Origin: a virus
IMG/VR virus record: IMGVR_UViG_3300024261_000044
Coordinates: 1 to 52,200 of that record
DNA length: 52,200 bases
Strand: one strand, 5' to 3'
Of this stretch, positions 1 through 52,200 are shown piece after piece. A program made the translations under genes and the position numbers. Below the pieces are notes generated by a model. The model saw only the letters and a program-made list of their open reading frames with translations, made no database searches and was not told the DNA's origin. The first letter of the stretch is position 1. Every line of letters starts with the position of its first letter.

Positions 1-555
1 GTTTAAGGCGGGCTCACTTGACGGGTTAAAAAAGAAAGCTTTAAAATCATACGTAGATGGTTTATCAACCAACTCTATGGAGAAATCTGTTTCTAACAAA
101 CCGGTTTCTCTGTTGTATCCTGGGGTATCATCCCCAATACTTAAAGAAAATAATACATTATAATCTGAGGACGTTGATAACTTATAGAAAATATCTACTT
201 TACCAAGTATACCTGTAGAGGGTTGTAAGTTACTAAAAGCAAAGATTCCTTCACTGCCTTCCCCCTGCTGCCCTGAAAATGGGCTACCTTCAGTAACCCC
301 TAATGACGGAGAAGTTTGAAAAATTAGAGGAGCTGTGTCCTCTGCATCGAATTCGTCTACAATACTAACGTTTATACTGTCGTCGGATGAAAATCCCATA
401 CCATAGAATTTTATAAGGTACGGACCAGTTACTAAATTTTTAAATTCGTAAAAACCATACTTATCTGTTACATCTACGTCAACTCTAACATTATTGGAAT
501 TGTAAATGGATGCCATCACGCCACCTTTGTCTAATCTAGACTTATAAGAAGCCAT
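1..555 (-). CDS. Putative virion protein, cut by the window edge
   Basis: The frame opens at an ATG (553-555) and stays open to base 1, giving at least 185 residues, so its C-terminus lies outside. The N-terminal part (about residues 16-60) alternates short beta strands, with DVTDKYGFYEFKNLVTGPY resembling carboxypeptidase-regulatory-like or prealbumin-like beta domains common in phage fibres and adhesins. This resemblance is inferred from pattern only. It starts 6 bases after the TAG of the preceding gene, so it is co-transcribed with the fibre genes. No in-frame TGA was seen. It is probably a tail-fibre-associated or decoration protein; the exact role is unknown. Confidence 0.65.
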   Translation of the reverse strand, partial: MASYKSRLDKGGVMASIYNSNNVRVDVDVTDKYGFYEFKNLVTGPYLIKFYGMGFSSDDSINVSIVDEFDAEDTAPLIFQTSPSLGVTEGSPFSGQQGEGSEGIFAFSNLQPSTGILGKVDIFYKLSTSSDYNVLFSLSIGDDTPGYNRETGLLETDFSIELVDKPSTYDFKAFFFNPSSEPALN

Positions 556-561
556 GGCTTA

Positions 562-981
562 CTAACCCTTATCTGATATTTTTGGCTTTCCTGTGATGGA
601 AATACTACCAGTAAATGCGCAGTCATTATTAGGTGAAGTATCGTCCGGGTCAAACGCATCAATAATCATAGTTCTGGTTGACCCCTGTGCCGCCGTAATG
701 TCTACCTTTATAGATTGAGAAAAAATACCCGTACCGGAAACTTCTAGTATAGCAGCCATAGATTTTTGCTCATTTTGATATATTCTTATTATTGCTGGGT
801 CAGTACCGCTAACTCCGTCTGCACCCTTACAATCAAAAGTAATGCTAGTAAGTGTAAAGTCTACAGTTAAGTTTTCTCTGTGAAGTTCTCTAGCTTTTTC
901 TGTAATTCCAGAAAACCATTTATCACCAGTTGTGAGCCCAGAGGGCTCATTGTCTAACACCATTTTTTGTGTAAATCCCAT
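562..981 (-). CDS. Hypothetical virion protein (139 aa)
   Basis: A complete 139-residue frame runs from ATG 981 to TAG 562. It lies between the large fibre gene and another virion-like gene on the same strand, separated from the fibre by 9 bases. The protein alternates polar beta-strand stretches (for example VDFTLTSITF and AAILEVSGTG) with Gly/Ser/Asp turns. It has no cysteine-rich motif, signal peptide or membrane segment that I can see. Position and composition suggest a small beta-sandwich fibre accessory protein. I do not recognise the family. It contains TGG tryptophan and no in-frame TGA. Confidence 0.65.
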   Translation of the reverse strand: MGFTQKMVLDNEPSGLTTGDKWFSGITEKARELHRENLTVDFTLTSITFDCKGADGVSGTDPAIIRIYQNEQKSMAAILEVSGTGIFSQSIKVDITAAQGSTRTMIIDAFDPDDTSPNNDCAFTGSISITGKPKISDKG

Positions 982-990
982 ATCTATTTC

Positions 991-3900
991 CTATACGCTA
1001 AAGCTTGTTGAATGCCTATTAATTTTTGTTTCTCCCTTAGTTGAACTACCTGTAGAGTCTTTTATAAGAACATCTTTACCAGTTTGCTCTCCGTTACCCA
1101 TAGTAATTTCATCCCCATTTTTGTCGAAAGCATCAAACGTAACGTCACCAGTACCCGTGTCTTTAGTCACCAAACCTGAAACTACAGTTACATTAACTGG
1201 CATCTGTACGAGAATTTGATCTCCCGGAGCAATGCCTCCACCACCACTTACTATGTCACTATATAGTTCTGTGCCTACAGGCTGCTTATTTTGTAAAGGT
1301 CTTACTTTTACATACCACATAGAAGGCGTATTAGTAGTTACGGGGGTAAGTTTATTTCCCGTTATAAATTTTGTGACACTTGTATCTGATGCTGAAAATG
1401 AAGGATTTTCTGTTTTTGAATAAACTACTTCAAATTCGTGTGCACTATTCTGACCATCTGAAGAGTCGTACCACCCACTGCCAACAATCTCAATATTAAA
1501 CCCAAAGACACTGCTCGTCAATGAAATGCCTGCTGCTGTAGTTATGTTCGGAAGTTCATGTAAATAATTTTGTGAGTAGGAAACAAAGCCTGACCCATCA
1601 TGATCCGGGTCATACGTTCCTGCTGCCATCCTCTCAAAGCTAGTTTCTAAGTATGAATTTTTACCTTTTAACTCAAAATACCATCTTTTACCAAGATTTA
1701 GTTTTACTATGTAATTTGGGTTTGTTACAAATTCAGAGTCTAACATATACGTTTCTACATATCCCGTAGGCTGTGAGGTATTTGTATCCAGCTCAATACA
1801 TTTTAATACGTACCCATCGGAGTACCTATCTACAATACGAGCAGTGGATGCTGAGTCTTGGTCACTTTGTGTAAAAGTTGTTCCTACGGTAATTTCAATA
1901 TCTGTACCATTATCTACTATATTAGTTATTTTGTAAGAATTAGAAGTTTCTTCTAAATACAGGGTCTTTCCGTCGGTTAGCAGTAAATCGTTACTAGACA
2001 TAGTAAAATGAGTAAGCTTCACAGTATTTCCTCCTACGGAAGGTGCCTGGCCTGCTACAAAACTTAGTGCGTCATAGTTCCATTTTAGAGAAATAAATCC
2101 AGCTTGTTCTTCTTTATTGGAAGTTGGGTATACGTCGTAAAGTCTGAAGTTGGTTAATGTTGTGGGAGTACCTGCTACTGTAGCCACTAATCTTTGGTTG
2201 TCAGTTCCAAGCCCAAGATAGAATTCTTCATTTGCCACGCCACTTATATATACATTAGATCCTACGTCACCTCCACCTAAAGTAAGTCCGTAAATAACGG
2301 CATCATGTAAAGTTGTCACTCCAGTAAATTCAGATGACTGGCCTATACTTGCTCCTCCAGTTCTAACCTCATTTGCTTCAATATCCAGTATATTCATATT
2401 AGCATACCCCCATTCAAAAGAGCGGGTACCGCTTAAAGTAGGGTTTTGGGCCAAATCTATGCTATCTGCTAAAATTTTGGGAGAGTATAAAACTCCGTCT
2501 GAACTTTTAAAAGAAGCCACCTGTCCACCAGGACCAGTGATTTCCATATCTGGCCCGTTTACTTGGAAGTTAAACCCACCTGAAGTAGCTATACCGCCTA
2601 AGTTAAAGTTTGTTACGCTTCCAGTATCATTAAAAAATCGCGTGTCACCTTTAACCAGTAATCTCGAATTTTTAGTATTTAAAGTCTTGTTTATGCCTAA
2701 TGATAAGTTTCCGGACCTGTCAAATCCTGCGACCATATTAGTAAAAGTTTGCCCGGATGCAGTAGGTATATTTAAATTTTTTATTGACGCTTCGTTTATT
2801 GTAGATGAATTACTAATATCTAAATTTTCTATAACCCCGTATTCATTATATAAAGTCTGTATAGATGCGGCCCCGCCAGAAACAGAAAGTCCACCATCCC
2901 CGACAATGTTAACTTCTTGAAGCTGTGCAAACCCACCAGTTAAATTTTGTATTGTTCCCAAGTTATCTACTGTGAGGTTCCTAGATACCTCTGTATCTTT
3001 TGAGTACATAGTATTAGATGCTTTTATATTTCCAGTAACATGTAGCATCTCTTCTGGAGATACGTTGTTAATTCCTATGTGACCATCTGAATTCCTAACT
3101 AAAATTCTATCGTTACTTCCAGTTTTTATTACTAAATTTGATGTAGAGTCTGTTTCAATAAAAGACTCGTTTGTACCTGTGTACATACTAACAGAGCTAG
3201 TACCTTCAGAATTATGGATAGTTAAAGCTTTCCATAAATTTGATGTTTGCTTAATATGTAAAGAAGATGTGTCTGTGGAAGAGGGTACATACCCTATACC
3301 TACAGACCCGTCTGTTTTTAAGTACAGTTGATTGTTAGTTACTGAGCTACTGTACACAGCTTTTAAAATTAAATCTTCGTTATATGAGCTAACCTTCCCT
3401 GCATTAATTACCACTTCTTTATCAAAATAGTATCTCGGCATGTCGGTATTAAAGTGAGATCACTCGCTATTCTGTGCACCAATAGTAGTGTACCCATACC
3501 TAGTTTGTAGTTTTACTGCACCACCCTGTTGGTCACCTTGTATACTCCCTCCAGTATGTAAAGCTTCTTGTGGGTTTTTATTGTTAATACCTACCTTACC
3601 GTCCCCAGTGATGGTGACTACCCCAGCAACAGAGCTTCCATTAGGTGATAAGTTTATAACGTCTGGAGAACCTTCTGTATAAAAAATACCGTGGTCAGGG
3701 CTGCTGGTAGAGTAAGCAATTCCAAATGTTGCGTTAGCTTGGCCTCCCATATACACTCTTCTAGACACGCTAGGGGTAAGTTCTATGTTACCGTCTATTG
3801 TTAACTCGGAAGTAGGCACACTAGTTTTTATTCCAACTTTTCCTTCACTTTTATCCACAATAAATACATTGTCAGATACTAGTATGTCATCACCAAACTC

Positions 3901-4647
3901 AACCTTACCTTGTTGCTTGTAGTTTCCAGTAGAATCCCTATCTTTTAAAATTACATCATTTTCGTTTAAAATACTCTTTGATAATTTCAATGAAGATAGG
4001 CCCCGTAAATCGATGACTCCTAATGAGCTAGATGTCCATGTTTTACTAGAAGAGTCCAAAAACGTAAATGTACTATTCTTTAATAGTCTACCTGTGGAAT
4101 CAGTTTTTACTATTGCTAACGGTATTTCATCTAAAGGGTTTACTATAAAAGCTGAATTTAAATTATCTCCTGAAACTAAAACTTTAATTGAGGGTAAAAA
4201 GGTATCAGTATATAATGTGTTTCTTTTAGAGTAAGGTGTTTCTCCAGATGTATCATATAAAAATGCATTCATTGCTGATACTGGATTACTCCCAACTTCT
4301 TGGAAGGATCCTTTTATTAAGTACGTAGTATCTGCTTGTGTTGTTACACCTAAATCCGGCAATGAAAAGTAAGTGCTTGCTTCTAAGTTTATTAAACTTC
4401 CATTATTTAAGTATGCTTTTCCCGGTTGAACTAAAAATTGAGTTGGGACACCACTTGTTGGCTCAGAAAAGATTTGAAAAGTTGAGTCTGAAAAAGGTAT
4501 TTCCCCGTTTACTACGTCAATTGGGATTGCAAAAGAATTAAATAATATGTTTAATCTTTTATATAGGTTAGATTGTACGGCAAATTGAAGATCGTCAAAT
4601 ACTTTTTCTAAATTTTGTACTGTTCCGGATGGTATTTTTATTCTCAT
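991..4647 (-). CDS. Large modular tail fibre protein with one in-frame TGA (1218 aa)
   Basis: With the standard code this reads as two frames, 4647-3460 and 3441-991. They are in phase and separated only by TGA at 3460-3462 (residue 396). Read as Trp, the junction gives NSEWSHFNTDMPRYYF, which closely resembles the H-x-TD-x-P-x-FYF segment of many phage fibres. The N-terminal part carries repeated modules of the form KVGIxxxxPxxxLxxxG (near residues 270 and 350, then again after the TGA), typical of fibres that end modules with a G-x-v-GIGT-x-P motif. The rest is low-cysteine, beta-rich and Ser/Thr/Asn/Gly-rich. It ends at TAG 991. It shares module type with the next fibre gene (4663-7386). 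Likely role: receptor-binding or structural fibre at the baseplate. The start is ATG 4647. Confidence 0.85.
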
Positions 4648-4662
4648 TTTATTTTATCCTGT

Positions 4663-7386
4663 TTATATTGGGGCTATTCATTCTACTGTACAATTAAATA
4701 ATGCACAATACTCCCTACCCGATGTTTCATGCTCAACAAATGTAAGTTTTTTATAACCAGGAGAAGTGGTTTTATGCACACCTTGTAACGATCAGTATTG
4801 AACAGTATTACCGTTAGAGTTGAAATCAGATGTGAACGCTAGTCCTACTGTTACACCGTCTACTAGACACTTTATGAATGACTTAGCATTGTCAGCAGAA
4901 TTGTAATTTACTCCAAGATTAGCTATTATTCTGTAGTACCCCGCTTTTGGTCAGTAAGTGTATCTGGTACCCGTCGTTTTTTCAAATGGAGCAACCACAG
5001 TACTAGCATTTTCGGCAGAGGTAGAACTATTTCACCCAACTGCACCCGGACTATCTGTCATGAAGTGTCTACCGTTCCCGCTGTTATAAGGAACAATTAT
5101 TGTCGTGAAAGGAGCGTGATAAGCTGGACTTACGTCGCTAGGTTTAATTTGAAAAAGTTGTGATTGCACAAGACTTGCATCTTTCAAGTCATTCCCTCGG
5201 AAATCTATGCTCTTATTTACTTCTATATCAGAACTAGATGGAGAGGTTAAACTATTTATAATTAACGACTCAGTAACTGTTAGCTCACTTGCAGTAAAGG
5301 AATTAGATACGATTAAATCTTCTATATTTATGGTTCCGGCAGATACTATACCTTCTGCTTTGATTCTTCCGTTAACATGAAGCATTATATCTGCAGCTGG
5401 AGTAAACTCTTGAGAATTACTAATTCCAATCTTGCCGTTGTATGCTCTTAAGAATACATCATTGTCGGTATTAGATCCTCTTTTAAAACGTAAAAATGCT
5501 GACCCATCATCGTCCTGCATTTCTAGGACGGGACTACCCGCAATTGTACTTGTCATAATATAGGACGTTGGGTCTTGTACTCTAAAACCTAGGTTTAAGC
5601 TTGTCGAATACACATCTAACATTCGCTCTGGATTATTAGTATTAACACCTACCTTTCCAGAAGTATCAATAATAAACTCTGGTACGGAGTTGGCTGTTTG
5701 TTTAATTACATAATCACTTGCATCCCCGCCAGAACCGTTTGAGTCGTCCATACCCGTTAACCAATCTAGACTGCTATCACTATCAACAAAATTTACGGTT
5801 CTTTGTCCCGTACCTTTAATTCTTACAATAGAGTGGTCTTCTCCTTCAAAGACTGCAGAAACATCATCGTTGGAAGTGTCATTAGACAAGTACACATGAA
5901 GTTTACCTTCTGGGGTTGATTCGTTAATCCCTACTCGACCATCCCCGGTTATAGCTATGTCCTCCCTCTCACTTGTACTATTTACAAATTTTAAAGTACC
6001 GTTTTGGTTTTGTATCCTAAAGTCGTCTCCAGAAGTATCATGTATTTCTAGTCTAGCGTCTGTGTTAGAAATTCTTATAGACCCATTTACTTCTAAAGCC
6101 TGATTTGGGTCGTTAGTATTTATACCTATCTTTCCAGCATCAGTTATTCAAACTCGTTCAGCATTATTTGTTTTAAAAATTAAATTATTACTTTCCGTAC
6201 CTATTCAGTTGTAGCCAAACGTAGAGTCTTGGTCTTCAAAAGATATAAATGACCCTGTACCACTGTTTTTTACTCTCAATATGTTCCCAGTAGTGCTTGT
6301 TACGTCTATGTCTAAACCGCTCACAGTTGGTGAGACTGTTCCTATGCCTTGATTACCTGATACATATAGGTCATCTGATAGAGTAGATATACCAGTTACT
6401 CCAAGACTGCCGACTAAAGTTGAGTTACCGTCTACATTTAAATTGCTATCAAAATCCACATTACCGGTGGAAAGAAAAGTTCCATCTACTTTTGTATCGC
6501 CAGACACATGTAATTTGTAAGTACTAAGCCCACTATCTGTGTGTATGCCGACATTTCCACCTGCACTGAGTACTATACCATCCGTACTTCCGAACAATGA
6601 ATTCTGAATAATTCTGAAGGTACCGTTGTCATGTCTACCTACGTAGGATTTAGTTCCAGTACTGTCTGAAAATTTTACTGCTTTGTATGAAGAATTTTTT
6701 ATTGTTATATAAGAGCTATTATCAGAGCTCTCAAAAGTTGCAAGGTTATCACTTGAATCATAAACAGAAAGTGGGTCAGGTGAAATACTTGTAACACTAC
6801 TTCCTATGGAAAGGTTTTCTGACATTAGTACCTGTCCTTGAACATCCATTTTAAACCCAGATGTTAAAATATTTCCTTCTCCGAAAGTTAAAGTTTGTCC
6901 AGTTTTTACAAGTTTCACATCAGAATCAAGAGACACTTCTAAAGTACCATGTGGTTGGTTAGGAGTCCAATCTGTCGTTATACCGTTAGATCCTGAGATT
7001 GTAATAGTACTAACATTGTTCGTATCGTCTACAGATAACTCGTAGGAAGAATAGTTATTATCATTATCTTCTGGAGAATCAAACTTTATTAAAGTACTAT
7101 GAAGGTCTTTCCTACCTATATTTAAAATATTATCCCCAGCCACTCCCAGGCCAGTAACGGAATTATCGGATGTTATAGTTTTATTCTGTAAAGTTTGGGT
7201 TGCGCTTGTCCCGACAAGTACACTACTAGAAGGAGCATTAGGGCCTATCGCTTCGTAAGTTTCTGATGTTGAGTCATCTACGTCAAACACAGTTAAATCA
7301 GCATCGATACTAGTCATGTTACTATTCATAGTATTCATACCTTCTCTTGGTGTCATTCCTGACGTAATTAATGTTATATTTGCCAT
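4663..7386 (-). CDS. Second modular tail fibre with six in-frame TGA codons (907 aa)
   Basis: One continuous frame runs from ATG 7386 to TAA 4663 if TGA is sense. TGA codons lie at 6205, 6148, 5032, 4951, 4792 and 4678 (residues 394, 413, 785, 812, 865 and 903). Read as Trp they give FGYNWIGTESNN, ERVWITDAGKIGIN, GAVGWNSSTS, YTYWPKAGYYRI, VQYWSLQG and CTVEWIAPI. Several KIGIN-x-NDP-type modules repeat through residues 290-600. The last 130 residues, with aromatic WPKAGYYRI and a closing beta-strand series, look like a C1q-like trimeric head domain. With the standard code the gene would lose this domain entirely. It lies 15 bases upstream of fibre gene 991-4647 in the same operon. Likely role: host-recognition fibre. 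Glycine at the TGA sites would not suit the contexts. Confidence 0.85.
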
Positions 7387-7412
7387 ATTTTTTTTCTTAT
7401 CCTTTGTCTAAA

Positions 7413-9320
7413 TTAAGGTAAATCTTCGTAAGGTAACTCCGCATCCCATAAAGTCCAGCTATTTTCTCCTCAGGTTGCTCACTCACTTGTGCCAGAAACT
7501 TTCACTAAGTGCTCTGTCTCAACCGAATTGTCTGAATCATAAGTTGTCAGTTTAAACTTATACAACCTATGAGTTGGAGGAACATTAGAAACGGTAGCTG
7601 ATAACTCCAAGCTTGTTTCATTAGTCATAGTAACCCCTAGGTCACTGCCACCATAACTTTCTATAGGCTCAACTAGTTCTCACTTATAGCTTAATATATC
7701 GTCTTCAGGGTCAGAAACCAAGCCCGAAAGTAAAATATTTGCTGAGGATGACGTAGGGTCATACCATTCAGAATCTGAGTAAGTAACTACTTCAGGAGGT
7801 AAGTTAAAAACATTAGCTATTAATCCTGGGGGTACTCTGTCTGTAATAAATTTATCTATAAATAACTTGTGTCCTTTGAATATGTTTTTTACACGGTTAG
7901 TAACTTGTATACCTAAAGTATGGTAGAACTCTTGAGGATTTGATACCTCTCCTGAATACCGACTTTCATCATCTATAATGCTTATTTTACCACCCTCGTT
8001 CTCGTGGTACGCACATTGATAATAAATAGTATTTGGTGTGTCTTTTAAGGGAGTAAAAAATACGTCCCCTACTTCGGACTTCGCATTCTCAACAAACCTG
8101 TTTTCTTCATCTTTTATGGGGTACCCACCTCTAATGTCTGAAGAAAAATAAAAAGCATGGTTGTTAGAATCTACTTCAAATTTATACCGTTTTCTTCTAA
8201 CTAATGACAAAGACTTTCTTTTTTCACCGTCTAGTGAGAATTGATTTTTTCCGCCATCATGATACCCAACGTCACCAATCTCTTTTATTGATGTTGTTAC
8301 TTTAAAGGTATCTCCATCTCTTGTTAGTATTCCAGATATCATAGAAGGATTGCTATCATAATCATACATTGATACCCCAGATATCAAAGAAGAAAATTTG
8401 TCTATTTCATCTCCCACTGATGGGGCGAAGTATGATTCATTTGTAACTTCATAAACTATGTCACCAGTTAATCCAGATATAGTAATGTAATTACTAGTAC
8501 TATTACTTGTTAAACTAGACACTGTTCCAGCCTCATAACTAAAAGGTACACCTAAAATAAGGGAGTATAAGTTTTGTAAATTTTTTAAAGTCGGGTGTTT
8601 CTTTGACGTAGAGTACATTGCATGAGATAACTTAGTTAGGTGTAAGGCCCATTCTTTTTGTTTTTCTAAGTAATTTTTATTTTCATTATTCCATCCACTA
8701 ATAAAGGGCTCGTACCGACCACTTAAAATTATTCTCTCTGGGTCAGGTTCTCCAAATGCTGAGAAAAATACCCCCGTTAAAGATGGGACGAGACTTATGC
8801 CCTCAACAGAGTAGAAGTTTTCACCATAGTTATTAGGCATTTGGTTTGTATTTAAATTTACTCCGCTCCCCGTTGTAGAATAAGTCCCAGCTTCACTTTC
8901 GTAAGAATTGATGTCAGTTAAAAATTTTAAATAGTGTAAGTTATGTATCTCGTAGTCTGTGCCCTCCTGTAAAACTTGCCCAGTACTAATTCCACTCAAT
9001 TCAGGAATTGATAAATACATATCATCTCCAGGTAGTTTATAATAATGCACACCACTAACCATACTCACAGTATTTTTTTCATCACCCTCAAAAGTTACAT
9101 CATATATTTGATGTCCGTGCTCTATGTACCCTCTAGATAAGTCTAAATATTGTGTAAGGTTAGCTTGATATAAGTCGTATGTTAGCCCCTCTGTACCCTC
9201 AAACAGTGCAATTCAAAAAGCTTCTATTCTTTCCTTACTTTCTTTATCAAGTTTACCGTAGAAAGTCCCTAAGATATCTCATAAAGACGAAACATTAATA
9301 TTTGGGTCAGGTGAAAACAT
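7413..9320 (-). CDS. Baseplate or tail fibre-attachment protein with PKD/K319-like end and five TGA codons (635 aa)
   Basis: The frame runs from ATG 9320 to TAA 7413 when TGA is read through at 9279, 9213, 7680, 7479 and 7470 (residues 14, 36, 547, 614 and 617). The N-terminus then reads VSSLWDILGTFYGKLDK and RIEAFWIALFEG, a helical start common in phage tail proteins. Near residue 547 the TGA fills the tryptophan of DPEDDILSYKWELVEP, the signature turn and strand of PKD/K319-type beta-sandwich domains (D-P-D-G-D-x-L-x-Y-x-W). The last residues alternate TGA and TGG codons as TSEWATWGENSWTLWDAEL. A KFEVDSNNHAFYFSSD region (near residue 290) looks like another beta domain. The ATG directly abuts the TAA of the upstream gene. 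Exact role unknown, most likely a baseplate-periphery or adaptor protein. Confidence 0.8.
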
Positions 9321-10940
9321 TTAAACCTGTGATATTCCTACTAAACTTTCATCGTTAGCATAAAACCTTCCTACTTGAGTTATAGACATCTCGTATGCTT
9401 GGCCTCTTACTGATAAGACATCGCTCACAAACTCTGTATTAAAAGATTTCACAGATACGTCCATGTCTAAATTTACATGAGTAGCACCATTAGCATACAG
9501 TAAGTCTACAAAGTCTGACTTGTCGAAAGAAGTCCTTTCTAGAGAATTTATATAGTCTTTAAACTTATCTTTCATAAGAACTTCATCTACCCCCCCAGAG
9601 TACTCTAAATCGTTGATTTGAATTATATGTGGAGGCATTGCTTTTACTAACATATCGGATGCCGGAAATTTAAAGTTTTCTCCAATTATTAAGGAGTTAG
9701 CAGAGGATCCAAATGACCAGTGTCTGTAAGTTATATCTACCTCTGTCCCTACACTATCCTCCTCAAACAGTATTAAGAAGTTTGTTTTGTTGGAAAATGC
9801 AAGTGACTTGTCTACAATAGATATATTGTACGACGACGGGTCAAACTCTTCTTGAGAATAATGCTCAGTTAATGAAAGTATCTCCACAACATAAGGGTCG
9901 AAAGAAGATATGTTACTTGTAATTATTTGGTTACTGTCACTGACTGTGCCAGTAGCTACACCTACCTGGTAATTACTAGGGTCATGGATGTATATGTCAG
10001 TAGAATTCCCTCTATGTATTCCGTCTAAGTTAGTATTGGAAACTTTTATATAGTATGTAACCAGTGAGTGCTCAACGTCTCTATCTAAGTCTGCTCCAGG
10101 GTATTCAAAGTCTGGGCCTGAGTTAGCAGCGGTTGCGGCTAAACTAATAAAACCGTTGTCATCTTTATACCAGCTAATTGGTTCCACAGATGATTGTATC
10201 TTTTGCAAATCTCTATCGTCGTCTATAGTATGAGAATGGGAGCCTAGTGATTCTCACTCAGAATTTTTTACATTTCAAATGCCTAGCTTTACCTTACTAT
10301 GTGGGTAGGTTACTTTATCTGATTCTGCAGCATATAACACGGGATCATACCCTACTCCGTAATAGTCTACAGTTAATGGCCCACTGTCCGGAAACTCTAA
10401 GCTATCCAATTTAAATTTAAATAGCTGCATAGGAAATGTCTCTTCGAAAGACTCAATAATTAAGTTATCATAATACCACTCAGAATTTCTAGTTTGCGCA
10501 ACTGCTAATCCAAAGTGTTCCCCCTTAGCAACAGGTATGTAAGGTGGGTATGTTTGACCTCTATTGATAATTGCAGTGTTATCTGCAAACTCAGTAAATT
10601 CTTCTGAATCAAATATCCAAGCTTTAGTAGCCATCTTCGGCCAAACCTTCATTTGAAAATCATACCATTTATTAGGCTCTATCCAAGATTTAGCTGCTTG
10701 AAGGAATTGATTTTTACCTGATGTCTGATCAAACATCTGATCATGGCCAACCCACACCTCTTCCTGAAGTATATCGTTGTCAACTAAGTACACATTATAT
10801 TTTCAAAAGTTTTTATTGTCTTTTATCTTCCCTATGTACCCAGATGCTTCCTTTACTGTCATTCCAGTATGTTCTGCAAACACAGCTAAGTCACCCACGT
10901 AATTTGGGCTATAAGGGTCTTTTGATGTATAAACTGGCAT
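9321..10940 (-). CDS. Tail/baseplate-associated protein with three in-frame TGA codons (539 aa)
   Basis: The frame starts at ATG 10938-10940, overlapping the stop of the J-like gene as TAATG, and ends at TAA 9321. It contains TGA at 10803, 10275 and 10254 (residues 46, 222 and 229). As Trp these read KNFWKYNVYLVDND and GIWNVKNSEWESLGSH. Residues about 60-170 (KWYDFQMKVWPKMATKAW and following) resemble a lectin or LamG-like jelly roll, a judgement from sequence pattern only. The C-terminal 300 residues are beta-rich and low in cysteine. Standard-code reading would break it into two fragments with poor starts (GTG and TTG). Its place directly after the J-like baseplate gene suggests a baseplate or fibre-connector role; the family is not recognised. 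Confidence 0.75.
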
Positions 10941-12562
10941 TATAAAGCACCTCCCGCAATTTGTTGTTCGTCTTCGTGAGTTGCACCATTAGGATCATTT
11001 AAAAACTCTCCTGGACCTAAGACTTGATTATTCTGCATTCTTATTAAAAATCCGGGCTGTTTCCTCCAGGCTATGCCGTATCCATCATGTGGTAAGTGAG
11101 GGCTAGAATTTCTAAGTGATGTAATATAAGACATCTCACCATTCTCTGTCTTATCATTTGTTTTAAATCTACAAGTTGTTGTAGTACCTGTATGTTGTGA
11201 TAGGGGCTTATGAAAAATTGGTGCCAGATTATTATAATTTTCATTACTAATCATGCTAGATAATTCCTCATATGCAGCATCAGTTGTACCTGCCATTACC
11301 GACCCTACAAGTGAGTATATATTTTGCAATTCTGCCAACCCTATTTGTATATCGCCTGTATAATCTGGAGAATTTGGGTCCTGACTTAATGACTTACCTA
11401 GTCTTAAAACTCCAGTGTCAGCACCAGAGTCGTACCCAAGACCAATCTCGTCTAAGTACGCAAGCGTATTACTTGGGGTTATGCCGTCGTGCATCTGCCA
11501 TTGACCAGAGTTAAGTACAGTAGCAAAGTGCATTTGTAATTCCTCTTGTATATCAGCCGTCTCTGCTCCCCCAATGAAGTTAAAGTATTCTCTAGCTAGA
11601 ACAAATTGATCTTGTCTAGAGTATTCTATGTCGTTCTTTTTATACAAACCTTCGTACATAGAATCAGAAAATTCATTTATCCACCCATCTGGGCTAGGAA
11701 AAGCAACGTCAGCAGATTCATCAATATCTACAAAAACATCAGAATACGCAGCGTGTTTTTTATCGTATAGACCGTCGTGTTTTCCGGAGTACACAAGATA
11801 AAAATCTTCATCTTCATAAGATGAGACTTGCTCAGTAAGATTGGTTAAGTCCCTTTTCATTAATGGGTGTCCTGCACCAACCACGTCTATAGCTACAATA
11901 CTAGAATATGAACTTTTTAGTTTAGATTTTATACCATATGCTGATGCTAAGGAAGTATTATTTATTTCATCTTTTAGTCTTTGTAAAAAACTTTCGTTGT
12001 CTTCATGCTGTACCCCACCCACAAAAGCTTGCACATTAGTTATATATAAAGGAGTAAACCCTAAACTATTAGATTTTGTAACAGTACCTGACTTCATGTT
12101 ATAATCATCTCCAGGATTCACAGCCTTAATTGGAATCTTACCTGTATCATAATTTGGGTAGTCTGAGGTATTTTGACTCATCTGATACTTAGTTATGCTA
12201 AATTCTGATACGGTCTCGAATTTTAAGTTACCAGACGTATCAGTAAACATAATACCTTTTGGTAGCTCTATAGCCCTTGGAGCTGAAAAATACATATATA
12301 TAAAACCCGATGAAAAGCTCCCTGACTTTCTTTCTACTAAGTAGTTTGAGGCTATAGCATCTAGCTCTTCCTCAGATAACTTAGATATATCAGTTAAAGA
12401 TTGTTTTTTAAGAAATTCTTCGTGATCCAACTGGTACGGAGTCAAAATAGATGTTAAAGGATTAATTAAAATATCGGATATAACACTCCCCTCGCGTACG
12501 TCTATAGTATTATCTAATTCCTGTATCCTTTTTCTTATGTAATTTGGAATATTTATTGGCAT
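10940..12562 (-). CDS. Baseplate J-like / T4 gp6-like wedge protein (540 aa)
   Basis: A complete 540-residue frame runs from ATG 12562 to TAA 10940. The N-terminus (IRKRIQELDNTIDVREGS, then DILINPLTSIL) matches the usual opening of baseplate J-like proteins. The centre carries VQAFVGGVQHEDNESFLQRL (residues about 180-200), the conserved GG-x(4-6)-E-x(2-4)-R stretch of the J/gp6 family, which builds the wedge ring of contractile baseplates. It sits between a gp25-like gene and further tail genes, the order seen in many myoviruses. All tryptophans are TGG (for example DGWINEF and GQWQMHD) and no TGA occurs, unlike most neighbours. The stop overlaps the next ATG as TAATG, suggesting translational coupling. 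Confidence 0.8.
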   Translation of the reverse strand: MPINIPNYIRKRIQELDNTIDVREGSVISDILINPLTSILTPYQLDHEEFLKKQSLTDISKLSEEELDAIASNYLVERKSGSFSSGFIYMYFSAPRAIELPKGIMFTDTSGNLKFETVSEFSITKYQMSQNTSDYPNYDTGKIPIKAVNPGDDYNMKSGTVTKSNSLGFTPLYITNVQAFVGGVQHEDNESFLQRLKDEINNTSLASAYGIKSKLKSSYSSIVAIDVVGAGHPLMKRDLTNLTEQVSSYEDEDFYLVYSGKHDGLYDKKHAAYSDVFVDIDESADVAFPSPDGWINEFSDSMYEGLYKKNDIEYSRQDQFVLAREYFNFIGGAETADIQEELQMHFATVLNSGQWQMHDGITPSNTLAYLDEIGLGYDSGADTGVLRLGKSLSQDPNSPDYTGDIQIGLAELQNIYSLVGSVMAGTTDAAYEELSSMISNENYNNLAPIFHKPLSQHTGTTTTCRFKTNDKTENGEMSYITSLRNSSPHLPHDGYGIAWRKQPGFLIRMQNNQVLGPGEFLNDPNGATHEDEQQIAGGAL

Positions 12563-12572
12563 TTCATGTCCT

Positions 12573-13001
12573 CTAGATTGTCACTAGTATTGAGTTGTTT
12601 GCATTTGTTAAAACATTTATTGAAATAAGTCATCCACCAAAAGTCTCATCGTACTCTATTGATTCCACAGACAACTCCTGTAAGGTTTCATAATCTGATA
12701 AATTTGAGTAATCATTTTGTTCGTTTATAAGTTCCTCTTCTACATCTTTTAAAAGAATAGAAAAAGTATTTTTAAATTGTTTTGCTTCATCTAAAGAGAG
12801 AGCAGTAAACAACCCATAAAAATTTGTACCTATTTTGGTATTAAAAGCGTCCGACCCCTCTATTGTAAATATACGCTTTATTATCCTTTGAATCAAGTTA
12901 GAAACTCCGTCTACTTGCTCTGGGGTACCGGGGAAGAATGTTACCATTCGACTATCTGCGGACCCTACGTAGTCAATCAGTTTAAAATCTACTAATCCCA
13001 T
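12573..13001 (-). CDS. Baseplate wedge protein, T4 gp25 / GPW-like (142 aa)
   Basis: The frame runs from ATG 13001 through TGA 12630-12632 (residue 124) to TAG 12573. The size, the position directly before the J-like gene and the helix-rich N-terminus (VSNLIQRIIKRIFTIEGSDAF, then IGTNFYGLFTALS) fit the gp25/GPW baseplate family. In that family an N-terminal helix and a T-x-x-G-x-x-F-G-like loop precede a conserved core. The C-terminal beta strands continue through the TGA as FGGWLISINVLTNANNSILV, which would be lost under the standard code. gp25 joins the wedge to the sheath/tube platform in contractile tails. The family call rests on pattern and gene order. Confidence 0.7.
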
Positions 13002-13003
13002 AA

Positions 13004-15100
13004 TTAATTTGCTCCTATTGCTCTAGCTGTCGCTAGTTTTTCAATAACGTCCTTTACTTGTGTGTATAATTTATCTATTAAAATGTACGCATCTTCTAAC
13101 TCATTCATAGTATCTTCAGCATCCTCATTCCATACTTTAAAATCAGCAAGCCCTTCTCCTAATCCCATAAGCTTTGCTGATGCCTCCTGTGCTTTTTCTC
13201 TCACTATTCTGGTAGGATCCCCTATTGGAAACCCCTCCATAGTTTTTATATTTAAACATCCCAGTAACTCACCTAAAGCACTTCCCTCTAAGGAGTCACC
13301 ACTTAAAGTAGCGACTATGTTACTTATATTTCCCAGAGATAATGGCCCTTTCATAGACTCTGGCATAGTAGATATTAAGTCGTCATACTTCTTTTTTAAT
13401 TTAGGGAAGTCATTAACTTGCTCTACAGAAGACATAAAAGATAAACAATACCCGTACAAAGCATCATCATGCAATATTTGATTGGTGATACTACTTTGCA
13501 CACTTTTTAATTGCCCGATAGTTCTTGAGTTTACTCCACCTAAAACAACACCCATTATTCCCATACCTACAGGAGTTAATGATACTTGAGATTGTTTAAA
13601 AGCATTTTTAGCAGATTCTTTTTTATTAAACGTATCTTTTATATAAATTCTTAAATTTTCAAACCTTTCCTGTGCTACATCAAAAGATTCTAGATCATCT
13701 TGGGAAGAAGGTACAGGGTTTCCGTCTTCATCCGCTTTTTCACCTATAACAGCTTTTAGTTGTGTTTGAGCGGAAGTTAACTTAGTTACCCAAGACCTTT
13801 TTTTTCCAAATGCTCCTATTTTTGTTTTTGTATCCTTATCCAAAAAACCTTTAACATCTACGCTCACGTCAGAAATCGTACTTAAAGCTGGACTTAATAA
13901 CAGAGTAGTAGAACTTCCTAGAATCTTTAGTATTCCCCAATTAGATGAGAATAAAGTTATGGCGCCATTAGCAACGGATACAGAACCCATTACTCGTTTT
14001 CAATGCGTATTCTTTTTTGAAGGATCACTCATGTAATTCATAGCATGTTCTGTTTCTTTTTTTCCAGCAATAGATGACCCGATTTGGTTTGAAAAATCAT
14101 TCGAAGACCCGCTACCTAAATTTAGCATGTCTCTTGTATACTTAATAGCAGTAATCGGCATTAACTCTACTAGCCTATCTATAACCCCTGAGATTGAGCT
14201 CTCAAGTAAAAATGTTTGTAAATCTTTTGGGAGTACTGGAGTAACTTCAGACATAAAATTTGTAAAGGCAGTATTTTGTTCTTCTATGTACGACTCTTTT
14301 TCTGCATCTCCTATATTTGATGGTACACTAAAAAATCTGTCTTGTATATCATTCTTAAGTAATGTAGGTGATAAAATTTCAACAGAAGAAACATTCATCC
14401 CATACTTATTAAAAATAGGTATAATTTCATCTTTTCTTTTTTTAATCTCTTTGAAAAAGTTTCCCGACAGCGAATCTATTGCTTCTTCAAGACTAGTAGA
14501 AGCAGTCTTTAAATAAGAAGTTCTTGGGAAAGACCCATTTTGTGACTTCATTCTGTTTATTTCACCACTAACGATTTTGCCTGCTCTTTTTATGTAATAT
14601 TGACTACTAGTTATTTCTTTGAATGGGTCGTCACCTCGCCTTCCGTGTATAGTATTTTTTATACTTAGAAGTACAGTAGCAACAGATGCGACGTCATTCT
14701 TTAAAATAAACCCAAGCTCTTTTCTTTTCTCTAGCTCAGCCATTAAATGTTGGACTGCGTAATATTGAATAATAATTTCTATCCTAGCTGCTGAACCTAA
14801 AGCAGCAGCAACTGCTCCAAGAACAGCTCCGAAACCTTTTGACATTAGATCGCTAACAAAACCATTTACATAGTCTCTAGCTACATCCTTTGCCATGTGA
14901 GCAACTATGATTGATAAAGCTGCAAGTACTGACCCACCGGACTTTCCCAATAAGTCATCTATAGCATCTTCGACTCTTTCCACCATCTTAGCAGTTTCAT
15001 CGGCAAGAACCTCTAAGATACTTGATGGATCACATGGATCCTCTATTTCAAATCCTAGGTTACCTAAGGTTAGTGCTAGTGTCTCAAGAGGTGCAGCCAT
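13004..15100 (-). CDS. Large tail/baseplate protein of unknown family with one in-frame TGA (698 aa)
   Basis: Two in-phase frames (15100-14000 and 13990-13004) are joined by TGA 14000-14002 (residue 367), giving KKNTHWKRVMGSVSVANGA. The ATG overlaps the TAA of the sigma-like gene as TAATG. Residues 50-130 are rich in Ala/Gly/Val (AALSIIVAHMAKDVARDY, then FGAVLGAVAAALGSAAR) and could be a hydrophobic or membrane-active helical region. The remainder is helical with Lys/Glu-rich stretches, and a C-terminal coiled coil is plausible (NELEDAYILIDKLYTQVKDV). It lies between tail genes, so a baseplate or ejected-protein role is possible. I do not recognise a family. Confidence 0.7.
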
Positions 15101-15822
15101 TATATCAGTCCTTTAATATCCTTAGCAATTTTATTCTGACGTTTTTTCATATCTCCCGCTTTTAATCCTAACTTAGACCTTAGGTTCTTGGACGTCATTC
15201 GTGGCATTCCGCTCAACCCAAATGTATGTTCCATTATTTTTTTATCTACAGGATCTGCATCAAAATATACAAATTGTATTGCCTGTTTTAAAATAGGGTC
15301 CACGTCCTCATTTCTAGCATAAAAATAAAAACCACCGGCATCATCAGAGTCCTGCAACTCAGCCATAGATAAATCCTTTCTCTGTTCCAGCTGCAATCTT
15401 TCTATTTCACCGATAGCAACATTCATAGAATCAGATAATTCCTCTACAGTTGGTGGCCTACCTTTACTGTCTTCTAAATTGTCGTATATAGTATTATATT
15501 TACCAATTATCAAAGTCCTATTCTCAGGGATATGTCCTACATTCTGGTAATTCATAACACTACGACTTAATTTTTTTAAGTAGTTAATTACATGAGTATT
15601 TAATTGAGACATTGTAGGGTCATAAGTATCAATTGCCTCGCCTGTTAACCTCTTTGCCTCCAGCTCTATGTAAGACCTTGGAAGCCCAGATGCGGCCCAT
15701 TTATTTGATTGCATCATAACTATAGGCGTTAATGACTGCACTAACTCTATCTTGGCCTGTTTGTCACCACCTTTGTACCTATTAAAAAGTTCTAATTCTT
15801 GCTGTTTTGAGTATGTGTTCAT
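15100..15822 (-). CDS. Sigma-70-family-like protein in the late operon (240 aa)
   Basis: A complete 240-residue protein. The N-terminal half has the region-2-like order seen in phage sigma-like proteins: KQAKIELVQSLTPIVMMQSN, then a YDPTMSQLNTHVINYLKKL segment. Residues about 125-160 (SKGRPPTVEELSDSMNVAIG) match the G-R-x-P-T-x-x-E-L-A helix-turn-helix opening of sigma region 3. The C-terminus (KKIMEHTFGLSGMPRMTSKN, then RSKLGLKAGDMKKRQNKI) resembles a degenerate region 4. Unlike the RpoD-like gene at 43838-44656 it lies inside the virion operon. It could direct late transcription or be packaged or act as a structural adaptor. It contains no in-frame TGA. Its stop overlaps the next ATG as TAATG. 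Confidence 0.7.
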   Translation of the reverse strand: MNTYSKQQELELFNRYKGGDKQAKIELVQSLTPIVMMQSNKWAASGLPRSYIELEAKRLTGEAIDTYDPTMSQLNTHVINYLKKLSRSVMNYQNVGHIPENRTLIIGKYNTIYDNLEDSKGRPPTVEELSDSMNVAIGEIERLQLEQRKDLSMAELQDSDDAGGFYFYARNEDVDPILKQAIQFVYFDADPVDKKIMEHTFGLSGMPRMTSKNLRSKLGLKAGDMKKRQNKIAKDIKGLI

Positions 15823-15838
15823 AAATTTGTCTGATTAT

Positions 15839-16972
15839 TTATTTTATATGTTTTGCTTTTAATGAGTATAACTTCTCTGGTAAAGTATGTAACTTATTTA
15901 TTAACTCAGAAAATTTAAAGGAGTCATCTTTTATTTCGTCATCGGCTATACTTTCTATAGCACTAAGGATAGTGGTAAAAAACGTTTCTACGTTAGACTC
16001 ACTTGCTCCAAATACTACAGCCAAAATTGGTGATATATACGAGTCTGAATTTGAGTAAAATTTTAACACCGCCTCTTTACATGCCACTGCCCTTTCCCTC
16101 ATCTCTTTTACGATGTTAATTGATGGATCAATCTTTTTAAATATATCATCAATTTTCAAAAAGTACTCTGGCCCATAATCCACAAATTCCCTAATATCTT
16201 GCCCGCCAAGTACCTTATCAGAGTACATGTTGAGAGTTATAAAGTTATTTAGTGGGCCTAGTATTGAGTCTATTTTTTTAACGTACTGCGAGATTACCTT
16301 ATCTATGTCTACAGACGGGACGTACATGTTTCTCAAATCATTCTCAGATAATACCTCAGGTGCGCCGGCATCGAGGCTGTGGTTTGTGACTACTCAAGAC
16401 ATATTAAAAGTAACAATTTTATCTGCATTCGACGAGTAGGTCGAATTAAAGGAAAGAGGATACCCCTCGACCTGATGATTACCTATAACAATGTATGCTA
16501 TCTGGTTATTTTTTACTAGTTGTGTGCCCCTTATTACGTCATTATACATTTTTATTAAGCTACTACCATGAAAGTACTCATGCTCTCTCTCACTCCTAGT
16601 AGACCTATAGTCTACTGCTGCTCCAGAAAAGTTATATACTCTCGCAGAGTCCCCAAAAAAAGAAACACTAGATGCTCCAAACGTATTTAATATTTGTGAT
16701 CTTTCTTGAAGGTTGAAAGAAAATGCCTGCAATGTAAATTTATTAGTCTGATATAAAATTTTATGCCCACCTTTTACATAAATATGGGCCCCTATGCCCT
16801 GCTCCTCTGAATTTATAGACTCAGCAAGATGTGTAGGAGACTCTTTTTTACTTAAAGGGATAAGTATATTTTTATGGTCCCCAATATTTTGCATAGCTTT
16901 GGGGAAATCAAGATTCGTGCTGGCTGTACCATTTGCTAGTGCTTCTCCCTGGGTTTTAAGCTTAGATGACAT
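15839..16972 (-). CDS. Tail/baseplate protein with one in-frame TGA (377 aa)
   Basis: The frame starts at ATG 16972, 3 bases after the hub-like gene's TAA, and ends at TAA 15839. It crosses TGA 16394-16396 (residue 193), where the reading becomes VTFNMSWVVTNHSLDAG. The N-terminal 190 residues form a beta-rich domain with YQTNKFTLQAFSFNLQERSQ, FGASSVSFFGDSARVYNFSG and RGTQLVKNNQIAYIVIGNHQ. This suggests a tail protein with an Ig-like or barrel fold. The C-terminal 180 residues are helical and acidic. Without TGA readthrough the second half would have only a TTG start in mid-sequence. Unknown family; gene order suggests a baseplate or tail-tube-junction component. Confidence 0.72.
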
Positions 16973-16975
16973 TTG

Positions 16976-19678
16976 TTACCTCACTAAATTTATTTTATTT
17001 GATTTACGTTCTGAATTTCTAATAAAGGCTTCTAATACGTGATTTAACCTTAAGTAAGAATATGGTTTATCTATATTTTCGCCTAAAGTTTTTTCTACCT
17101 GGGATGGGTCTGCTTCTTTTGCATCGCCTTCTTTTTTACTATCAAAAGCACTAATAGCCTCTAACCACTTATCAATCTTATCTTGTATTTCTTGTAAGGT
17201 ACTCTTCAAGCTTATAACTTCTAGACTCGTACTTGCATGTAACTTCGCATTATTTTCCTCTTCAAGAGTTGGAATGACTCTCCCTATTCCCATAATTGTG
17301 TCTTCATACGTTTTCTCTATTCCCATAATTGTGTCTTCATACGTTTTTTTACTTCGTCTTAAATTCTTTATCTTTATGTTTACTTGTCTCACAGTGAAAG
17401 AACTTTTGTCGTCACTTCCATGCTCCGTGACTACAAAAAGATTATCTGGAGAGTCCGGTGTTGTGTTTTTAGCTTTTTTATGAATATTTATATCATGTAA
17501 AATAGTAGAAAGTTGCTTATAATCTGTATCAGCACTGTCAGGGTAGTTATTTTGAGCACCAATAAAATTTAGATAATCTCCCTGAGTTATTATAGGACGA
17601 TAGTTTACTCTAGACATAAATGACTGAGACGCAGTTGTGCCAGCCACTTTTTTATATAATTTTTTTAAGTTTATTATAGACTGGTAAAGATATTTACTGT
17701 ACTTAAGAGAGTCCGATTCATTGCTGTCATTTGGTTCGAATCCCTTTATTGATATAAGTGGGTAATTGTCTTCTTTGCTGCCCCTTATGTAGCTAAAAAT
17801 AGATTGGTCATATCTGTCAGTTTTAACAAATTGGTCGTCAGGTGCTGCTGACCTAGTTTTTAAAGTTTCATTTATTTCTTTTGAGTAACCCCTATTATCT
17901 TGTAATTTTTTTCTCTCCGATATTTTTCCAAATAGCATGTACGTATATATATCTGTACCTACGTTAAAATAGCTATATAACTCGTTATCAAAATAACCAC
18001 TAAAAGAGACAGGGGCCATATCAGCAGAGAAATCATTTATAGCATATTTTTCTCAAGATGATTCCCCTTCACTACCTGACGATGGCGAGAATATTCCTGA
18101 AAAATCATCATCATAAATTAGTACTGTATTTTTGAAAGTAATGGTACTTTTAGCCCCACCCTGGGCAGATATGGAAGTTTGTATGTCCGTTATAACCCCG
18201 ACAATCGAGGGCTCACCCGGATCTAGTATAACTGCTGGCATGCCACAAAACCTATTTGGATTTCACACGGCATCTAATGTAAGAGACCTGAAGGCAAATT
18301 TTTGTTTAGCAAAAGATTGAAGAGATAACTCTCTAATTATTTTTACACCTTCAGACCCTTTTCCTATATAGTCTTCTCGTGTTGTGGGTCTTTCATCGTC
18401 CCCGTCTGAAATTACGTTCCTTATCAGCCCTGCTATTCCGACACCATTCAGTTTCATCCTATGGGGACGTATGCCCCTATATGTCTCTTCTATATTATGT
18501 GAAGTAGATAACGTAGGATTTTCATTTACAGTCGAAGCTTGAGGCCCAATTTGGACTTTTGAGGCAGGTAAAGCAAGGTTTTCATACACAGTTGAAACAG
18601 ATGGTACTGCATAAATCGTACTATCTGTGTAGGTCTCTCCTTGTTTAGGAGAAAAACTGTAAGTTAATTGAGTATAAGCTCTTGTAGGTTCAGACATGTA
18701 TTTCCTATCATACCTAAATGCTGAAACTTGGTCTGAGAAAAACACGTTACATAATGCCGGAGGACTCCATTCTTGTGACGGAGCTACCAAGCACCTGAAG
18801 GGTACTTTAGAGTCACCACCTGACGGAGAATACCCCGAAGTTGGCGACGCAGGTGCTAGTAATGAATATCTTATTTCCTTCAAAATAGTCAGTATTATAT
18901 ATAGTAAACTTGTTTTTCTAGCACTTTGTCCGAGTGTTTTTAGAACTTTTACAAGAAGAGCATTCTTCATCCCATCTAAGTTAGACATGTTTGGAAAAGA
19001 TATAATACTATCTTTTAACCCCATAGACGAATTTAAAAATTGGAAGAATAAGTCGGTACCTTCAAAGCTTGTTAATATATCTTGAAGAAGAGAATGTCAG
19101 TCTGATTTATCCTCTCCCTCCGAATAGGACTGTATTAGTTTCTGTATAGTATTTATAACTCCTCCTAACATAGCTATACTTTCAAAACTTTCTGATGACG
19201 TATTATTATTATCAGGTATATCTCCAGAATTCTTATACATACTTGAGGTTATTTGCCCGGAGTCAGTTTCAGTATTTATAAAATTATACATACCATGTTC
19301 ACTGATAGTTAGGTCATCAAACGGTACAACATCTTTAGAAACATGCTCTATATCACCTCACCTAACTATTAAGTTAGTACACGATAGGCTAACTGATCTA
19401 GATGATCCTGTCTTTTGATACCCTACAGAATTAACCTCCCCTTCGTATATCAGAACGGATTCTGATGCTCCCTGAGGAGTAGTATTGGGGCCAAATAACT
19501 GGACTATAGTTCCGGGTAAAATTCTGAGTGCGCCTGTACCTACTCCAAAAGAAAGTTTTAGAGCTGGAAATCCGGATTCATTCTCTGAAATATTTGCAGA
19601 GGCAAATGGAACTTTAACTCCTTCTAAAAAAAGTTCGAAGTTATCAAATAAGTTAATAGTTGGGTTAGTTATTTTCAT
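16976..19678 (-). CDS. Baseplate hub-like protein with four in-frame TGA codons (900 aa)
   Basis: Under the standard code this region shows five short fragments. All share one phase and are separated only by TGA at 19358, 19097, 18263 and 18053 (residues 107, 194, 472 and 542). As Trp these give LIVRWGDIEHV, DKSDWHSLLQD, LDAVWNPNRFCG and GESSWEKYAIND. The N-terminal 105 residues (INLFDNFELFLEGVKVPFAS, then PGTIVQLFG and LIYEGEVNSVGYQKTGSSRS) have the beta-barrel look of hub proteins such as gp27/gpD. The position just after the tape measure agrees. The C-terminal third is helical, with an 11-residue tandem duplication (17284-17347). It ends at TAA 16976. The hub assignment is by gene order and fold pattern. 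Confidence 0.75.
17284..17347 (-). repeat. 33-bp in-frame tandem duplication
   Basis: A 31-base string beginning CTATTCCCATAATTGTG occurs at 17284-17314 and again at 17317-17347, a period of 33 bases. In the hub-like gene on the minus strand it encodes KTYEDTIMGI twice in a row. The two copies are identical at the DNA level over 31 bases, so the duplication looks recent. It adds one 11-residue helical repeat and keeps the frame. Confidence 0.9.
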
Positions 19679-19681
19679 ACG

Positions 19682-22600
19682 TTAGAACTCTACCTTTAAT
19701 TGCCCATCTACAAACGTAAATTGCTTTTGAGACAACTCTACAGCTTCTCTTATCCTACCTTGCGTGTCAACAGCTTGTGCGTCCATGGCGCTTATGGCAC
19801 CATCCTTTACAAATTGTCGTAAGTCTTCTTGTCAGTCTTTACCCCCAAATATTGAACTTTCTTTAGCTAAGTTGTCTTTCATTTTATCATCTATCTGCTT
19901 CATTGTCTCCTCTTTTTCCCCCGAAGACATATTTATTACACCGCCGTCATTCTCTACTATCTTCCCGCCCTCGGCAACAGTTTGGTACGACAATTGCTTT
20001 ATAGCTTTTTCTTGGTCAGCACTAAGTCTTTGCCCATCAAAAACACTGGTAAACATTTTTCTGGCTTTTTGTAGATCCTCTGCAGCCAGCCCAGCTTTAA
20101 ATGAATCTATTTCTCCTTTATTATTAGTCATTTCTTCTGCTACCTTATACATTGCTGCTGAACTTTCTTTGCTACCAACTGCTGCCACATTCACAGACAA
20201 TTCATTTGGATCCACGCCTTTATTTATTAACATCTTCATGAGATTTGTGTACTCTTCTTCACTTTCTATATCTCCGTACGCTTCTGTAAATCCCAGAATA
20301 TCGCTTACTTCACCTACTAATCCTTCCTCCCCCATTTTTTCTAAAGCATCCTTTAGATCTCCACCGTCGAGCTGCAGTTTAGACTTCTTCATGGAGCCTC
20401 CTATGGATTTTATTATACTTTCCCCTTTGGTTTTGTTGTTGTAAGCAATGTCTATATTTTTTTGTAGCTGTTTTTTTCCTACATCATACCCAATTGTTTC
20501 GGACGCCGGCGGAAGAATACCCTTCTTTCCTTCCGACCCTGCATTAAGACTAGAGTGAACTCCCATCCTTATGTCGCCGACCTGGCCTTCCTCACCCTCT
20601 TTTATATGATCTTGCAAGGTTCCAAAAGTTACTTCGCCAATATTTGATCCCTCAGCCAGTAGATCATTGTCGTTAACATACGTTCTTACAGCTGCGTCCA
20701 TACCTTCCAATGACCTCTTGAAGCCTCCTTTTTTTGTAGCATCTGCAACTTTTGCCATTATGCTGTAGTCAGGGTACTTCTCATCGGACTTAGCATTTTG
20801 AGCGTCCTGTAGTTGTTGAGAGTAATTTAAACCTTTTCTTAAATCAGCAACTGTTGTATTTTTAAGTGTAAAGTCTCTTTTGTAATCAGCCCAATCCCCA
20901 AGAGCGTCTTTTCCCTCTTTATCTTGGGTTGCAAATACCTCAGCTTCATCTAAATTTAGGTAGTTACCGTCTGCGTTTGACCTTATGTATTCTTCTCTGG
21001 TTTCCTTATATTCATCTGAGTTTTTTCTTTCAACGTCAGACACAACATCAGATGCAGTTAATATACCTGTACCATGTTTTAACTGCTCCTCAGAATACCT
21101 ACCTGTAAACTTGGTTGTAGTTTTATTTCCCCACCAGTCAGATATTCCTTCAGAGATATCCCTTCCTCCACCTACTAGGTTTCTCCCTAATGTTCCTAAT
21201 GGGGCAAATGTTCTTCCTGTGGCTTTGCTTGCCGCCTCAAACCCTGTTGCTATCCCGTGAGCTACTACACCAGACCTAGATGAACTGTTTAAGTCTTGGT
21301 GTGCGTTAATAGCGCCAGCCATAGTTTGTTGATTTTGATTCTCTGATCCAAAAGTAGCATCCATCATCATGCCTAATCCAGTTCTTGCGTCAACACCCTT
21401 CATTAACATTGTAGCGCCTAAAAATGCTTCAGGAGTGAAAGTCTGGTCAATACTATTAAAAAAACCAACAACATCTGATAAGGCAGCATCTGCCCTATTT
21501 TGTGGTCCCATAGCTTGAACATTTCTTCCCTGGCTTGCTATAGCAGAAAACATATTTATCGGGTCTTGCATTAGGTGGCTTGCACTATTTAAAACATCTT
21601 TAGGCATCATTGGGACATTACCGCTTGTGCCGAATTCCGCTGCCTGCCAAAATCCCAGGGACCCTGGACCTTGCATCATAGATGCATTCTGGCTACTTGA
21701 AACCATACTTGCCCTATCTCCCATACTCATGCCTCTATTTACTTGTCCAGCAAAACCTTCGTATTGAGCCCCAGACCTAAGTATACTTTCTAAACCAGAT
21801 TGAAAAGACTGTGCGGGAGTCACTAAGTTTTGTGCTCCTAAAAGACCCATAGCTTGCATTTCATTACCAGCATTTGTCACAGTGTTTAAAAATTGGGTGG
21901 GGGACTGTCCCATGGACGTAGCTGTTCCTGCAAATTGTGCGCCCCAAGCTCCAATACCGTCAGTACCTTGAACCCCAGATTGTTTTATTGAAGCCATAAT
22001 TTGAGTAGCTTCCTGCATTGTAGTATTAAAAGCATTTTGAAATAATCTTAAGTTACTAACAACATCATCTGCTTCTTTTCTAAATTCTTCTGCGTTACTG
22101 ACTCCTTTAAATCCGCCTGCAGCACCAAAGTCCATGACAGCTGACTGTGCGACTTGACTATCTATACCTTGTAGCCTATCCGTTACCCCGTGTGGTCTAC
22201 TTAAAATACCGTTCGCCATCCCAATGGCATCATCCATTCCTATATTACCAAAAGAACTAGAAGCTAATGATTGTAATCCTCCGGCTAAACTTTCTGCTTG
22301 CCTAGCTGGTGCCATTATAGCTTGTTTAGCTAAATCTTGTCCTCAACCAGCGAGACCTCCGATTACTGCTCCGGCTGGGCCACCAAGCATTAAGCCGCCA
22401 AGAGCTCCACTGAACTTGCTAAAGTTATCCATACCAAAGTTGGTGACAGATTGAGTGAATTGATCCGCGTTAGCCGACCTATATTCATTGTACCCAGTTG
22501 AGGAGTTCGGGTCATACCCTATGCCTAGGCCGCCAGTAGCTTGGCCTAAGAAAGAAGAATTTGATATATTTTGCTCTCTCGTTGATAGAGAAAAGTCTCC

Positions 22601-22945
22601 AGCATTTGTGGCCATGCTGCCAGTCATTCGCTGAAACCCAACCTGTGCTACGTCAGAAACTCTTGATGCAAAGTCTTTTACTTCATTTAGAGAGTTATTT
22701 ACAGTATTAGCAAACGTGTTTTGAAACTGACTTGTAGACTGCAAAACTTCAGGCACAGAAAAAGATGGAGGTGTGCTTGCAAATCCTGCTGGAGTAGCAG
22801 CAGCGCCTCCTAGAGATGAAAATGCAGACGCCCCACCTGACTGTGAGTTCACAGCTTGAGATACCCTTTCTCTTATACTATCTAGCTGACCAGCTAAATC
22901 AGAACTATCTAGCTCAATTTTATACTTTAATACTTTTTCTGCCAT
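19682..22945 (-). CDS. Tail tape-measure protein with two in-frame TGA codons (1087 aa)
   Basis: The frame runs from ATG 22945 to TAA 19682 across TGA 22343 (residue 201) and 19832 (residue 1038). It is long, Ala/Gly/Ser/Met-rich and largely helical, and directly follows a frameshifted chaperone gene, the hallmark position of tape-measure proteins. The start AEKVLKYKIELDSSDLAGQL is a typical tape-measure opening. Residues 180-215 form a hydrophobic Gly/Ala segment (GGLMLGGPAGAVIGGLAG then Trp) that could insert in the host membrane. The C-terminus beyond the second TGA (WQEDLRQFVKDG) adds 50 residues. In tailed phages this protein sets tail length and is ejected with DNA. Confidence 0.88.
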
Positions 22946-22950
22946 GACTA

Positions 22951-23723
22951 CTATTCCGTATAATTCCCCATGTCTTTTATATTTATGTTACTAAAATCTT
23001 CGTCTTTTATGTCAGTTCCTTTTTTAGACAAATTACCCAAAGATTTTCCTTTAAAAAGACCTCTGAAACCTTTCAATTTTTCATCTATATTATCTTTTGT
23101 AATATCTTCTTCTTTATCAGAAACATCTGTTACAAAAAATACATTATTATAGTATCTTTTTAATAGGTCATTAAATTTTTGTACTTGATCCGAAGATCCT
23201 GTATCAAGGGTAGCAGCCTTAGCAATTATCGCTGTTTTTAAGTATTCACCCTGCATGTCGTGGTCTAAGCCACTTAAAAGAATAAGTTCTTTTAAGCTTC
23301 CTCTTTCCCCAAGTTCAATTCCCCTGACTTTTGCTCTAAGTCTTTTGGCATTGAACTTGTTTCGAAAAAAGTTTTTTCGATCTCCTCTCCAGTTATTGCT
23401 TCGCCCAACTCTTTTTCAAATTCTGAGTGCTCCTTAGTAAGTTTATCAAGGACAAAGCTTGGCTGATTCTCCAAAAAATCTTTTGCATCTTTTATAGAAT
23501 TGAAGGAGTTTTTATTGTACTTTTTTACAGTATATGATAATAACATTAAGCTGTAAGTATGGAGTACAAAAGCTGAGGAACCCGTTATTTCACTCATACT
23601 GTCCTCTATTTTTAATTGATCTTTAGCTGATAGGTTTTGTAAAGTAACCTTTATCTTACCACTAGCTAACTCTACGTCCTTCGTAGCGTAGCCATTTTCG
23701 AATACCTGTTCTAAAAAATTCAT
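22951..23723 (-). CDS. Tail assembly chaperone, long form by -1 frameshift (about 257 aa)
   Basis: The frame-0 product starts at ATG 23723 and ends at TAA 23292 (143 residues). The -1 frame is open from upstream of the slippery site through TAG 22951. A heptamer T TTT TTC lies at 23370-23364 in the exact X XXY YYZ phase. Slipping there joins 120 frame-0 residues to 137 from the -1 frame (beginning RNKFNAKRL). The 101-residue downstream frame has no convincing start of its own: its first ATG (23256) is internal to the open frame and has no ribosome site. A short/long chaperone pair directly before the tape measure is conserved in many tailed phages (lambda gpG/gpGT, P2 gpE/E'). The long form binds tape measure and recruits tube subunits. 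Confidence 0.72.
23292..23723 (-). CDS. Tail assembly chaperone, short form (143 aa)
   Basis: This is the unshifted product of the chaperone gene, from ATG 23723 to TAA 23292. It opens MNFLEQVFENGYATKDVELA and is helical in its second half (EKELGEAITGEEIEKTFFET). It is the first gene of the leftward tail operon, about 56 bases downstream of a predicted promoter -10 element. The start lacks an obvious Shine-Dalgarno sequence. It contains no TGA and no tryptophan. Short chaperones coat the tape measure and are made in excess over the frameshifted form. Confidence 0.75.
   Translation of the reverse strand: MNFLEQVFENGYATKDVELASGKIKVTLQNLSAKDQLKIEDSMSEITGSSAFVLHTYSLMLLSYTVKKYNKNSFNSIKDAKDFLENQPSFVLDKLTKEHSEFEKELGEAITGEEIEKTFFETSSMPKDLEQKSGELNLGKEEA
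23364..23370 (-). promoter_or_regulatory. Programmed -1 frameshift slippery heptamer
   Basis: The minus strand reads T TTT TTC with codons ACT-TTT-TTC in the chaperone frame, a canonical X XXY YYZ site where both tRNAs can re-pair after slipping back one base. It lies in a perfect inverted repeat, TCGAAAAAA-G-TTTTTTCGA, at about 23362-23380. The -1 frame has no stop between here and TAG 22951. Confidence 0.65.
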
Positions 23724-23778
23724 ATATTTTGTTTGATTTATTTTATTATGTTTTATTAATTTACTTCTCTATACTTAA

Positions 23779-23807
23779 AATATAAACATTGTATACCGCC
23801 AAATCAA
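23779..23807 (-). promoter_or_regulatory. Leftward sigma-70-type promoter for the tail operon
   Basis: On the minus strand TTGATT (23807-23802), a 17-base spacer and TATATT (23784-23779) form a near-consensus -35/-10 pair. It lies about 56 bases upstream of the chaperone ATG at 23723. It is in the only divergent intergenic region of this part of the genome. Confidence 0.45.
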
Positions 23808-23825
23808 CGTATATTTATTCAAAAT

Positions 23826-23860
23826 TTGGTATAAGAATAATGTAAAGAGGGGTTCTCTTT
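23826..23860 (+). promoter_or_regulatory. Rightward extended -10 promoter followed by a 5' hairpin
   Basis: TGGTATAAGAATAAT (23827-23841) contains TG-N-TATAAG, an extended -10 element. No good -35 is present, as expected for that class. The predicted start lies around 23842, followed at once by hairpin AAAGAG-GGGTT-CTCTTT (23844-23860). The first ORF (23891) and the whole early operon follow. The same 14-base box GGTATAAGAATAAT recurs at 39367-39380. Confidence 0.5.
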
Positions 23861-23890
23861 TCGAATTTTTCACAACTAAAGGAGATAAAC

Positions 23891-24067
23891 ATGAGACTTG
23901 AATATCTGAATAATTGTATTATGCTCGCCATTAATGGGAAGTGCTACTGCTTATTAACACACTACAAAAGTGTGCATAGCTGCGTAGTAAAAGTTTTTGG
24001 TTTTACAATTTGGGATACTTTTATAGACCCATTCACAGGTAGGAGGGAGTGGTTCAAAAAGACATAA
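23891..24067 (+). CDS. Small first gene of the early operon (58 aa)
   Basis: ATG 23891 follows a strong ribosome site (AAAGGAGATAAAC) and the frame ends at TAA 24065-24067. The 58-residue product MRLEYLNNCIMLAINGKCYC and onward is basic and has cysteines at residues 9, 18, 20 and 31, plus an aromatic FTIWDTFIDPF segment. It is the first gene after the rightward promoter, a position often held by small host-takeover proteins. Its stop codon lies in the loop of a terminator hairpin (24056-24077), so translation could affect that hairpin. No family recognised. Confidence 0.6.
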   Translation: MRLEYLNNCIMLAINGKCYCLLTHYKSVHSCVVKVFGFTIWDTFIDPFTGRREWFKKT

Positions 24068-24077
24068 CTGTCTTTTT
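24056..24077 (+). terminator. Intrinsic terminator or attenuator overlapping the small leader gene
   Basis: AAAAAGACA (24056-24064) pairs with TGTCTTTTT (24069-24077) around loop TAAC, a perfect 9-bp stem ending in a T tract. The loop holds the stop codon of the 58-residue gene. The helicase gene starts 27 bases beyond it. Ribosomes reaching the stop would cover the stem, so it may act as an attenuator. Confidence 0.6.
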
Positions 24078-24103
24078 ACAATAAAAAAAATCAATGGAGG
24101 ATT

Positions 24104-25486
24104 ATGGAAGTATTAATAGTAATAAAAAATAAAGTATCTATTCTTGGTTTTCCTAGTGATGTTCTTGATGAGATAAAAAAACATCTGACTATAAATAACC
24201 CTCTTTTCCATAAAAGGTTAGATATGGGATTGCAGAACTGGGGAGTTCCATCGTCATTAAAATACTGGGATATTAGCAAAGATAATGATAATCTCATAAT
24301 AGTTCCTGTCGGTGCTTTGGGGGAAATTCTAAAGATAGCCCACGCGCACGAGATAAAAGTAGTAGAATCCGATATTCGTGACCAAAGGTTAAGTAACCCA
24401 AAAACAACCTACTTTTCTAAATTAGAGTTTATTGGGGAGTTACGCGAGTACCAAGAAGACATGGTAAAAGCATGTATGAGTAAAACGATTGGGGTTGTGG
24501 AAGCTATGACTGGGTCAGGAAAGACTATATGTTTTGTAAATTTAACTTTGAGAAGAAAAGAACCTACATTAATTCTTGTGCACACGCTTGAGTTAGCAAA
24601 TCAAACTATAAAATCGTTTGTAAAATTTTCTAATTTAAAAGAAGAGGATATAGGATTTATAGGAGATGGTAGATTTGAAGTAAAACCCATAACGGTAGGG
24701 TTACATCAAACAATGTCTAAGCTGAAGACCGACAGATTTAACATAATAAATGAAAGGTTTGGACAACTCATTGGTGACGAAATTCACATTGTGGGCGCTG
24801 AAACCTGGTTTCGCACTTTAAACAACTTGAATGCAAAGTTCAAGTTTGGATTTACCGCCACACCTAAAAGGGACGATGGGTTAACAAAAGTGATACATTT
24901 TGCATCTGGCCCCATAATACACAAAGTTCCAAAATCAGCATTAAGTGGTTTCTTAATAACCCCTGAAGTAGAGCAAATAAAAACTCAGTATGAATTTCAA
25001 ATGTTCTCTACCCAAGAATACCAAGAAATGATAACTGACCTATCTCAGGATGATGACAGAAATGATTTTATACTAGACCATGTACAGAGTGACGATAGTA
25101 AAGGTAAATATAAGGTACTTCTTTGCACAAGAATATCACAGGTAGAGTATTTAAATAATGCTCTTGGGGATGAAAGTGTTATGCTAACATCTAAGATGAC
25201 TAAGAAAAAAAGAAACGAGGTAATGGACGAATTATACGCCGGAGAAAAGAAAATTGTTATCTCAACGTATGGTTTATTTTCAACTGGTATCGACATACCA
25301 CAACTAGAAATACTGTATCTTTGTGCTCCAATTAAGTCAGAAGTTAAGCTTCGGCAAGCTGCTGGAAGGCTTATGAGAATATCAAAAGGAAAGAAAAAAG
25401 CAAAGATAATTGACTTTATTGATCAAAAAATTGATATATTAAAGTATCAGGGATACCATAGAAATAGAATTTTTAAGAAATTATAA
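24104..25486 (+). CDS. Superfamily 2 DNA helicase, UvsW-like (460 aa)
   Basis: Complete helicase from ATG 24104 (ribosome site GGAGG) to TAA. Walker A is AMTGSGKT (residues 134-141), motif II is DEIH (225-228), motif III is GFTATPKR (249-256), and motif VI is RQAAGRLMR near residue 420. About 110 residues precede the first helicase motif, similar to the UvsW N-terminal domain. UvsW-type enzymes unwind D-loops and R-loops and drive branch migration, moving replication from origin- to recombination-dependent mode. This fits the nearby Sak4-like and RecU-like genes. Tryptophans use TGG. Confidence 0.85.
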   Translation: MEVLIVIKNKVSILGFPSDVLDEIKKHLTINNPLFHKRLDMGLQNWGVPSSLKYWDISKDNDNLIIVPVGALGEILKIAHAHEIKVVESDIRDQRLSNPKTTYFSKLEFIGELREYQEDMVKACMSKTIGVVEAMTGSGKTICFVNLTLRRKEPTLILVHTLELANQTIKSFVKFSNLKEEDIGFIGDGRFEVKPITVGLHQTMSKLKTDRFNIINERFGQLIGDEIHIVGAETWFRTLNNLNAKFKFGFTATPKRDDGLTKVIHFASGPIIHKVPKSALSGFLITPEVEQIKTQYEFQMFSTQEYQEMITDLSQDDDRNDFILDHVQSDDSKGKYKVLLCTRISQVEYLNNALGDESVMLTSKMTKKKRNEVMDELYAGEKKIVISTYGLFSTGIDIPQLEILYLCAPIKSEVKLRQAAGRLMRISKGKKKAKIIDFIDQKIDILKYQGYHRNRIFKKL

Positions 25487-25500
25487 CAAAGGAAACTAAT

Positions 25501-25698
25501 ATGAAAGAAATAAAATCTTTGTCGCATGATACCGACAAAAACACAGAAGTAAAAGACAAGATAGGAGATATAGAGAGTAGACAATATTATGTATCTATAT
25601 CTGGTACTATAGAAGTTCTCCCTAAATCACGAAGTAGGTTATCTGACATTACAGGCTATAACTCCGAAGTTATGAGGGAGTTTAGTTCTGATGATTAA
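25501..25698 (+). CDS. Hypothetical small protein (65 aa)
   Basis: 65 residues from ATG 25501, preceded by AAAGGAAACTAAT, to TAA 25698. It overlaps the deformylase start by 8 bases, so translation is probably coupled. The sequence is charged, rich in Asp/Lys/Ser, with a short beta-like segment (YYVSISGTIEVLPKSRSRL). No membrane segment, cysteines or recognised motif. It may be a small regulatory or accessory protein. Confidence 0.55.
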   Translation: MKEIKSLSHDTDKNTEVKDKIGDIESRQYYVSISGTIEVLPKSRSRLSDITGYNSEVMREFSSDD

Positions 25699-26212
25699 AG
25701 TAATAAATGTAGAAGGTAATCCAACATTAAAACAACAAAGTATAGATTGTAAAACTACGAACGGTAGTTTGATGGGCCCCGTCACGGGTAAGGATTTAAA
25801 AGTATGGGATCAGTGTACAATAGAAGTTGTTACAGACTTAAAAGACACAGCTGAATCTGTATCTGATAAGTGTTTAGGCCTAGCGTCTAATCAAGTTTGG
25901 GATAAAACATCTCCACCATTGTCAGTGTTCGTAGTTAGAGTTTTAGACAGCACAGGTAATGGTTGGGAATGGAAAGAGTTTATTAACCCAACTGTAAATG
26001 GGACAGGTAAAAAATATAAATCAGAAGAGGGTTGCCTCAGCTACCCTGACCAGAAACCTAAGAAGGTTACTAGAAGAAAAAACGTTGAGATATCATACTA
26101 TTCACTAGATGATGCCGAACAAAGGCGAAGTATGAAGCTGTACGGAAACCTCACCTATCTACCGACCATCATTCAACACGAGTACGATCATATACAAGGA
26201 AGGACTATATAA
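25691..26212 (+). CDS. def: Peptide deformylase (173 aa)
   Basis: The three metal and substrate motifs of peptide deformylase are present: GLASNQ (63-68, family G-hyd-G-hyd-A-A-x-Q), EGCLS (113-117, with the metal Cys) and HEYDH (163-167, with two metal His and catalytic Glu). Length is typical for bacterial and phage deformylases, with an insert around residues 85-110. The enzyme removes the N-formyl group from nascent proteins. Phage-borne deformylases are known. It may sustain processing of virion proteins when host translation is remodelled. Confidence 0.9.
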   Translation: MIKVINVEGNPTLKQQSIDCKTTNGSLMGPVTGKDLKVWDQCTIEVVTDLKDTAESVSDKCLGLASNQVWDKTSPPLSVFVVRVLDSTGNGWEWKEFINPTVNGTGKKYKSEEGCLSYPDQKPKKVTRRKNVEISYYSLDDAEQRRSMKLYGNLTYLPTIIQHEYDHIQGRTI

Positions 26213-26216
26213 TACT

Positions 26217-26579
26217 ATGAGTAATAAATACGACTTTAGTGATTTAGGAACACCTCAAAATAATGACGATTTAAAAGACAGGCCCAACTTTAGAATTGTA
26301 AAGACATGCGGTAATTGTAAATATTTCATGTCATTTACGAGAATAAAAAAACACGGGAATTGTGGAGTAACTAACATGAAATTAAAAAAAATAAATAAAA
26401 GTAGGAAAGAGTGCTATGATGACTCTATACGTAACCAAATAAAAAGTGATTGGCCTAAATGTCACGCTACCACAGTTTGTGAAAACCATCTTTTAAGATC
26501 TAGATCTTACAATATAGCTATGGTTTCGGAATGGTGTGATGTAGAGTTTGGAGTAGACGGGATGGTAAGGGAAGACTAA
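26217..26579 (+). CDS. Cysteine-rich putative zinc-binding protein (120 aa)
   Basis: 120 residues from ATG 26217 to TAA 26579, where the stop overlaps the next gene's ATG as TAATG. The N-terminal 40 residues are polar. Then come KTCGNCKYFMSF (CxxC), HGNCGV, ECYDD, WPKCH, TVCEN and SEWCDVEFG. At least seven cysteines and nearby histidines suggest one or two structural zinc sites. No family is recognised. Its position between deformylase and CCA-adding-like genes hints at a nucleic-acid-related role, but this is inference. Confidence 0.6.
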   Translation: MSNKYDFSDLGTPQNNDDLKDRPNFRIVKTCGNCKYFMSFTRIKKHGNCGVTNMKLKKINKSRKECYDDSIRNQIKSDWPKCHATTVCENHLLRSRSYNIAMVSEWCDVEFGVDGMVRED

Positions 26580-28057
26580 TGGGAACTCAAATTATAAAGT
26601 TACTGAATTCCTACGGTTTTGATGCTTGGTTGTGTGGCGGAACTGCAAGAGACATATACTTAGGAATAGAGCCAAGTGGTTTTGATGTTGCTATAAGAGC
26701 TAACTTAAAGGAGCTTCGTGCAGCATTGACCCCCAAAATACTGAAAATAAATCAGTACGATACGTCTGTAACTATAAAGTACAAAGATAGGGAGTACTGT
26801 CTTTACCCATTAAAAAAAGTAAAACTGCAGAATACTTACTATAACTATTCTTTTACTAATAGTTTGGAAGACGACGCTGCATCTAAAGACTTTACGATAA
26901 ATGCCATATATTTTAATCCTCTAAAAGATGAGTGGATAGATTTCTACGATGGTATTAAGGATTTGAATAATAAAACTATAAGGTTTGTTGGAGACCCCTA
27001 CCAGAGAATACTTGAGTCTAAGGTTAGACTGCTTAGGTGCATATCTTTATGTAGTATCCTCGGTAAATCTTGGAAAATAGATGACGCATCCTTAAAAGCT
27101 GTGCAGGATAATAAGTTAAAAATTGCTGGTTCTCCTTCCAAACAAATATTTAATGAATTTAAAAAAGTATTTACCAGATGTGAGGCACCAAGTAGGTTTT
27201 TCTCGTTAATGGTGAAGTCTAGGTTGGATGAGGAGTTATTTACAGAACTAAGTTCTTGTATTGGCATTGAACAAAGTAATAAAAGGAAAAACTTAGATTT
27301 GTACCAGCATATAATGTACGCATTAGACTCTGTCCCTCTAAATCATTCAAATACGCTATTATTAAGAACCTCTGCTCTTCTTCATGACATCGGGAAACCC
27401 GCTACTGAGGTGTATACTGATACGGGAATGCACTTCTACAATCATGAAAATGTTGGAGCATTTGTAGCTGAGAAGATATTAATGCAGTGGGGGTACCCAA
27501 GTTCTACTATAGAGACAGTTGTTCTTCTAATAAAAAATCACTTATTTGATGCATCTTTTAGAAAATCAGAGGCATCAGTAAAGAAACTAGTTGCAAAAGT
27601 CGGGGAAAATAATATACATAACTTACTTGATCTACGTATGGCTGATAGAATGGGATGTGGACGTCCTGATATATCAATGAAACCTGTAGATATACTAAGG
27701 TCAAAAGTTAATAAATTATTAGCTAAGTCATCTCCAGACAAAATAAAAATTAAATTATCTAACTCACAGATTGAGTCTATAATAAAAAAGACAACTGATA
27801 ATGTCGACGAAGCAGTAGGTAAGGTTAGGGAATATCTTGAACAAAAGCTTGTTATAGGTAAGTTACAAAACAAGCCTCAGAACTTAAGACGCGCAGTTTA
27901 TAAAATAAATCATATAAGATGTCCACTAGATAAGCCACATCTTTTTCATACCTGGTCTGAAAAGCAAAAAGGAAATGCTGATATATTTCCTGACGGTAGG
28001 CTAAGGTGCGGAGTTTTCTGTAACTTTTTATGTGACAACGTAGAAAAATCAAAATAA
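26579..28057 (+). CDS. CCA-adding / poly(A) polymerase-like protein with HD domain (492 aa)
   Basis: Class II nucleotidyltransferase layout: CGGTARD (19-25, family GG-x-x-R-D), then SGFDVAI (33-39), where the family has DxD. Next come KDFTINAI (103-110), VRLLRC (149-154), and an HD domain with LLHDIGKP (267-274) and HFYNHE (285-290). A cysteine-rich tail (residues about 450-487) follows. The first Asp of the DxD metal motif is Gly (G34, with D36 retained), so activity may be altered. Such enzymes finish or repair tRNA 3' ends, and HD domains of this family hydrolyse 2',3'-cyclic phosphates. Beside a deformylase, and in a phage that reads TGA as Trp, it fits tRNA maintenance. Confidence 0.8.
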   Translation: MGTQIIKLLNSYGFDAWLCGGTARDIYLGIEPSGFDVAIRANLKELRAALTPKILKINQYDTSVTIKYKDREYCLYPLKKVKLQNTYYNYSFTNSLEDDAASKDFTINAIYFNPLKDEWIDFYDGIKDLNNKTIRFVGDPYQRILESKVRLLRCISLCSILGKSWKIDDASLKAVQDNKLKIAGSPSKQIFNEFKKVFTRCEAPSRFFSLMVKSRLDEELFTELSSCIGIEQSNKRKNLDLYQHIMYALDSVPLNHSNTLLLRTSALLHDIGKPATEVYTDTGMHFYNHENVGAFVAEKILMQWGYPSSTIETVVLLIKNHLFDASFRKSEASVKKLVAKVGENNIHNLLDLRMADRMGCGRPDISMKPVDILRSKVNKLLAKSSPDKIKIKLSNSQIESIIKKTTDNVDEAVGKVREYLEQKLVIGKLQNKPQNLRRAVYKINHIRCPLDKPHLFHTWSEKQKGNADIFPDGRLRCGVFCNFLCDNVEKSK

Positions 28058-28060
28058 AAA

Positions 28061-28429
28061 ATGTTAATTGCTTTTTTAATAATTTTAATAGCAGCTCTGA
28101 GCTTAAATCTATTTTATACTTTAAGAGCAGTGAAAGGTTTGAAGTCTAAGTACTCTAAAGTTCTTTCTCAAAAGAAAAGTAGTGAAGTTGTTACGGGCCA
28201 TATAGCAGAACAACTTGCTCCATTTTTAGATAACTTTCCTTATGACCCTAAGCAAGTAAAATTCTTGGGCCAACCAATAGATTATATCCACTACGGAGAT
28301 GACCAAATTACTTTTATTGAAGTAAAATCTGGTAAGTCTAGGCTATCAAAAAAGCAAAAACATATAAAACAATTAATCGAAAATAACCAAGTCTTTTGGG
28401 ACGAAGTGAGAATACATGGGAAAAATTAG
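28061..28429 (+). CDS. Membrane-anchored Holliday-junction-nuclease-related protein (122 aa)
   Basis: The N-terminus MLIAFLIILIAALSLNLFY is a single membrane-spanning helix. Next come a Lys-rich linker and a core with DYIHYGDDQITFIEVKSGKS (residues 75-95), whose D-x(n)-E-V-K motif is typical of the restriction-endonuclease-like fold. The layout matches the endonuclease family related to archaeal Holliday junction resolvase (Endonuc_Holl). It ends at TAG 28427-28429 and overlaps the primase gene by 14 bases. A role in processing recombination intermediates is likely, though the membrane anchor is a puzzle shared with that family. Confidence 0.75.
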   Translation: MLIAFLIILIAALSLNLFYTLRAVKGLKSKYSKVLSQKKSSEVVTGHIAEQLAPFLDNFPYDPKQVKFLGQPIDYIHYGDDQITFIEVKSGKSRLSKKQKHIKQLIENNQVFWDEVRIHGKN

Positions 28430-31154
28430 TACAGATACATTTAAAAAGCTTTTCGTCCACAGGGACGATGTCTACGCTATACAACAAACAAAAGGTTCTT
28501 ATATTCCAGTAAAAGAACCTGTTGACGATGATATTATGAATGCACACTTGGCTGGTCGTCAAACAATTGGACTTTACCAAGTAAAGCCTGAGGAAAATAC
28601 AGTTAAGTGGGCTTGTCTAGACATTGATCTTACTAAGTCAGTGTGGAGCAATGAAAATTTTAATCTAGATGACTGGAAAGATAAGTTATTAGAACAAGCA
28701 GAAATTTCAAAGAAACTTCTTAGTAATAAGGGTATACCTTCTTACATAGAATTTTCAGGAAATAAGGGGTACCATGTGTGGGTTTTCTTTGAAAATCCCG
28801 TACCGTCAAGTATTATAAAAAGTGGTTTTGAGGGTATATTCTCAAGTATGCGCCCCACTACGAACGGAATTGAGTGGGAAATATTCCCCAAGCAAACCCA
28901 GGTAAATAAAGGATCTTTTGGAAATCTTGTAAAAGGGCCTAATGGGTACCACCATAAATCTAGAGTATTTAGTGAGTTTATAGATAACTTGTCAGTGAGT
29001 ACAGTTAACTACGCTGATACAATGTCGTTTTCTAATGAATCTGCACCATACACAGAGCCTCTAAAAAAATGCGAAGCTTTACGAAACATGTGGAATACCT
29101 GCGTAGACCAGGAAGAGTCACCTAATTTTTTCAATGAAATAGTTGGGTATATGTTTACAAACATGGGTGAAGAGGCTGAAAAGTATGCTACTCAAAACTT
29201 TTTTAGTAAAATGAAAAACTATGACCCAGAGGTCACTAAAAAAAACATAGCAGTGATGAAAACAAAGATGAGGGAGGAGGAGGGGGAAGGATACCTTCCC
29301 ATTACTTGTGAAAAGTTACAGGATGGTAAATATGGGAGCATTTGTTCACAAAGGTGTACCGCTATTGGTAGGGCAAAAAGTCCGATAGCTTTTTACCACT
29401 GGTCTACTCAAGAGAAGGAAGTGGATATTAATGCTTTAGACAAATCAGACTTTCTTTTCCGCAAAGGAAATTCTTACTATGAGAGGTTACCTGGAAAGGA
29501 AGACACGAAGATAAAAAAACTTTCTAGCTTTACAATGGAAATAACAAAGGATACTACAATCAGCACAGGCATGGCTGAATTTGATAAAAGAATATTTGAA
29601 GGTAACATACGAAAAGAAAAAGATGAGATAGAGTTCGAAATTTCTTCAGATGATTTTTCTAACGATGAAAAATTAAAAGGTTTTGTTTATAAAACTCTAG
29701 GGCCTAACCAACTACTTATAGAAAACATACCTTCTATAAAAACAGCTATCCAAAAGTATGCTAAGTCTAAGGCAGTCTTTATACTAAAACAGTTTGGGTT
29801 TAATGATCTAAAGGGGGACGATAAGTATCCTCACAAATATATGAGTCCGTCCGTTATTATAGACAAAAATGGTATAAGAAATAATGATGATACCCTGGTT
29901 AGTTTAGAGGGGGAAGAATTCGCAGAGTACCTTGACTTACAAATAATAGACGATGAAACTTTTATATCTTTAAAGAAGCATATTCAAGAAGATTTGATGA
30001 AAATTGTAAACAAAGAAGTTACATACGGTGCCCTATCATTTACTTTCTTACCCATTTTATTTCCTTTTTTAGAGGGTGATAGAACAAAGTTTACATACTT
30101 TGTTAGAGGAGAGTCAGGTACAGGTAAGTCTTACACAATGGAAGCATTTCAACATTTCTATGGTAAGTTTGAGTCATTTCCTACATGGAGTTCTACATCA
30201 AACTCACTAGGACGAATAGGATACTTTATGAAAGATACTTTATTTATGATAGATGACTTCAAAAAGAGAATGTTCTTCAAACCAGGAGCTTTTGACGGTG
30301 CTATGACCCTAATGCAAAACTATGCAGATAACACAGCCAGATCAAGGATGACTGCTAACATGGAATTAGCAAAGACATTTATTGTTAGAGGGTGGCTTGC
30401 TTCCACAGGCGAAGATACGCCATCCGGTGAAGCATCTAATTTAGCAAGAATGGTCCCAACTACGTGCAATACTAAGTTTAAAGACATGGTAAAAGGACGT
30501 AGGATTCAAGAAATGAAGCAGTTCTACCCAGGATTCACTGCTAGATACCTACACCATGTATTTAATATTGCTCCAGTACTAATAAACAAATCTATGCAAG
30601 ATAATATGGACCATTTTTACTCCAAAATAGCTGGGCAATCTAATGATATACGGATAGCCAGAAATGTATCTCTCTTAGCGACAAGTTTTAAATTTGTATC
30701 AGAATTTGTATGGAGTAAGAAGAGAGCAAAGGAAGCACAAGAAGAGTTTTTATCCTTACTAGACACTCAGATAATTGATGTTGCACTAGAAGCTGCTGAG
30801 GAATTAGCATCGGATAGGTTCTTAAAAGTACTTCAAGAGCTTTTATCCAGCGGGAAAGTAAGAATGTTACCAAATTATATGGAAGATGTGGAAGAGAACA
30901 ATCACACGCCAATAATAGGATATTGGGGAACACGCAAAGAAGTAGAGCAGCCCGTTGGTTACTTAGTCGTTAGCCTAGCTTTTAAAGAAATTCAATCATT
31001 TCTAAGAGCATCTAACGAGAGTTTGACGCACACAAAGAAAGCTATAATACACGAGCTTTACGAAAACGGAATGATTTATGATAAAACAGTACAGTCAAGA
31101 AAAATGCAGGGAAGATCTGTGCGAGTAATTACAGTTAAACCAGATTATTTATAA
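28416..31154 (+). CDS. Primase-helicase: archaeo-eukaryotic primase with P-loop ATPase (912 aa)
   Basis: The N-terminal 330 residues resemble the archaeo-eukaryotic primase domain of TOTE-type systems: FVHRDDVYAIQQTKGSYIPV, the metal motif CLDIDL (D69 and D71), and SGNKGYHVW with the nucleotide-binding His (H120). A Cys-containing segment (residues 295-320; ITCEKLQDGKYGSICSQRC) could bind zinc. The C-terminal half carries a Walker A GESGTGKS near 565-572 and a Walker B-like LFMIDDF near 608-614, as in primase-associated helicases. The protein would make primers and unwind DNA at the phage fork with the family A polymerase at 44644. Its start overlaps the nuclease gene and its TAA overlaps the next ATG. 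Confidence 0.8.
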   Translation: MGKISTDTFKKLFVHRDDVYAIQQTKGSYIPVKEPVDDDIMNAHLAGRQTIGLYQVKPEENTVKWACLDIDLTKSVWSNENFNLDDWKDKLLEQAEISKKLLSNKGIPSYIEFSGNKGYHVWVFFENPVPSSIIKSGFEGIFSSMRPTTNGIEWEIFPKQTQVNKGSFGNLVKGPNGYHHKSRVFSEFIDNLSVSTVNYADTMSFSNESAPYTEPLKKCEALRNMWNTCVDQEESPNFFNEIVGYMFTNMGEEAEKYATQNFFSKMKNYDPEVTKKNIAVMKTKMREEEGEGYLPITCEKLQDGKYGSICSQRCTAIGRAKSPIAFYHWSTQEKEVDINALDKSDFLFRKGNSYYERLPGKEDTKIKKLSSFTMEITKDTTISTGMAEFDKRIFEGNIRKEKDEIEFEISSDDFSNDEKLKGFVYKTLGPNQLLIENIPSIKTAIQKYAKSKAVFILKQFGFNDLKGDDKYPHKYMSPSVIIDKNGIRNNDDTLVSLEGEEFAEYLDLQIIDDETFISLKKHIQEDLMKIVNKEVTYGALSFTFLPILFPFLEGDRTKFTYFVRGESGTGKSYTMEAFQHFYGKFESFPTWSSTSNSLGRIGYFMKDTLFMIDDFKKRMFFKPGAFDGAMTLMQNYADNTARSRMTANMELAKTFIVRGWLASTGEDTPSGEASNLARMVPTTCNTKFKDMVKGRRIQEMKQFYPGFTARYLHHVFNIAPVLINKSMQDNMDHFYSKIAGQSNDIRIARNVSLLATSFKFVSEFVWSKKRAKEAQEEFLSLLDTQIIDVALEAAEELASDRFLKVLQELLSSGKVRMLPNYMEDVEENNHTPIIGYWGTRKEVEQPVGYLVVSLAFKEIQSFLRASNESLTHTKKAIIHELYENGMIYDKTVQSRKMQGRSVRVITVKPDYL

Positions 31155-31909
31155 TGGAAATACACCCGTTGTACAGTAGCAGCTCAGGTAATTGTTGTAA
31201 AGTGGCCTCTTCGGAGGCTACTTTGCTTATAGACGCTGGAGTGAGCTACAAAAAAATACTTGAAGCATCTGAAGAAGATGACTTAGAAATATCCGCCCTG
31301 TTTATAACACATGAGCATCATGACCATGTTGCTGGGGCAGGTGTTGTAGGTAGGAAACAGGGATGTCCTATTTATATACCAGAAGAATCATTCATTGCAA
31401 AAGAAAAAATATTTAAAAATTGTGATGTACAGTTCATAAAAGGTGGGGATGAAATCAAAGTAGGAGATATGTTAGTAAAAGCATACACTACTAAGCATGA
31501 CAGTAAAGCAAGTTTAGGCTACACAATCACAGATACCGGTACAGATAAAAAGTTTGGCTACTTAACTGACTCCGGAAGCATATCAAAAGTAATGAGGGTA
31601 GCTTTAGAGTCTTGTGACGCATACTTTCTAGAGGCTGATTACGATCAACAAATGTTAGATGACTATGAAAAGTATGATGAGTTATTAAAGATGAGGATAT
31701 CGGGACCTTTTGGTCACTTAGGTAACCATCAAATATCGGAGTATATAGAGAATGATGTTGATTTGGGTAGCGTAGAGTGGATTGCTTTCGGGCATCTAAG
31801 TTCCAGAACAAATACGCCAGATACCGTGTTAAAATTAATGAAAGATACCTTCCCTGAGTTTGAAAGTTTGTTTTTAATAGCGCCAATATCAGAACCATTG
31901 TTGCTTTAA
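31154..31909 (+). CDS. Metallo-beta-lactamase-fold hydrolase, probable nuclease (251 aa)
   Basis: The HxHxDH motif is THEHHDHVAG (H53, H55, D57, H58). The opening LYSSSSGNCCKVAS and LLIDAGVSYKKI match the YycJ/WalJ-like branch of this fold, several of which act as DNA 5'-exonucleases. Later metal ligands appear in TTKHDSKASLG and YLTDSGS, and FGHLGNHQ and FGHLS follow. TAATG overlap with the primase gene implies co-expression. It likely processes DNA ends in replication or recombination. Confidence 0.75.
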   Translation: MEIHPLYSSSSGNCCKVASSEATLLIDAGVSYKKILEASEEDDLEISALFITHEHHDHVAGAGVVGRKQGCPIYIPEESFIAKEKIFKNCDVQFIKGGDEIKVGDMLVKAYTTKHDSKASLGYTITDTGTDKKFGYLTDSGSISKVMRVALESCDAYFLEADYDQQMLDDYEKYDELLKMRISGPFGHLGNHQISEYIENDVDLGSVEWIAFGHLSSRTNTPDTVLKLMKDTFPEFESLFLIAPISEPLLL

Positions 31910-31918
31910 TTAGGTGAA

Positions 31919-31962
31919 TTAGTTATATTAAAGAGAGAAGTAAAATAAATTAATATAACTAA
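31919..31962. repeat. Perfect 13-bp inverted repeat, possible operator
   Basis: TTAGTTATATTAA (31919-31931) is mirrored exactly by TTAATATAACTAA (31950-31962) across 18 bases, in the 68-base gap before the exonuclease gene. The left arm plus AG (TTAGTTATATTAAAG, 15 bases) recurs at 43287-43301 just upstream of another gene. It lacks a T tail, so it is not a clear terminator. It could be an operator or an RNA processing hairpin. Confidence 0.55.
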
Positions 31963-31977
31963 TAATCACAAAATTAA

Positions 31978-32634
31978 ATGGAAACTATTACTTTCGATAT
32001 AGAAACTGTACCTCAGACAGAGCTAAGTAATATCCAACAGCATGAGCTGGATAAAAAGTTAGAAAGAAGGTTCTCGGGGTCTAGTGAACCAACCACAGAA
32101 GAATACGAATCTGCAAAGTCTTTGATAATGGGAACCAACCCATACTTTGGGGAAATAGTATGTATAGGATTAATGAAAACTACAACAGATGGTAAGTATG
32201 ATACTATTGGGTTAACAGGAGATGAAAAAGATATTTTATCTAGGTTCTGGAAGATAGTGTCAGGTTTTAGGGGTCTATTTATATCATTCAATGGGTTGTC
32301 TTTTGACGTTCCTTGGATTATAAAAAGGTCGATGAAACATGGATTGAAAGCTACTAACCAAAGTTTTTTAAACACTAAGAAATTCTTTAAGTACCCTCAT
32401 TGGGATGTTCATGTTATTATGGCAGACTATGATAGGTTTAAAGGGGCCAGCCTTAGATTGACATGTGATCACCTCGGAATACCCTCTCCCAAAGAAGAAG
32501 AAATAACTGCAGAGAACGTATCTGTAGCGTTTAAAGATGGGAGGATCAAAGAAATAAAGGAGTATTGTTTAAGAGATGTTCAAGCAACATACAACGCATA
32601 CTTAATATCAAAAAATTACACTTTTATAAAATAA
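31978..32634 (+). CDS. DEDDy-type 3'-5' exonuclease (218 aa)
   Basis: RNase H-fold exonuclease motifs appear in order: ITFDIET (residues 3-9, D and E), FNGLSFDVPWI (near 104-114) and YCLRDVQATY (near 199-208, DEDDy motif III with Y and D). This matches the predicted polymerase-B-like 3'-5' exonuclease family used by phages as a separate proofreading or recombination nuclease. It sits between an MBL nuclease and the Sak4-like ATPase, suggesting a recombination module. The start ATG 31978 lacks an evident Shine-Dalgarno sequence. Confidence 0.8.
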   Translation: METITFDIETVPQTELSNIQQHELDKKLERRFSGSSEPTTEEYESAKSLIMGTNPYFGEIVCIGLMKTTTDGKYDTIGLTGDEKDILSRFWKIVSGFRGLFISFNGLSFDVPWIIKRSMKHGLKATNQSFLNTKKFFKYPHWDVHVIMADYDRFKGASLRLTCDHLGIPSPKEEEITAENVSVAFKDGRIKEIKEYCLRDVQATYNAYLISKNYTFIK

Positions 32635-32657
32635 AATAATATAACCAAGAAAACTAG

Positions 32658-33596
32658 ATGAGCTTATTTGAAAAAGCAAAGCCAAGAGCAGAAAGACTAA
32701 AAATGCTTATATACGGTGCATCAGGGACTGGAAAATCGGTAGTAAGTCTACACTTTCCTAAGCCTGCTGTAATCGACACAGAGAGGGGAACTGAGCACTA
32801 TGGAGAATACTTTGACTTTCATCGTATTCAAACAGTTAGCCCTAAGAAAGTTAATAAAGCAGTAGACGAGCTACTAAAGGATCCTGCGGGGTTTAAAACT
32901 TTTGTAATTGATTCTTTCAGTAACTTATATGACTCAATCATAGAAAAGCAAGTAGCAAAAATGAGAATAAAGTCTGGGAACCCTAATTATGAAATTAGGC
33001 CTCTAGATTATAAATTCATTAAGTCAGACGTTAAGATTTTAATTACAAAAATGTTATCGTTGGATATGAACATTATCGTAACAGCTAAATCAAAACCCTT
33101 GTATAGTACTGATAAGGATGAATTTATGCAGGTGATAGGAACTACGCCTGAAGGCCCTAAAGATTTGCCCTACCACTTTGATATAGTGCTCGAACTGTAC
33201 ACAGACGAAGAAGGTAACCACATGGCCAAAATGGTGAAAGATAGAACAAATAAGTTACCTCATGAATTTGAGTTTAACTATAAATCTTTTACTCAGTTTA
33301 TAGGAATAGAAGGGTTAGAAAGAGAGGCTGTAGTATTTAATCAACAACAAAACCTAGAACAAAATGAAAGTATGGGAAGAAGTGTTGATATAGAATACAA
33401 AGGTAAAGAATTAAAAACAGCGGGAGTAAAGGCTGATACCCTAGAAAAAATAGAAGATGCTGCTAGCGGCCTGGACCAAAAAGACTTAAAAAAGAAACTA
33501 AAAGCTGACTACATGGTAACAAGTGTGCTGGATCTAAAACAAGACGAAGCTGAGTTATTATTATCAGATTTAACAACAAAAACCAATAATAAATAA
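32658..33596 (+). CDS. Sak4-like RecA-fold recombination ATPase (312 aa)
   Basis: Walker A GASGTGKS (residues 20-27) follows LKMLIY. AVIDTERGTEHYG and TFVIDSFSNLYDS supply the acidic strand and Walker B region. This is the phage AAA_24 / Sak4 single-strand-annealing or recombinase ATPase pattern. The C-terminal 80 residues are charged, perhaps for interaction with the ssDNA-binding partner. The stop overlaps the ATG of the DUF669 gene (TAATG at 33594-33598), the usual partner of Sak4. It would promote strand annealing in phage recombination. Confidence 0.82.
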   Translation: MSLFEKAKPRAERLKMLIYGASGTGKSVVSLHFPKPAVIDTERGTEHYGEYFDFHRIQTVSPKKVNKAVDELLKDPAGFKTFVIDSFSNLYDSIIEKQVAKMRIKSGNPNYEIRPLDYKFIKSDVKILITKMLSLDMNIIVTAKSKPLYSTDKDEFMQVIGTTPEGPKDLPYHFDIVLELYTDEEGNHMAKMVKDRTNKLPHEFEFNYKSFTQFIGIEGLEREAVVFNQQQNLEQNESMGRSVDIEYKGKELKTAGVKADTLEKIEDAASGLDQKDLKKKLKADYMVTSVLDLKQDEAELLLSDLTTKTNNK

Positions 33597-34027
33597 TGGG
33601 TATTAACTTTAAAGAAGTAGGGGAAACTCAAAGGAGTGGAGATGGGTTTGAGCCATTGCCAGAAGGACGTTACAACTTAGTAGTGGAGAATGCCGAACTG
33701 ACAACTGCGTCTACAGGGAATGAAATGATAAAAACTACGTTTCATGTAACGGATGGTATCTTTATAAACAGAAAACTGTGGAGTAACTTTGTTTTGACTC
33801 CTAAAGCTTATGGATTTTTATTTGGATTTCTACGAGCAGCAGGTAGCGACTTAGTAACCAAGGAAGATGTTGAGCCAAATGAGATCGCCGATGGTCTTGT
33901 TGGATTGAAAGTCTCGGCATACACAGAACCGGGTAAAACTCCGAACGGTAATCCTACTAACCCTTTATCAAAATATAAAGGTATAATTGAAGGTGAGGAA
34001 CTTACTGGTGCAAGTTTATTTGAGTAA
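33596..34027 (+). CDS. DUF669-like ssDNA-binding protein (143 aa)
   Basis: 143 residues beginning MGINFKEVGE. The core PLPEGRYNLVVENAELTTAS, then EMIKTTFHVTDG and RKLWSNFVLTPKA matches the DUF669 family of phage OB-fold single-strand-binding proteins. The acidic C-terminal tip (ELTGASLFE) resembles SSB tails that recruit partners. Translation is coupled to the Sak4-like ATPase. A terminator follows at 34049. Likely role: coats ssDNA for Sak4-mediated annealing. Confidence 0.75.
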   Translation: MGINFKEVGETQRSGDGFEPLPEGRYNLVVENAELTTASTGNEMIKTTFHVTDGIFINRKLWSNFVLTPKAYGFLFGFLRAAGSDLVTKEDVEPNEIADGLVGLKVSAYTEPGKTPNGNPTNPLSKYKGIIEGEELTGASLFE

Positions 34028-34048
34028 TAGCTTGTAATAAGTTTGTGT

Positions 34049-34079
34049 AAAGGCGGGTATAATTTATGCCCGCCTTTTT
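34049..34079 (+). terminator. Intrinsic terminator after the recombination genes
   Basis: AAAGGCGGGTAT pairs with ATGCCCGCCTTT (12 bp with one G-T pair) around loop AATTT, followed by T residues. It lies between the DUF669 stop (34027) and the ribosome site of the glycosyltransferase gene. Confidence 0.88.
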
Positions 34080-34111
34080 AAATTTTATAGTTTAACTTAA
34101 GGAGATGCAGC

Positions 34112-35287
34112 ATGATTAAATTATTCGTAGGGATACCAACAATAAATCGAGCAGATCTTTTGCACGAGAGCTTAGATGATCTAGCTACGAATTTACCCGA
34201 TCTTTACCAACTATGTATAATTGATAACGGGGGACAAGATATATCAGTACCTAATAGTTTAAAAGACATTACAACAATAATACGTCCAAAACATAATTTG
34301 GGTGTCGCAGGCAGCTGGAACTTTTTAATTGACAAATTTTTTAATAGTAATGGGGACCATCTTCTTATATTAAATGATGACATTGTTTTAACTAAAACAT
34401 CGTCTGATTTAAAAAAGATCGTAGAGACACATAAAAATTATAGCGTAATCTATAGTAAGTTGGGTTGGTGCTCTTTTTTTATCTCTCAAAAAGCTATTGA
34501 TGCAGTAGGTTACTTTGACACTACTTTTTATCCGGCTTATTTTGAGGATAACGATTACATCTATAGACTTAAACTAAGTGGAGCTTTTCCCGTGATTGAT
34601 GAGGGGTGTAACCCTAGTATATACAGAGGGTCCATGACTATTCAAAAAGATCAATCATTGAATAGAGATTTTTATGCTCTAAGAGAACACTACAATAAGA
34701 AATGGGGTGGACCTCCGGGAGAAGAAACTTATGCATCTCCTTTTGGTGGAGTTAATAAAAGATTCCATGACTTATGTAATAGCCAATCAGACATAAATGA
34801 GCACCTTCAGACCCTTAAAAATCTTGCATCAGAAGTTAACCATGTAACAGAGTTTGGTGTCCGGCACGGAGTATCAACAATAGCGTTGATAATGGGTGAA
34901 CCAAGTATTTTAAGGTCCTATGACATAGATAAGAAGGATGATGATGCAAGTTCATTGATAATATATGCCAAGGAAAAGGGTATAGACTTTAAATTCGATG
35001 AAGAAGACACTTTGAAGTTAGAGATAGATAGGACAGAGCTCTTATTTATTGACACATGGCATGTATACCAACAATTGATAGCTGAATTAGAAACGCATCA
35101 TTCGAAAGTAAGTAAGTACATAGTAATGCATGATACAACTTCGTTTGAACTTACTGGCGAGGACGGGAAAAGTAAGGGTCTGTGGATAGCTGTTGAAGAA
35201 TTTATATCTCATCACAATGAGTGGTCTATCTTTAAGAGGTACACTAATAACAATGGTCTAACCATTCTTATAAAAAATGAAAGTTAA
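34112..35287 (+). CDS. Glycosyltransferase fused to a CmcI-like methyltransferase-fold domain (391 aa)
   Basis: Strong ribosome site (AAGGAGATGCAGC) and ATG 34112. The N-terminal 210 residues are a GT-A/family-2-like glycosyltransferase: LFVGIPTINRADLLHESLDD, then RPKHNLGVAGSWN and LILNDDIVL with DD at 89-90 as the metal site. The C-terminal 160 residues (VTEFGVRHGVSTIALIMGEP, then LLFIDTWHVYQQL and YIVMHDTTSFE) resemble the CmcI/cephalosporin-hydroxylase-type Rossmann methyltransferase fold. Combining sugar transfer and a methyltransferase-like domain suggests modification of DNA, virion or host glycan; the target is unknown. It overlaps the RecU-like gene. Confidence 0.75.
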   Translation: MIKLFVGIPTINRADLLHESLDDLATNLPDLYQLCIIDNGGQDISVPNSLKDITTIIRPKHNLGVAGSWNFLIDKFFNSNGDHLLILNDDIVLTKTSSDLKKIVETHKNYSVIYSKLGWCSFFISQKAIDAVGYFDTTFYPAYFEDNDYIYRLKLSGAFPVIDEGCNPSIYRGSMTIQKDQSLNRDFYALREHYNKKWGGPPGEETYASPFGGVNKRFHDLCNSQSDINEHLQTLKNLASEVNHVTEFGVRHGVSTIALIMGEPSILRSYDIDKKDDDASSLIIYAKEKGIDFKFDEEDTLKLEIDRTELLFIDTWHVYQQLIAELETHHSKVSKYIVMHDTTSFELTGEDGKSKGLWIAVEEFISHHNEWSIFKRYTNNNGLTILIKNES

Positions 35288-35753
35288 TGAACTAGAAAAA
35301 TCTGCTAATGCAGCAAATTGGAAGTATAGAAAGAAGAAGAAAGCACTTATACTGAAGGTACCTGTACCAATCCTTTACACGCGAAAGGGCTTAATTGCAC
35401 AAACTAGTACAGTAGACTACACAGGATTAGTTCCCCCTAACGGGAGATTTGTAGCATTTGATGCGAAAGAAACTCAGATAAAAACATCTTTTCCATTAAA
35501 AAACATAAAACAACACCAATTGATGTACTTAGAATTGGTGGAGGAGCTTGGAGGTTTAGCGTTCTTTCTCATACATTTTAAAAAAATGCATAAGCGTGCA
35601 TTTGTGACGCCTATATCACTGGTGTCTAAGTATTGGTATGGTGATGGAAGAAAGTCCATACCATATAATGATTTTAAAGACGAGTGGTTAGTGGAAGCTG
35701 ACGACTACTTAACATTACTAACCGATAAAGACACATGGATTTACGATTTATAG
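35277..35753 (+). CDS. RecU-like Holliday junction resolvase (158 aa)
   Basis: Restriction-endonuclease-like core: TVDYTGLVPPNGRFVAFDAK, then ETQIKTSFPL. In RecU the D-(Y/F)-x-G and A-F-D-A-K-E-T residues bind metal. IKQHQLMYLELVEELGGLAF corresponds to the conserved Q-H-Q helix, and FFLIHF to the strand that follows. The length is shorter than cellular RecU (about 200 residues), as usual in phages. It would cut Holliday junctions late in replication. It ends at TAG and overlaps the next small gene by 19 bases. Confidence 0.82.
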   Translation: MKVNELEKSANAANWKYRKKKKALILKVPVPILYTRKGLIAQTSTVDYTGLVPPNGRFVAFDAKETQIKTSFPLKNIKQHQLMYLELVEELGGLAFFLIHFKKMHKRAFVTPISLVSKYWYGDGRKSIPYNDFKDEWLVEADDYLTLLTDKDTWIYDL

Positions 35754-35962
35754 AAGAGATAGTTCAAAAGAAAAATGTGGTGCAGATAGTACATGACTCA
35801 CTAGTAGGTGGTGGGGTTGGACATATTGTATGTTACAATGAAACATTTGTCATGTTAAAGCCACACACTAATGAAGAAATAATAAAAGAATTTGGGGAAC
35901 CTACACCATATACTATATTGATACCCACTAAAAATATTAAATTAATAATGATTTTAACATAA
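35735..35962 (+). CDS. Hypothetical small protein (75 aa)
   Basis: 75 residues from ATG 35735, overlapping the end of the resolvase gene, to TAA 35962. Beta-rich: NVVQIVHDSLVGGGVGHIVC, then TYTILIPTKNIKLIMILT-like strands at the end. It resembles small two-sheet phage proteins without recognised motifs. It lies 13 bases before the dUTPase gene in the same transcript. Confidence 0.55.
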   Translation: MDLRFIEEIVQKKNVVQIVHDSLVGGGVGHIVCYNETFVMLKPHTNEEIIKEFGEPTPYTILIPTKNIKLIMILT

Positions 35963-35975
35963 CCAAAAGAAGAAA

Positions 35976-36377
35976 ATGACTGAATCAAAAATGATAGTAA
36001 AATATAAAAAATTACGGAGTTCAGTGAAAGGACCATCTATAGTACACGATAACTCTTCCGAGCTAGGTTTATTTGTAAGTGAAAAAATAGTCGTGGCAGG
36101 TCAAACAGTAAAAAAAATAAAAACAGGTATCTGTTTAGAGATACCAGATGGATACTTTGGCAAAATTTGGGATAGAAATAGTGTTGCTATAGAGCACACC
36201 TTATCGGTAAAAGCAGGTATTATAGACAGCTCTTTTAGGGGAGAGGTAACAGTAATAATGTCAAATACAGGAGCTTATCCTATAACATTATTACCTGGAG
36301 ACCCTATAGCACAAGTAACAATCTTAAAAACCCATGACTTTAAACTAGAGGAAGACGACTCTTTATCGGAGGATTAA
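35976..36377 (+). CDS. dut: dUTPase (133 aa)
   Basis: The trimeric dUTPase pattern is clear: ELGLFVSEKIVVAGQTVKKI, TGICLEIPDGYFGKIWDRNS (motif 2 region, RSG-like replaced by DRNS), KAGIIDSSFRGEV (motif 3), and LLPGDPIAQVTIL (motif 4). The flexible Gly/Phe-rich motif 5 that closes over the substrate in many dUTPases is not evident; the protein ends EEDDSLSED. It removes dUTP and supplies dUMP for dTTP synthesis. It pairs with the ribonucleotide reductase gene 3 bases downstream. Confidence 0.85.
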   Translation: MTESKMIVKYKKLRSSVKGPSIVHDNSSELGLFVSEKIVVAGQTVKKIKTGICLEIPDGYFGKIWDRNSVAIEHTLSVKAGIIDSSFRGEVTVIMSNTGAYPITLLPGDPIAQVTILKTHDFKLEEDDSLSED

Positions 36378-36379
36378 GT

Positions 36380-39361
36380 ATGAGCAAATTTTCATTATCA
36401 GAAAATTTTATATCTAAGTATAAAAGAAAGAAACCACCTTTTGGGTTTAACGGTTTAGGAGAACTTGTATACTACAGAACCTATAGTAGAATAAAGGACG
36501 ACGGCAAAAATGAGCGATGGTGGGAAACAATAAAACGTGTTGTTGAGGGAACCTACAACATCCAAAAGGATTGGATTGAACAGCACAGGCTAGAATGGAA
36601 CCCACAGAAGTCACAATTTTCCGCACAAGAGATGTATGACCGCATGTTTCATATGAAAATATTGCCCCCAGGTAGAGGTTTATTTGCACAAGGGTCGGAC
36701 ATTATAAGTAAAAAGCGTTTGACGCCCGCCTTGTTCAATTGCTGTTTTGTCAGTACTGAAAATATAGCTAAGGACCCCTCTTACCCATTCATGTTTGCTA
36801 AAGATATGTTAATGCTTGGTGTGGGAATGGGGGTAGATCTAAAGGGGGCAGGTACCATAGATGTACGAGAACCGTCTAAAGAAGAAGAGATTTTTGTTAT
36901 ACCAGACACAAGAGAAGGGTGGGTTGAGTCACTAGGACTGGTCATTGGGGCCTATTTTGGTAAAAATAAAACTCCTATTATGGATTACTCATTAATTCGT
37001 CCTGCAGGCTCTCCTATTAAAACGTTTGGTGGGACTGCTTCAGGTAGCGCACCTTTAAAAGAATTTCATTCTGCAGTATGTAAAACATTAGATAAAAATG
37101 TCGGCAGTTTAATTACGCAAACCACTATAGCCGATATATTCAATCTTACGGGAAAAGTAGTTGTTGCGGGAAATACAAGAAGGTCAGCTATCTTAATAGC
37201 AGGTGATACTTCAGAAGAGTTTTTAAACTTAAAAAACTACGAAGTGAATCCCGGAAGAGTTGACTACGGTTGGTCATCTAATAATAGTGTAAATGCTACA
37301 CTAGGTATGGACTACAAAGATATAGCTGAGAGCATTCGTATTAATGGAGAGCCTGGGTTGTTGTGGTTAGAAAATGCACATAATAATAAGAGGATGGGAG
37401 ATACATCTAATGGATTACAAAAAGATGACAGAACACAAGCCACAAATCCATGTGGTGAGATATTCTTAGAGAGCGCAGAAAAATGCGTAGCAGGTGACAC
37501 TCGCTTACAATTAAAAAGCGGTAATGCAAAAATTAAAAACATTGTTGGTAAAGAAGTAGAGATATGGAACGGGGAAAATTGGTCCAAAGTTACACCTTTT
37601 AAAACTTCTACGTCGTCTAAGCTTTTAAGAATTACTATGACTGATGGGTCAGTTCTTGAAACGACGGACTACCATAGATTTAGTGCTTTACCCTCTGGCA
37701 GTGTTAAGTTTAAAACTGTAAAAGCCTCAGAGCTTAGAAAGGGTTACAGACTTCCTGATTTCACTTTAGGCGGTATTGAGGGGGAGTATTATCCTAATGC
37801 CTTTGAGTACGGTTTAATGGCAGGTGATGGTTGTGTTTATAAAGAAAACCCCATAGTAACTTTATGTGGAGATAAGGTTAAATTAAAGAATCTTAATGTA
37901 AAAGGAAAGTGGGGAAAGCCTCAAATAAAGAAAGAGTGTAAAGACCCCATAAACAGGCTATATTTAAAATCTGTTCTGGACGTTGATAAGTCCACTGATT
38001 TACGTAAAATGAAAGGGCTTCCTGATTTTGTTTTTACTATGGATAAGAAATCAATATTAGAGTTTACAGCAGGGTACATAGAGACTGATGGCACAGTTCT
38101 TAAAAATAAATATACTGAGCACTATGTTTTATATGGTAAGGAGCTACAAATGAAGGACATGCAAGTTCTTTTACGGCGTGTTGGAATTAATTACACTGCC
38201 GCATTTGAATGCTCCCCTAAAGGATTTAAAACAAATAAGGGAATTCGAAACTATGCTTTATGGGGGCTCAGAATTCACTCTCATGACTGTAAATCTATCC
38301 CCACGCGATTAAAAAAGATAAGAAATTTTGGCACTGGGTATTCAGAGAACAACGCATATAAAGATTCAAAGCCTGTAAGTAATAAAAAACACCAGTCTAT
38401 TAGATCTATTGAGGAGTTACCGGGTACCCATCCTACATTTTGTTTTTACGAGCCCCTTACGGGAATGGGTGTTTTTGGAAATTCTTTAACTTTTCAATGT
38501 AATTTATGTGAGGTCTTCCCTGACAAACATGAATCTAAAGAAGACTTTATAAAATCTTTAAAGTACGCTTATCTATACAGTAAAACTGTGACACTTTTAA
38601 ACACTCATTGGCCACAGACTAATGCAGTCATGCTAAGAAATAGGAGAGTAGGTACCAGTGTGAGTGGTATTGCGCAATTCTTAACAAACCAGAATTTACC
38701 TACTCTAAGAGAGTGGTTGAACGATGGGTATGATGCTTTAAAAGAGTATGATAAAATATACTCTAATTGGTTAGCTATACCCCGAAGTATACGAATAACA
38801 ACTAACAAACCAAGCGGAAGTATCAGTTTACTAAATGGTAGTACTCCTGGTATACATTACCCTGAGTCACGTTTTTATATAAGGCGTATGAGAATAGGTA
38901 ATCATAGTCAGCTGCTAAGCCCTTTAGAAAAAGCAGGTTACACAGTAGAGCCCGCAGTAGGGCAAGAAGAATCCACGTCAGTGGTAGAGATACCGGTAGA
39001 CGTCGGAAGCGGTATACGCCCACTAAATGAAGTGACGATGTGGGAGCAACTAGAATTAGCAGCTTTTATGTCAGAGAACTGGGCAGATAACGCGGTGTCA
39101 GTGACAGTAACATTTAACCCTGAAACTGAGGGCCACGACATTGAAAGGGCATTAGAGCACTATCAGTACAAACTAAAGTCGGTTTCCTTTCTTCCCCGTA
39201 CGAAGATTGGTGCATACGCTCAGATGCCATATGAATCAATAGACGAAGATACCTACAATAAAATGACGCAAAGTCTAAGTAAATTAAGCTTTGGAACCGT
39301 GAAGGATGAAGAAGCTAATGTAGAAAAATTTTGCAACAATGACACCTGTGAAATAATATAA
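36380..39361 (+). CDS. nrdJ: Class II (B12-type) ribonucleotide reductase interrupted by an intein (993 aa precursor)
   Basis: The extein matches monomeric adenosylcobalamin-dependent ribonucleotide reductase. It has FNCCFVSTENIA, the radical/active-site motif NPCGE (356-360), and GTSVSGIAQF, KPSGSISLLNGSTPGIHYP and RRMRIG after the intein. A C-terminal Cys pair is in CNNDTC. A 338-residue insertion begins CVAGDT at residue 369 and ends just before CNLCEVFPDKH. Removing it restores ESAEKCNLCEVFP, normal for the family. The mature enzyme would be 655 residues. It makes deoxynucleotides without oxygen, so the host must supply or import B12. ATG 36380 follows the dUTPase gene closely. Confidence 0.88.
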   Translation: MSKFSLSENFISKYKRKKPPFGFNGLGELVYYRTYSRIKDDGKNERWWETIKRVVEGTYNIQKDWIEQHRLEWNPQKSQFSAQEMYDRMFHMKILPPGRGLFAQGSDIISKKRLTPALFNCCFVSTENIAKDPSYPFMFAKDMLMLGVGMGVDLKGAGTIDVREPSKEEEIFVIPDTREGWVESLGLVIGAYFGKNKTPIMDYSLIRPAGSPIKTFGGTASGSAPLKEFHSAVCKTLDKNVGSLITQTTIADIFNLTGKVVVAGNTRRSAILIAGDTSEEFLNLKNYEVNPGRVDYGWSSNNSVNATLGMDYKDIAESIRINGEPGLLWLENAHNNKRMGDTSNGLQKDDRTQATNPCGEIFLESAEKCVAGDTRLQLKSGNAKIKNIVGKEVEIWNGENWSKVTPFKTSTSSKLLRITMTDGSVLETTDYHRFSALPSGSVKFKTVKASELRKGYRLPDFTLGGIEGEYYPNAFEYGLMAGDGCVYKENPIVTLCGDKVKLKNLNVKGKWGKPQIKKECKDPINRLYLKSVLDVDKSTDLRKMKGLPDFVFTMDKKSILEFTAGYIETDGTVLKNKYTEHYVLYGKELQMKDMQVLLRRVGINYTAAFECSPKGFKTNKGIRNYALWGLRIHSHDCKSIPTRLKKIRNFGTGYSENNAYKDSKPVSNKKHQSIRSIEELPGTHPTFCFYEPLTGMGVFGNSLTFQCNLCEVFPDKHESKEDFIKSLKYAYLYSKTVTLLNTHWPQTNAVMLRNRRVGTSVSGIAQFLTNQNLPTLREWLNDGYDALKEYDKIYSNWLAIPRSIRITTNKPSGSISLLNGSTPGIHYPESRFYIRRMRIGNHSQLLSPLEKAGYTVEPAVGQEESTSVVEIPVDVGSGIRPLNEVTMWEQLELAAFMSENWADNAVSVTVTFNPETEGHDIERALEHYQYKLKSVSFLPRTKIGAYAQMPYESIDEDTYNKMTQSLSKLSFGTVKDEEANVEKFCNNDTCEII
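37484..38497 (+). other. Intein with LAGLIDADG homing endonuclease in the reductase gene
   Basis: 338 codons starting at Cys 369 (CVAGDT, intein block A) and ending at Gln 706 before the +1 Cys 707. Block B is TTDYHRF. The two endonuclease motifs are YGLMAGDGCV and TAGYIETDGTV, as in DOD/LAGLIDADG inteins. Block F/G reads HPTFCFYEPLTGMGVFGNSL then TFQ|C. So the usual terminal His-Asn is Phe-Gln. Inteins ending in Gln can splice (Pyrococcus abyssi PolII is a known example). The insertion point is 9 residues after the NPCGE motif. Confidence 0.88.
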
Positions 39362-39366
39362 TATAT

Positions 39367-39380
39367 GGTATAAGAATAAT
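39367..39380 (+). promoter_or_regulatory. Second copy of the extended -10 box
   Basis: GGTATAAGAATAAT is identical to the box at 23828-23841 and is likewise preceded by T (TG-N-TATAAG). It lies 6 bases after the reductase stop. The predicted transcript would start about 39381, at the base of a hairpin. Confidence 0.5.
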
Positions 39381-39437
39381 ATAGTAAGTATGCGACTTAC
39401 TATGAAATGGCCTATAAATTTTTATAGGCCATTTTTG
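39381..39437 (+). ncRNA. Candidate short two-hairpin RNA, or 5' hairpin plus terminator
   Basis: Hairpin ATAGTAAG-TATGCGA-CTTACTAT (39381-39403, perfect 8-bp stem) is followed directly by the long stem AAATGGCCTATAAA/TTTATAGGCCATTT (39405-39434) and a T tract. With the extended -10 box just upstream, this unit could make a discrete RNA of about 57 nt. Alternatively, the second stem is only the reductase terminator. The sequence does not resemble a tRNA. Confidence 0.35.
39405..39437 (+). terminator. Strong intrinsic terminator after the reductase gene
   Basis: A near-perfect 12-14 bp stem, AAATGGCCTATAAA with TTTATAGGCCATTT, is followed by TTTTTGTTT. It would end transcription from the nucleotide-metabolism genes, or terminate a short RNA from the adjacent box. 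Confidence 0.85.
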
Positions 39438-39499
39438 TTTATCAAACACACACTAATAATAGCAATAATAAGATAAACAATAAATCAAAAAGAAAACAT

Positions 39500-39895
39500 A
39501 TGAGTTTTTTAAATTTAAAAGTAGGAAGTCAACTAAGAAAAGTTACTGTTATAAACGCAGAAAAAGTGGAAGTAGACGTACGTGGTGAAACATCAGAAAA
39601 AATTAGGTTTTCTGTGTCCCAGCCAGATGGAAAAAGCTTCCAAATTTCAGACGTATGGACAGAAGACAATAAGGGAAATAAGAAAATTCAGGGGCTTTGG
39701 CTATCACTAAACCATGAAGGTAATATATCGCCAAACAGCTCCCTAGCTAAATTAATGAGGTATTACAAAATCTCAGATCTAAATGAATTAATTGGTAAAG
39801 AAGTAAATGTATACCCAGATAATGACAACTTTTTAGTTATGACATCATGTAAAATGGACGAAGAAAACTTGGAAAAATCTAGCTTATTTGAGTAA
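39500..39895 (+). CDS. Putative OB-fold-like single-strand-binding or accessory protein (131 aa)
   Basis: 131 residues from ATG 39500 to TAA 39895. The beta-rich body (GSQLRKVTVINAEKVEVDVR, then KIRFSVSQPDGKSFQISDVW and GLWLSLN) and the acidic tail ending EENLEKSSLFE resemble small phage OB-fold or ssDNA-binding proteins. The last residues match the style of the DUF669 gene's end (GASLFE). No direct family match is claimed. It opens the operon of the ubiquitin-like cassette and is 16 bases upstream of the 691-residue gene. Confidence 0.6.
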   Translation: MSFLNLKVGSQLRKVTVINAEKVEVDVRGETSEKIRFSVSQPDGKSFQISDVWTEDNKGNKKIQGLWLSLNHEGNISPNSSLAKLMRYYKISDLNELIGKEVNVYPDNDNFLVMTSCKMDEENLEKSSLFE

Positions 39896-39911
39896 AACCA
39901 AAGGAAACAAA

Positions 39912-41987
39912 ATGAATACAACACAACACTTACTACCCGCTATTAACGGGTTGTATGAACTAAATCTTACTGATAAAAATATAGAGGATATAAACTCTAA
40001 AGTAAGTAACTTACAGAACAAAACAATTGAGATGTTTAAGGGTGATGGGGATGAAAGTAAGGTAAGTACTGTTTTAAATGCCTTAAAATACCAGGTAAAG
40101 GGGTCATCAGTTATTGTGTCCTCCGGGTATGGATCAAGTGTTGATATACAAAAAACAACGCACAACTACTTTGTAGAAGATGGGCAATATAGACATTGGG
40201 GCGATAAGACAGAATTTTTTAAATTTTCTCCTTCGTACGGTACAGATATTTACTTTGAAAACATAAAAGACTCGGATTTTGAAGCTCTTTATGTGATATC
40301 ACATATTCTTACTAATACGTCCTTTCCTGATATTTTAAATAAAGTGTTTAAAAATGTAAGTGATTTTAGGGTAGAGTACGAACGTAACTTAAAAACTGCT
40401 TGGGACTCGACGCACATACCTGTGGAAAAAGAAGATATTGATAAACTATTAGGATCTTTTTTTAAAGGAGGAAAGTTAACAACAACTGCTCCGAGTGAAA
40501 AGACAACTAGACTTCTAAATAGTAACCCCAACCTATATTTCATAGCTCACGTATTGGAGCTAGATAATTTTAGAGGGTATGTTTCTTATTACTCTTCTAC
40601 GTACGGTTATGGTACGAGATATAACTCGTTCTTTAGACTTGTGCCTCACTCTGACCCGTCTTATGACTATGTAGACGTGGGTAGGGTATACTACTTGGGT
40701 TCTGGTACTCATTTACACTACTCAGGTAGAAATGAAAAAAGAATGGTACCTCTAGGTAATCTAATTTTTACTGATCCTGAGCCTACTTTGCCAAATAGGG
40801 TAGTATTAAGCAACTATCTTCTCGGGAAAAATGGTGATTATGTTGAATTTCTAGATAACAATTCTTTGAACATCCTTACTAAGAGAGAACTACAACGCTC
40901 TGCTAGAAAAGAAGCCAAGTCTAAAGCTAAAAACAAACTCCGAGAAAAAATAGAAAAGAGGTTACAGACTTTATTAACACCAGGAAAGTCCCTTAAACTG
41001 AATGGAGTTACCTACTCAGATGAAAAAATAGAGTACGAAGGACAAGTCTTAAGGTCAGATATACCAAACTTAACTTATAAAATCCTGAATACGCTATCTC
41101 GTGCATATAGTTTAGACGATGTAAACTTTGACCAAGCTTTGCCTATATTTTTATCATACGTCTCTGATTCAGAAGGAATCGGAAATGTAGGGGAGGTCTC
41201 ATTTAAAGTGGAGAAAAGAGTTAGTACCAATACCCTCGGTTTTACGGCCACAAGAATTTATGTAAATAATAAAAGAATAAATTCTGATGAGGTGGAGTCT
41301 GTACTAGAGAGGGGTTTGTGTTTTACTAACCAAGCAGACTTTGACTATTTTATAGCCTCTGTTAGTAAATGTTCCCTAAAAATACATACTTATCTTCAAG
41401 TAGGTGTTGATATAAATGTTCGTGATGAGTTTGATAATATCACGGTAGCTTTAAAGTTACCTCTGGAAAGAAGAAAGAATATAAACTACCTCGTGATAAA
41501 CGATGAGTCTTATAGAGTAAAAAATACTCAGAAAGTCATAGGATTATCTAGAAAAGGATCCATGATGGATGTGGTGAACACGCTTCTTGACGGTAAGTCT
41601 GTAGAGGGCGTGGAAGTTGACAGTATAAAAGGAATTATTTCTTCTGGTAAGAAAGCTTATGTAGATGCTATAGAGAAGAGTAAGGAACTTTTAACTGACA
41701 CAGAAAAAACATTCAACATCGAAGAAGAGACAGTTACCATGGGCGACGGTTCTTCTAAAACTGGGTACCTTATAAAAGGGTCTTTGAGAAAATACTTCAT
41801 AGACACTGGAGGTAAGGAACAAATAGATACTAACGATCCTCAATGTGGAGTATATTCTTTCCCGGAAGGAAGGTATATTTGTATTGTGGATAAGTCATCC
41901 AGCCAGGTAGGCATGGATAAATTAGTAAATAGAATATACGCACTTCACAACGACGCTTTGGTCGCAAGTGCTATTAACACATTATAA
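39912..41987 (+). CDS. Large protein of unknown function in the ubiquitin-like operon (691 aa)
   Basis: ATG 39912 is chosen because AAAGGAAACAAA precedes it; an in-frame TTG at 39888 lies inside the previous gene. It is soluble-looking, with Tyr-rich beta segments (NFRGYVSYYSSTYGYGTRYN, VDVGRVYYLGSGTHLHYSG). A Lys/Arg-rich helix around residue 340 (KRELQRSARKEAKSKAKNKL) precedes several beta blocks. The final 50 residues are CGVYSFPEGRYICIVDKSSS and ALHNDALVASAINTL. I do not recognise it. It ends 22 bases before the ubiquitin-like gene, so it is a candidate partner or target of that cassette. Confidence 0.65.
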   Translation: MNTTQHLLPAINGLYELNLTDKNIEDINSKVSNLQNKTIEMFKGDGDESKVSTVLNALKYQVKGSSVIVSSGYGSSVDIQKTTHNYFVEDGQYRHWGDKTEFFKFSPSYGTDIYFENIKDSDFEALYVISHILTNTSFPDILNKVFKNVSDFRVEYERNLKTAWDSTHIPVEKEDIDKLLGSFFKGGKLTTTAPSEKTTRLLNSNPNLYFIAHVLELDNFRGYVSYYSSTYGYGTRYNSFFRLVPHSDPSYDYVDVGRVYYLGSGTHLHYSGRNEKRMVPLGNLIFTDPEPTLPNRVVLSNYLLGKNGDYVEFLDNNSLNILTKRELQRSARKEAKSKAKNKLREKIEKRLQTLLTPGKSLKLNGVTYSDEKIEYEGQVLRSDIPNLTYKILNTLSRAYSLDDVNFDQALPIFLSYVSDSEGIGNVGEVSFKVEKRVSTNTLGFTATRIYVNNKRINSDEVESVLERGLCFTNQADFDYFIASVSKCSLKIHTYLQVGVDINVRDEFDNITVALKLPLERRKNINYLVINDESYRVKNTQKVIGLSRKGSMMDVVNTLLDGKSVEGVEVDSIKGIISSGKKAYVDAIEKSKELLTDTEKTFNIEEETVTMGDGSSKTGYLIKGSLRKYFIDTGGKEQIDTNDPQCGVYSFPEGRYICIVDKSSSQVGMDKLVNRIYALHNDALVASAINTL

Positions 41988-42009
41988 CAAATAATCACGG
42001 TAAGAAAAT

Positions 42010-42258
42010 ATGAACGAAAACAAAAATAACATTTCAAGCGAGTTATCAGAGGTTACAATAAAAATTGTGTCAACTAATGGGCACGACGAGTGGTCTGGAA
42101 TACCTGTTGCAGCCCTAGAAAAGATAAAGTATGAATCAGAAACTACGGGCCGATGGGCTTATATTGACGGAAACCATAAAACACCTGACTCAATTACTTT
42201 AGAAGATGTGATAGATGCGGAAGAAATCATGATGGCTAACGCGTTAGTTGGTGGATAA
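42010..42258 (+). CDS. Ubiquitin-like beta-grasp protein ending in Gly-Gly (82 aa)
   Basis: 82 residues ending MMANALVGG, with the Gly-Gly at the very C-terminus as in mature ubiquitin-like or ThiS/MoaD proteins. Body: SEVTIKIVSTNGHDEW (first hairpin), VAALEKIKYESETTG (helix), RWAYIDGNHKT, then SITLEDVIDAEEI and the tail. This order fits a beta-grasp fold. It is followed at once by a JAB protease (start 42260) and an E1-like enzyme (42689), the classic partners that cleave and activate such tails. The fold call is by pattern and context; the C-terminal GG is seen directly. Confidence 0.72.
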   Translation: MNENKNNISSELSEVTIKIVSTNGHDEWSGIPVAALEKIKYESETTGRWAYIDGNHKTPDSITLEDVIDAEEIMMANALVGG

Positions 42259-42259
42259 G

Positions 42260-42688
42260 ATGAATTTTAGCATTTCAAGAGACATACTCTATGAGATGAC
42301 AAGTTATGCAAATAGTAGCCCCGACGAAATTGTTGGGGCTATGGTTGGCAAAAAACAAGGTAACTCATGGAAGTGTGAAGAGTTTATACCACTAACTAAT
42401 ATAAGTACAGAGAACAAAGAAGTACATTATGTACCGGACCCTAATGAATTTATGAGTATGTTAAGAAAAACTACTCATGTTTCTTCGAGCGCAGAAAGTG
42501 ACTTTTTAGGAATTATGCACTCTCACCCAAATAACCGGCCAATACCCTCTGTTACAGATGTTCAAGGAGCAGGTTACACGGGGGTATATATTATACACTC
42601 ACCTAAATTTAAGGAAACTAGGGCCTATTATTACGATGGTAATGAGTCTAACCGTAACTGGGACCCTATAGAACTGGAGACAAATTAA
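42260..42688 (+). CDS. JAB/JAMM-domain metalloprotease (142 aa)
   Basis: ATG 42260 is chosen, 1 base after the ubiquitin-like stop. An in-frame TTG at 42248 inside that gene is less likely. The JAMM active site is complete: E23 (DEIVGAMVG) and GIMHSHPNNRPIPSVTD with H87, H89, S97 and D100 in the H-x-H-x7-S-x-x-D spacing. Such enzymes cut isopeptide or peptide bonds after ubiquitin-like Gly-Gly, or process sulfur carriers. It is a stand-alone catalytic domain with no lipoprotein (NlpC) or tail-associated fusion, unlike lambda gpK. Confidence 0.87.
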   Translation: MNFSISRDILYEMTSYANSSPDEIVGAMVGKKQGNSWKCEEFIPLTNISTENKEVHYVPDPNEFMSMLRKTTHVSSSAESDFLGIMHSHPNNRPIPSVTDVQGAGYTGVYIIHSPKFKETRAYYYDGNESNRNWDPIELETN

Positions 42689-43282
42689 ATGAGACATGTA
42701 CTAATAGTAGGAGCAGGAGGAATAGGAAGTTGGTTAGCAGAGCACCTCTTTAATCTAGAATTGCACGGCCAATTTCCAGATGATATGGTATTTACTTTTG
42801 CAGATGATGACACGGTAGAAAATAAAAACTTATCATACCAAAATTTTTCATTAGAAGACATAATGGATGAAAAATCTGAATCACTGTCAGCAAGGTACGG
42901 ATTTAACTCAATTACCAATCGTATAGAGAAGGAAGAACAGTTAATGAATTATGATGGAATTGTATGCTGTGTCGACAACTCTAAGTTTAGGAAGCTACTA
43001 TTTAAGTATGTGGATAAATACGACAATATTTTTTGGATGGATATGAGAAGCGAGGGACGAGATATAGCTATTTTTACTAAGAGTAAGAAAAATACTCTTG
43101 ACGTAATGATGAAAACATTGCCTAAAGAAGACGTAGAAAATGGCAGTTGCCAGAGACAGTGGGAGTTTGAAAATAATATAATACAACTTGGGAACAGAAT
43201 AGTGAGCAGTATCGGAGCACAGTTTATTTTAAACTGGGTTAGGGGAGATAAAAACACTCATAATTATATTGCCCACTTCTAA
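42689..43282 (+). CDS. E1-like ThiF/MoeB/UBA-family adenylating enzyme (197 aa)
   Basis: The ATG directly follows the JAB stop. The nucleotide-binding loop is VGAGGIGSW (7-15). TFADDDTVENKNLSYQ (near 45-60) is the D-x-D-x-V-x-x-x-N-L-x-x-Q stretch of E1 enzymes, with Tyr where NLxRQ has Arg. DGIVCCVDNSKFRK gives the D-N-x-x-x-R element. NGSCQRQWEF contains a candidate catalytic Cys. Zinc CxxC pairs typical of ThiF/MoeB are not seen, so it may be a minimal E1. It would adenylate the Gly-Gly tail of the neighbouring protein. No E2 gene is apparent nearby. Confidence 0.8.
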   Translation: MRHVLIVGAGGIGSWLAEHLFNLELHGQFPDDMVFTFADDDTVENKNLSYQNFSLEDIMDEKSESLSARYGFNSITNRIEKEEQLMNYDGIVCCVDNSKFRKLLFKYVDKYDNIFWMDMRSEGRDIAIFTKSKKNTLDVMMKTLPKEDVENGSCQRQWEFENNIIQLGNRIVSSIGAQFILNWVRGDKNTHNYIAHF

Positions 43283-43286
43283 ATTA

Positions 43287-43301
43287 TTAGTTATATTAAA
43301 G
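43287..43301 (+). repeat. Second copy of TTAGTTATATTAAAG
   Basis: A 15-base sequence identical to 31919-31933 ends 1 base before ATG 43303. Here it lacks the mirrored arm. The two copies sit before different genes on the same strand, so a regulatory site is possible. Confidence 0.4.
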
Positions 43302-43302
43302 T

Positions 43303-43563
43303 ATGAACATAAATTCAATCAAACAAGATGACGGTAGGCAAAAAAGAGCACAGAGCATAGACTTTGGTGAAATTAGGAATACTCAAAGTCCGGTAGGACC
43401 AGATTATGGAGATAAGTTTGATCAAATATTTCATAACTGGGATAACCCTGATAAATGCAGGGGGTACATTAACTGCTCTATTTGCCAAAAGTTACAGGAC
43501 GATGGAAAAGCCGTTAGACAAGATGATGATAAAATTTATCATTTAAATAAACAAACCAAATAA
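43303..43563 (+). CDS. Hypothetical small protein with Cys cluster (86 aa)
   Basis: 86 residues from ATG 43303 to TAA 43563. Highly polar, Asp/Gln/Lys-rich, with one cluster KCRGYINCSICQKL (near 51-64) that could hold a zinc ion through C-x6-C-x2-C, though a fourth ligand is not evident. No clear ribosome site; the TTAGTTATATTAAAG repeat lies immediately upstream. It is 5 bases before the holin-like gene. Unknown function. Confidence 0.55.
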   Translation: MNINSIKQDDGRQKRAQSIDFGEIRNTQSPVGPDYGDKFDQIFHNWDNPDKCRGYINCSICQKLQDDGKAVRQDDDKIYHLNKQTK

Positions 43564-43568
43564 AACAA

Positions 43569-43772
43569 ATGAATTGGAAAGAAAAACTAGTAAGTAGGAA
43601 ATTATGGGTTGCATTAGGTGGAGTTTTCTCTGTACTTATTGTAGACTGGGCAGGGTTAGACCCTGCAATGGCTCAAAACTTAGTTGGAGCTATCACTACA
43701 ATTGTACCTTCGTATATCGCGGGACAAGGAGTGGTCGATGCTATGGGAGCATACTTTCAAGCAAAAAACTAG
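43569..43772 (+). CDS. Holin-like small membrane protein (67 aa)
   Basis: 67 residues: MNWKEKLVSRKLWVALGGVF begins with an amphipathic W-K-x-K-L-x-S-R-K-x-W stretch, then a hydrophobic helix (FSVLIVDWAGLDPAMAQN region). A second hydrophobic stretch follows (LVGAITTIVPSYIAGQGVVD). This matches many small phage holin-like proteins with the SRK-F/W motif. Holins make membrane pores that time lysis. Here it lies in the rightward early block rather than a late lysis cassette, and no endolysin is next to it, so function is inferred. Ends at TAG; a terminator follows. Confidence 0.65.
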   Translation: MNWKEKLVSRKLWVALGGVFSVLIVDWAGLDPAMAQNLVGAITTIVPSYIAGQGVVDAMGAYFQAKN

Positions 43773-43791
43773 TTCAAACATTTAAAACAAT

Positions 43792-43823
43792 AAAGGGCGC
43801 GTCATTGATGTGCCCTTTTTTTT
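43792..43823 (+). terminator. Intrinsic terminator after the holin-like gene
   Basis: AAAGGGCGCGTC pairs with GATGTGCCCTTT (12 bp with two G-T pairs) around a 3-base loop, followed by eight T. It separates the ubiquitin-like/holin operon from the sigma factor and polymerase genes. Confidence 0.88.
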
Positions 43824-43837
43824 AATCAAAAATAAAT

Positions 43838-44656
43838 ATGGATGCATTCAGTTATTATTTAAAATCTATTATACCTAGTACACCTTTAAGTAAAAAGGCA
43901 GAGAGGGTATTAATAAAGAAAGGAAAACTCGGTGACATGGCTGCTAGGGAAAAAGTAATAACATCTAATTTAAAATTTGTTATTAGCGTGGCTAAGAAGT
44001 ACCAAAATCAAGGACTTACAATAGACGAGTTAGTATCAGAAGGTAACTTAGGCCTAGTAAAAGCATTTGAGAAGTTCGATATTAGTAAAGATGTAAAGTT
44101 TATTACTTACGCTGTGTGGTGGATTCGTCAAGCTATATTTAATTCACTGCATGAAAATGCGAAAATTATTAGATTGCCCTTGAATAAAATTTCTAACATA
44201 ACGAAAGCTACTAAAGCTTCCGAAAGGCTAGAAAATAAATTAGGAAGATATCCTTCGATAAATGAATTAGAAGAATACTTAGATGGAGATACGACAGCCA
44301 TAAGAGACATGAAGTTTAATTACACAGTTATTGGTCTTGATACTCCACATACTGAAAATAATGAAACTTTAAATGAGATTATACCTGCTGACTTGTCTTA
44401 TGGTGTTTTAAAAACAGACGGAGAGTTTAAGAAAGAACTCACTCATATCCTAAAAACATTTCCTGAGAGGGAGAAGAGCATATTAAAAATGTATTATGGT
44501 ATTGAACAAGTTAGGCCATATACGTTAAAAGAGATTGGTGTAGATATGGGGTTAACTAGAGAAAGAATAAGGCAAATTAAAGAGAAAATATTAAAAAAGT
44601 TGCGGAGTAAGAAGTATTCTAAAACTTTGGAGGATTTTTTGAGATGGGATACGTAA
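43838..44656 (+). CDS. RpoD-like RNA polymerase sigma factor (272 aa)
   Basis: All core sigma-70 regions are visible: 1.2 (YYLKSIIPSTPLSKKAERVL), 2.1-2.4 (NLKFVISVAKKYQNQGLTID, then KFITYAVWWIRQAI), 3 (NKLGRYPSINELEEYL), and 4 (FPEREKSILKMYYG, then TLKEIGVDMGLTRERIRQIK). The N-terminal region 1.1 is lacking, as in RpoD of some bacterial groups. It probably redirects host RNA polymerase to phage promoters. Its last 13 bases overlap the DNA polymerase gene, so both are made together. It contrasts with the divergent late-operon sigma-like protein at 15100-15822. Confidence 0.9.
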   Translation: MDAFSYYLKSIIPSTPLSKKAERVLIKKGKLGDMAAREKVITSNLKFVISVAKKYQNQGLTIDELVSEGNLGLVKAFEKFDISKDVKFITYAVWWIRQAIFNSLHENAKIIRLPLNKISNITKATKASERLENKLGRYPSINELEEYLDGDTTAIRDMKFNYTVIGLDTPHTENNETLNEIIPADLSYGVLKTDGEFKKELTHILKTFPEREKSILKMYYGIEQVRPYTLKEIGVDMGLTRERIRQIKEKILKKLRSKKYSKTLEDFLRWDT

Positions 44657-46401
44657 CAACGGAGTCGGAATTGGTAGAAGCTATGTCTTACTTAAAGACT
44701 CAAAGCATTGTAGCGGTTGACACAGAAACAAATGGACTGGACCCGGTACTAAATAAAGTACTATTATTGCAAGTGGGTACAGAACATAAACAATTTGTGT
44801 TTGATGTTTTCAAACTAAATACTAAAATTTTTACAGTGTTACATTGGTTAACAGAAAAAGATTTAGTTAAGGTTTTACACAACGCAAAGTTTGATTATAA
44901 AATGATAAAAGGAAATTTTGAAATAGAGCTTACAAATATGAGATGTACTATGCTTGCAAACCAACTTTTAACGACCGGGAAAAAATTAAGTAGCGGATTG
45001 GATTCTGTTCTGTATAAATACTTAGGGGTTGAAGTTAGTAAAGCCGAACAAAAATCTTTTATTGATATGAGATTAGGATCAACTTTCACAGAAAGCCAAA
45101 TAAAGTATGCTGGCGATGATACTAAACACCTAATTCCTCTATATAAAAACATGCAAAGACTTTTAGAAAGTAGAAACATGGACGAACTGTCAAGATTGGA
45201 GTATAGGACAGTTGCTCCTACAGGGGATATGGAGCTAAATGGGCTTTTTTTAGATAGGAAGAAGTGGACAGCTTTGAAAGTAGAAGCTGAGGCTGATGCA
45301 GATATTGCTAAAAAAGGTTTAGATAAATACTTCGAACCTTACTGTGGTCAGTTAACTTTGTTTGAGGATGTTGATATAAACTATAGGTCACCAAAACAAT
45401 TATTACCGATTCTAAGTAAAATTACTGGTATGAATATAACTTCAACAGGTGAGCAAGAGTTAAAAAAAGTAAATCACGAAGTTGTGGACTTTTTACTAGA
45501 CTATAGAGAAAAGCAGAAGCGTATTAGTACGTATGGAGAAGAGTTTTTTAGAAAATTTGTAAGTTCATACGACGGTAGAATCCACTCTAACTTTAAACAG
45601 CTCGGTGCTGACTCTGGTAGGTACTCAAGTACTCAACCTAACTTACAAAATATTCCAAGTGACGAGAGATACAGGTCAGCTTTTACGGCACAAGACTCTG
45701 AGTATAGAATTATTGCTGCTGATTATGCTAGCCAAGAAATTCGGGTACTGGCATATATAAGCAAAGAGCCTGGACTAATAAATGCTATAAATAATAAAGT
45801 TGATCTACACACAAATTCAGCAAGCCTAATATATGGAATTCCATATAAGGACATTACTAAGAAACAACGTAACGCTGCTAAAGCGCTTACATTTGGTTTA
45901 ATATACGGTATTGGTCCTGGAAGACTTGCAGAGAATTTAGGTATTAGCTTTATGGAAGCTAAAACTTTAATGAATAAATATTTCTCAACATTCCCAAATA
46001 TTAAAAAGGTACTAGATCAGGCAGTGTCTGCGGCAAAGAAACTAAAGTACGCTCTTTCGCCTTTAGATAAAAGACGAAGAGACTTGTCATCTTTTGATTG
46101 GGATGATAAGAGGCAGGTTTCTCATGCATTAAATATTTCTAAAAATATTATATGCCAAGGAGCATCTGCATCAATAACTAAGTTAGCGTTATGTCTGGTA
46201 AAAGAAGCTATAGATAGTGGTGAGTACGATGCTAAAATAGTTAATGTAGTTCATGATGAAATTCTAGTAGAGGCTCATGAAGACGATGCCGATGACGTAG
46301 GAAAGCTTTTAGAAGTCGGGATGATAGAAGCATTTGAGCACTACTGTCCTGGAATAGCTATGGAAGTAGAAGCTGTAATAGATAACCATTGGGTACACTA
46401 A
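44644..46401 (+). CDS. polA: Family A DNA polymerase with 3'-5' exonuclease (585 aa)
   Basis: Exonuclease motif I is VAVDTETNGLD (D26, E28). Exo II is HNAKFDYKM and exo III is YAGDDTKHLI (motif III Tyr and Asp). The polymerase domain has motif A AADYASQEIR, motif B KQRNAAKALTFGLIYGIG and motif C VVHDEILVE. The length is like phage replicative Pol A enzymes without the 5' nuclease domain. Motif A has Ala-Ser-Gln-Glu where many have Ser-Gln-Ile-Glu. It would replicate the genome with the primase-helicase at 28416. Translation is coupled to the sigma gene, and its TAA overlaps the next ATG as TAATG. Confidence 0.92.
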   Translation: MGYVTTESELVEAMSYLKTQSIVAVDTETNGLDPVLNKVLLLQVGTEHKQFVFDVFKLNTKIFTVLHWLTEKDLVKVLHNAKFDYKMIKGNFEIELTNMRCTMLANQLLTTGKKLSSGLDSVLYKYLGVEVSKAEQKSFIDMRLGSTFTESQIKYAGDDTKHLIPLYKNMQRLLESRNMDELSRLEYRTVAPTGDMELNGLFLDRKKWTALKVEAEADADIAKKGLDKYFEPYCGQLTLFEDVDINYRSPKQLLPILSKITGMNITSTGEQELKKVNHEVVDFLLDYREKQKRISTYGEEFFRKFVSSYDGRIHSNFKQLGADSGRYSSTQPNLQNIPSDERYRSAFTAQDSEYRIIAADYASQEIRVLAYISKEPGLINAINNKVDLHTNSASLIYGIPYKDITKKQRNAAKALTFGLIYGIGPGRLAENLGISFMEAKTLMNKYFSTFPNIKKVLDQAVSAAKKLKYALSPLDKRRRDLSSFDWDDKRQVSHALNISKNIICQGASASITKLALCLVKEAIDSGEYDAKIVNVVHDEILVEAHEDDADDVGKLLEVGMIEAFEHYCPGIAMEVEAVIDNHWVH

Positions 46402-46766
46402 TGAAAAATAATAAAAGAAAAGAAAAGAAAGAGAGCGCAATAGATTACTGTGAACGATTTTATCCGAGCATGATGGAGCGCTTTAAGGAAATACAGCAAG
46501 AAGACTACAAAGTTTTTTGTGAGAAGCAAATGGACTACGGCCCTGGAAATATAAGTTTAGGGACAGGCCTTGTAGACGAAAGTGAAGTAAGAATGAGTTT
46601 AACAGGGCTTATAATTAGAATGAATGATAAAGTTCAAAGATTACTAAACTTGGTTGTGAAAACAATGCGGGAGCCGCAGAATGAGTCTGTTGTTGATGCT
46701 TTTGGTGACTTATCTGTTTATGGAGTTATATCAAGGATTGTTTCTGAAGGAAAATGGGCTAGATAA
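46401..46766 (+). CDS. DUF1599 / nucleotide modification associated domain 1 protein (121 aa)
   Basis: ATG 46401 is chosen because it overlaps the polymerase TAA (TAATG). A TTG at 46389 inside that gene is less likely. The conserved stretch KQMDYGPGNISLGTGLVDES (residues about 38-57) and GLIIRMNDKVQRLLNLVV, then DAFGDLSVYGVISRIV match the DUF1599 family, seen near nucleotide-modification genes. The reaction is not established. It is the last gene of the rightward block; a bidirectional terminator follows. Confidence 0.75.
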   Translation: MKNNKRKEKKESAIDYCERFYPSMMERFKEIQQEDYKVFCEKQMDYGPGNISLGTGLVDESEVRMSLTGLIIRMNDKVQRLLNLVVKTMREPQNESVVDAFGDLSVYGVISRIVSEGKWAR

Positions 46767-46775
46767 AAAATAAAG

Positions 46776-46807
46776 AAATAGGGAGGATAAATTCCTCCCT
46801 ATTTTTT
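46776..46807. terminator. Bidirectional terminator between convergent operons
   Basis: AAATAGGGAGGA (46776-46787) pairs with TCCTCCCTATTT (46793-46804) around a 5-base loop. T tracts lie on the plus-strand exit, and A-rich sequence gives U-rich ends on the minus-strand exit. It separates the DUF1599 gene from the tail-tube gene. Confidence 0.85.
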
Positions 46808-46829
46808 TAACTTAAAAACCTAACGTCTT

Positions 46830-47507
46830 CTAAACAGGTGAGTCAGGTGCTACTGTATTAGATGATACTTGATCACTAACTTGTATGGGAATTAACTTAG
46901 AAGTTCTAAGCCCAATATTCTCTAACAAAATAGTTTGTTGACTAGCAACAGAAAATTGATGTGATTGAATTCTACAATTTTCTAAGTAAAATCCACCATA
47001 TCGTGATGTTCCTGCCCCATCATTATCCATATCTTCAAGAATAAAAGCTAACCCCATCGGTCTATTAAAGAATTCTGCTGCCAAGTTTATAAAAAACTTG
47101 CTAGACTTTTCAGAAGTCGTATAGGGTAATCCGGGTGCTCTATCGTCATCCTCCCCTTTAAACACTGAAGAAGCGAAATCTGTGTTAGCATTAGAATACA
47201 ATGCACGCATTAATGATTCTCCATCAAACAAAATTCTCGACACAGCAACCTGTACTACTGTTCTACCTGGAATAAACACTGGTTCCCTAGAACCAATTTC
47301 AAACAATTGTTGAATTTGTTTATTCTGCGAAACCGTAGCATTCTGAATTAATCCCACAGGGATAAGCTCAGCTTCTGGGTTTGTCATGTCATCGTACCTT
47401 GGAGTACCTGCGCACAGAATAACTGACTCAGACGAGAGAAAATCTGTAGAATTCGTAACTGATTGTACATTACCGGATCTAAAATCCCAATTTTGTAAAT
47501 TTTTCAT
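46830..47507 (-). CDS. Tail tube protein (225 aa)
   Basis: A complete 225-residue frame from ATG 47507, with a strong AGGAGG ribosome site (47514-47519), to TAG 46830. It lies just downstream of the sheath gene, the standard place for the tube protein of contractile tails. The sequence has strands and loops consistent with a tube barrel (SVTNSTDFLSSESVILCAGT, IPGRTVVQVAVSRILFDGES, GGFYLENCRIQSHQFSVASQ). All tryptophan is TGG and there is no in-frame TGA. Its ribosome site overlaps the sheath stop. Expected to be one of the most abundant virion proteins. Confidence 0.75.
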   Translation of the reverse strand: MKNLQNWDFRSGNVQSVTNSTDFLSSESVILCAGTPRYDDMTNPEAELIPVGLIQNATVSQNKQIQQLFEIGSREPVFIPGRTVVQVAVSRILFDGESLMRALYSNANTDFASSVFKGEDDDRAPGLPYTTSEKSSKFFINLAAEFFNRPMGLAFILEDMDNDGAGTSRYGGFYLENCRIQSHQFSVASQQTILLENIGLRTSKLIPIQVSDQVSSNTVAPDSPV

Positions 47508-47517
47508 TTTCTACCTC

Positions 47518-49140
47518 CTAAAATACCATTTTTATTTTAATGTAGTTAACAGGATACTTTACCAAGAGACTAAGTTCTACTTGAATAGTATCTGGATTAG
47601 CATCGTCCTGTTTTACGCTTGCAACCTGCAAGTCATTTAATACCCCAGCTCTTACTAAGAATAGGCCTTGACTGATAAGAACACTTTCTAACATCTTTAA
47701 AAATGCTGGTGTTACTACATGTCTACCAATATAAGGATTTAATCCTTTCCTTAAAAATTTAGCTGTGTAATCTAAAGCTTTAGTAACACTAAGCTCTCTT
47801 TTAGCAACACTCGTAACGTCCGTACTAGTTTGATGTCTAGAAACAATAGGAGCAGAGCTTGAAGATTGGGTCATAATATAAGTACCGCCTTCAGCCATGA
47901 TGTTCATCTGAGCCTCTGTAAAGTAATCTTGAGACCCGTAAGTTCTGGAAATTCCTGAAATAGGAACATTAGAAAGAGGTGCTTCTGGTGCTATCCCTAC
48001 ACATAACCCAGCACTTGCTGCATTAAAGTAAAAACCAGGAACAGGAGCAAAGACATCCAAACTATGGAATCCAGCCGAAATTAATTCTGCATGAACTGCG
48101 CTTGTAATCTTATCGCCTGCTTTATAATTTTTACTGCCTACGGATTTAGGGCCCGTAAATAGGGCATAAGCTCCGCGGTCGGACATATCGAATCCAGAGT
48201 GCTCTCTAAAACTTGCATCAACCCAATCAGGATGAATCGTAGATATATGTCGTGTTTCTCCTACGTATGCTACATCGGGATGTATCATAAACATTCTTTT
48301 AGACTGAAATGTTGCATTATTAGATCTTAAAGTTTCTGCTACAGTAGTTTTTTCACTAGTACTGTTACTTGCATAATTTCCATATGCTACTTCATCCGTT
48401 AAGAATACAATTCGTTCTTTTTTATTTATTGCATCAGAGTATGACTCTACGTGAGATTTCCATCCACTTGACCCCGCACTACTGTCTAAAACCCCAATAG
48501 CATATACCTCTTCTAACGCTAATGCTGATCGTGCACTAGACATTTCTGTGGAAATATTGGATACACCGCTAATACAAAAAGTATTAATAGATGCAGAGGC
48601 ATTATCTTGTGCTAAAAGCGCACCATATGCTAGCGGATTCCAACTTACAATTTCTCCACCAAACACGTCTTTTATATCGTCCGGACTTGCTAAGCTTTTC
48701 TTAAATCCCATTGCTTCGACATTATCAGCTCTAAAACCAATTTTTACCGAGGCAAGTTCATAGGCTTCACCAGAAGGTGTCACTATGCCAGATACAAGAG
48801 TAATATCTCCTGTAGCTGCATTATAACTCCAATCAGTTCCTTTTACAAGATGTTTTTTCTCCGTACCGTGGCCTACAATTGGAGACCCGTACATGTCTAC
48901 AATAATAAGATCCTCATCATTCACAGAAACTAAGGAATTAAAATCTGAGTTTATGCCGCTCAAATTTATGGTCATGCTAACTCCAGAATAACTAACAGAA
49001 TACTCAGATGAATCCAGAGTAGGGTCCTGCCAATAATATCCTTTACCAACAACAACTGCTTCTAAGTCAGGAGCAACTAAAACCGGTGTAGCCGTATTTT
49101 GTACTTGAGTTACTTCAACTCCAGGTTTGACATACGCCAT
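47518..49140 (-). CDS. Contractile tail sheath protein (540 aa)
   Basis: ATG 49140 is chosen over an upstream in-frame codon because GGAGG lies 8 bases before it. The N-terminus MAYVKPGVEVTQVQNTATPV is the typical sheath opening. The C-terminal half (SRHQTSTDVTSVAKRELSVT, then LRKGLNPYIGRHVVTPAFLK and NPDTIQVELSLLVKYPVNYI) matches the conserved sheath domain whose arms interlock neighbouring subunits. It ends at TAG. All Trp codons are TGG, and no TGA is present in 540 codons. Sheath contraction drives the tube through the cell envelope. Confidence 0.92.
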   Translation of the reverse strand: MAYVKPGVEVTQVQNTATPVLVAPDLEAVVVGKGYYWQDPTLDSSEYSVSYSGVSMTINLSGINSDFNSLVSVNDEDLIIVDMYGSPIVGHGTEKKHLVKGTDWSYNAATGDITLVSGIVTPSGEAYELASVKIGFRADNVEAMGFKKSLASPDDIKDVFGGEIVSWNPLAYGALLAQDNASASINTFCISGVSNISTEMSSARSALALEEVYAIGVLDSSAGSSGWKSHVESYSDAINKKERIVFLTDEVAYGNYASNSTSEKTTVAETLRSNNATFQSKRMFMIHPDVAYVGETRHISTIHPDWVDASFREHSGFDMSDRGAYALFTGPKSVGSKNYKAGDKITSAVHAELISAGFHSLDVFAPVPGFYFNAASAGLCVGIAPEAPLSNVPISGISRTYGSQDYFTEAQMNIMAEGGTYIMTQSSSSAPIVSRHQTSTDVTSVAKRELSVTKALDYTAKFLRKGLNPYIGRHVVTPAFLKMLESVLISQGLFLVRAGVLNDLQVASVKQDDANPDTIQVELSLLVKYPVNYIKIKMVF

Positions 49141-49155
49141 TATTTTTTCCTCCAA

Positions 49156-49245
49156 TTATAATATTATAATATTGTTATTAAACTGAGCTCTAGCTAGATT
49201 TGCTCAGCTGTAAATTACAACGTCTTTTGTTGCAATTTGATACAC
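49156..49245 (-). CDS. Possible tiny ORF with in-frame TGA before the sheath (29+ aa)
   Basis: In the 118-base gap before the sheath, one minus frame reads GTG VYQIATKDVVIYS-(TGA)-ANLARAQFNNNIIIL, ending TAA 49156 just before the sheath ribosome site. TGA is at 49204-49206; as Trp it gives IYSWANLA. The frame is open for eight further codons upstream of the GTG, to a TAG. No ATG or good ribosome site is present, so it may be chance or a remnant. Confidence 0.25.
49158..49175 (-). promoter_or_regulatory. AT-rich TATAAT-like doublet upstream of the sheath gene
   Basis: The minus strand reads CAATATTATAATATTATAAT immediately before the GGAGG ribosome site of the sheath gene, with two overlapping TATAAT-like hexamers. 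A similar AATATTATAAT string lies upstream of 51682. No clear -35 element is seen. It may be a late promoter, or only AT-rich leader. Confidence 0.3.
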
Positions 49246-49258
49246 TCTAGCACTGTAT

Positions 49259-50161
49259 TTATGATTCTCCTACGAGAACAAATCCTCCTCCTGATGTTAC
49301 AAGAACATCATTCTCATCTGGTATGTCAATAAGCATACCGTCTACAACCCTATAATACCCATATACGCTATTTATTGGTACAGAATAATGTGCTGAAGAC
49401 ACCCTTACAAAAGTTACGTTGTCATGCGAATCTCCTGATATAGCGTCTAAGTACGATCCTGTAATAACTGCGTCACTGCCAGGATCAACTTCGAAGATGA
49501 TATCCGTTGCATACGGCAACTCAACTCTGTAGTCTATACCCTCATACTGCTCCACGTCGTCTTTCCACACTCGCATGTTGTACTGTTTTTCTCCACTACG
49601 AATTTCCTTTTGAGTCAAATACTGCATTTGTACTGCGACTGCCGACAAGTCAATACCTGAACTTGATTTTAAAATTTGCTCTTCTCCAAAAGAGAGAGAC
49701 TGAATTTTATGAATTCCATTTGCTCTTAAGTCTGTTTTATGTGCAGTTAAAGCTGTAAATACTAAATTTGCTAGCTCTTCTGCCAATACACCATGTTTTG
49801 CCACACAAGTTATTGTGACGGATGCTCTTAATAAATCAGTAACTGAAGAATTCTTTATCGAGTCGGCAGACCCTAACGGGCCAGCTAACGTTTCCTTTCC
49901 ATCTTTATATAAAAATTCAGGATTTGCACCAGACCTAGAAAAATTCGTGAAAGTCCAAGCCATCGCCCCCCTAGAAATTATTAACGCAGGCTTTTTTTCT
50001 ACTACGCCTAAATCTATTGCATTTTTATCTGCTATTATTAACTTAGTGTCCCTCACGTTTGAATTCCAAGAAAACTTAGAGTCCTCTGAGAATAGCTCTT
50101 GTAAGAAAGTAATAAATAAATATTTTACATCTAAACTTAAATTACCTGTACTAACAGCCAT
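49259..50161 (-). CDS. Putative neck or tail-completion protein (300 aa)
   Basis: ATG 50161 overlaps the TAA of the preceding small gene (TAATG); the stop is TAA 49259. The first 150 residues are helical with FLQELFSEDSKFSWNSNVRD and LADLVFTALTAHKTDLRANG-like stretches, followed by a beta-rich C-terminus (YRVELPYATDIIFEVDPGSD, VTFVRVSSAHYSVP). It precedes the sheath and follows connector-type genes, the place of head-tail joining proteins. Family not recognised. No in-frame TGA. Confidence 0.65.
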   Translation of the reverse strand: MAVSTGNLSLDVKYLFITFLQELFSEDSKFSWNSNVRDTKLIIADKNAIDLGVVEKKPALIISRGAMAWTFTNFSRSGANPEFLYKDGKETLAGPLGSADSIKNSSVTDLLRASVTITCVAKHGVLAEELANLVFTALTAHKTDLRANGIHKIQSLSFGEEQILKSSSGIDLSAVAVQMQYLTQKEIRSGEKQYNMRVWKDDVEQYEGIDYRVELPYATDIIFEVDPGSDAVITGSYLDAISGDSHDNVTFVRVSSAHYSVPINSVYGYYRVVDGMLIDIPDENDVLVTSGGGFVLVGES

Positions 50162-50358
50162 TATAAACCTTCTATTTCCTTAAATAAATAACTTTTTAAA
50201 TCCTTTGGTATTTGATTATGTACCACCTGTACACTAGTAGTAGATTCTATGTTATCTTTCATGCCTCCTTCAACTTCAGATAATGCTTCCATTTCTACTT
50301 CTTTTAAAATAGTTTCCTCTTCGTTTTTCAGGCCTAAATCGTCTATAATAAACTTCAT
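50161..50358 (-). CDS. Hypothetical small acidic protein (65 aa)
   Basis: 65 residues from ATG 50358 to TAA 50161, overlapping the next gene as TAATG. Very acidic helix (NEEETILKEVEMEALSEVEG) followed by VQVVHNQIPKDLKSYLFKEI. It resembles small assembly or connector accessory proteins but matches no family I recognise. No Shine-Dalgarno sequence is obvious. It contains no tryptophan. Confidence 0.6.
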   Translation of the reverse strand: MKFIIDDLGLKNEEETILKEVEMEALSEVEGGMKDNIESTTSVQVVHNQIPKDLKSYLFKEIEGL

Positions 50359-50400
50359 AATTAAATGTACCTAAGAAGTTAAAAATTGTCAAGTTTTATT

Positions 50401-51186
50401 TTAAACAACTGCTATACTGTAAATAAGATCATCTTGGGAAATTAAGTTTAATTGGGCACTTTGTTCAATAATAAACCCTCCTTTCTCAATAGTTCTTATA
50501 TTTTTTACAATTCACCGTTTATTTACATCGTCCACAATTACATCCCTAGGCTTCAGTGGGGGAAAATTTAACATGGTAAGAAGAGTATCGCTTGGCATCC
50601 ATTCCCCAAACATAGTAATTTGGTTTACTTTTGGGGAGGGGCTTAGCATACCTTTTACATCTATTGGTGTAAAATATCCTTCTAGCCAGCCTGTACCATA
50701 ACATGTGCTGCAGTTGTCTGTAACTCTCATGAGGGTATCATCCCAACATTCCGTACATCTAGTTCCTCATGATCTCTTTTTTAATACTTTCAAAGGTCTG
50801 CCAGAATATTTTTTTAATGCTAAAGACTTCCTTCTTAAAGCATGTTTTATTACTTTATCAACACTTATATCTTTTACGTACGCAGGCATGAATGGCACAA
50901 CATTTGTTTCGGCCGTATCAGAGTCAGTAAGTTTTATTTTATAGTACCAATTCCGATGCGGATCGTAAAGACCAGATACTCCAGTATCTGTATATGAATA
51001 TGTGGTTGCAGAAAGTCCGGATGCTATGTGGTCATAGTCTGTTATTTCTCCTAAGTTTGGGGATTCTGACCTGTATACATCTATATTATAATCTGATATA
51101 AGTTCAAACGTAGGTTCAAATTCTCATGTCAGTGTAAAACTATTTATGTCGAAAGAGTTGACATCTAATGACTTTAATACTAGCAC
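50401..51186 (-). CDS. Neck/minor virion protein with FnIII-like and Cys-rich domains, three TGA codons (261 aa)
   Basis: The frame begins at GTG 51186, 1 base after the upstream TAA, and ends at TAA 50401. It crosses TGA at 51124, 50767 and 50512 (residues 21, 140 and 225). Residues 10-95 read as a fibronectin-III-like domain: SFTLTWEFEPTFELISDYNI, then VYRSESPN and RNWYYKIKLTD. The first TGA fills the family's conserved first Trp. Residues 138-165 form a zinc-like site, KRSWGTRCTECWDD then CSTCYGTGWLEGYF (CxxC twice), with TGA as W140. The third TGA is in VNKRWIVKNIR. Standard code would leave only a 72-residue fragment. Gene order suggests a connector or minor tail role. Confidence 0.78.
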
Positions 51187-51187
51187 T

Positions 51188-51682
51188 TTATTTTACAGTT
51201 TCCCAGTAGTCTGTCCCGTATTCTGACCCAACACCTCCGTAGGCCGCATCGATATTAGCACTACGTTTCATGTTTGATACTCCGCGAGAATACTTAGTTA
51301 TTAAGATATTGAAATAGTTAATATACCGCCCATATTTGTCCATATCCTGCACAGTCACGCCTCCTCCATCTCGGTAAGTAAGGGTGTTACGAGATGACAT
51401 TATACCTTTACTCGTCAGAACTTGTAAAGTAGCACCCATTTTTAAAAGGTTTCAGCTTGGAACTTGAGCAAATGATTTATAATTTGATGATGGGGAGAAT
51501 TCATAGTTTATCTCATCTAGAGTGTCTTGAAGAGCATGATGTAACTGTTCATCCGTAGACTCTTGAACTTCTTCTAGAACATTTAGCTCGGCTGTATCAT
51601 TTAACCACTTTCGTAGCCTATCTACAAATAGTTGGTCATCAAATGATATATAATTTGTAATTAAGTCTGATCGTGTTGGCAT
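51188..51682 (-). CDS. Putative head-tail connector protein with one in-frame TGA (164 aa)
   Basis: ATG 51682 is chosen for its AGGG ribosome site; an in-frame TTG at 51754 lies in the promoter-like gap. TGA 51452-51454 (residue 77) joins two in-phase frames as AQVPSWNLLKMGATL. The product MPTRSDLITNYISFDDQLFV and onward is helical, followed by YGRYINYFNILITKYSRGVS and GSEYGTDYWETVK. Its stop is 1 base from the GTG of the next gene. Probably a neck or head-completion protein. Family not recognised. Confidence 0.7.
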
Positions 51683-51703
51683 ATTTTTGTCCCTACTGTT
51701 AAT

Positions 51704-51738
51704 TATTATAATATTCCTTACTTTAAATTTACTGTCAA
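51704..51738 (-). promoter_or_regulatory. Possible leftward promoter before the neck genes
   Basis: On the minus strand a perfect TTGACA (51738-51733) is followed at 17-22 bases by AATATTATAAT, giving AATATT, TATTAT or TATAAT as -10 at spacings of 17, 19 or 22. It lies just upstream of the AGGG ribosome site of 51682. The best spacing is unclear. Confidence 0.4.
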
Positions 51739-51797
51739 TTGCTAATATAGTCAAGCTGTACTATTAAAGACATAATATCATTCACCTATACAAAATT

Positions 51798-51839
51798 ATA
51801 CAAGTGTTTAATCCACTGTTAAACAGGTTAAACTTGTAT
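51798..51839 (-). terminator. Inverted repeat after the edge gene, possible terminator or protein site
   Basis: ATACAAGTGTTTAA (51798-51811) is mirrored by TTAAACTTGTAT (51828-51839) with a 2-base bulge, and a smaller palindrome CTGTTAAACAG (51816-51826) lies in the loop. On the minus strand it follows the TAG of the edge gene (51845) and is followed by AATTTTG. It could be a terminator or an operator. Confidence 0.45.
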
Positions 51840-51844
51840 AGTAT

Positions 51845-52200
51845 CTATCTTACCGCACTAAACTTTTTAGTTACGCCACCAATTATAACCTCTAATTGAC
51901 CGCTCTTGTTGAAACTTATAGATGTAACGCCAGACAAATGGCTATTTCCTGTTGCTCCAGCAATTGGAATATGTTTATTCCCAGCGGTTGTAGGGTGTCC
52001 TATATTCTTTAGATTATTTTTTATTGCTAATTTATGTTTCTTATCAAGATTGTTATCTTTACTTAGTTTATATGTTAACTCCTTGCTTTCTTCAATTCTA
52101 CCTATATGCCATGAAGCAACTGATTTTTGGAAAAGTAAATGATGGTCCTCATTATAACCCAAGTACTTATTAGTTACGTTTTTTGAGTTTTCTAAGAATT
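51845..52200 (-). CDS. C-terminal part of a protein running off the right edge
   Basis: The minus frame is open from base 52200 to TAG 51845, so at least 117 residues are seen and the N-terminus is outside. The first 60 residues (FLENSKNVTNKYLGYNEDHH, then LFQKSVASWHIGRIEESKEL) are helical and TPR-like. Glycosyltransferases and capsid-decorating enzymes can end this way. The last 45 (KHIPIAGATGNSHLSGVTSI and onward) form a small beta domain. It could be a virion-associated or glycosyltransferase protein; the fragment is too short to decide. No TGA in the visible part. Confidence 0.6.
   Translation of the reverse strand, partial: FLENSKNVTNKYLGYNEDHHLLFQKSVASWHIGRIEESKELTYKLSKDNNLDKKHKLAIKNNLKNIGHPTTAGNKHIPIAGATGNSHLSGVTSISFNKSGQLEVIIGGVTKKFSAVR

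Follow-up and report, generated by a model that had tools for sequence, protein, structure and literature searches.

Organization of the locus

The window, by which we mean the whole stretch of viral DNA analysed here (52,200 nucleotides, positions 1 to 52,200 of IMG/VR record IMGVR_UViG_3300024261_000044), contains at 7680-7682 a TCA triplet on the plus strand, i.e. TGA on the minus strand. TGA is normally a stop signal, and under table 11 this codon terminates an ORF of 462 amino acids (7680..9068). When TGA is read as tryptophan, the frame extends on the minus strand from ATG at 9320 to TAA at 7413 and encodes a protein of 635 amino acids with in-frame TGA at residues 14, 36, 547, 614 and 617, the third of these being the codon at 7680-7682. 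Standard annotation would split this protein into pieces.

The 635-aa protein (7413..9320, minus strand) is a tail or baseplate protein with a weak match to the baseplate wedge tail fibre connector family phrog_677 (18.8 bits, E 0.0017). Its homologue in a related phage, represented by IMG/VR contig 3300007508_000607 with about 82% DNA identity over most of the window, is 86% identical and likewise carries five TGA codons. Another contig, 3300008735_001079, is 99.99% the same as that of the relative. No relative of the 635-aa protein was found in PDB by phmmer, and tblastn with the protein and its PKD domain (see below) gave nothing significant among phages and plasmids; the search with the neighbouring protein was likewise without significant match. 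AlphaFold models were too poor to be of use (pLDDT 30 for the whole protein and 42 for the C-terminal domain), and fold search returned no significant match.

In the window, TGA is confined to virion-block genes

In-frame TGA codons are distributed very unevenly along the window. The tail, baseplate and fibre block (562..23723, minus strand) contains 24 of them, present in most of its longer genes, and four more lie in two further virion-block genes (50401..51754, minus strand). The replication and metabolism block (24104..46766, plus strand), which encodes helicase, primase, DNA polymerase A, ribonucleotide reductase (RNR) and sigma factor, has none. In total, virion-block genes use 28 TGA and 53 TGG codons, as opposed to 0 TGA and 76 TGG in the replication block (Fisher p 6e-10). 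Because both blocks prefer codons ending in A about equally, base composition is not the cause of this skew. The figures make a clear statistical case that recoding is tied to gene class or timing. The sheath group, with proteins of 225, 545 and 300 amino acids (46830..50161, minus strand), is structural yet free of TGA (0 TGA and 9 TGG; p 0.02). As for gene ends, taken under code 4, the 41 genes examined stop at TAA (32) or TAG (9) and never at TGA; for the replication block, table 11 gives identical gene ends.

Counted after the first ATG, the replication-strand block of the relative has 75 TGG and 3 TGA codons. One of these TGAs falls outside the aligned homologous part. The other two are situated in a glycosyltransferase-like ORF (23142-23867 of the relative) and in a candidate sulfotransferase-like ORF (21396-21959), both of which look like decoration genes judging by their sequences. 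Their presence in this block suggests that the split tracks gene class and not strand.

The contig that continues the window past position 52200 (L016:1-7346) carries a tail-fibre ORF with 20 TGG codons and a 594-aa ORF with 14, and there is no TGA in either; they lie next to the recoded block. More than 600 relatives of the 594-aa ORF occur in IMG/VR, suggesting that this gene was exchanged recently.

Codon 547 behaves as a tryptophan position of a PKD domain

Residues 527-602 of the 635-aa protein, near its C-terminus, match the K319L-like PKD domain PF22352 (7512..7742, minus strand). With TGA translated as tryptophan, the whole protein scores 28.9 bits, above the curated cut-off of 27 bits. 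With TGA left unscored in a six-frame read-through search, the domain, with one TGA inside, is still matched (22.4 bits, E 4.5e-6), below the cut-off. Since it is found even then, the argument for tryptophan is not circular.

Ten readings of codon 547 were subsequently scored against PF22352 on a protein fragment. The matched profile span was identical throughout (positions 12-78 of 84) and codon 547 is the only TGA of the fragment inside it, so that differences in score are due to this codon. Tryptophan gave 32.3 bits and the nine other readings 21.8-24.8: Tyr 24.8, Phe 24.4, Cys 23.2, Gly 22.9, Leu 22.5, Arg 22.4, Gln 22.2, Lys 22.2 and Ser 21.8. The gain of 7.5-10.5 bits (9.4 over glycine) is what a match state dominated by tryptophan gives, and the scores point to such a state at this codon. 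The original prediction had placed the TGA on the conserved tryptophan of a PKD/K319-like domain and had named a profile comparison as the check; carried out as the above scan, this comparison supports the placement, tryptophan being best by 7.5 bits and the codon behaving as a tryptophan match state. Relative to other PF22352 domains, the likeness is a score above cut-off with TGA as tryptophan and a TGA at the tryptophan state; the differences are its location near the C-terminus of a phage tail or baseplate protein and a match to profile positions 12-78 of 84. As codon 547 falls on a conserved tryptophan of a recognisable domain, it is a clean example of recoding. It is TGA in the relative as well.

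The peptide around the codon, quoted in the same prediction, was recovered exactly (DPEDDILSYK[TGA]ELVEP). DPEDDxLxYK has 18 matches in genomes, followed by W in 6, by I, V and L in 3 each, by A in 2 and by F in 1, and never by glycine or cysteine. The motif thus speaks against these two residues and is not specific to tryptophan, given that 12 of 18 matches continue with Ile, Val, Leu, Ala or Phe. It is common to repeats with an aliphatic residue at this column, hence it would not have settled the reading alone. As sequence evidence the short motif is weak, and it is the profile that makes tryptophan specific.

TGA is used interchangeably with TGG

To specify the meaning of TGA in other genes, every gene was aligned to its counterpart in the relative with TGA masked as X. 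TGA codons of the window face TGA (14), TGG (11), AGG (2) and TAT (1); TGA codons of the relative face TGA (14), TGG (11) and GGA (1). Codons differing from an aligned TGA are therefore TGG in 22 of 26 cases, with one glycine codon, which lies in a poorly aligned stretch, and no cysteine codon. TGG codons of the window that are not opposite TGA are kept in 108 of 110 cases. Exchange with TGG, together with conservation of TGG itself, indicates that the two codons act as synonyms.

Independent evidence comes from a TibC-like heptosyltransferase gene on the contig of the relative, which contains ten TGAs. Its score against NCBIfam model TIGR04414 is highest with tryptophan (287.3), followed by Phe (265.3), Tyr (265.2), Cys (250.4), Gln (248.7), Arg (247.2), Ser (247.0) and Gly (244.1). 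When the gene product is aligned with TibC of solved structure (4rap), eight TGAs lie within the alignment; six of them fall on tryptophan and two on phenylalanine (binomial p 5e-8). Readings of TGA could not be told apart with the phrog_2806 profile for the protein encoded at 50401-51186 or with the GT1 domains of the relative.

Taken together, these comparisons leave hardly any doubt that TGA means tryptophan in this phage. The claim that the codon encodes tryptophan, not glycine (code 25) or cysteine, is confirmed by 22 of 26 exchanges being with TGG and by the TibC-like gene, where tryptophan exceeds glycine by 43 bits and cysteine by 37. Under code 25 TGA should align with glycine, and this fails, the exchanges including a single glycine codon.

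The TibC-like heptosyltransferase of the relative is part of a larger product: in a single ORF (L009:2981-5497) with ten in-frame TGAs it is fused to a PIG-L deacetylase-like domain and to an FkbM methyltransferase.

The long frames are intact

Across eight genes, dN/dS is 0.06 upstream of the first TGA and 0.09 downstream of it, so that purifying selection extends past the TGAs. For the part that follows codon 547, dN is 0.07 and dS is saturated. No TAA or TAG occurs in frame. Moreover, 14 TGAs are common to the window and the 82%-identical lineage, and positions 22481-52200 of the window, with four TGAs, recur at 100% identity in another IMG/VR contig, 3300037807_000720.

Possible mechanism and alternative explanations

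The sequences show that TGA is a sense codon, that it stands for tryptophan and that its distribution is skewed. We consider it likely that an uncultured contractile-tailed phage no longer uses TGA as a stop, reads it as tryptophan in virion-block genes and avoids it, both as sense and as stop, in the replication block, by means of a late switch of suppressor type. The host would read UGA as stop, and genes needed first would therefore have to avoid this codon. As infection proceeds, ribosomes would be enabled to read UGA as tryptophan by a tRNA-Trp that decodes it, whether encoded in the unsampled part of the phage genome or coming from another source. Full-length virion proteins such as the 635-aa protein would then be made only after the decoding shift. 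The suppressor-type late switch is the probable mechanism, which we infer, as we do the "late" class of TGA-bearing genes, here assigned from gene content and strand.

Genes for tRNA and for proteins of the RF-1 and TrpRS families were found neither in the window nor in related contigs, all of which are fragments of genomes. A CCA-adding-enzyme-like protein with PolyA_pol and HD domains is encoded at 26579-28057, and this is compatible with tRNA genes elsewhere in the phage genome. A peptide deformylase (25691-26212) is encoded close to it. Counting against the late switch are the TGA-free sheath group, the TGA-free tail-fibre ORF past the end of the window, the TGAs in the two decoration genes of the relative and two tail-fibre TGAs that face arginine codons (see below).

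The recoding might alternatively follow from the host itself using code 4, in which case the phage would merely conform and no switch would exist. Absence of a suppressor tRNA from the fragments fits this explanation, as does the fact that named phages predicted to use table 4 mostly infect Mycoplasma or Spiroplasma (PMC11210395). We nevertheless regard it as improbable, because 0 TGA among 76 tryptophan codons of the replication block, despite equal preference for A-ending codons, is not expected of a host-wide code. A primase search of genome contigs, aimed at the host, gave no match. We give a similarly small chance to the reading that this phage, which would not belong to the crAss-like group, uses opal recoding as an inherent timer of translation that is kept out of replication genes and works without phage-encoded suppressor tRNA; if true, recoding would be driven by altered host decoding or release-factor control.

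Near-cognate reading of UGA by tRNA-Trp is established, and UGA might thus remain a stop that ordinary tRNA-Trp leaks through, yielding a mixture of short and long proteins. Such leakage needs no dedicated machinery, and none was found in the fragments. On the other hand, with up to six TGAs in one gene hardly any full-length product would be made, either codon, TGA or TGG, freely replaces the other between the two lineages, and no gene examined ends in TGA. This explanation is somewhat less credible still than a code-4 host.

That TGA stands for Gly (code 25), Cys/Sec or Arg is very improbable. Support for arginine comes from the tail-fibre protein encoded at 4663-7386, whose PHROG profile scores 52.2 bits with arginine and 33.9 with tryptophan, a difference of about 18 bits, and two TGAs of this gene face AGG in the relative. 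One of them is TGA 413, in the context ERV[TGA]I, which probably lies at an arginine position of the profile and accounts for the preference; the other, TGA 785, is situated where the alignment is poor. A further TGA of this gene, 394, faces TGG. Given this and the genome-wide exchange with TGG, AGG-facing TGAs are best regarded as amino-acid replacements and not as a second meaning. The PKD scan, TIGR04414 and the TibC alignment all favour tryptophan, with glycine the worst reading or nearly so, and 22 of 26 exchanges are with TGG, one being with a glycine codon and none with cysteine. As general meanings of TGA, code 25, Cys/Sec and Arg were rejected.

Broken genes or assembly errors, in favour of which there is nothing beyond the stops themselves, are refuted by the shared TGAs, the identical contig and purifying selection (with no TAA or TAG in frame), and their probability is negligible.

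Relation to known recoded phages

Opal-to-tryptophan recoding of late genes is already known, and this phage is a clean further instance of it. In crAss-like phages TGA is reassigned to tryptophan mostly in putative late genes, and detection of suppressor tRNA agrees imperfectly with recoding (Yutin et al. 2021, PMC7886860). The present phage resembles them in the meaning of TGA and in its being mostly confined to putative late genes; it differs in its contractile tail sheath and in a baseplate wedge that is phage-G-like, and suppressor tRNA is not seen in the fragments. Capsid, portal and terminase genes of crAss type were not identified in the window. Among phages predicted to use table 4, a Sup-TCA tRNA is present in 15% (PMC11210395). 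For the code-4 phages of Borges et al. 2022, as they are cited in PMC10746230, suppressor tRNA, RF1 and TrpRS are described, along with recoded codons in structural genes. As far as that citation goes, the codon, its meaning and the recoding of structural genes are the same here, whereas none of the three machinery genes was found in our incomplete records. Finally, phages of Gracilibacteria and Absconditabacteria that use code 25 read TGA as glycine, densely and genome-wide (PMC10746230). In-frame TGA and stops TAA and TAG are common to both, but in our case TGA is tryptophan and is absent from the replication block.

No close relative of the phage was found among 50,697 phage records. Searches with RNR and glycosyltransferase retrieved distant phages only, and in those distant phages that were tested the structural module was not found, save for one distant baseplate-wedge match and one marginal match in another phage. 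To the phages with tryptophan-encoding TGA the analysis adds a contractile-tailed lineage so far represented by IMG/VR contigs alone.

Other genes of the replication block

The RNR (36380-39361) is B12-dependent, with RNR_Alpha, an RNR-II insertion domain and the barrel. Some 330 additional residues follow "SAEKC", and only 652 residues can be aligned with the relative. Judging by its sequence, this insertion resembles an intein that contains a homing endonuclease. A 912-aa primase-helicase-like protein is encoded at 28416-31154, with a match to the TOTE archaeo-eukaryotic primase domain in its N-terminal part. Further, adjacent JAB (Prok-JAB) and ThiF/E1-like genes, a ubiquitin-like-pathway pair, are located at 42248-43282.
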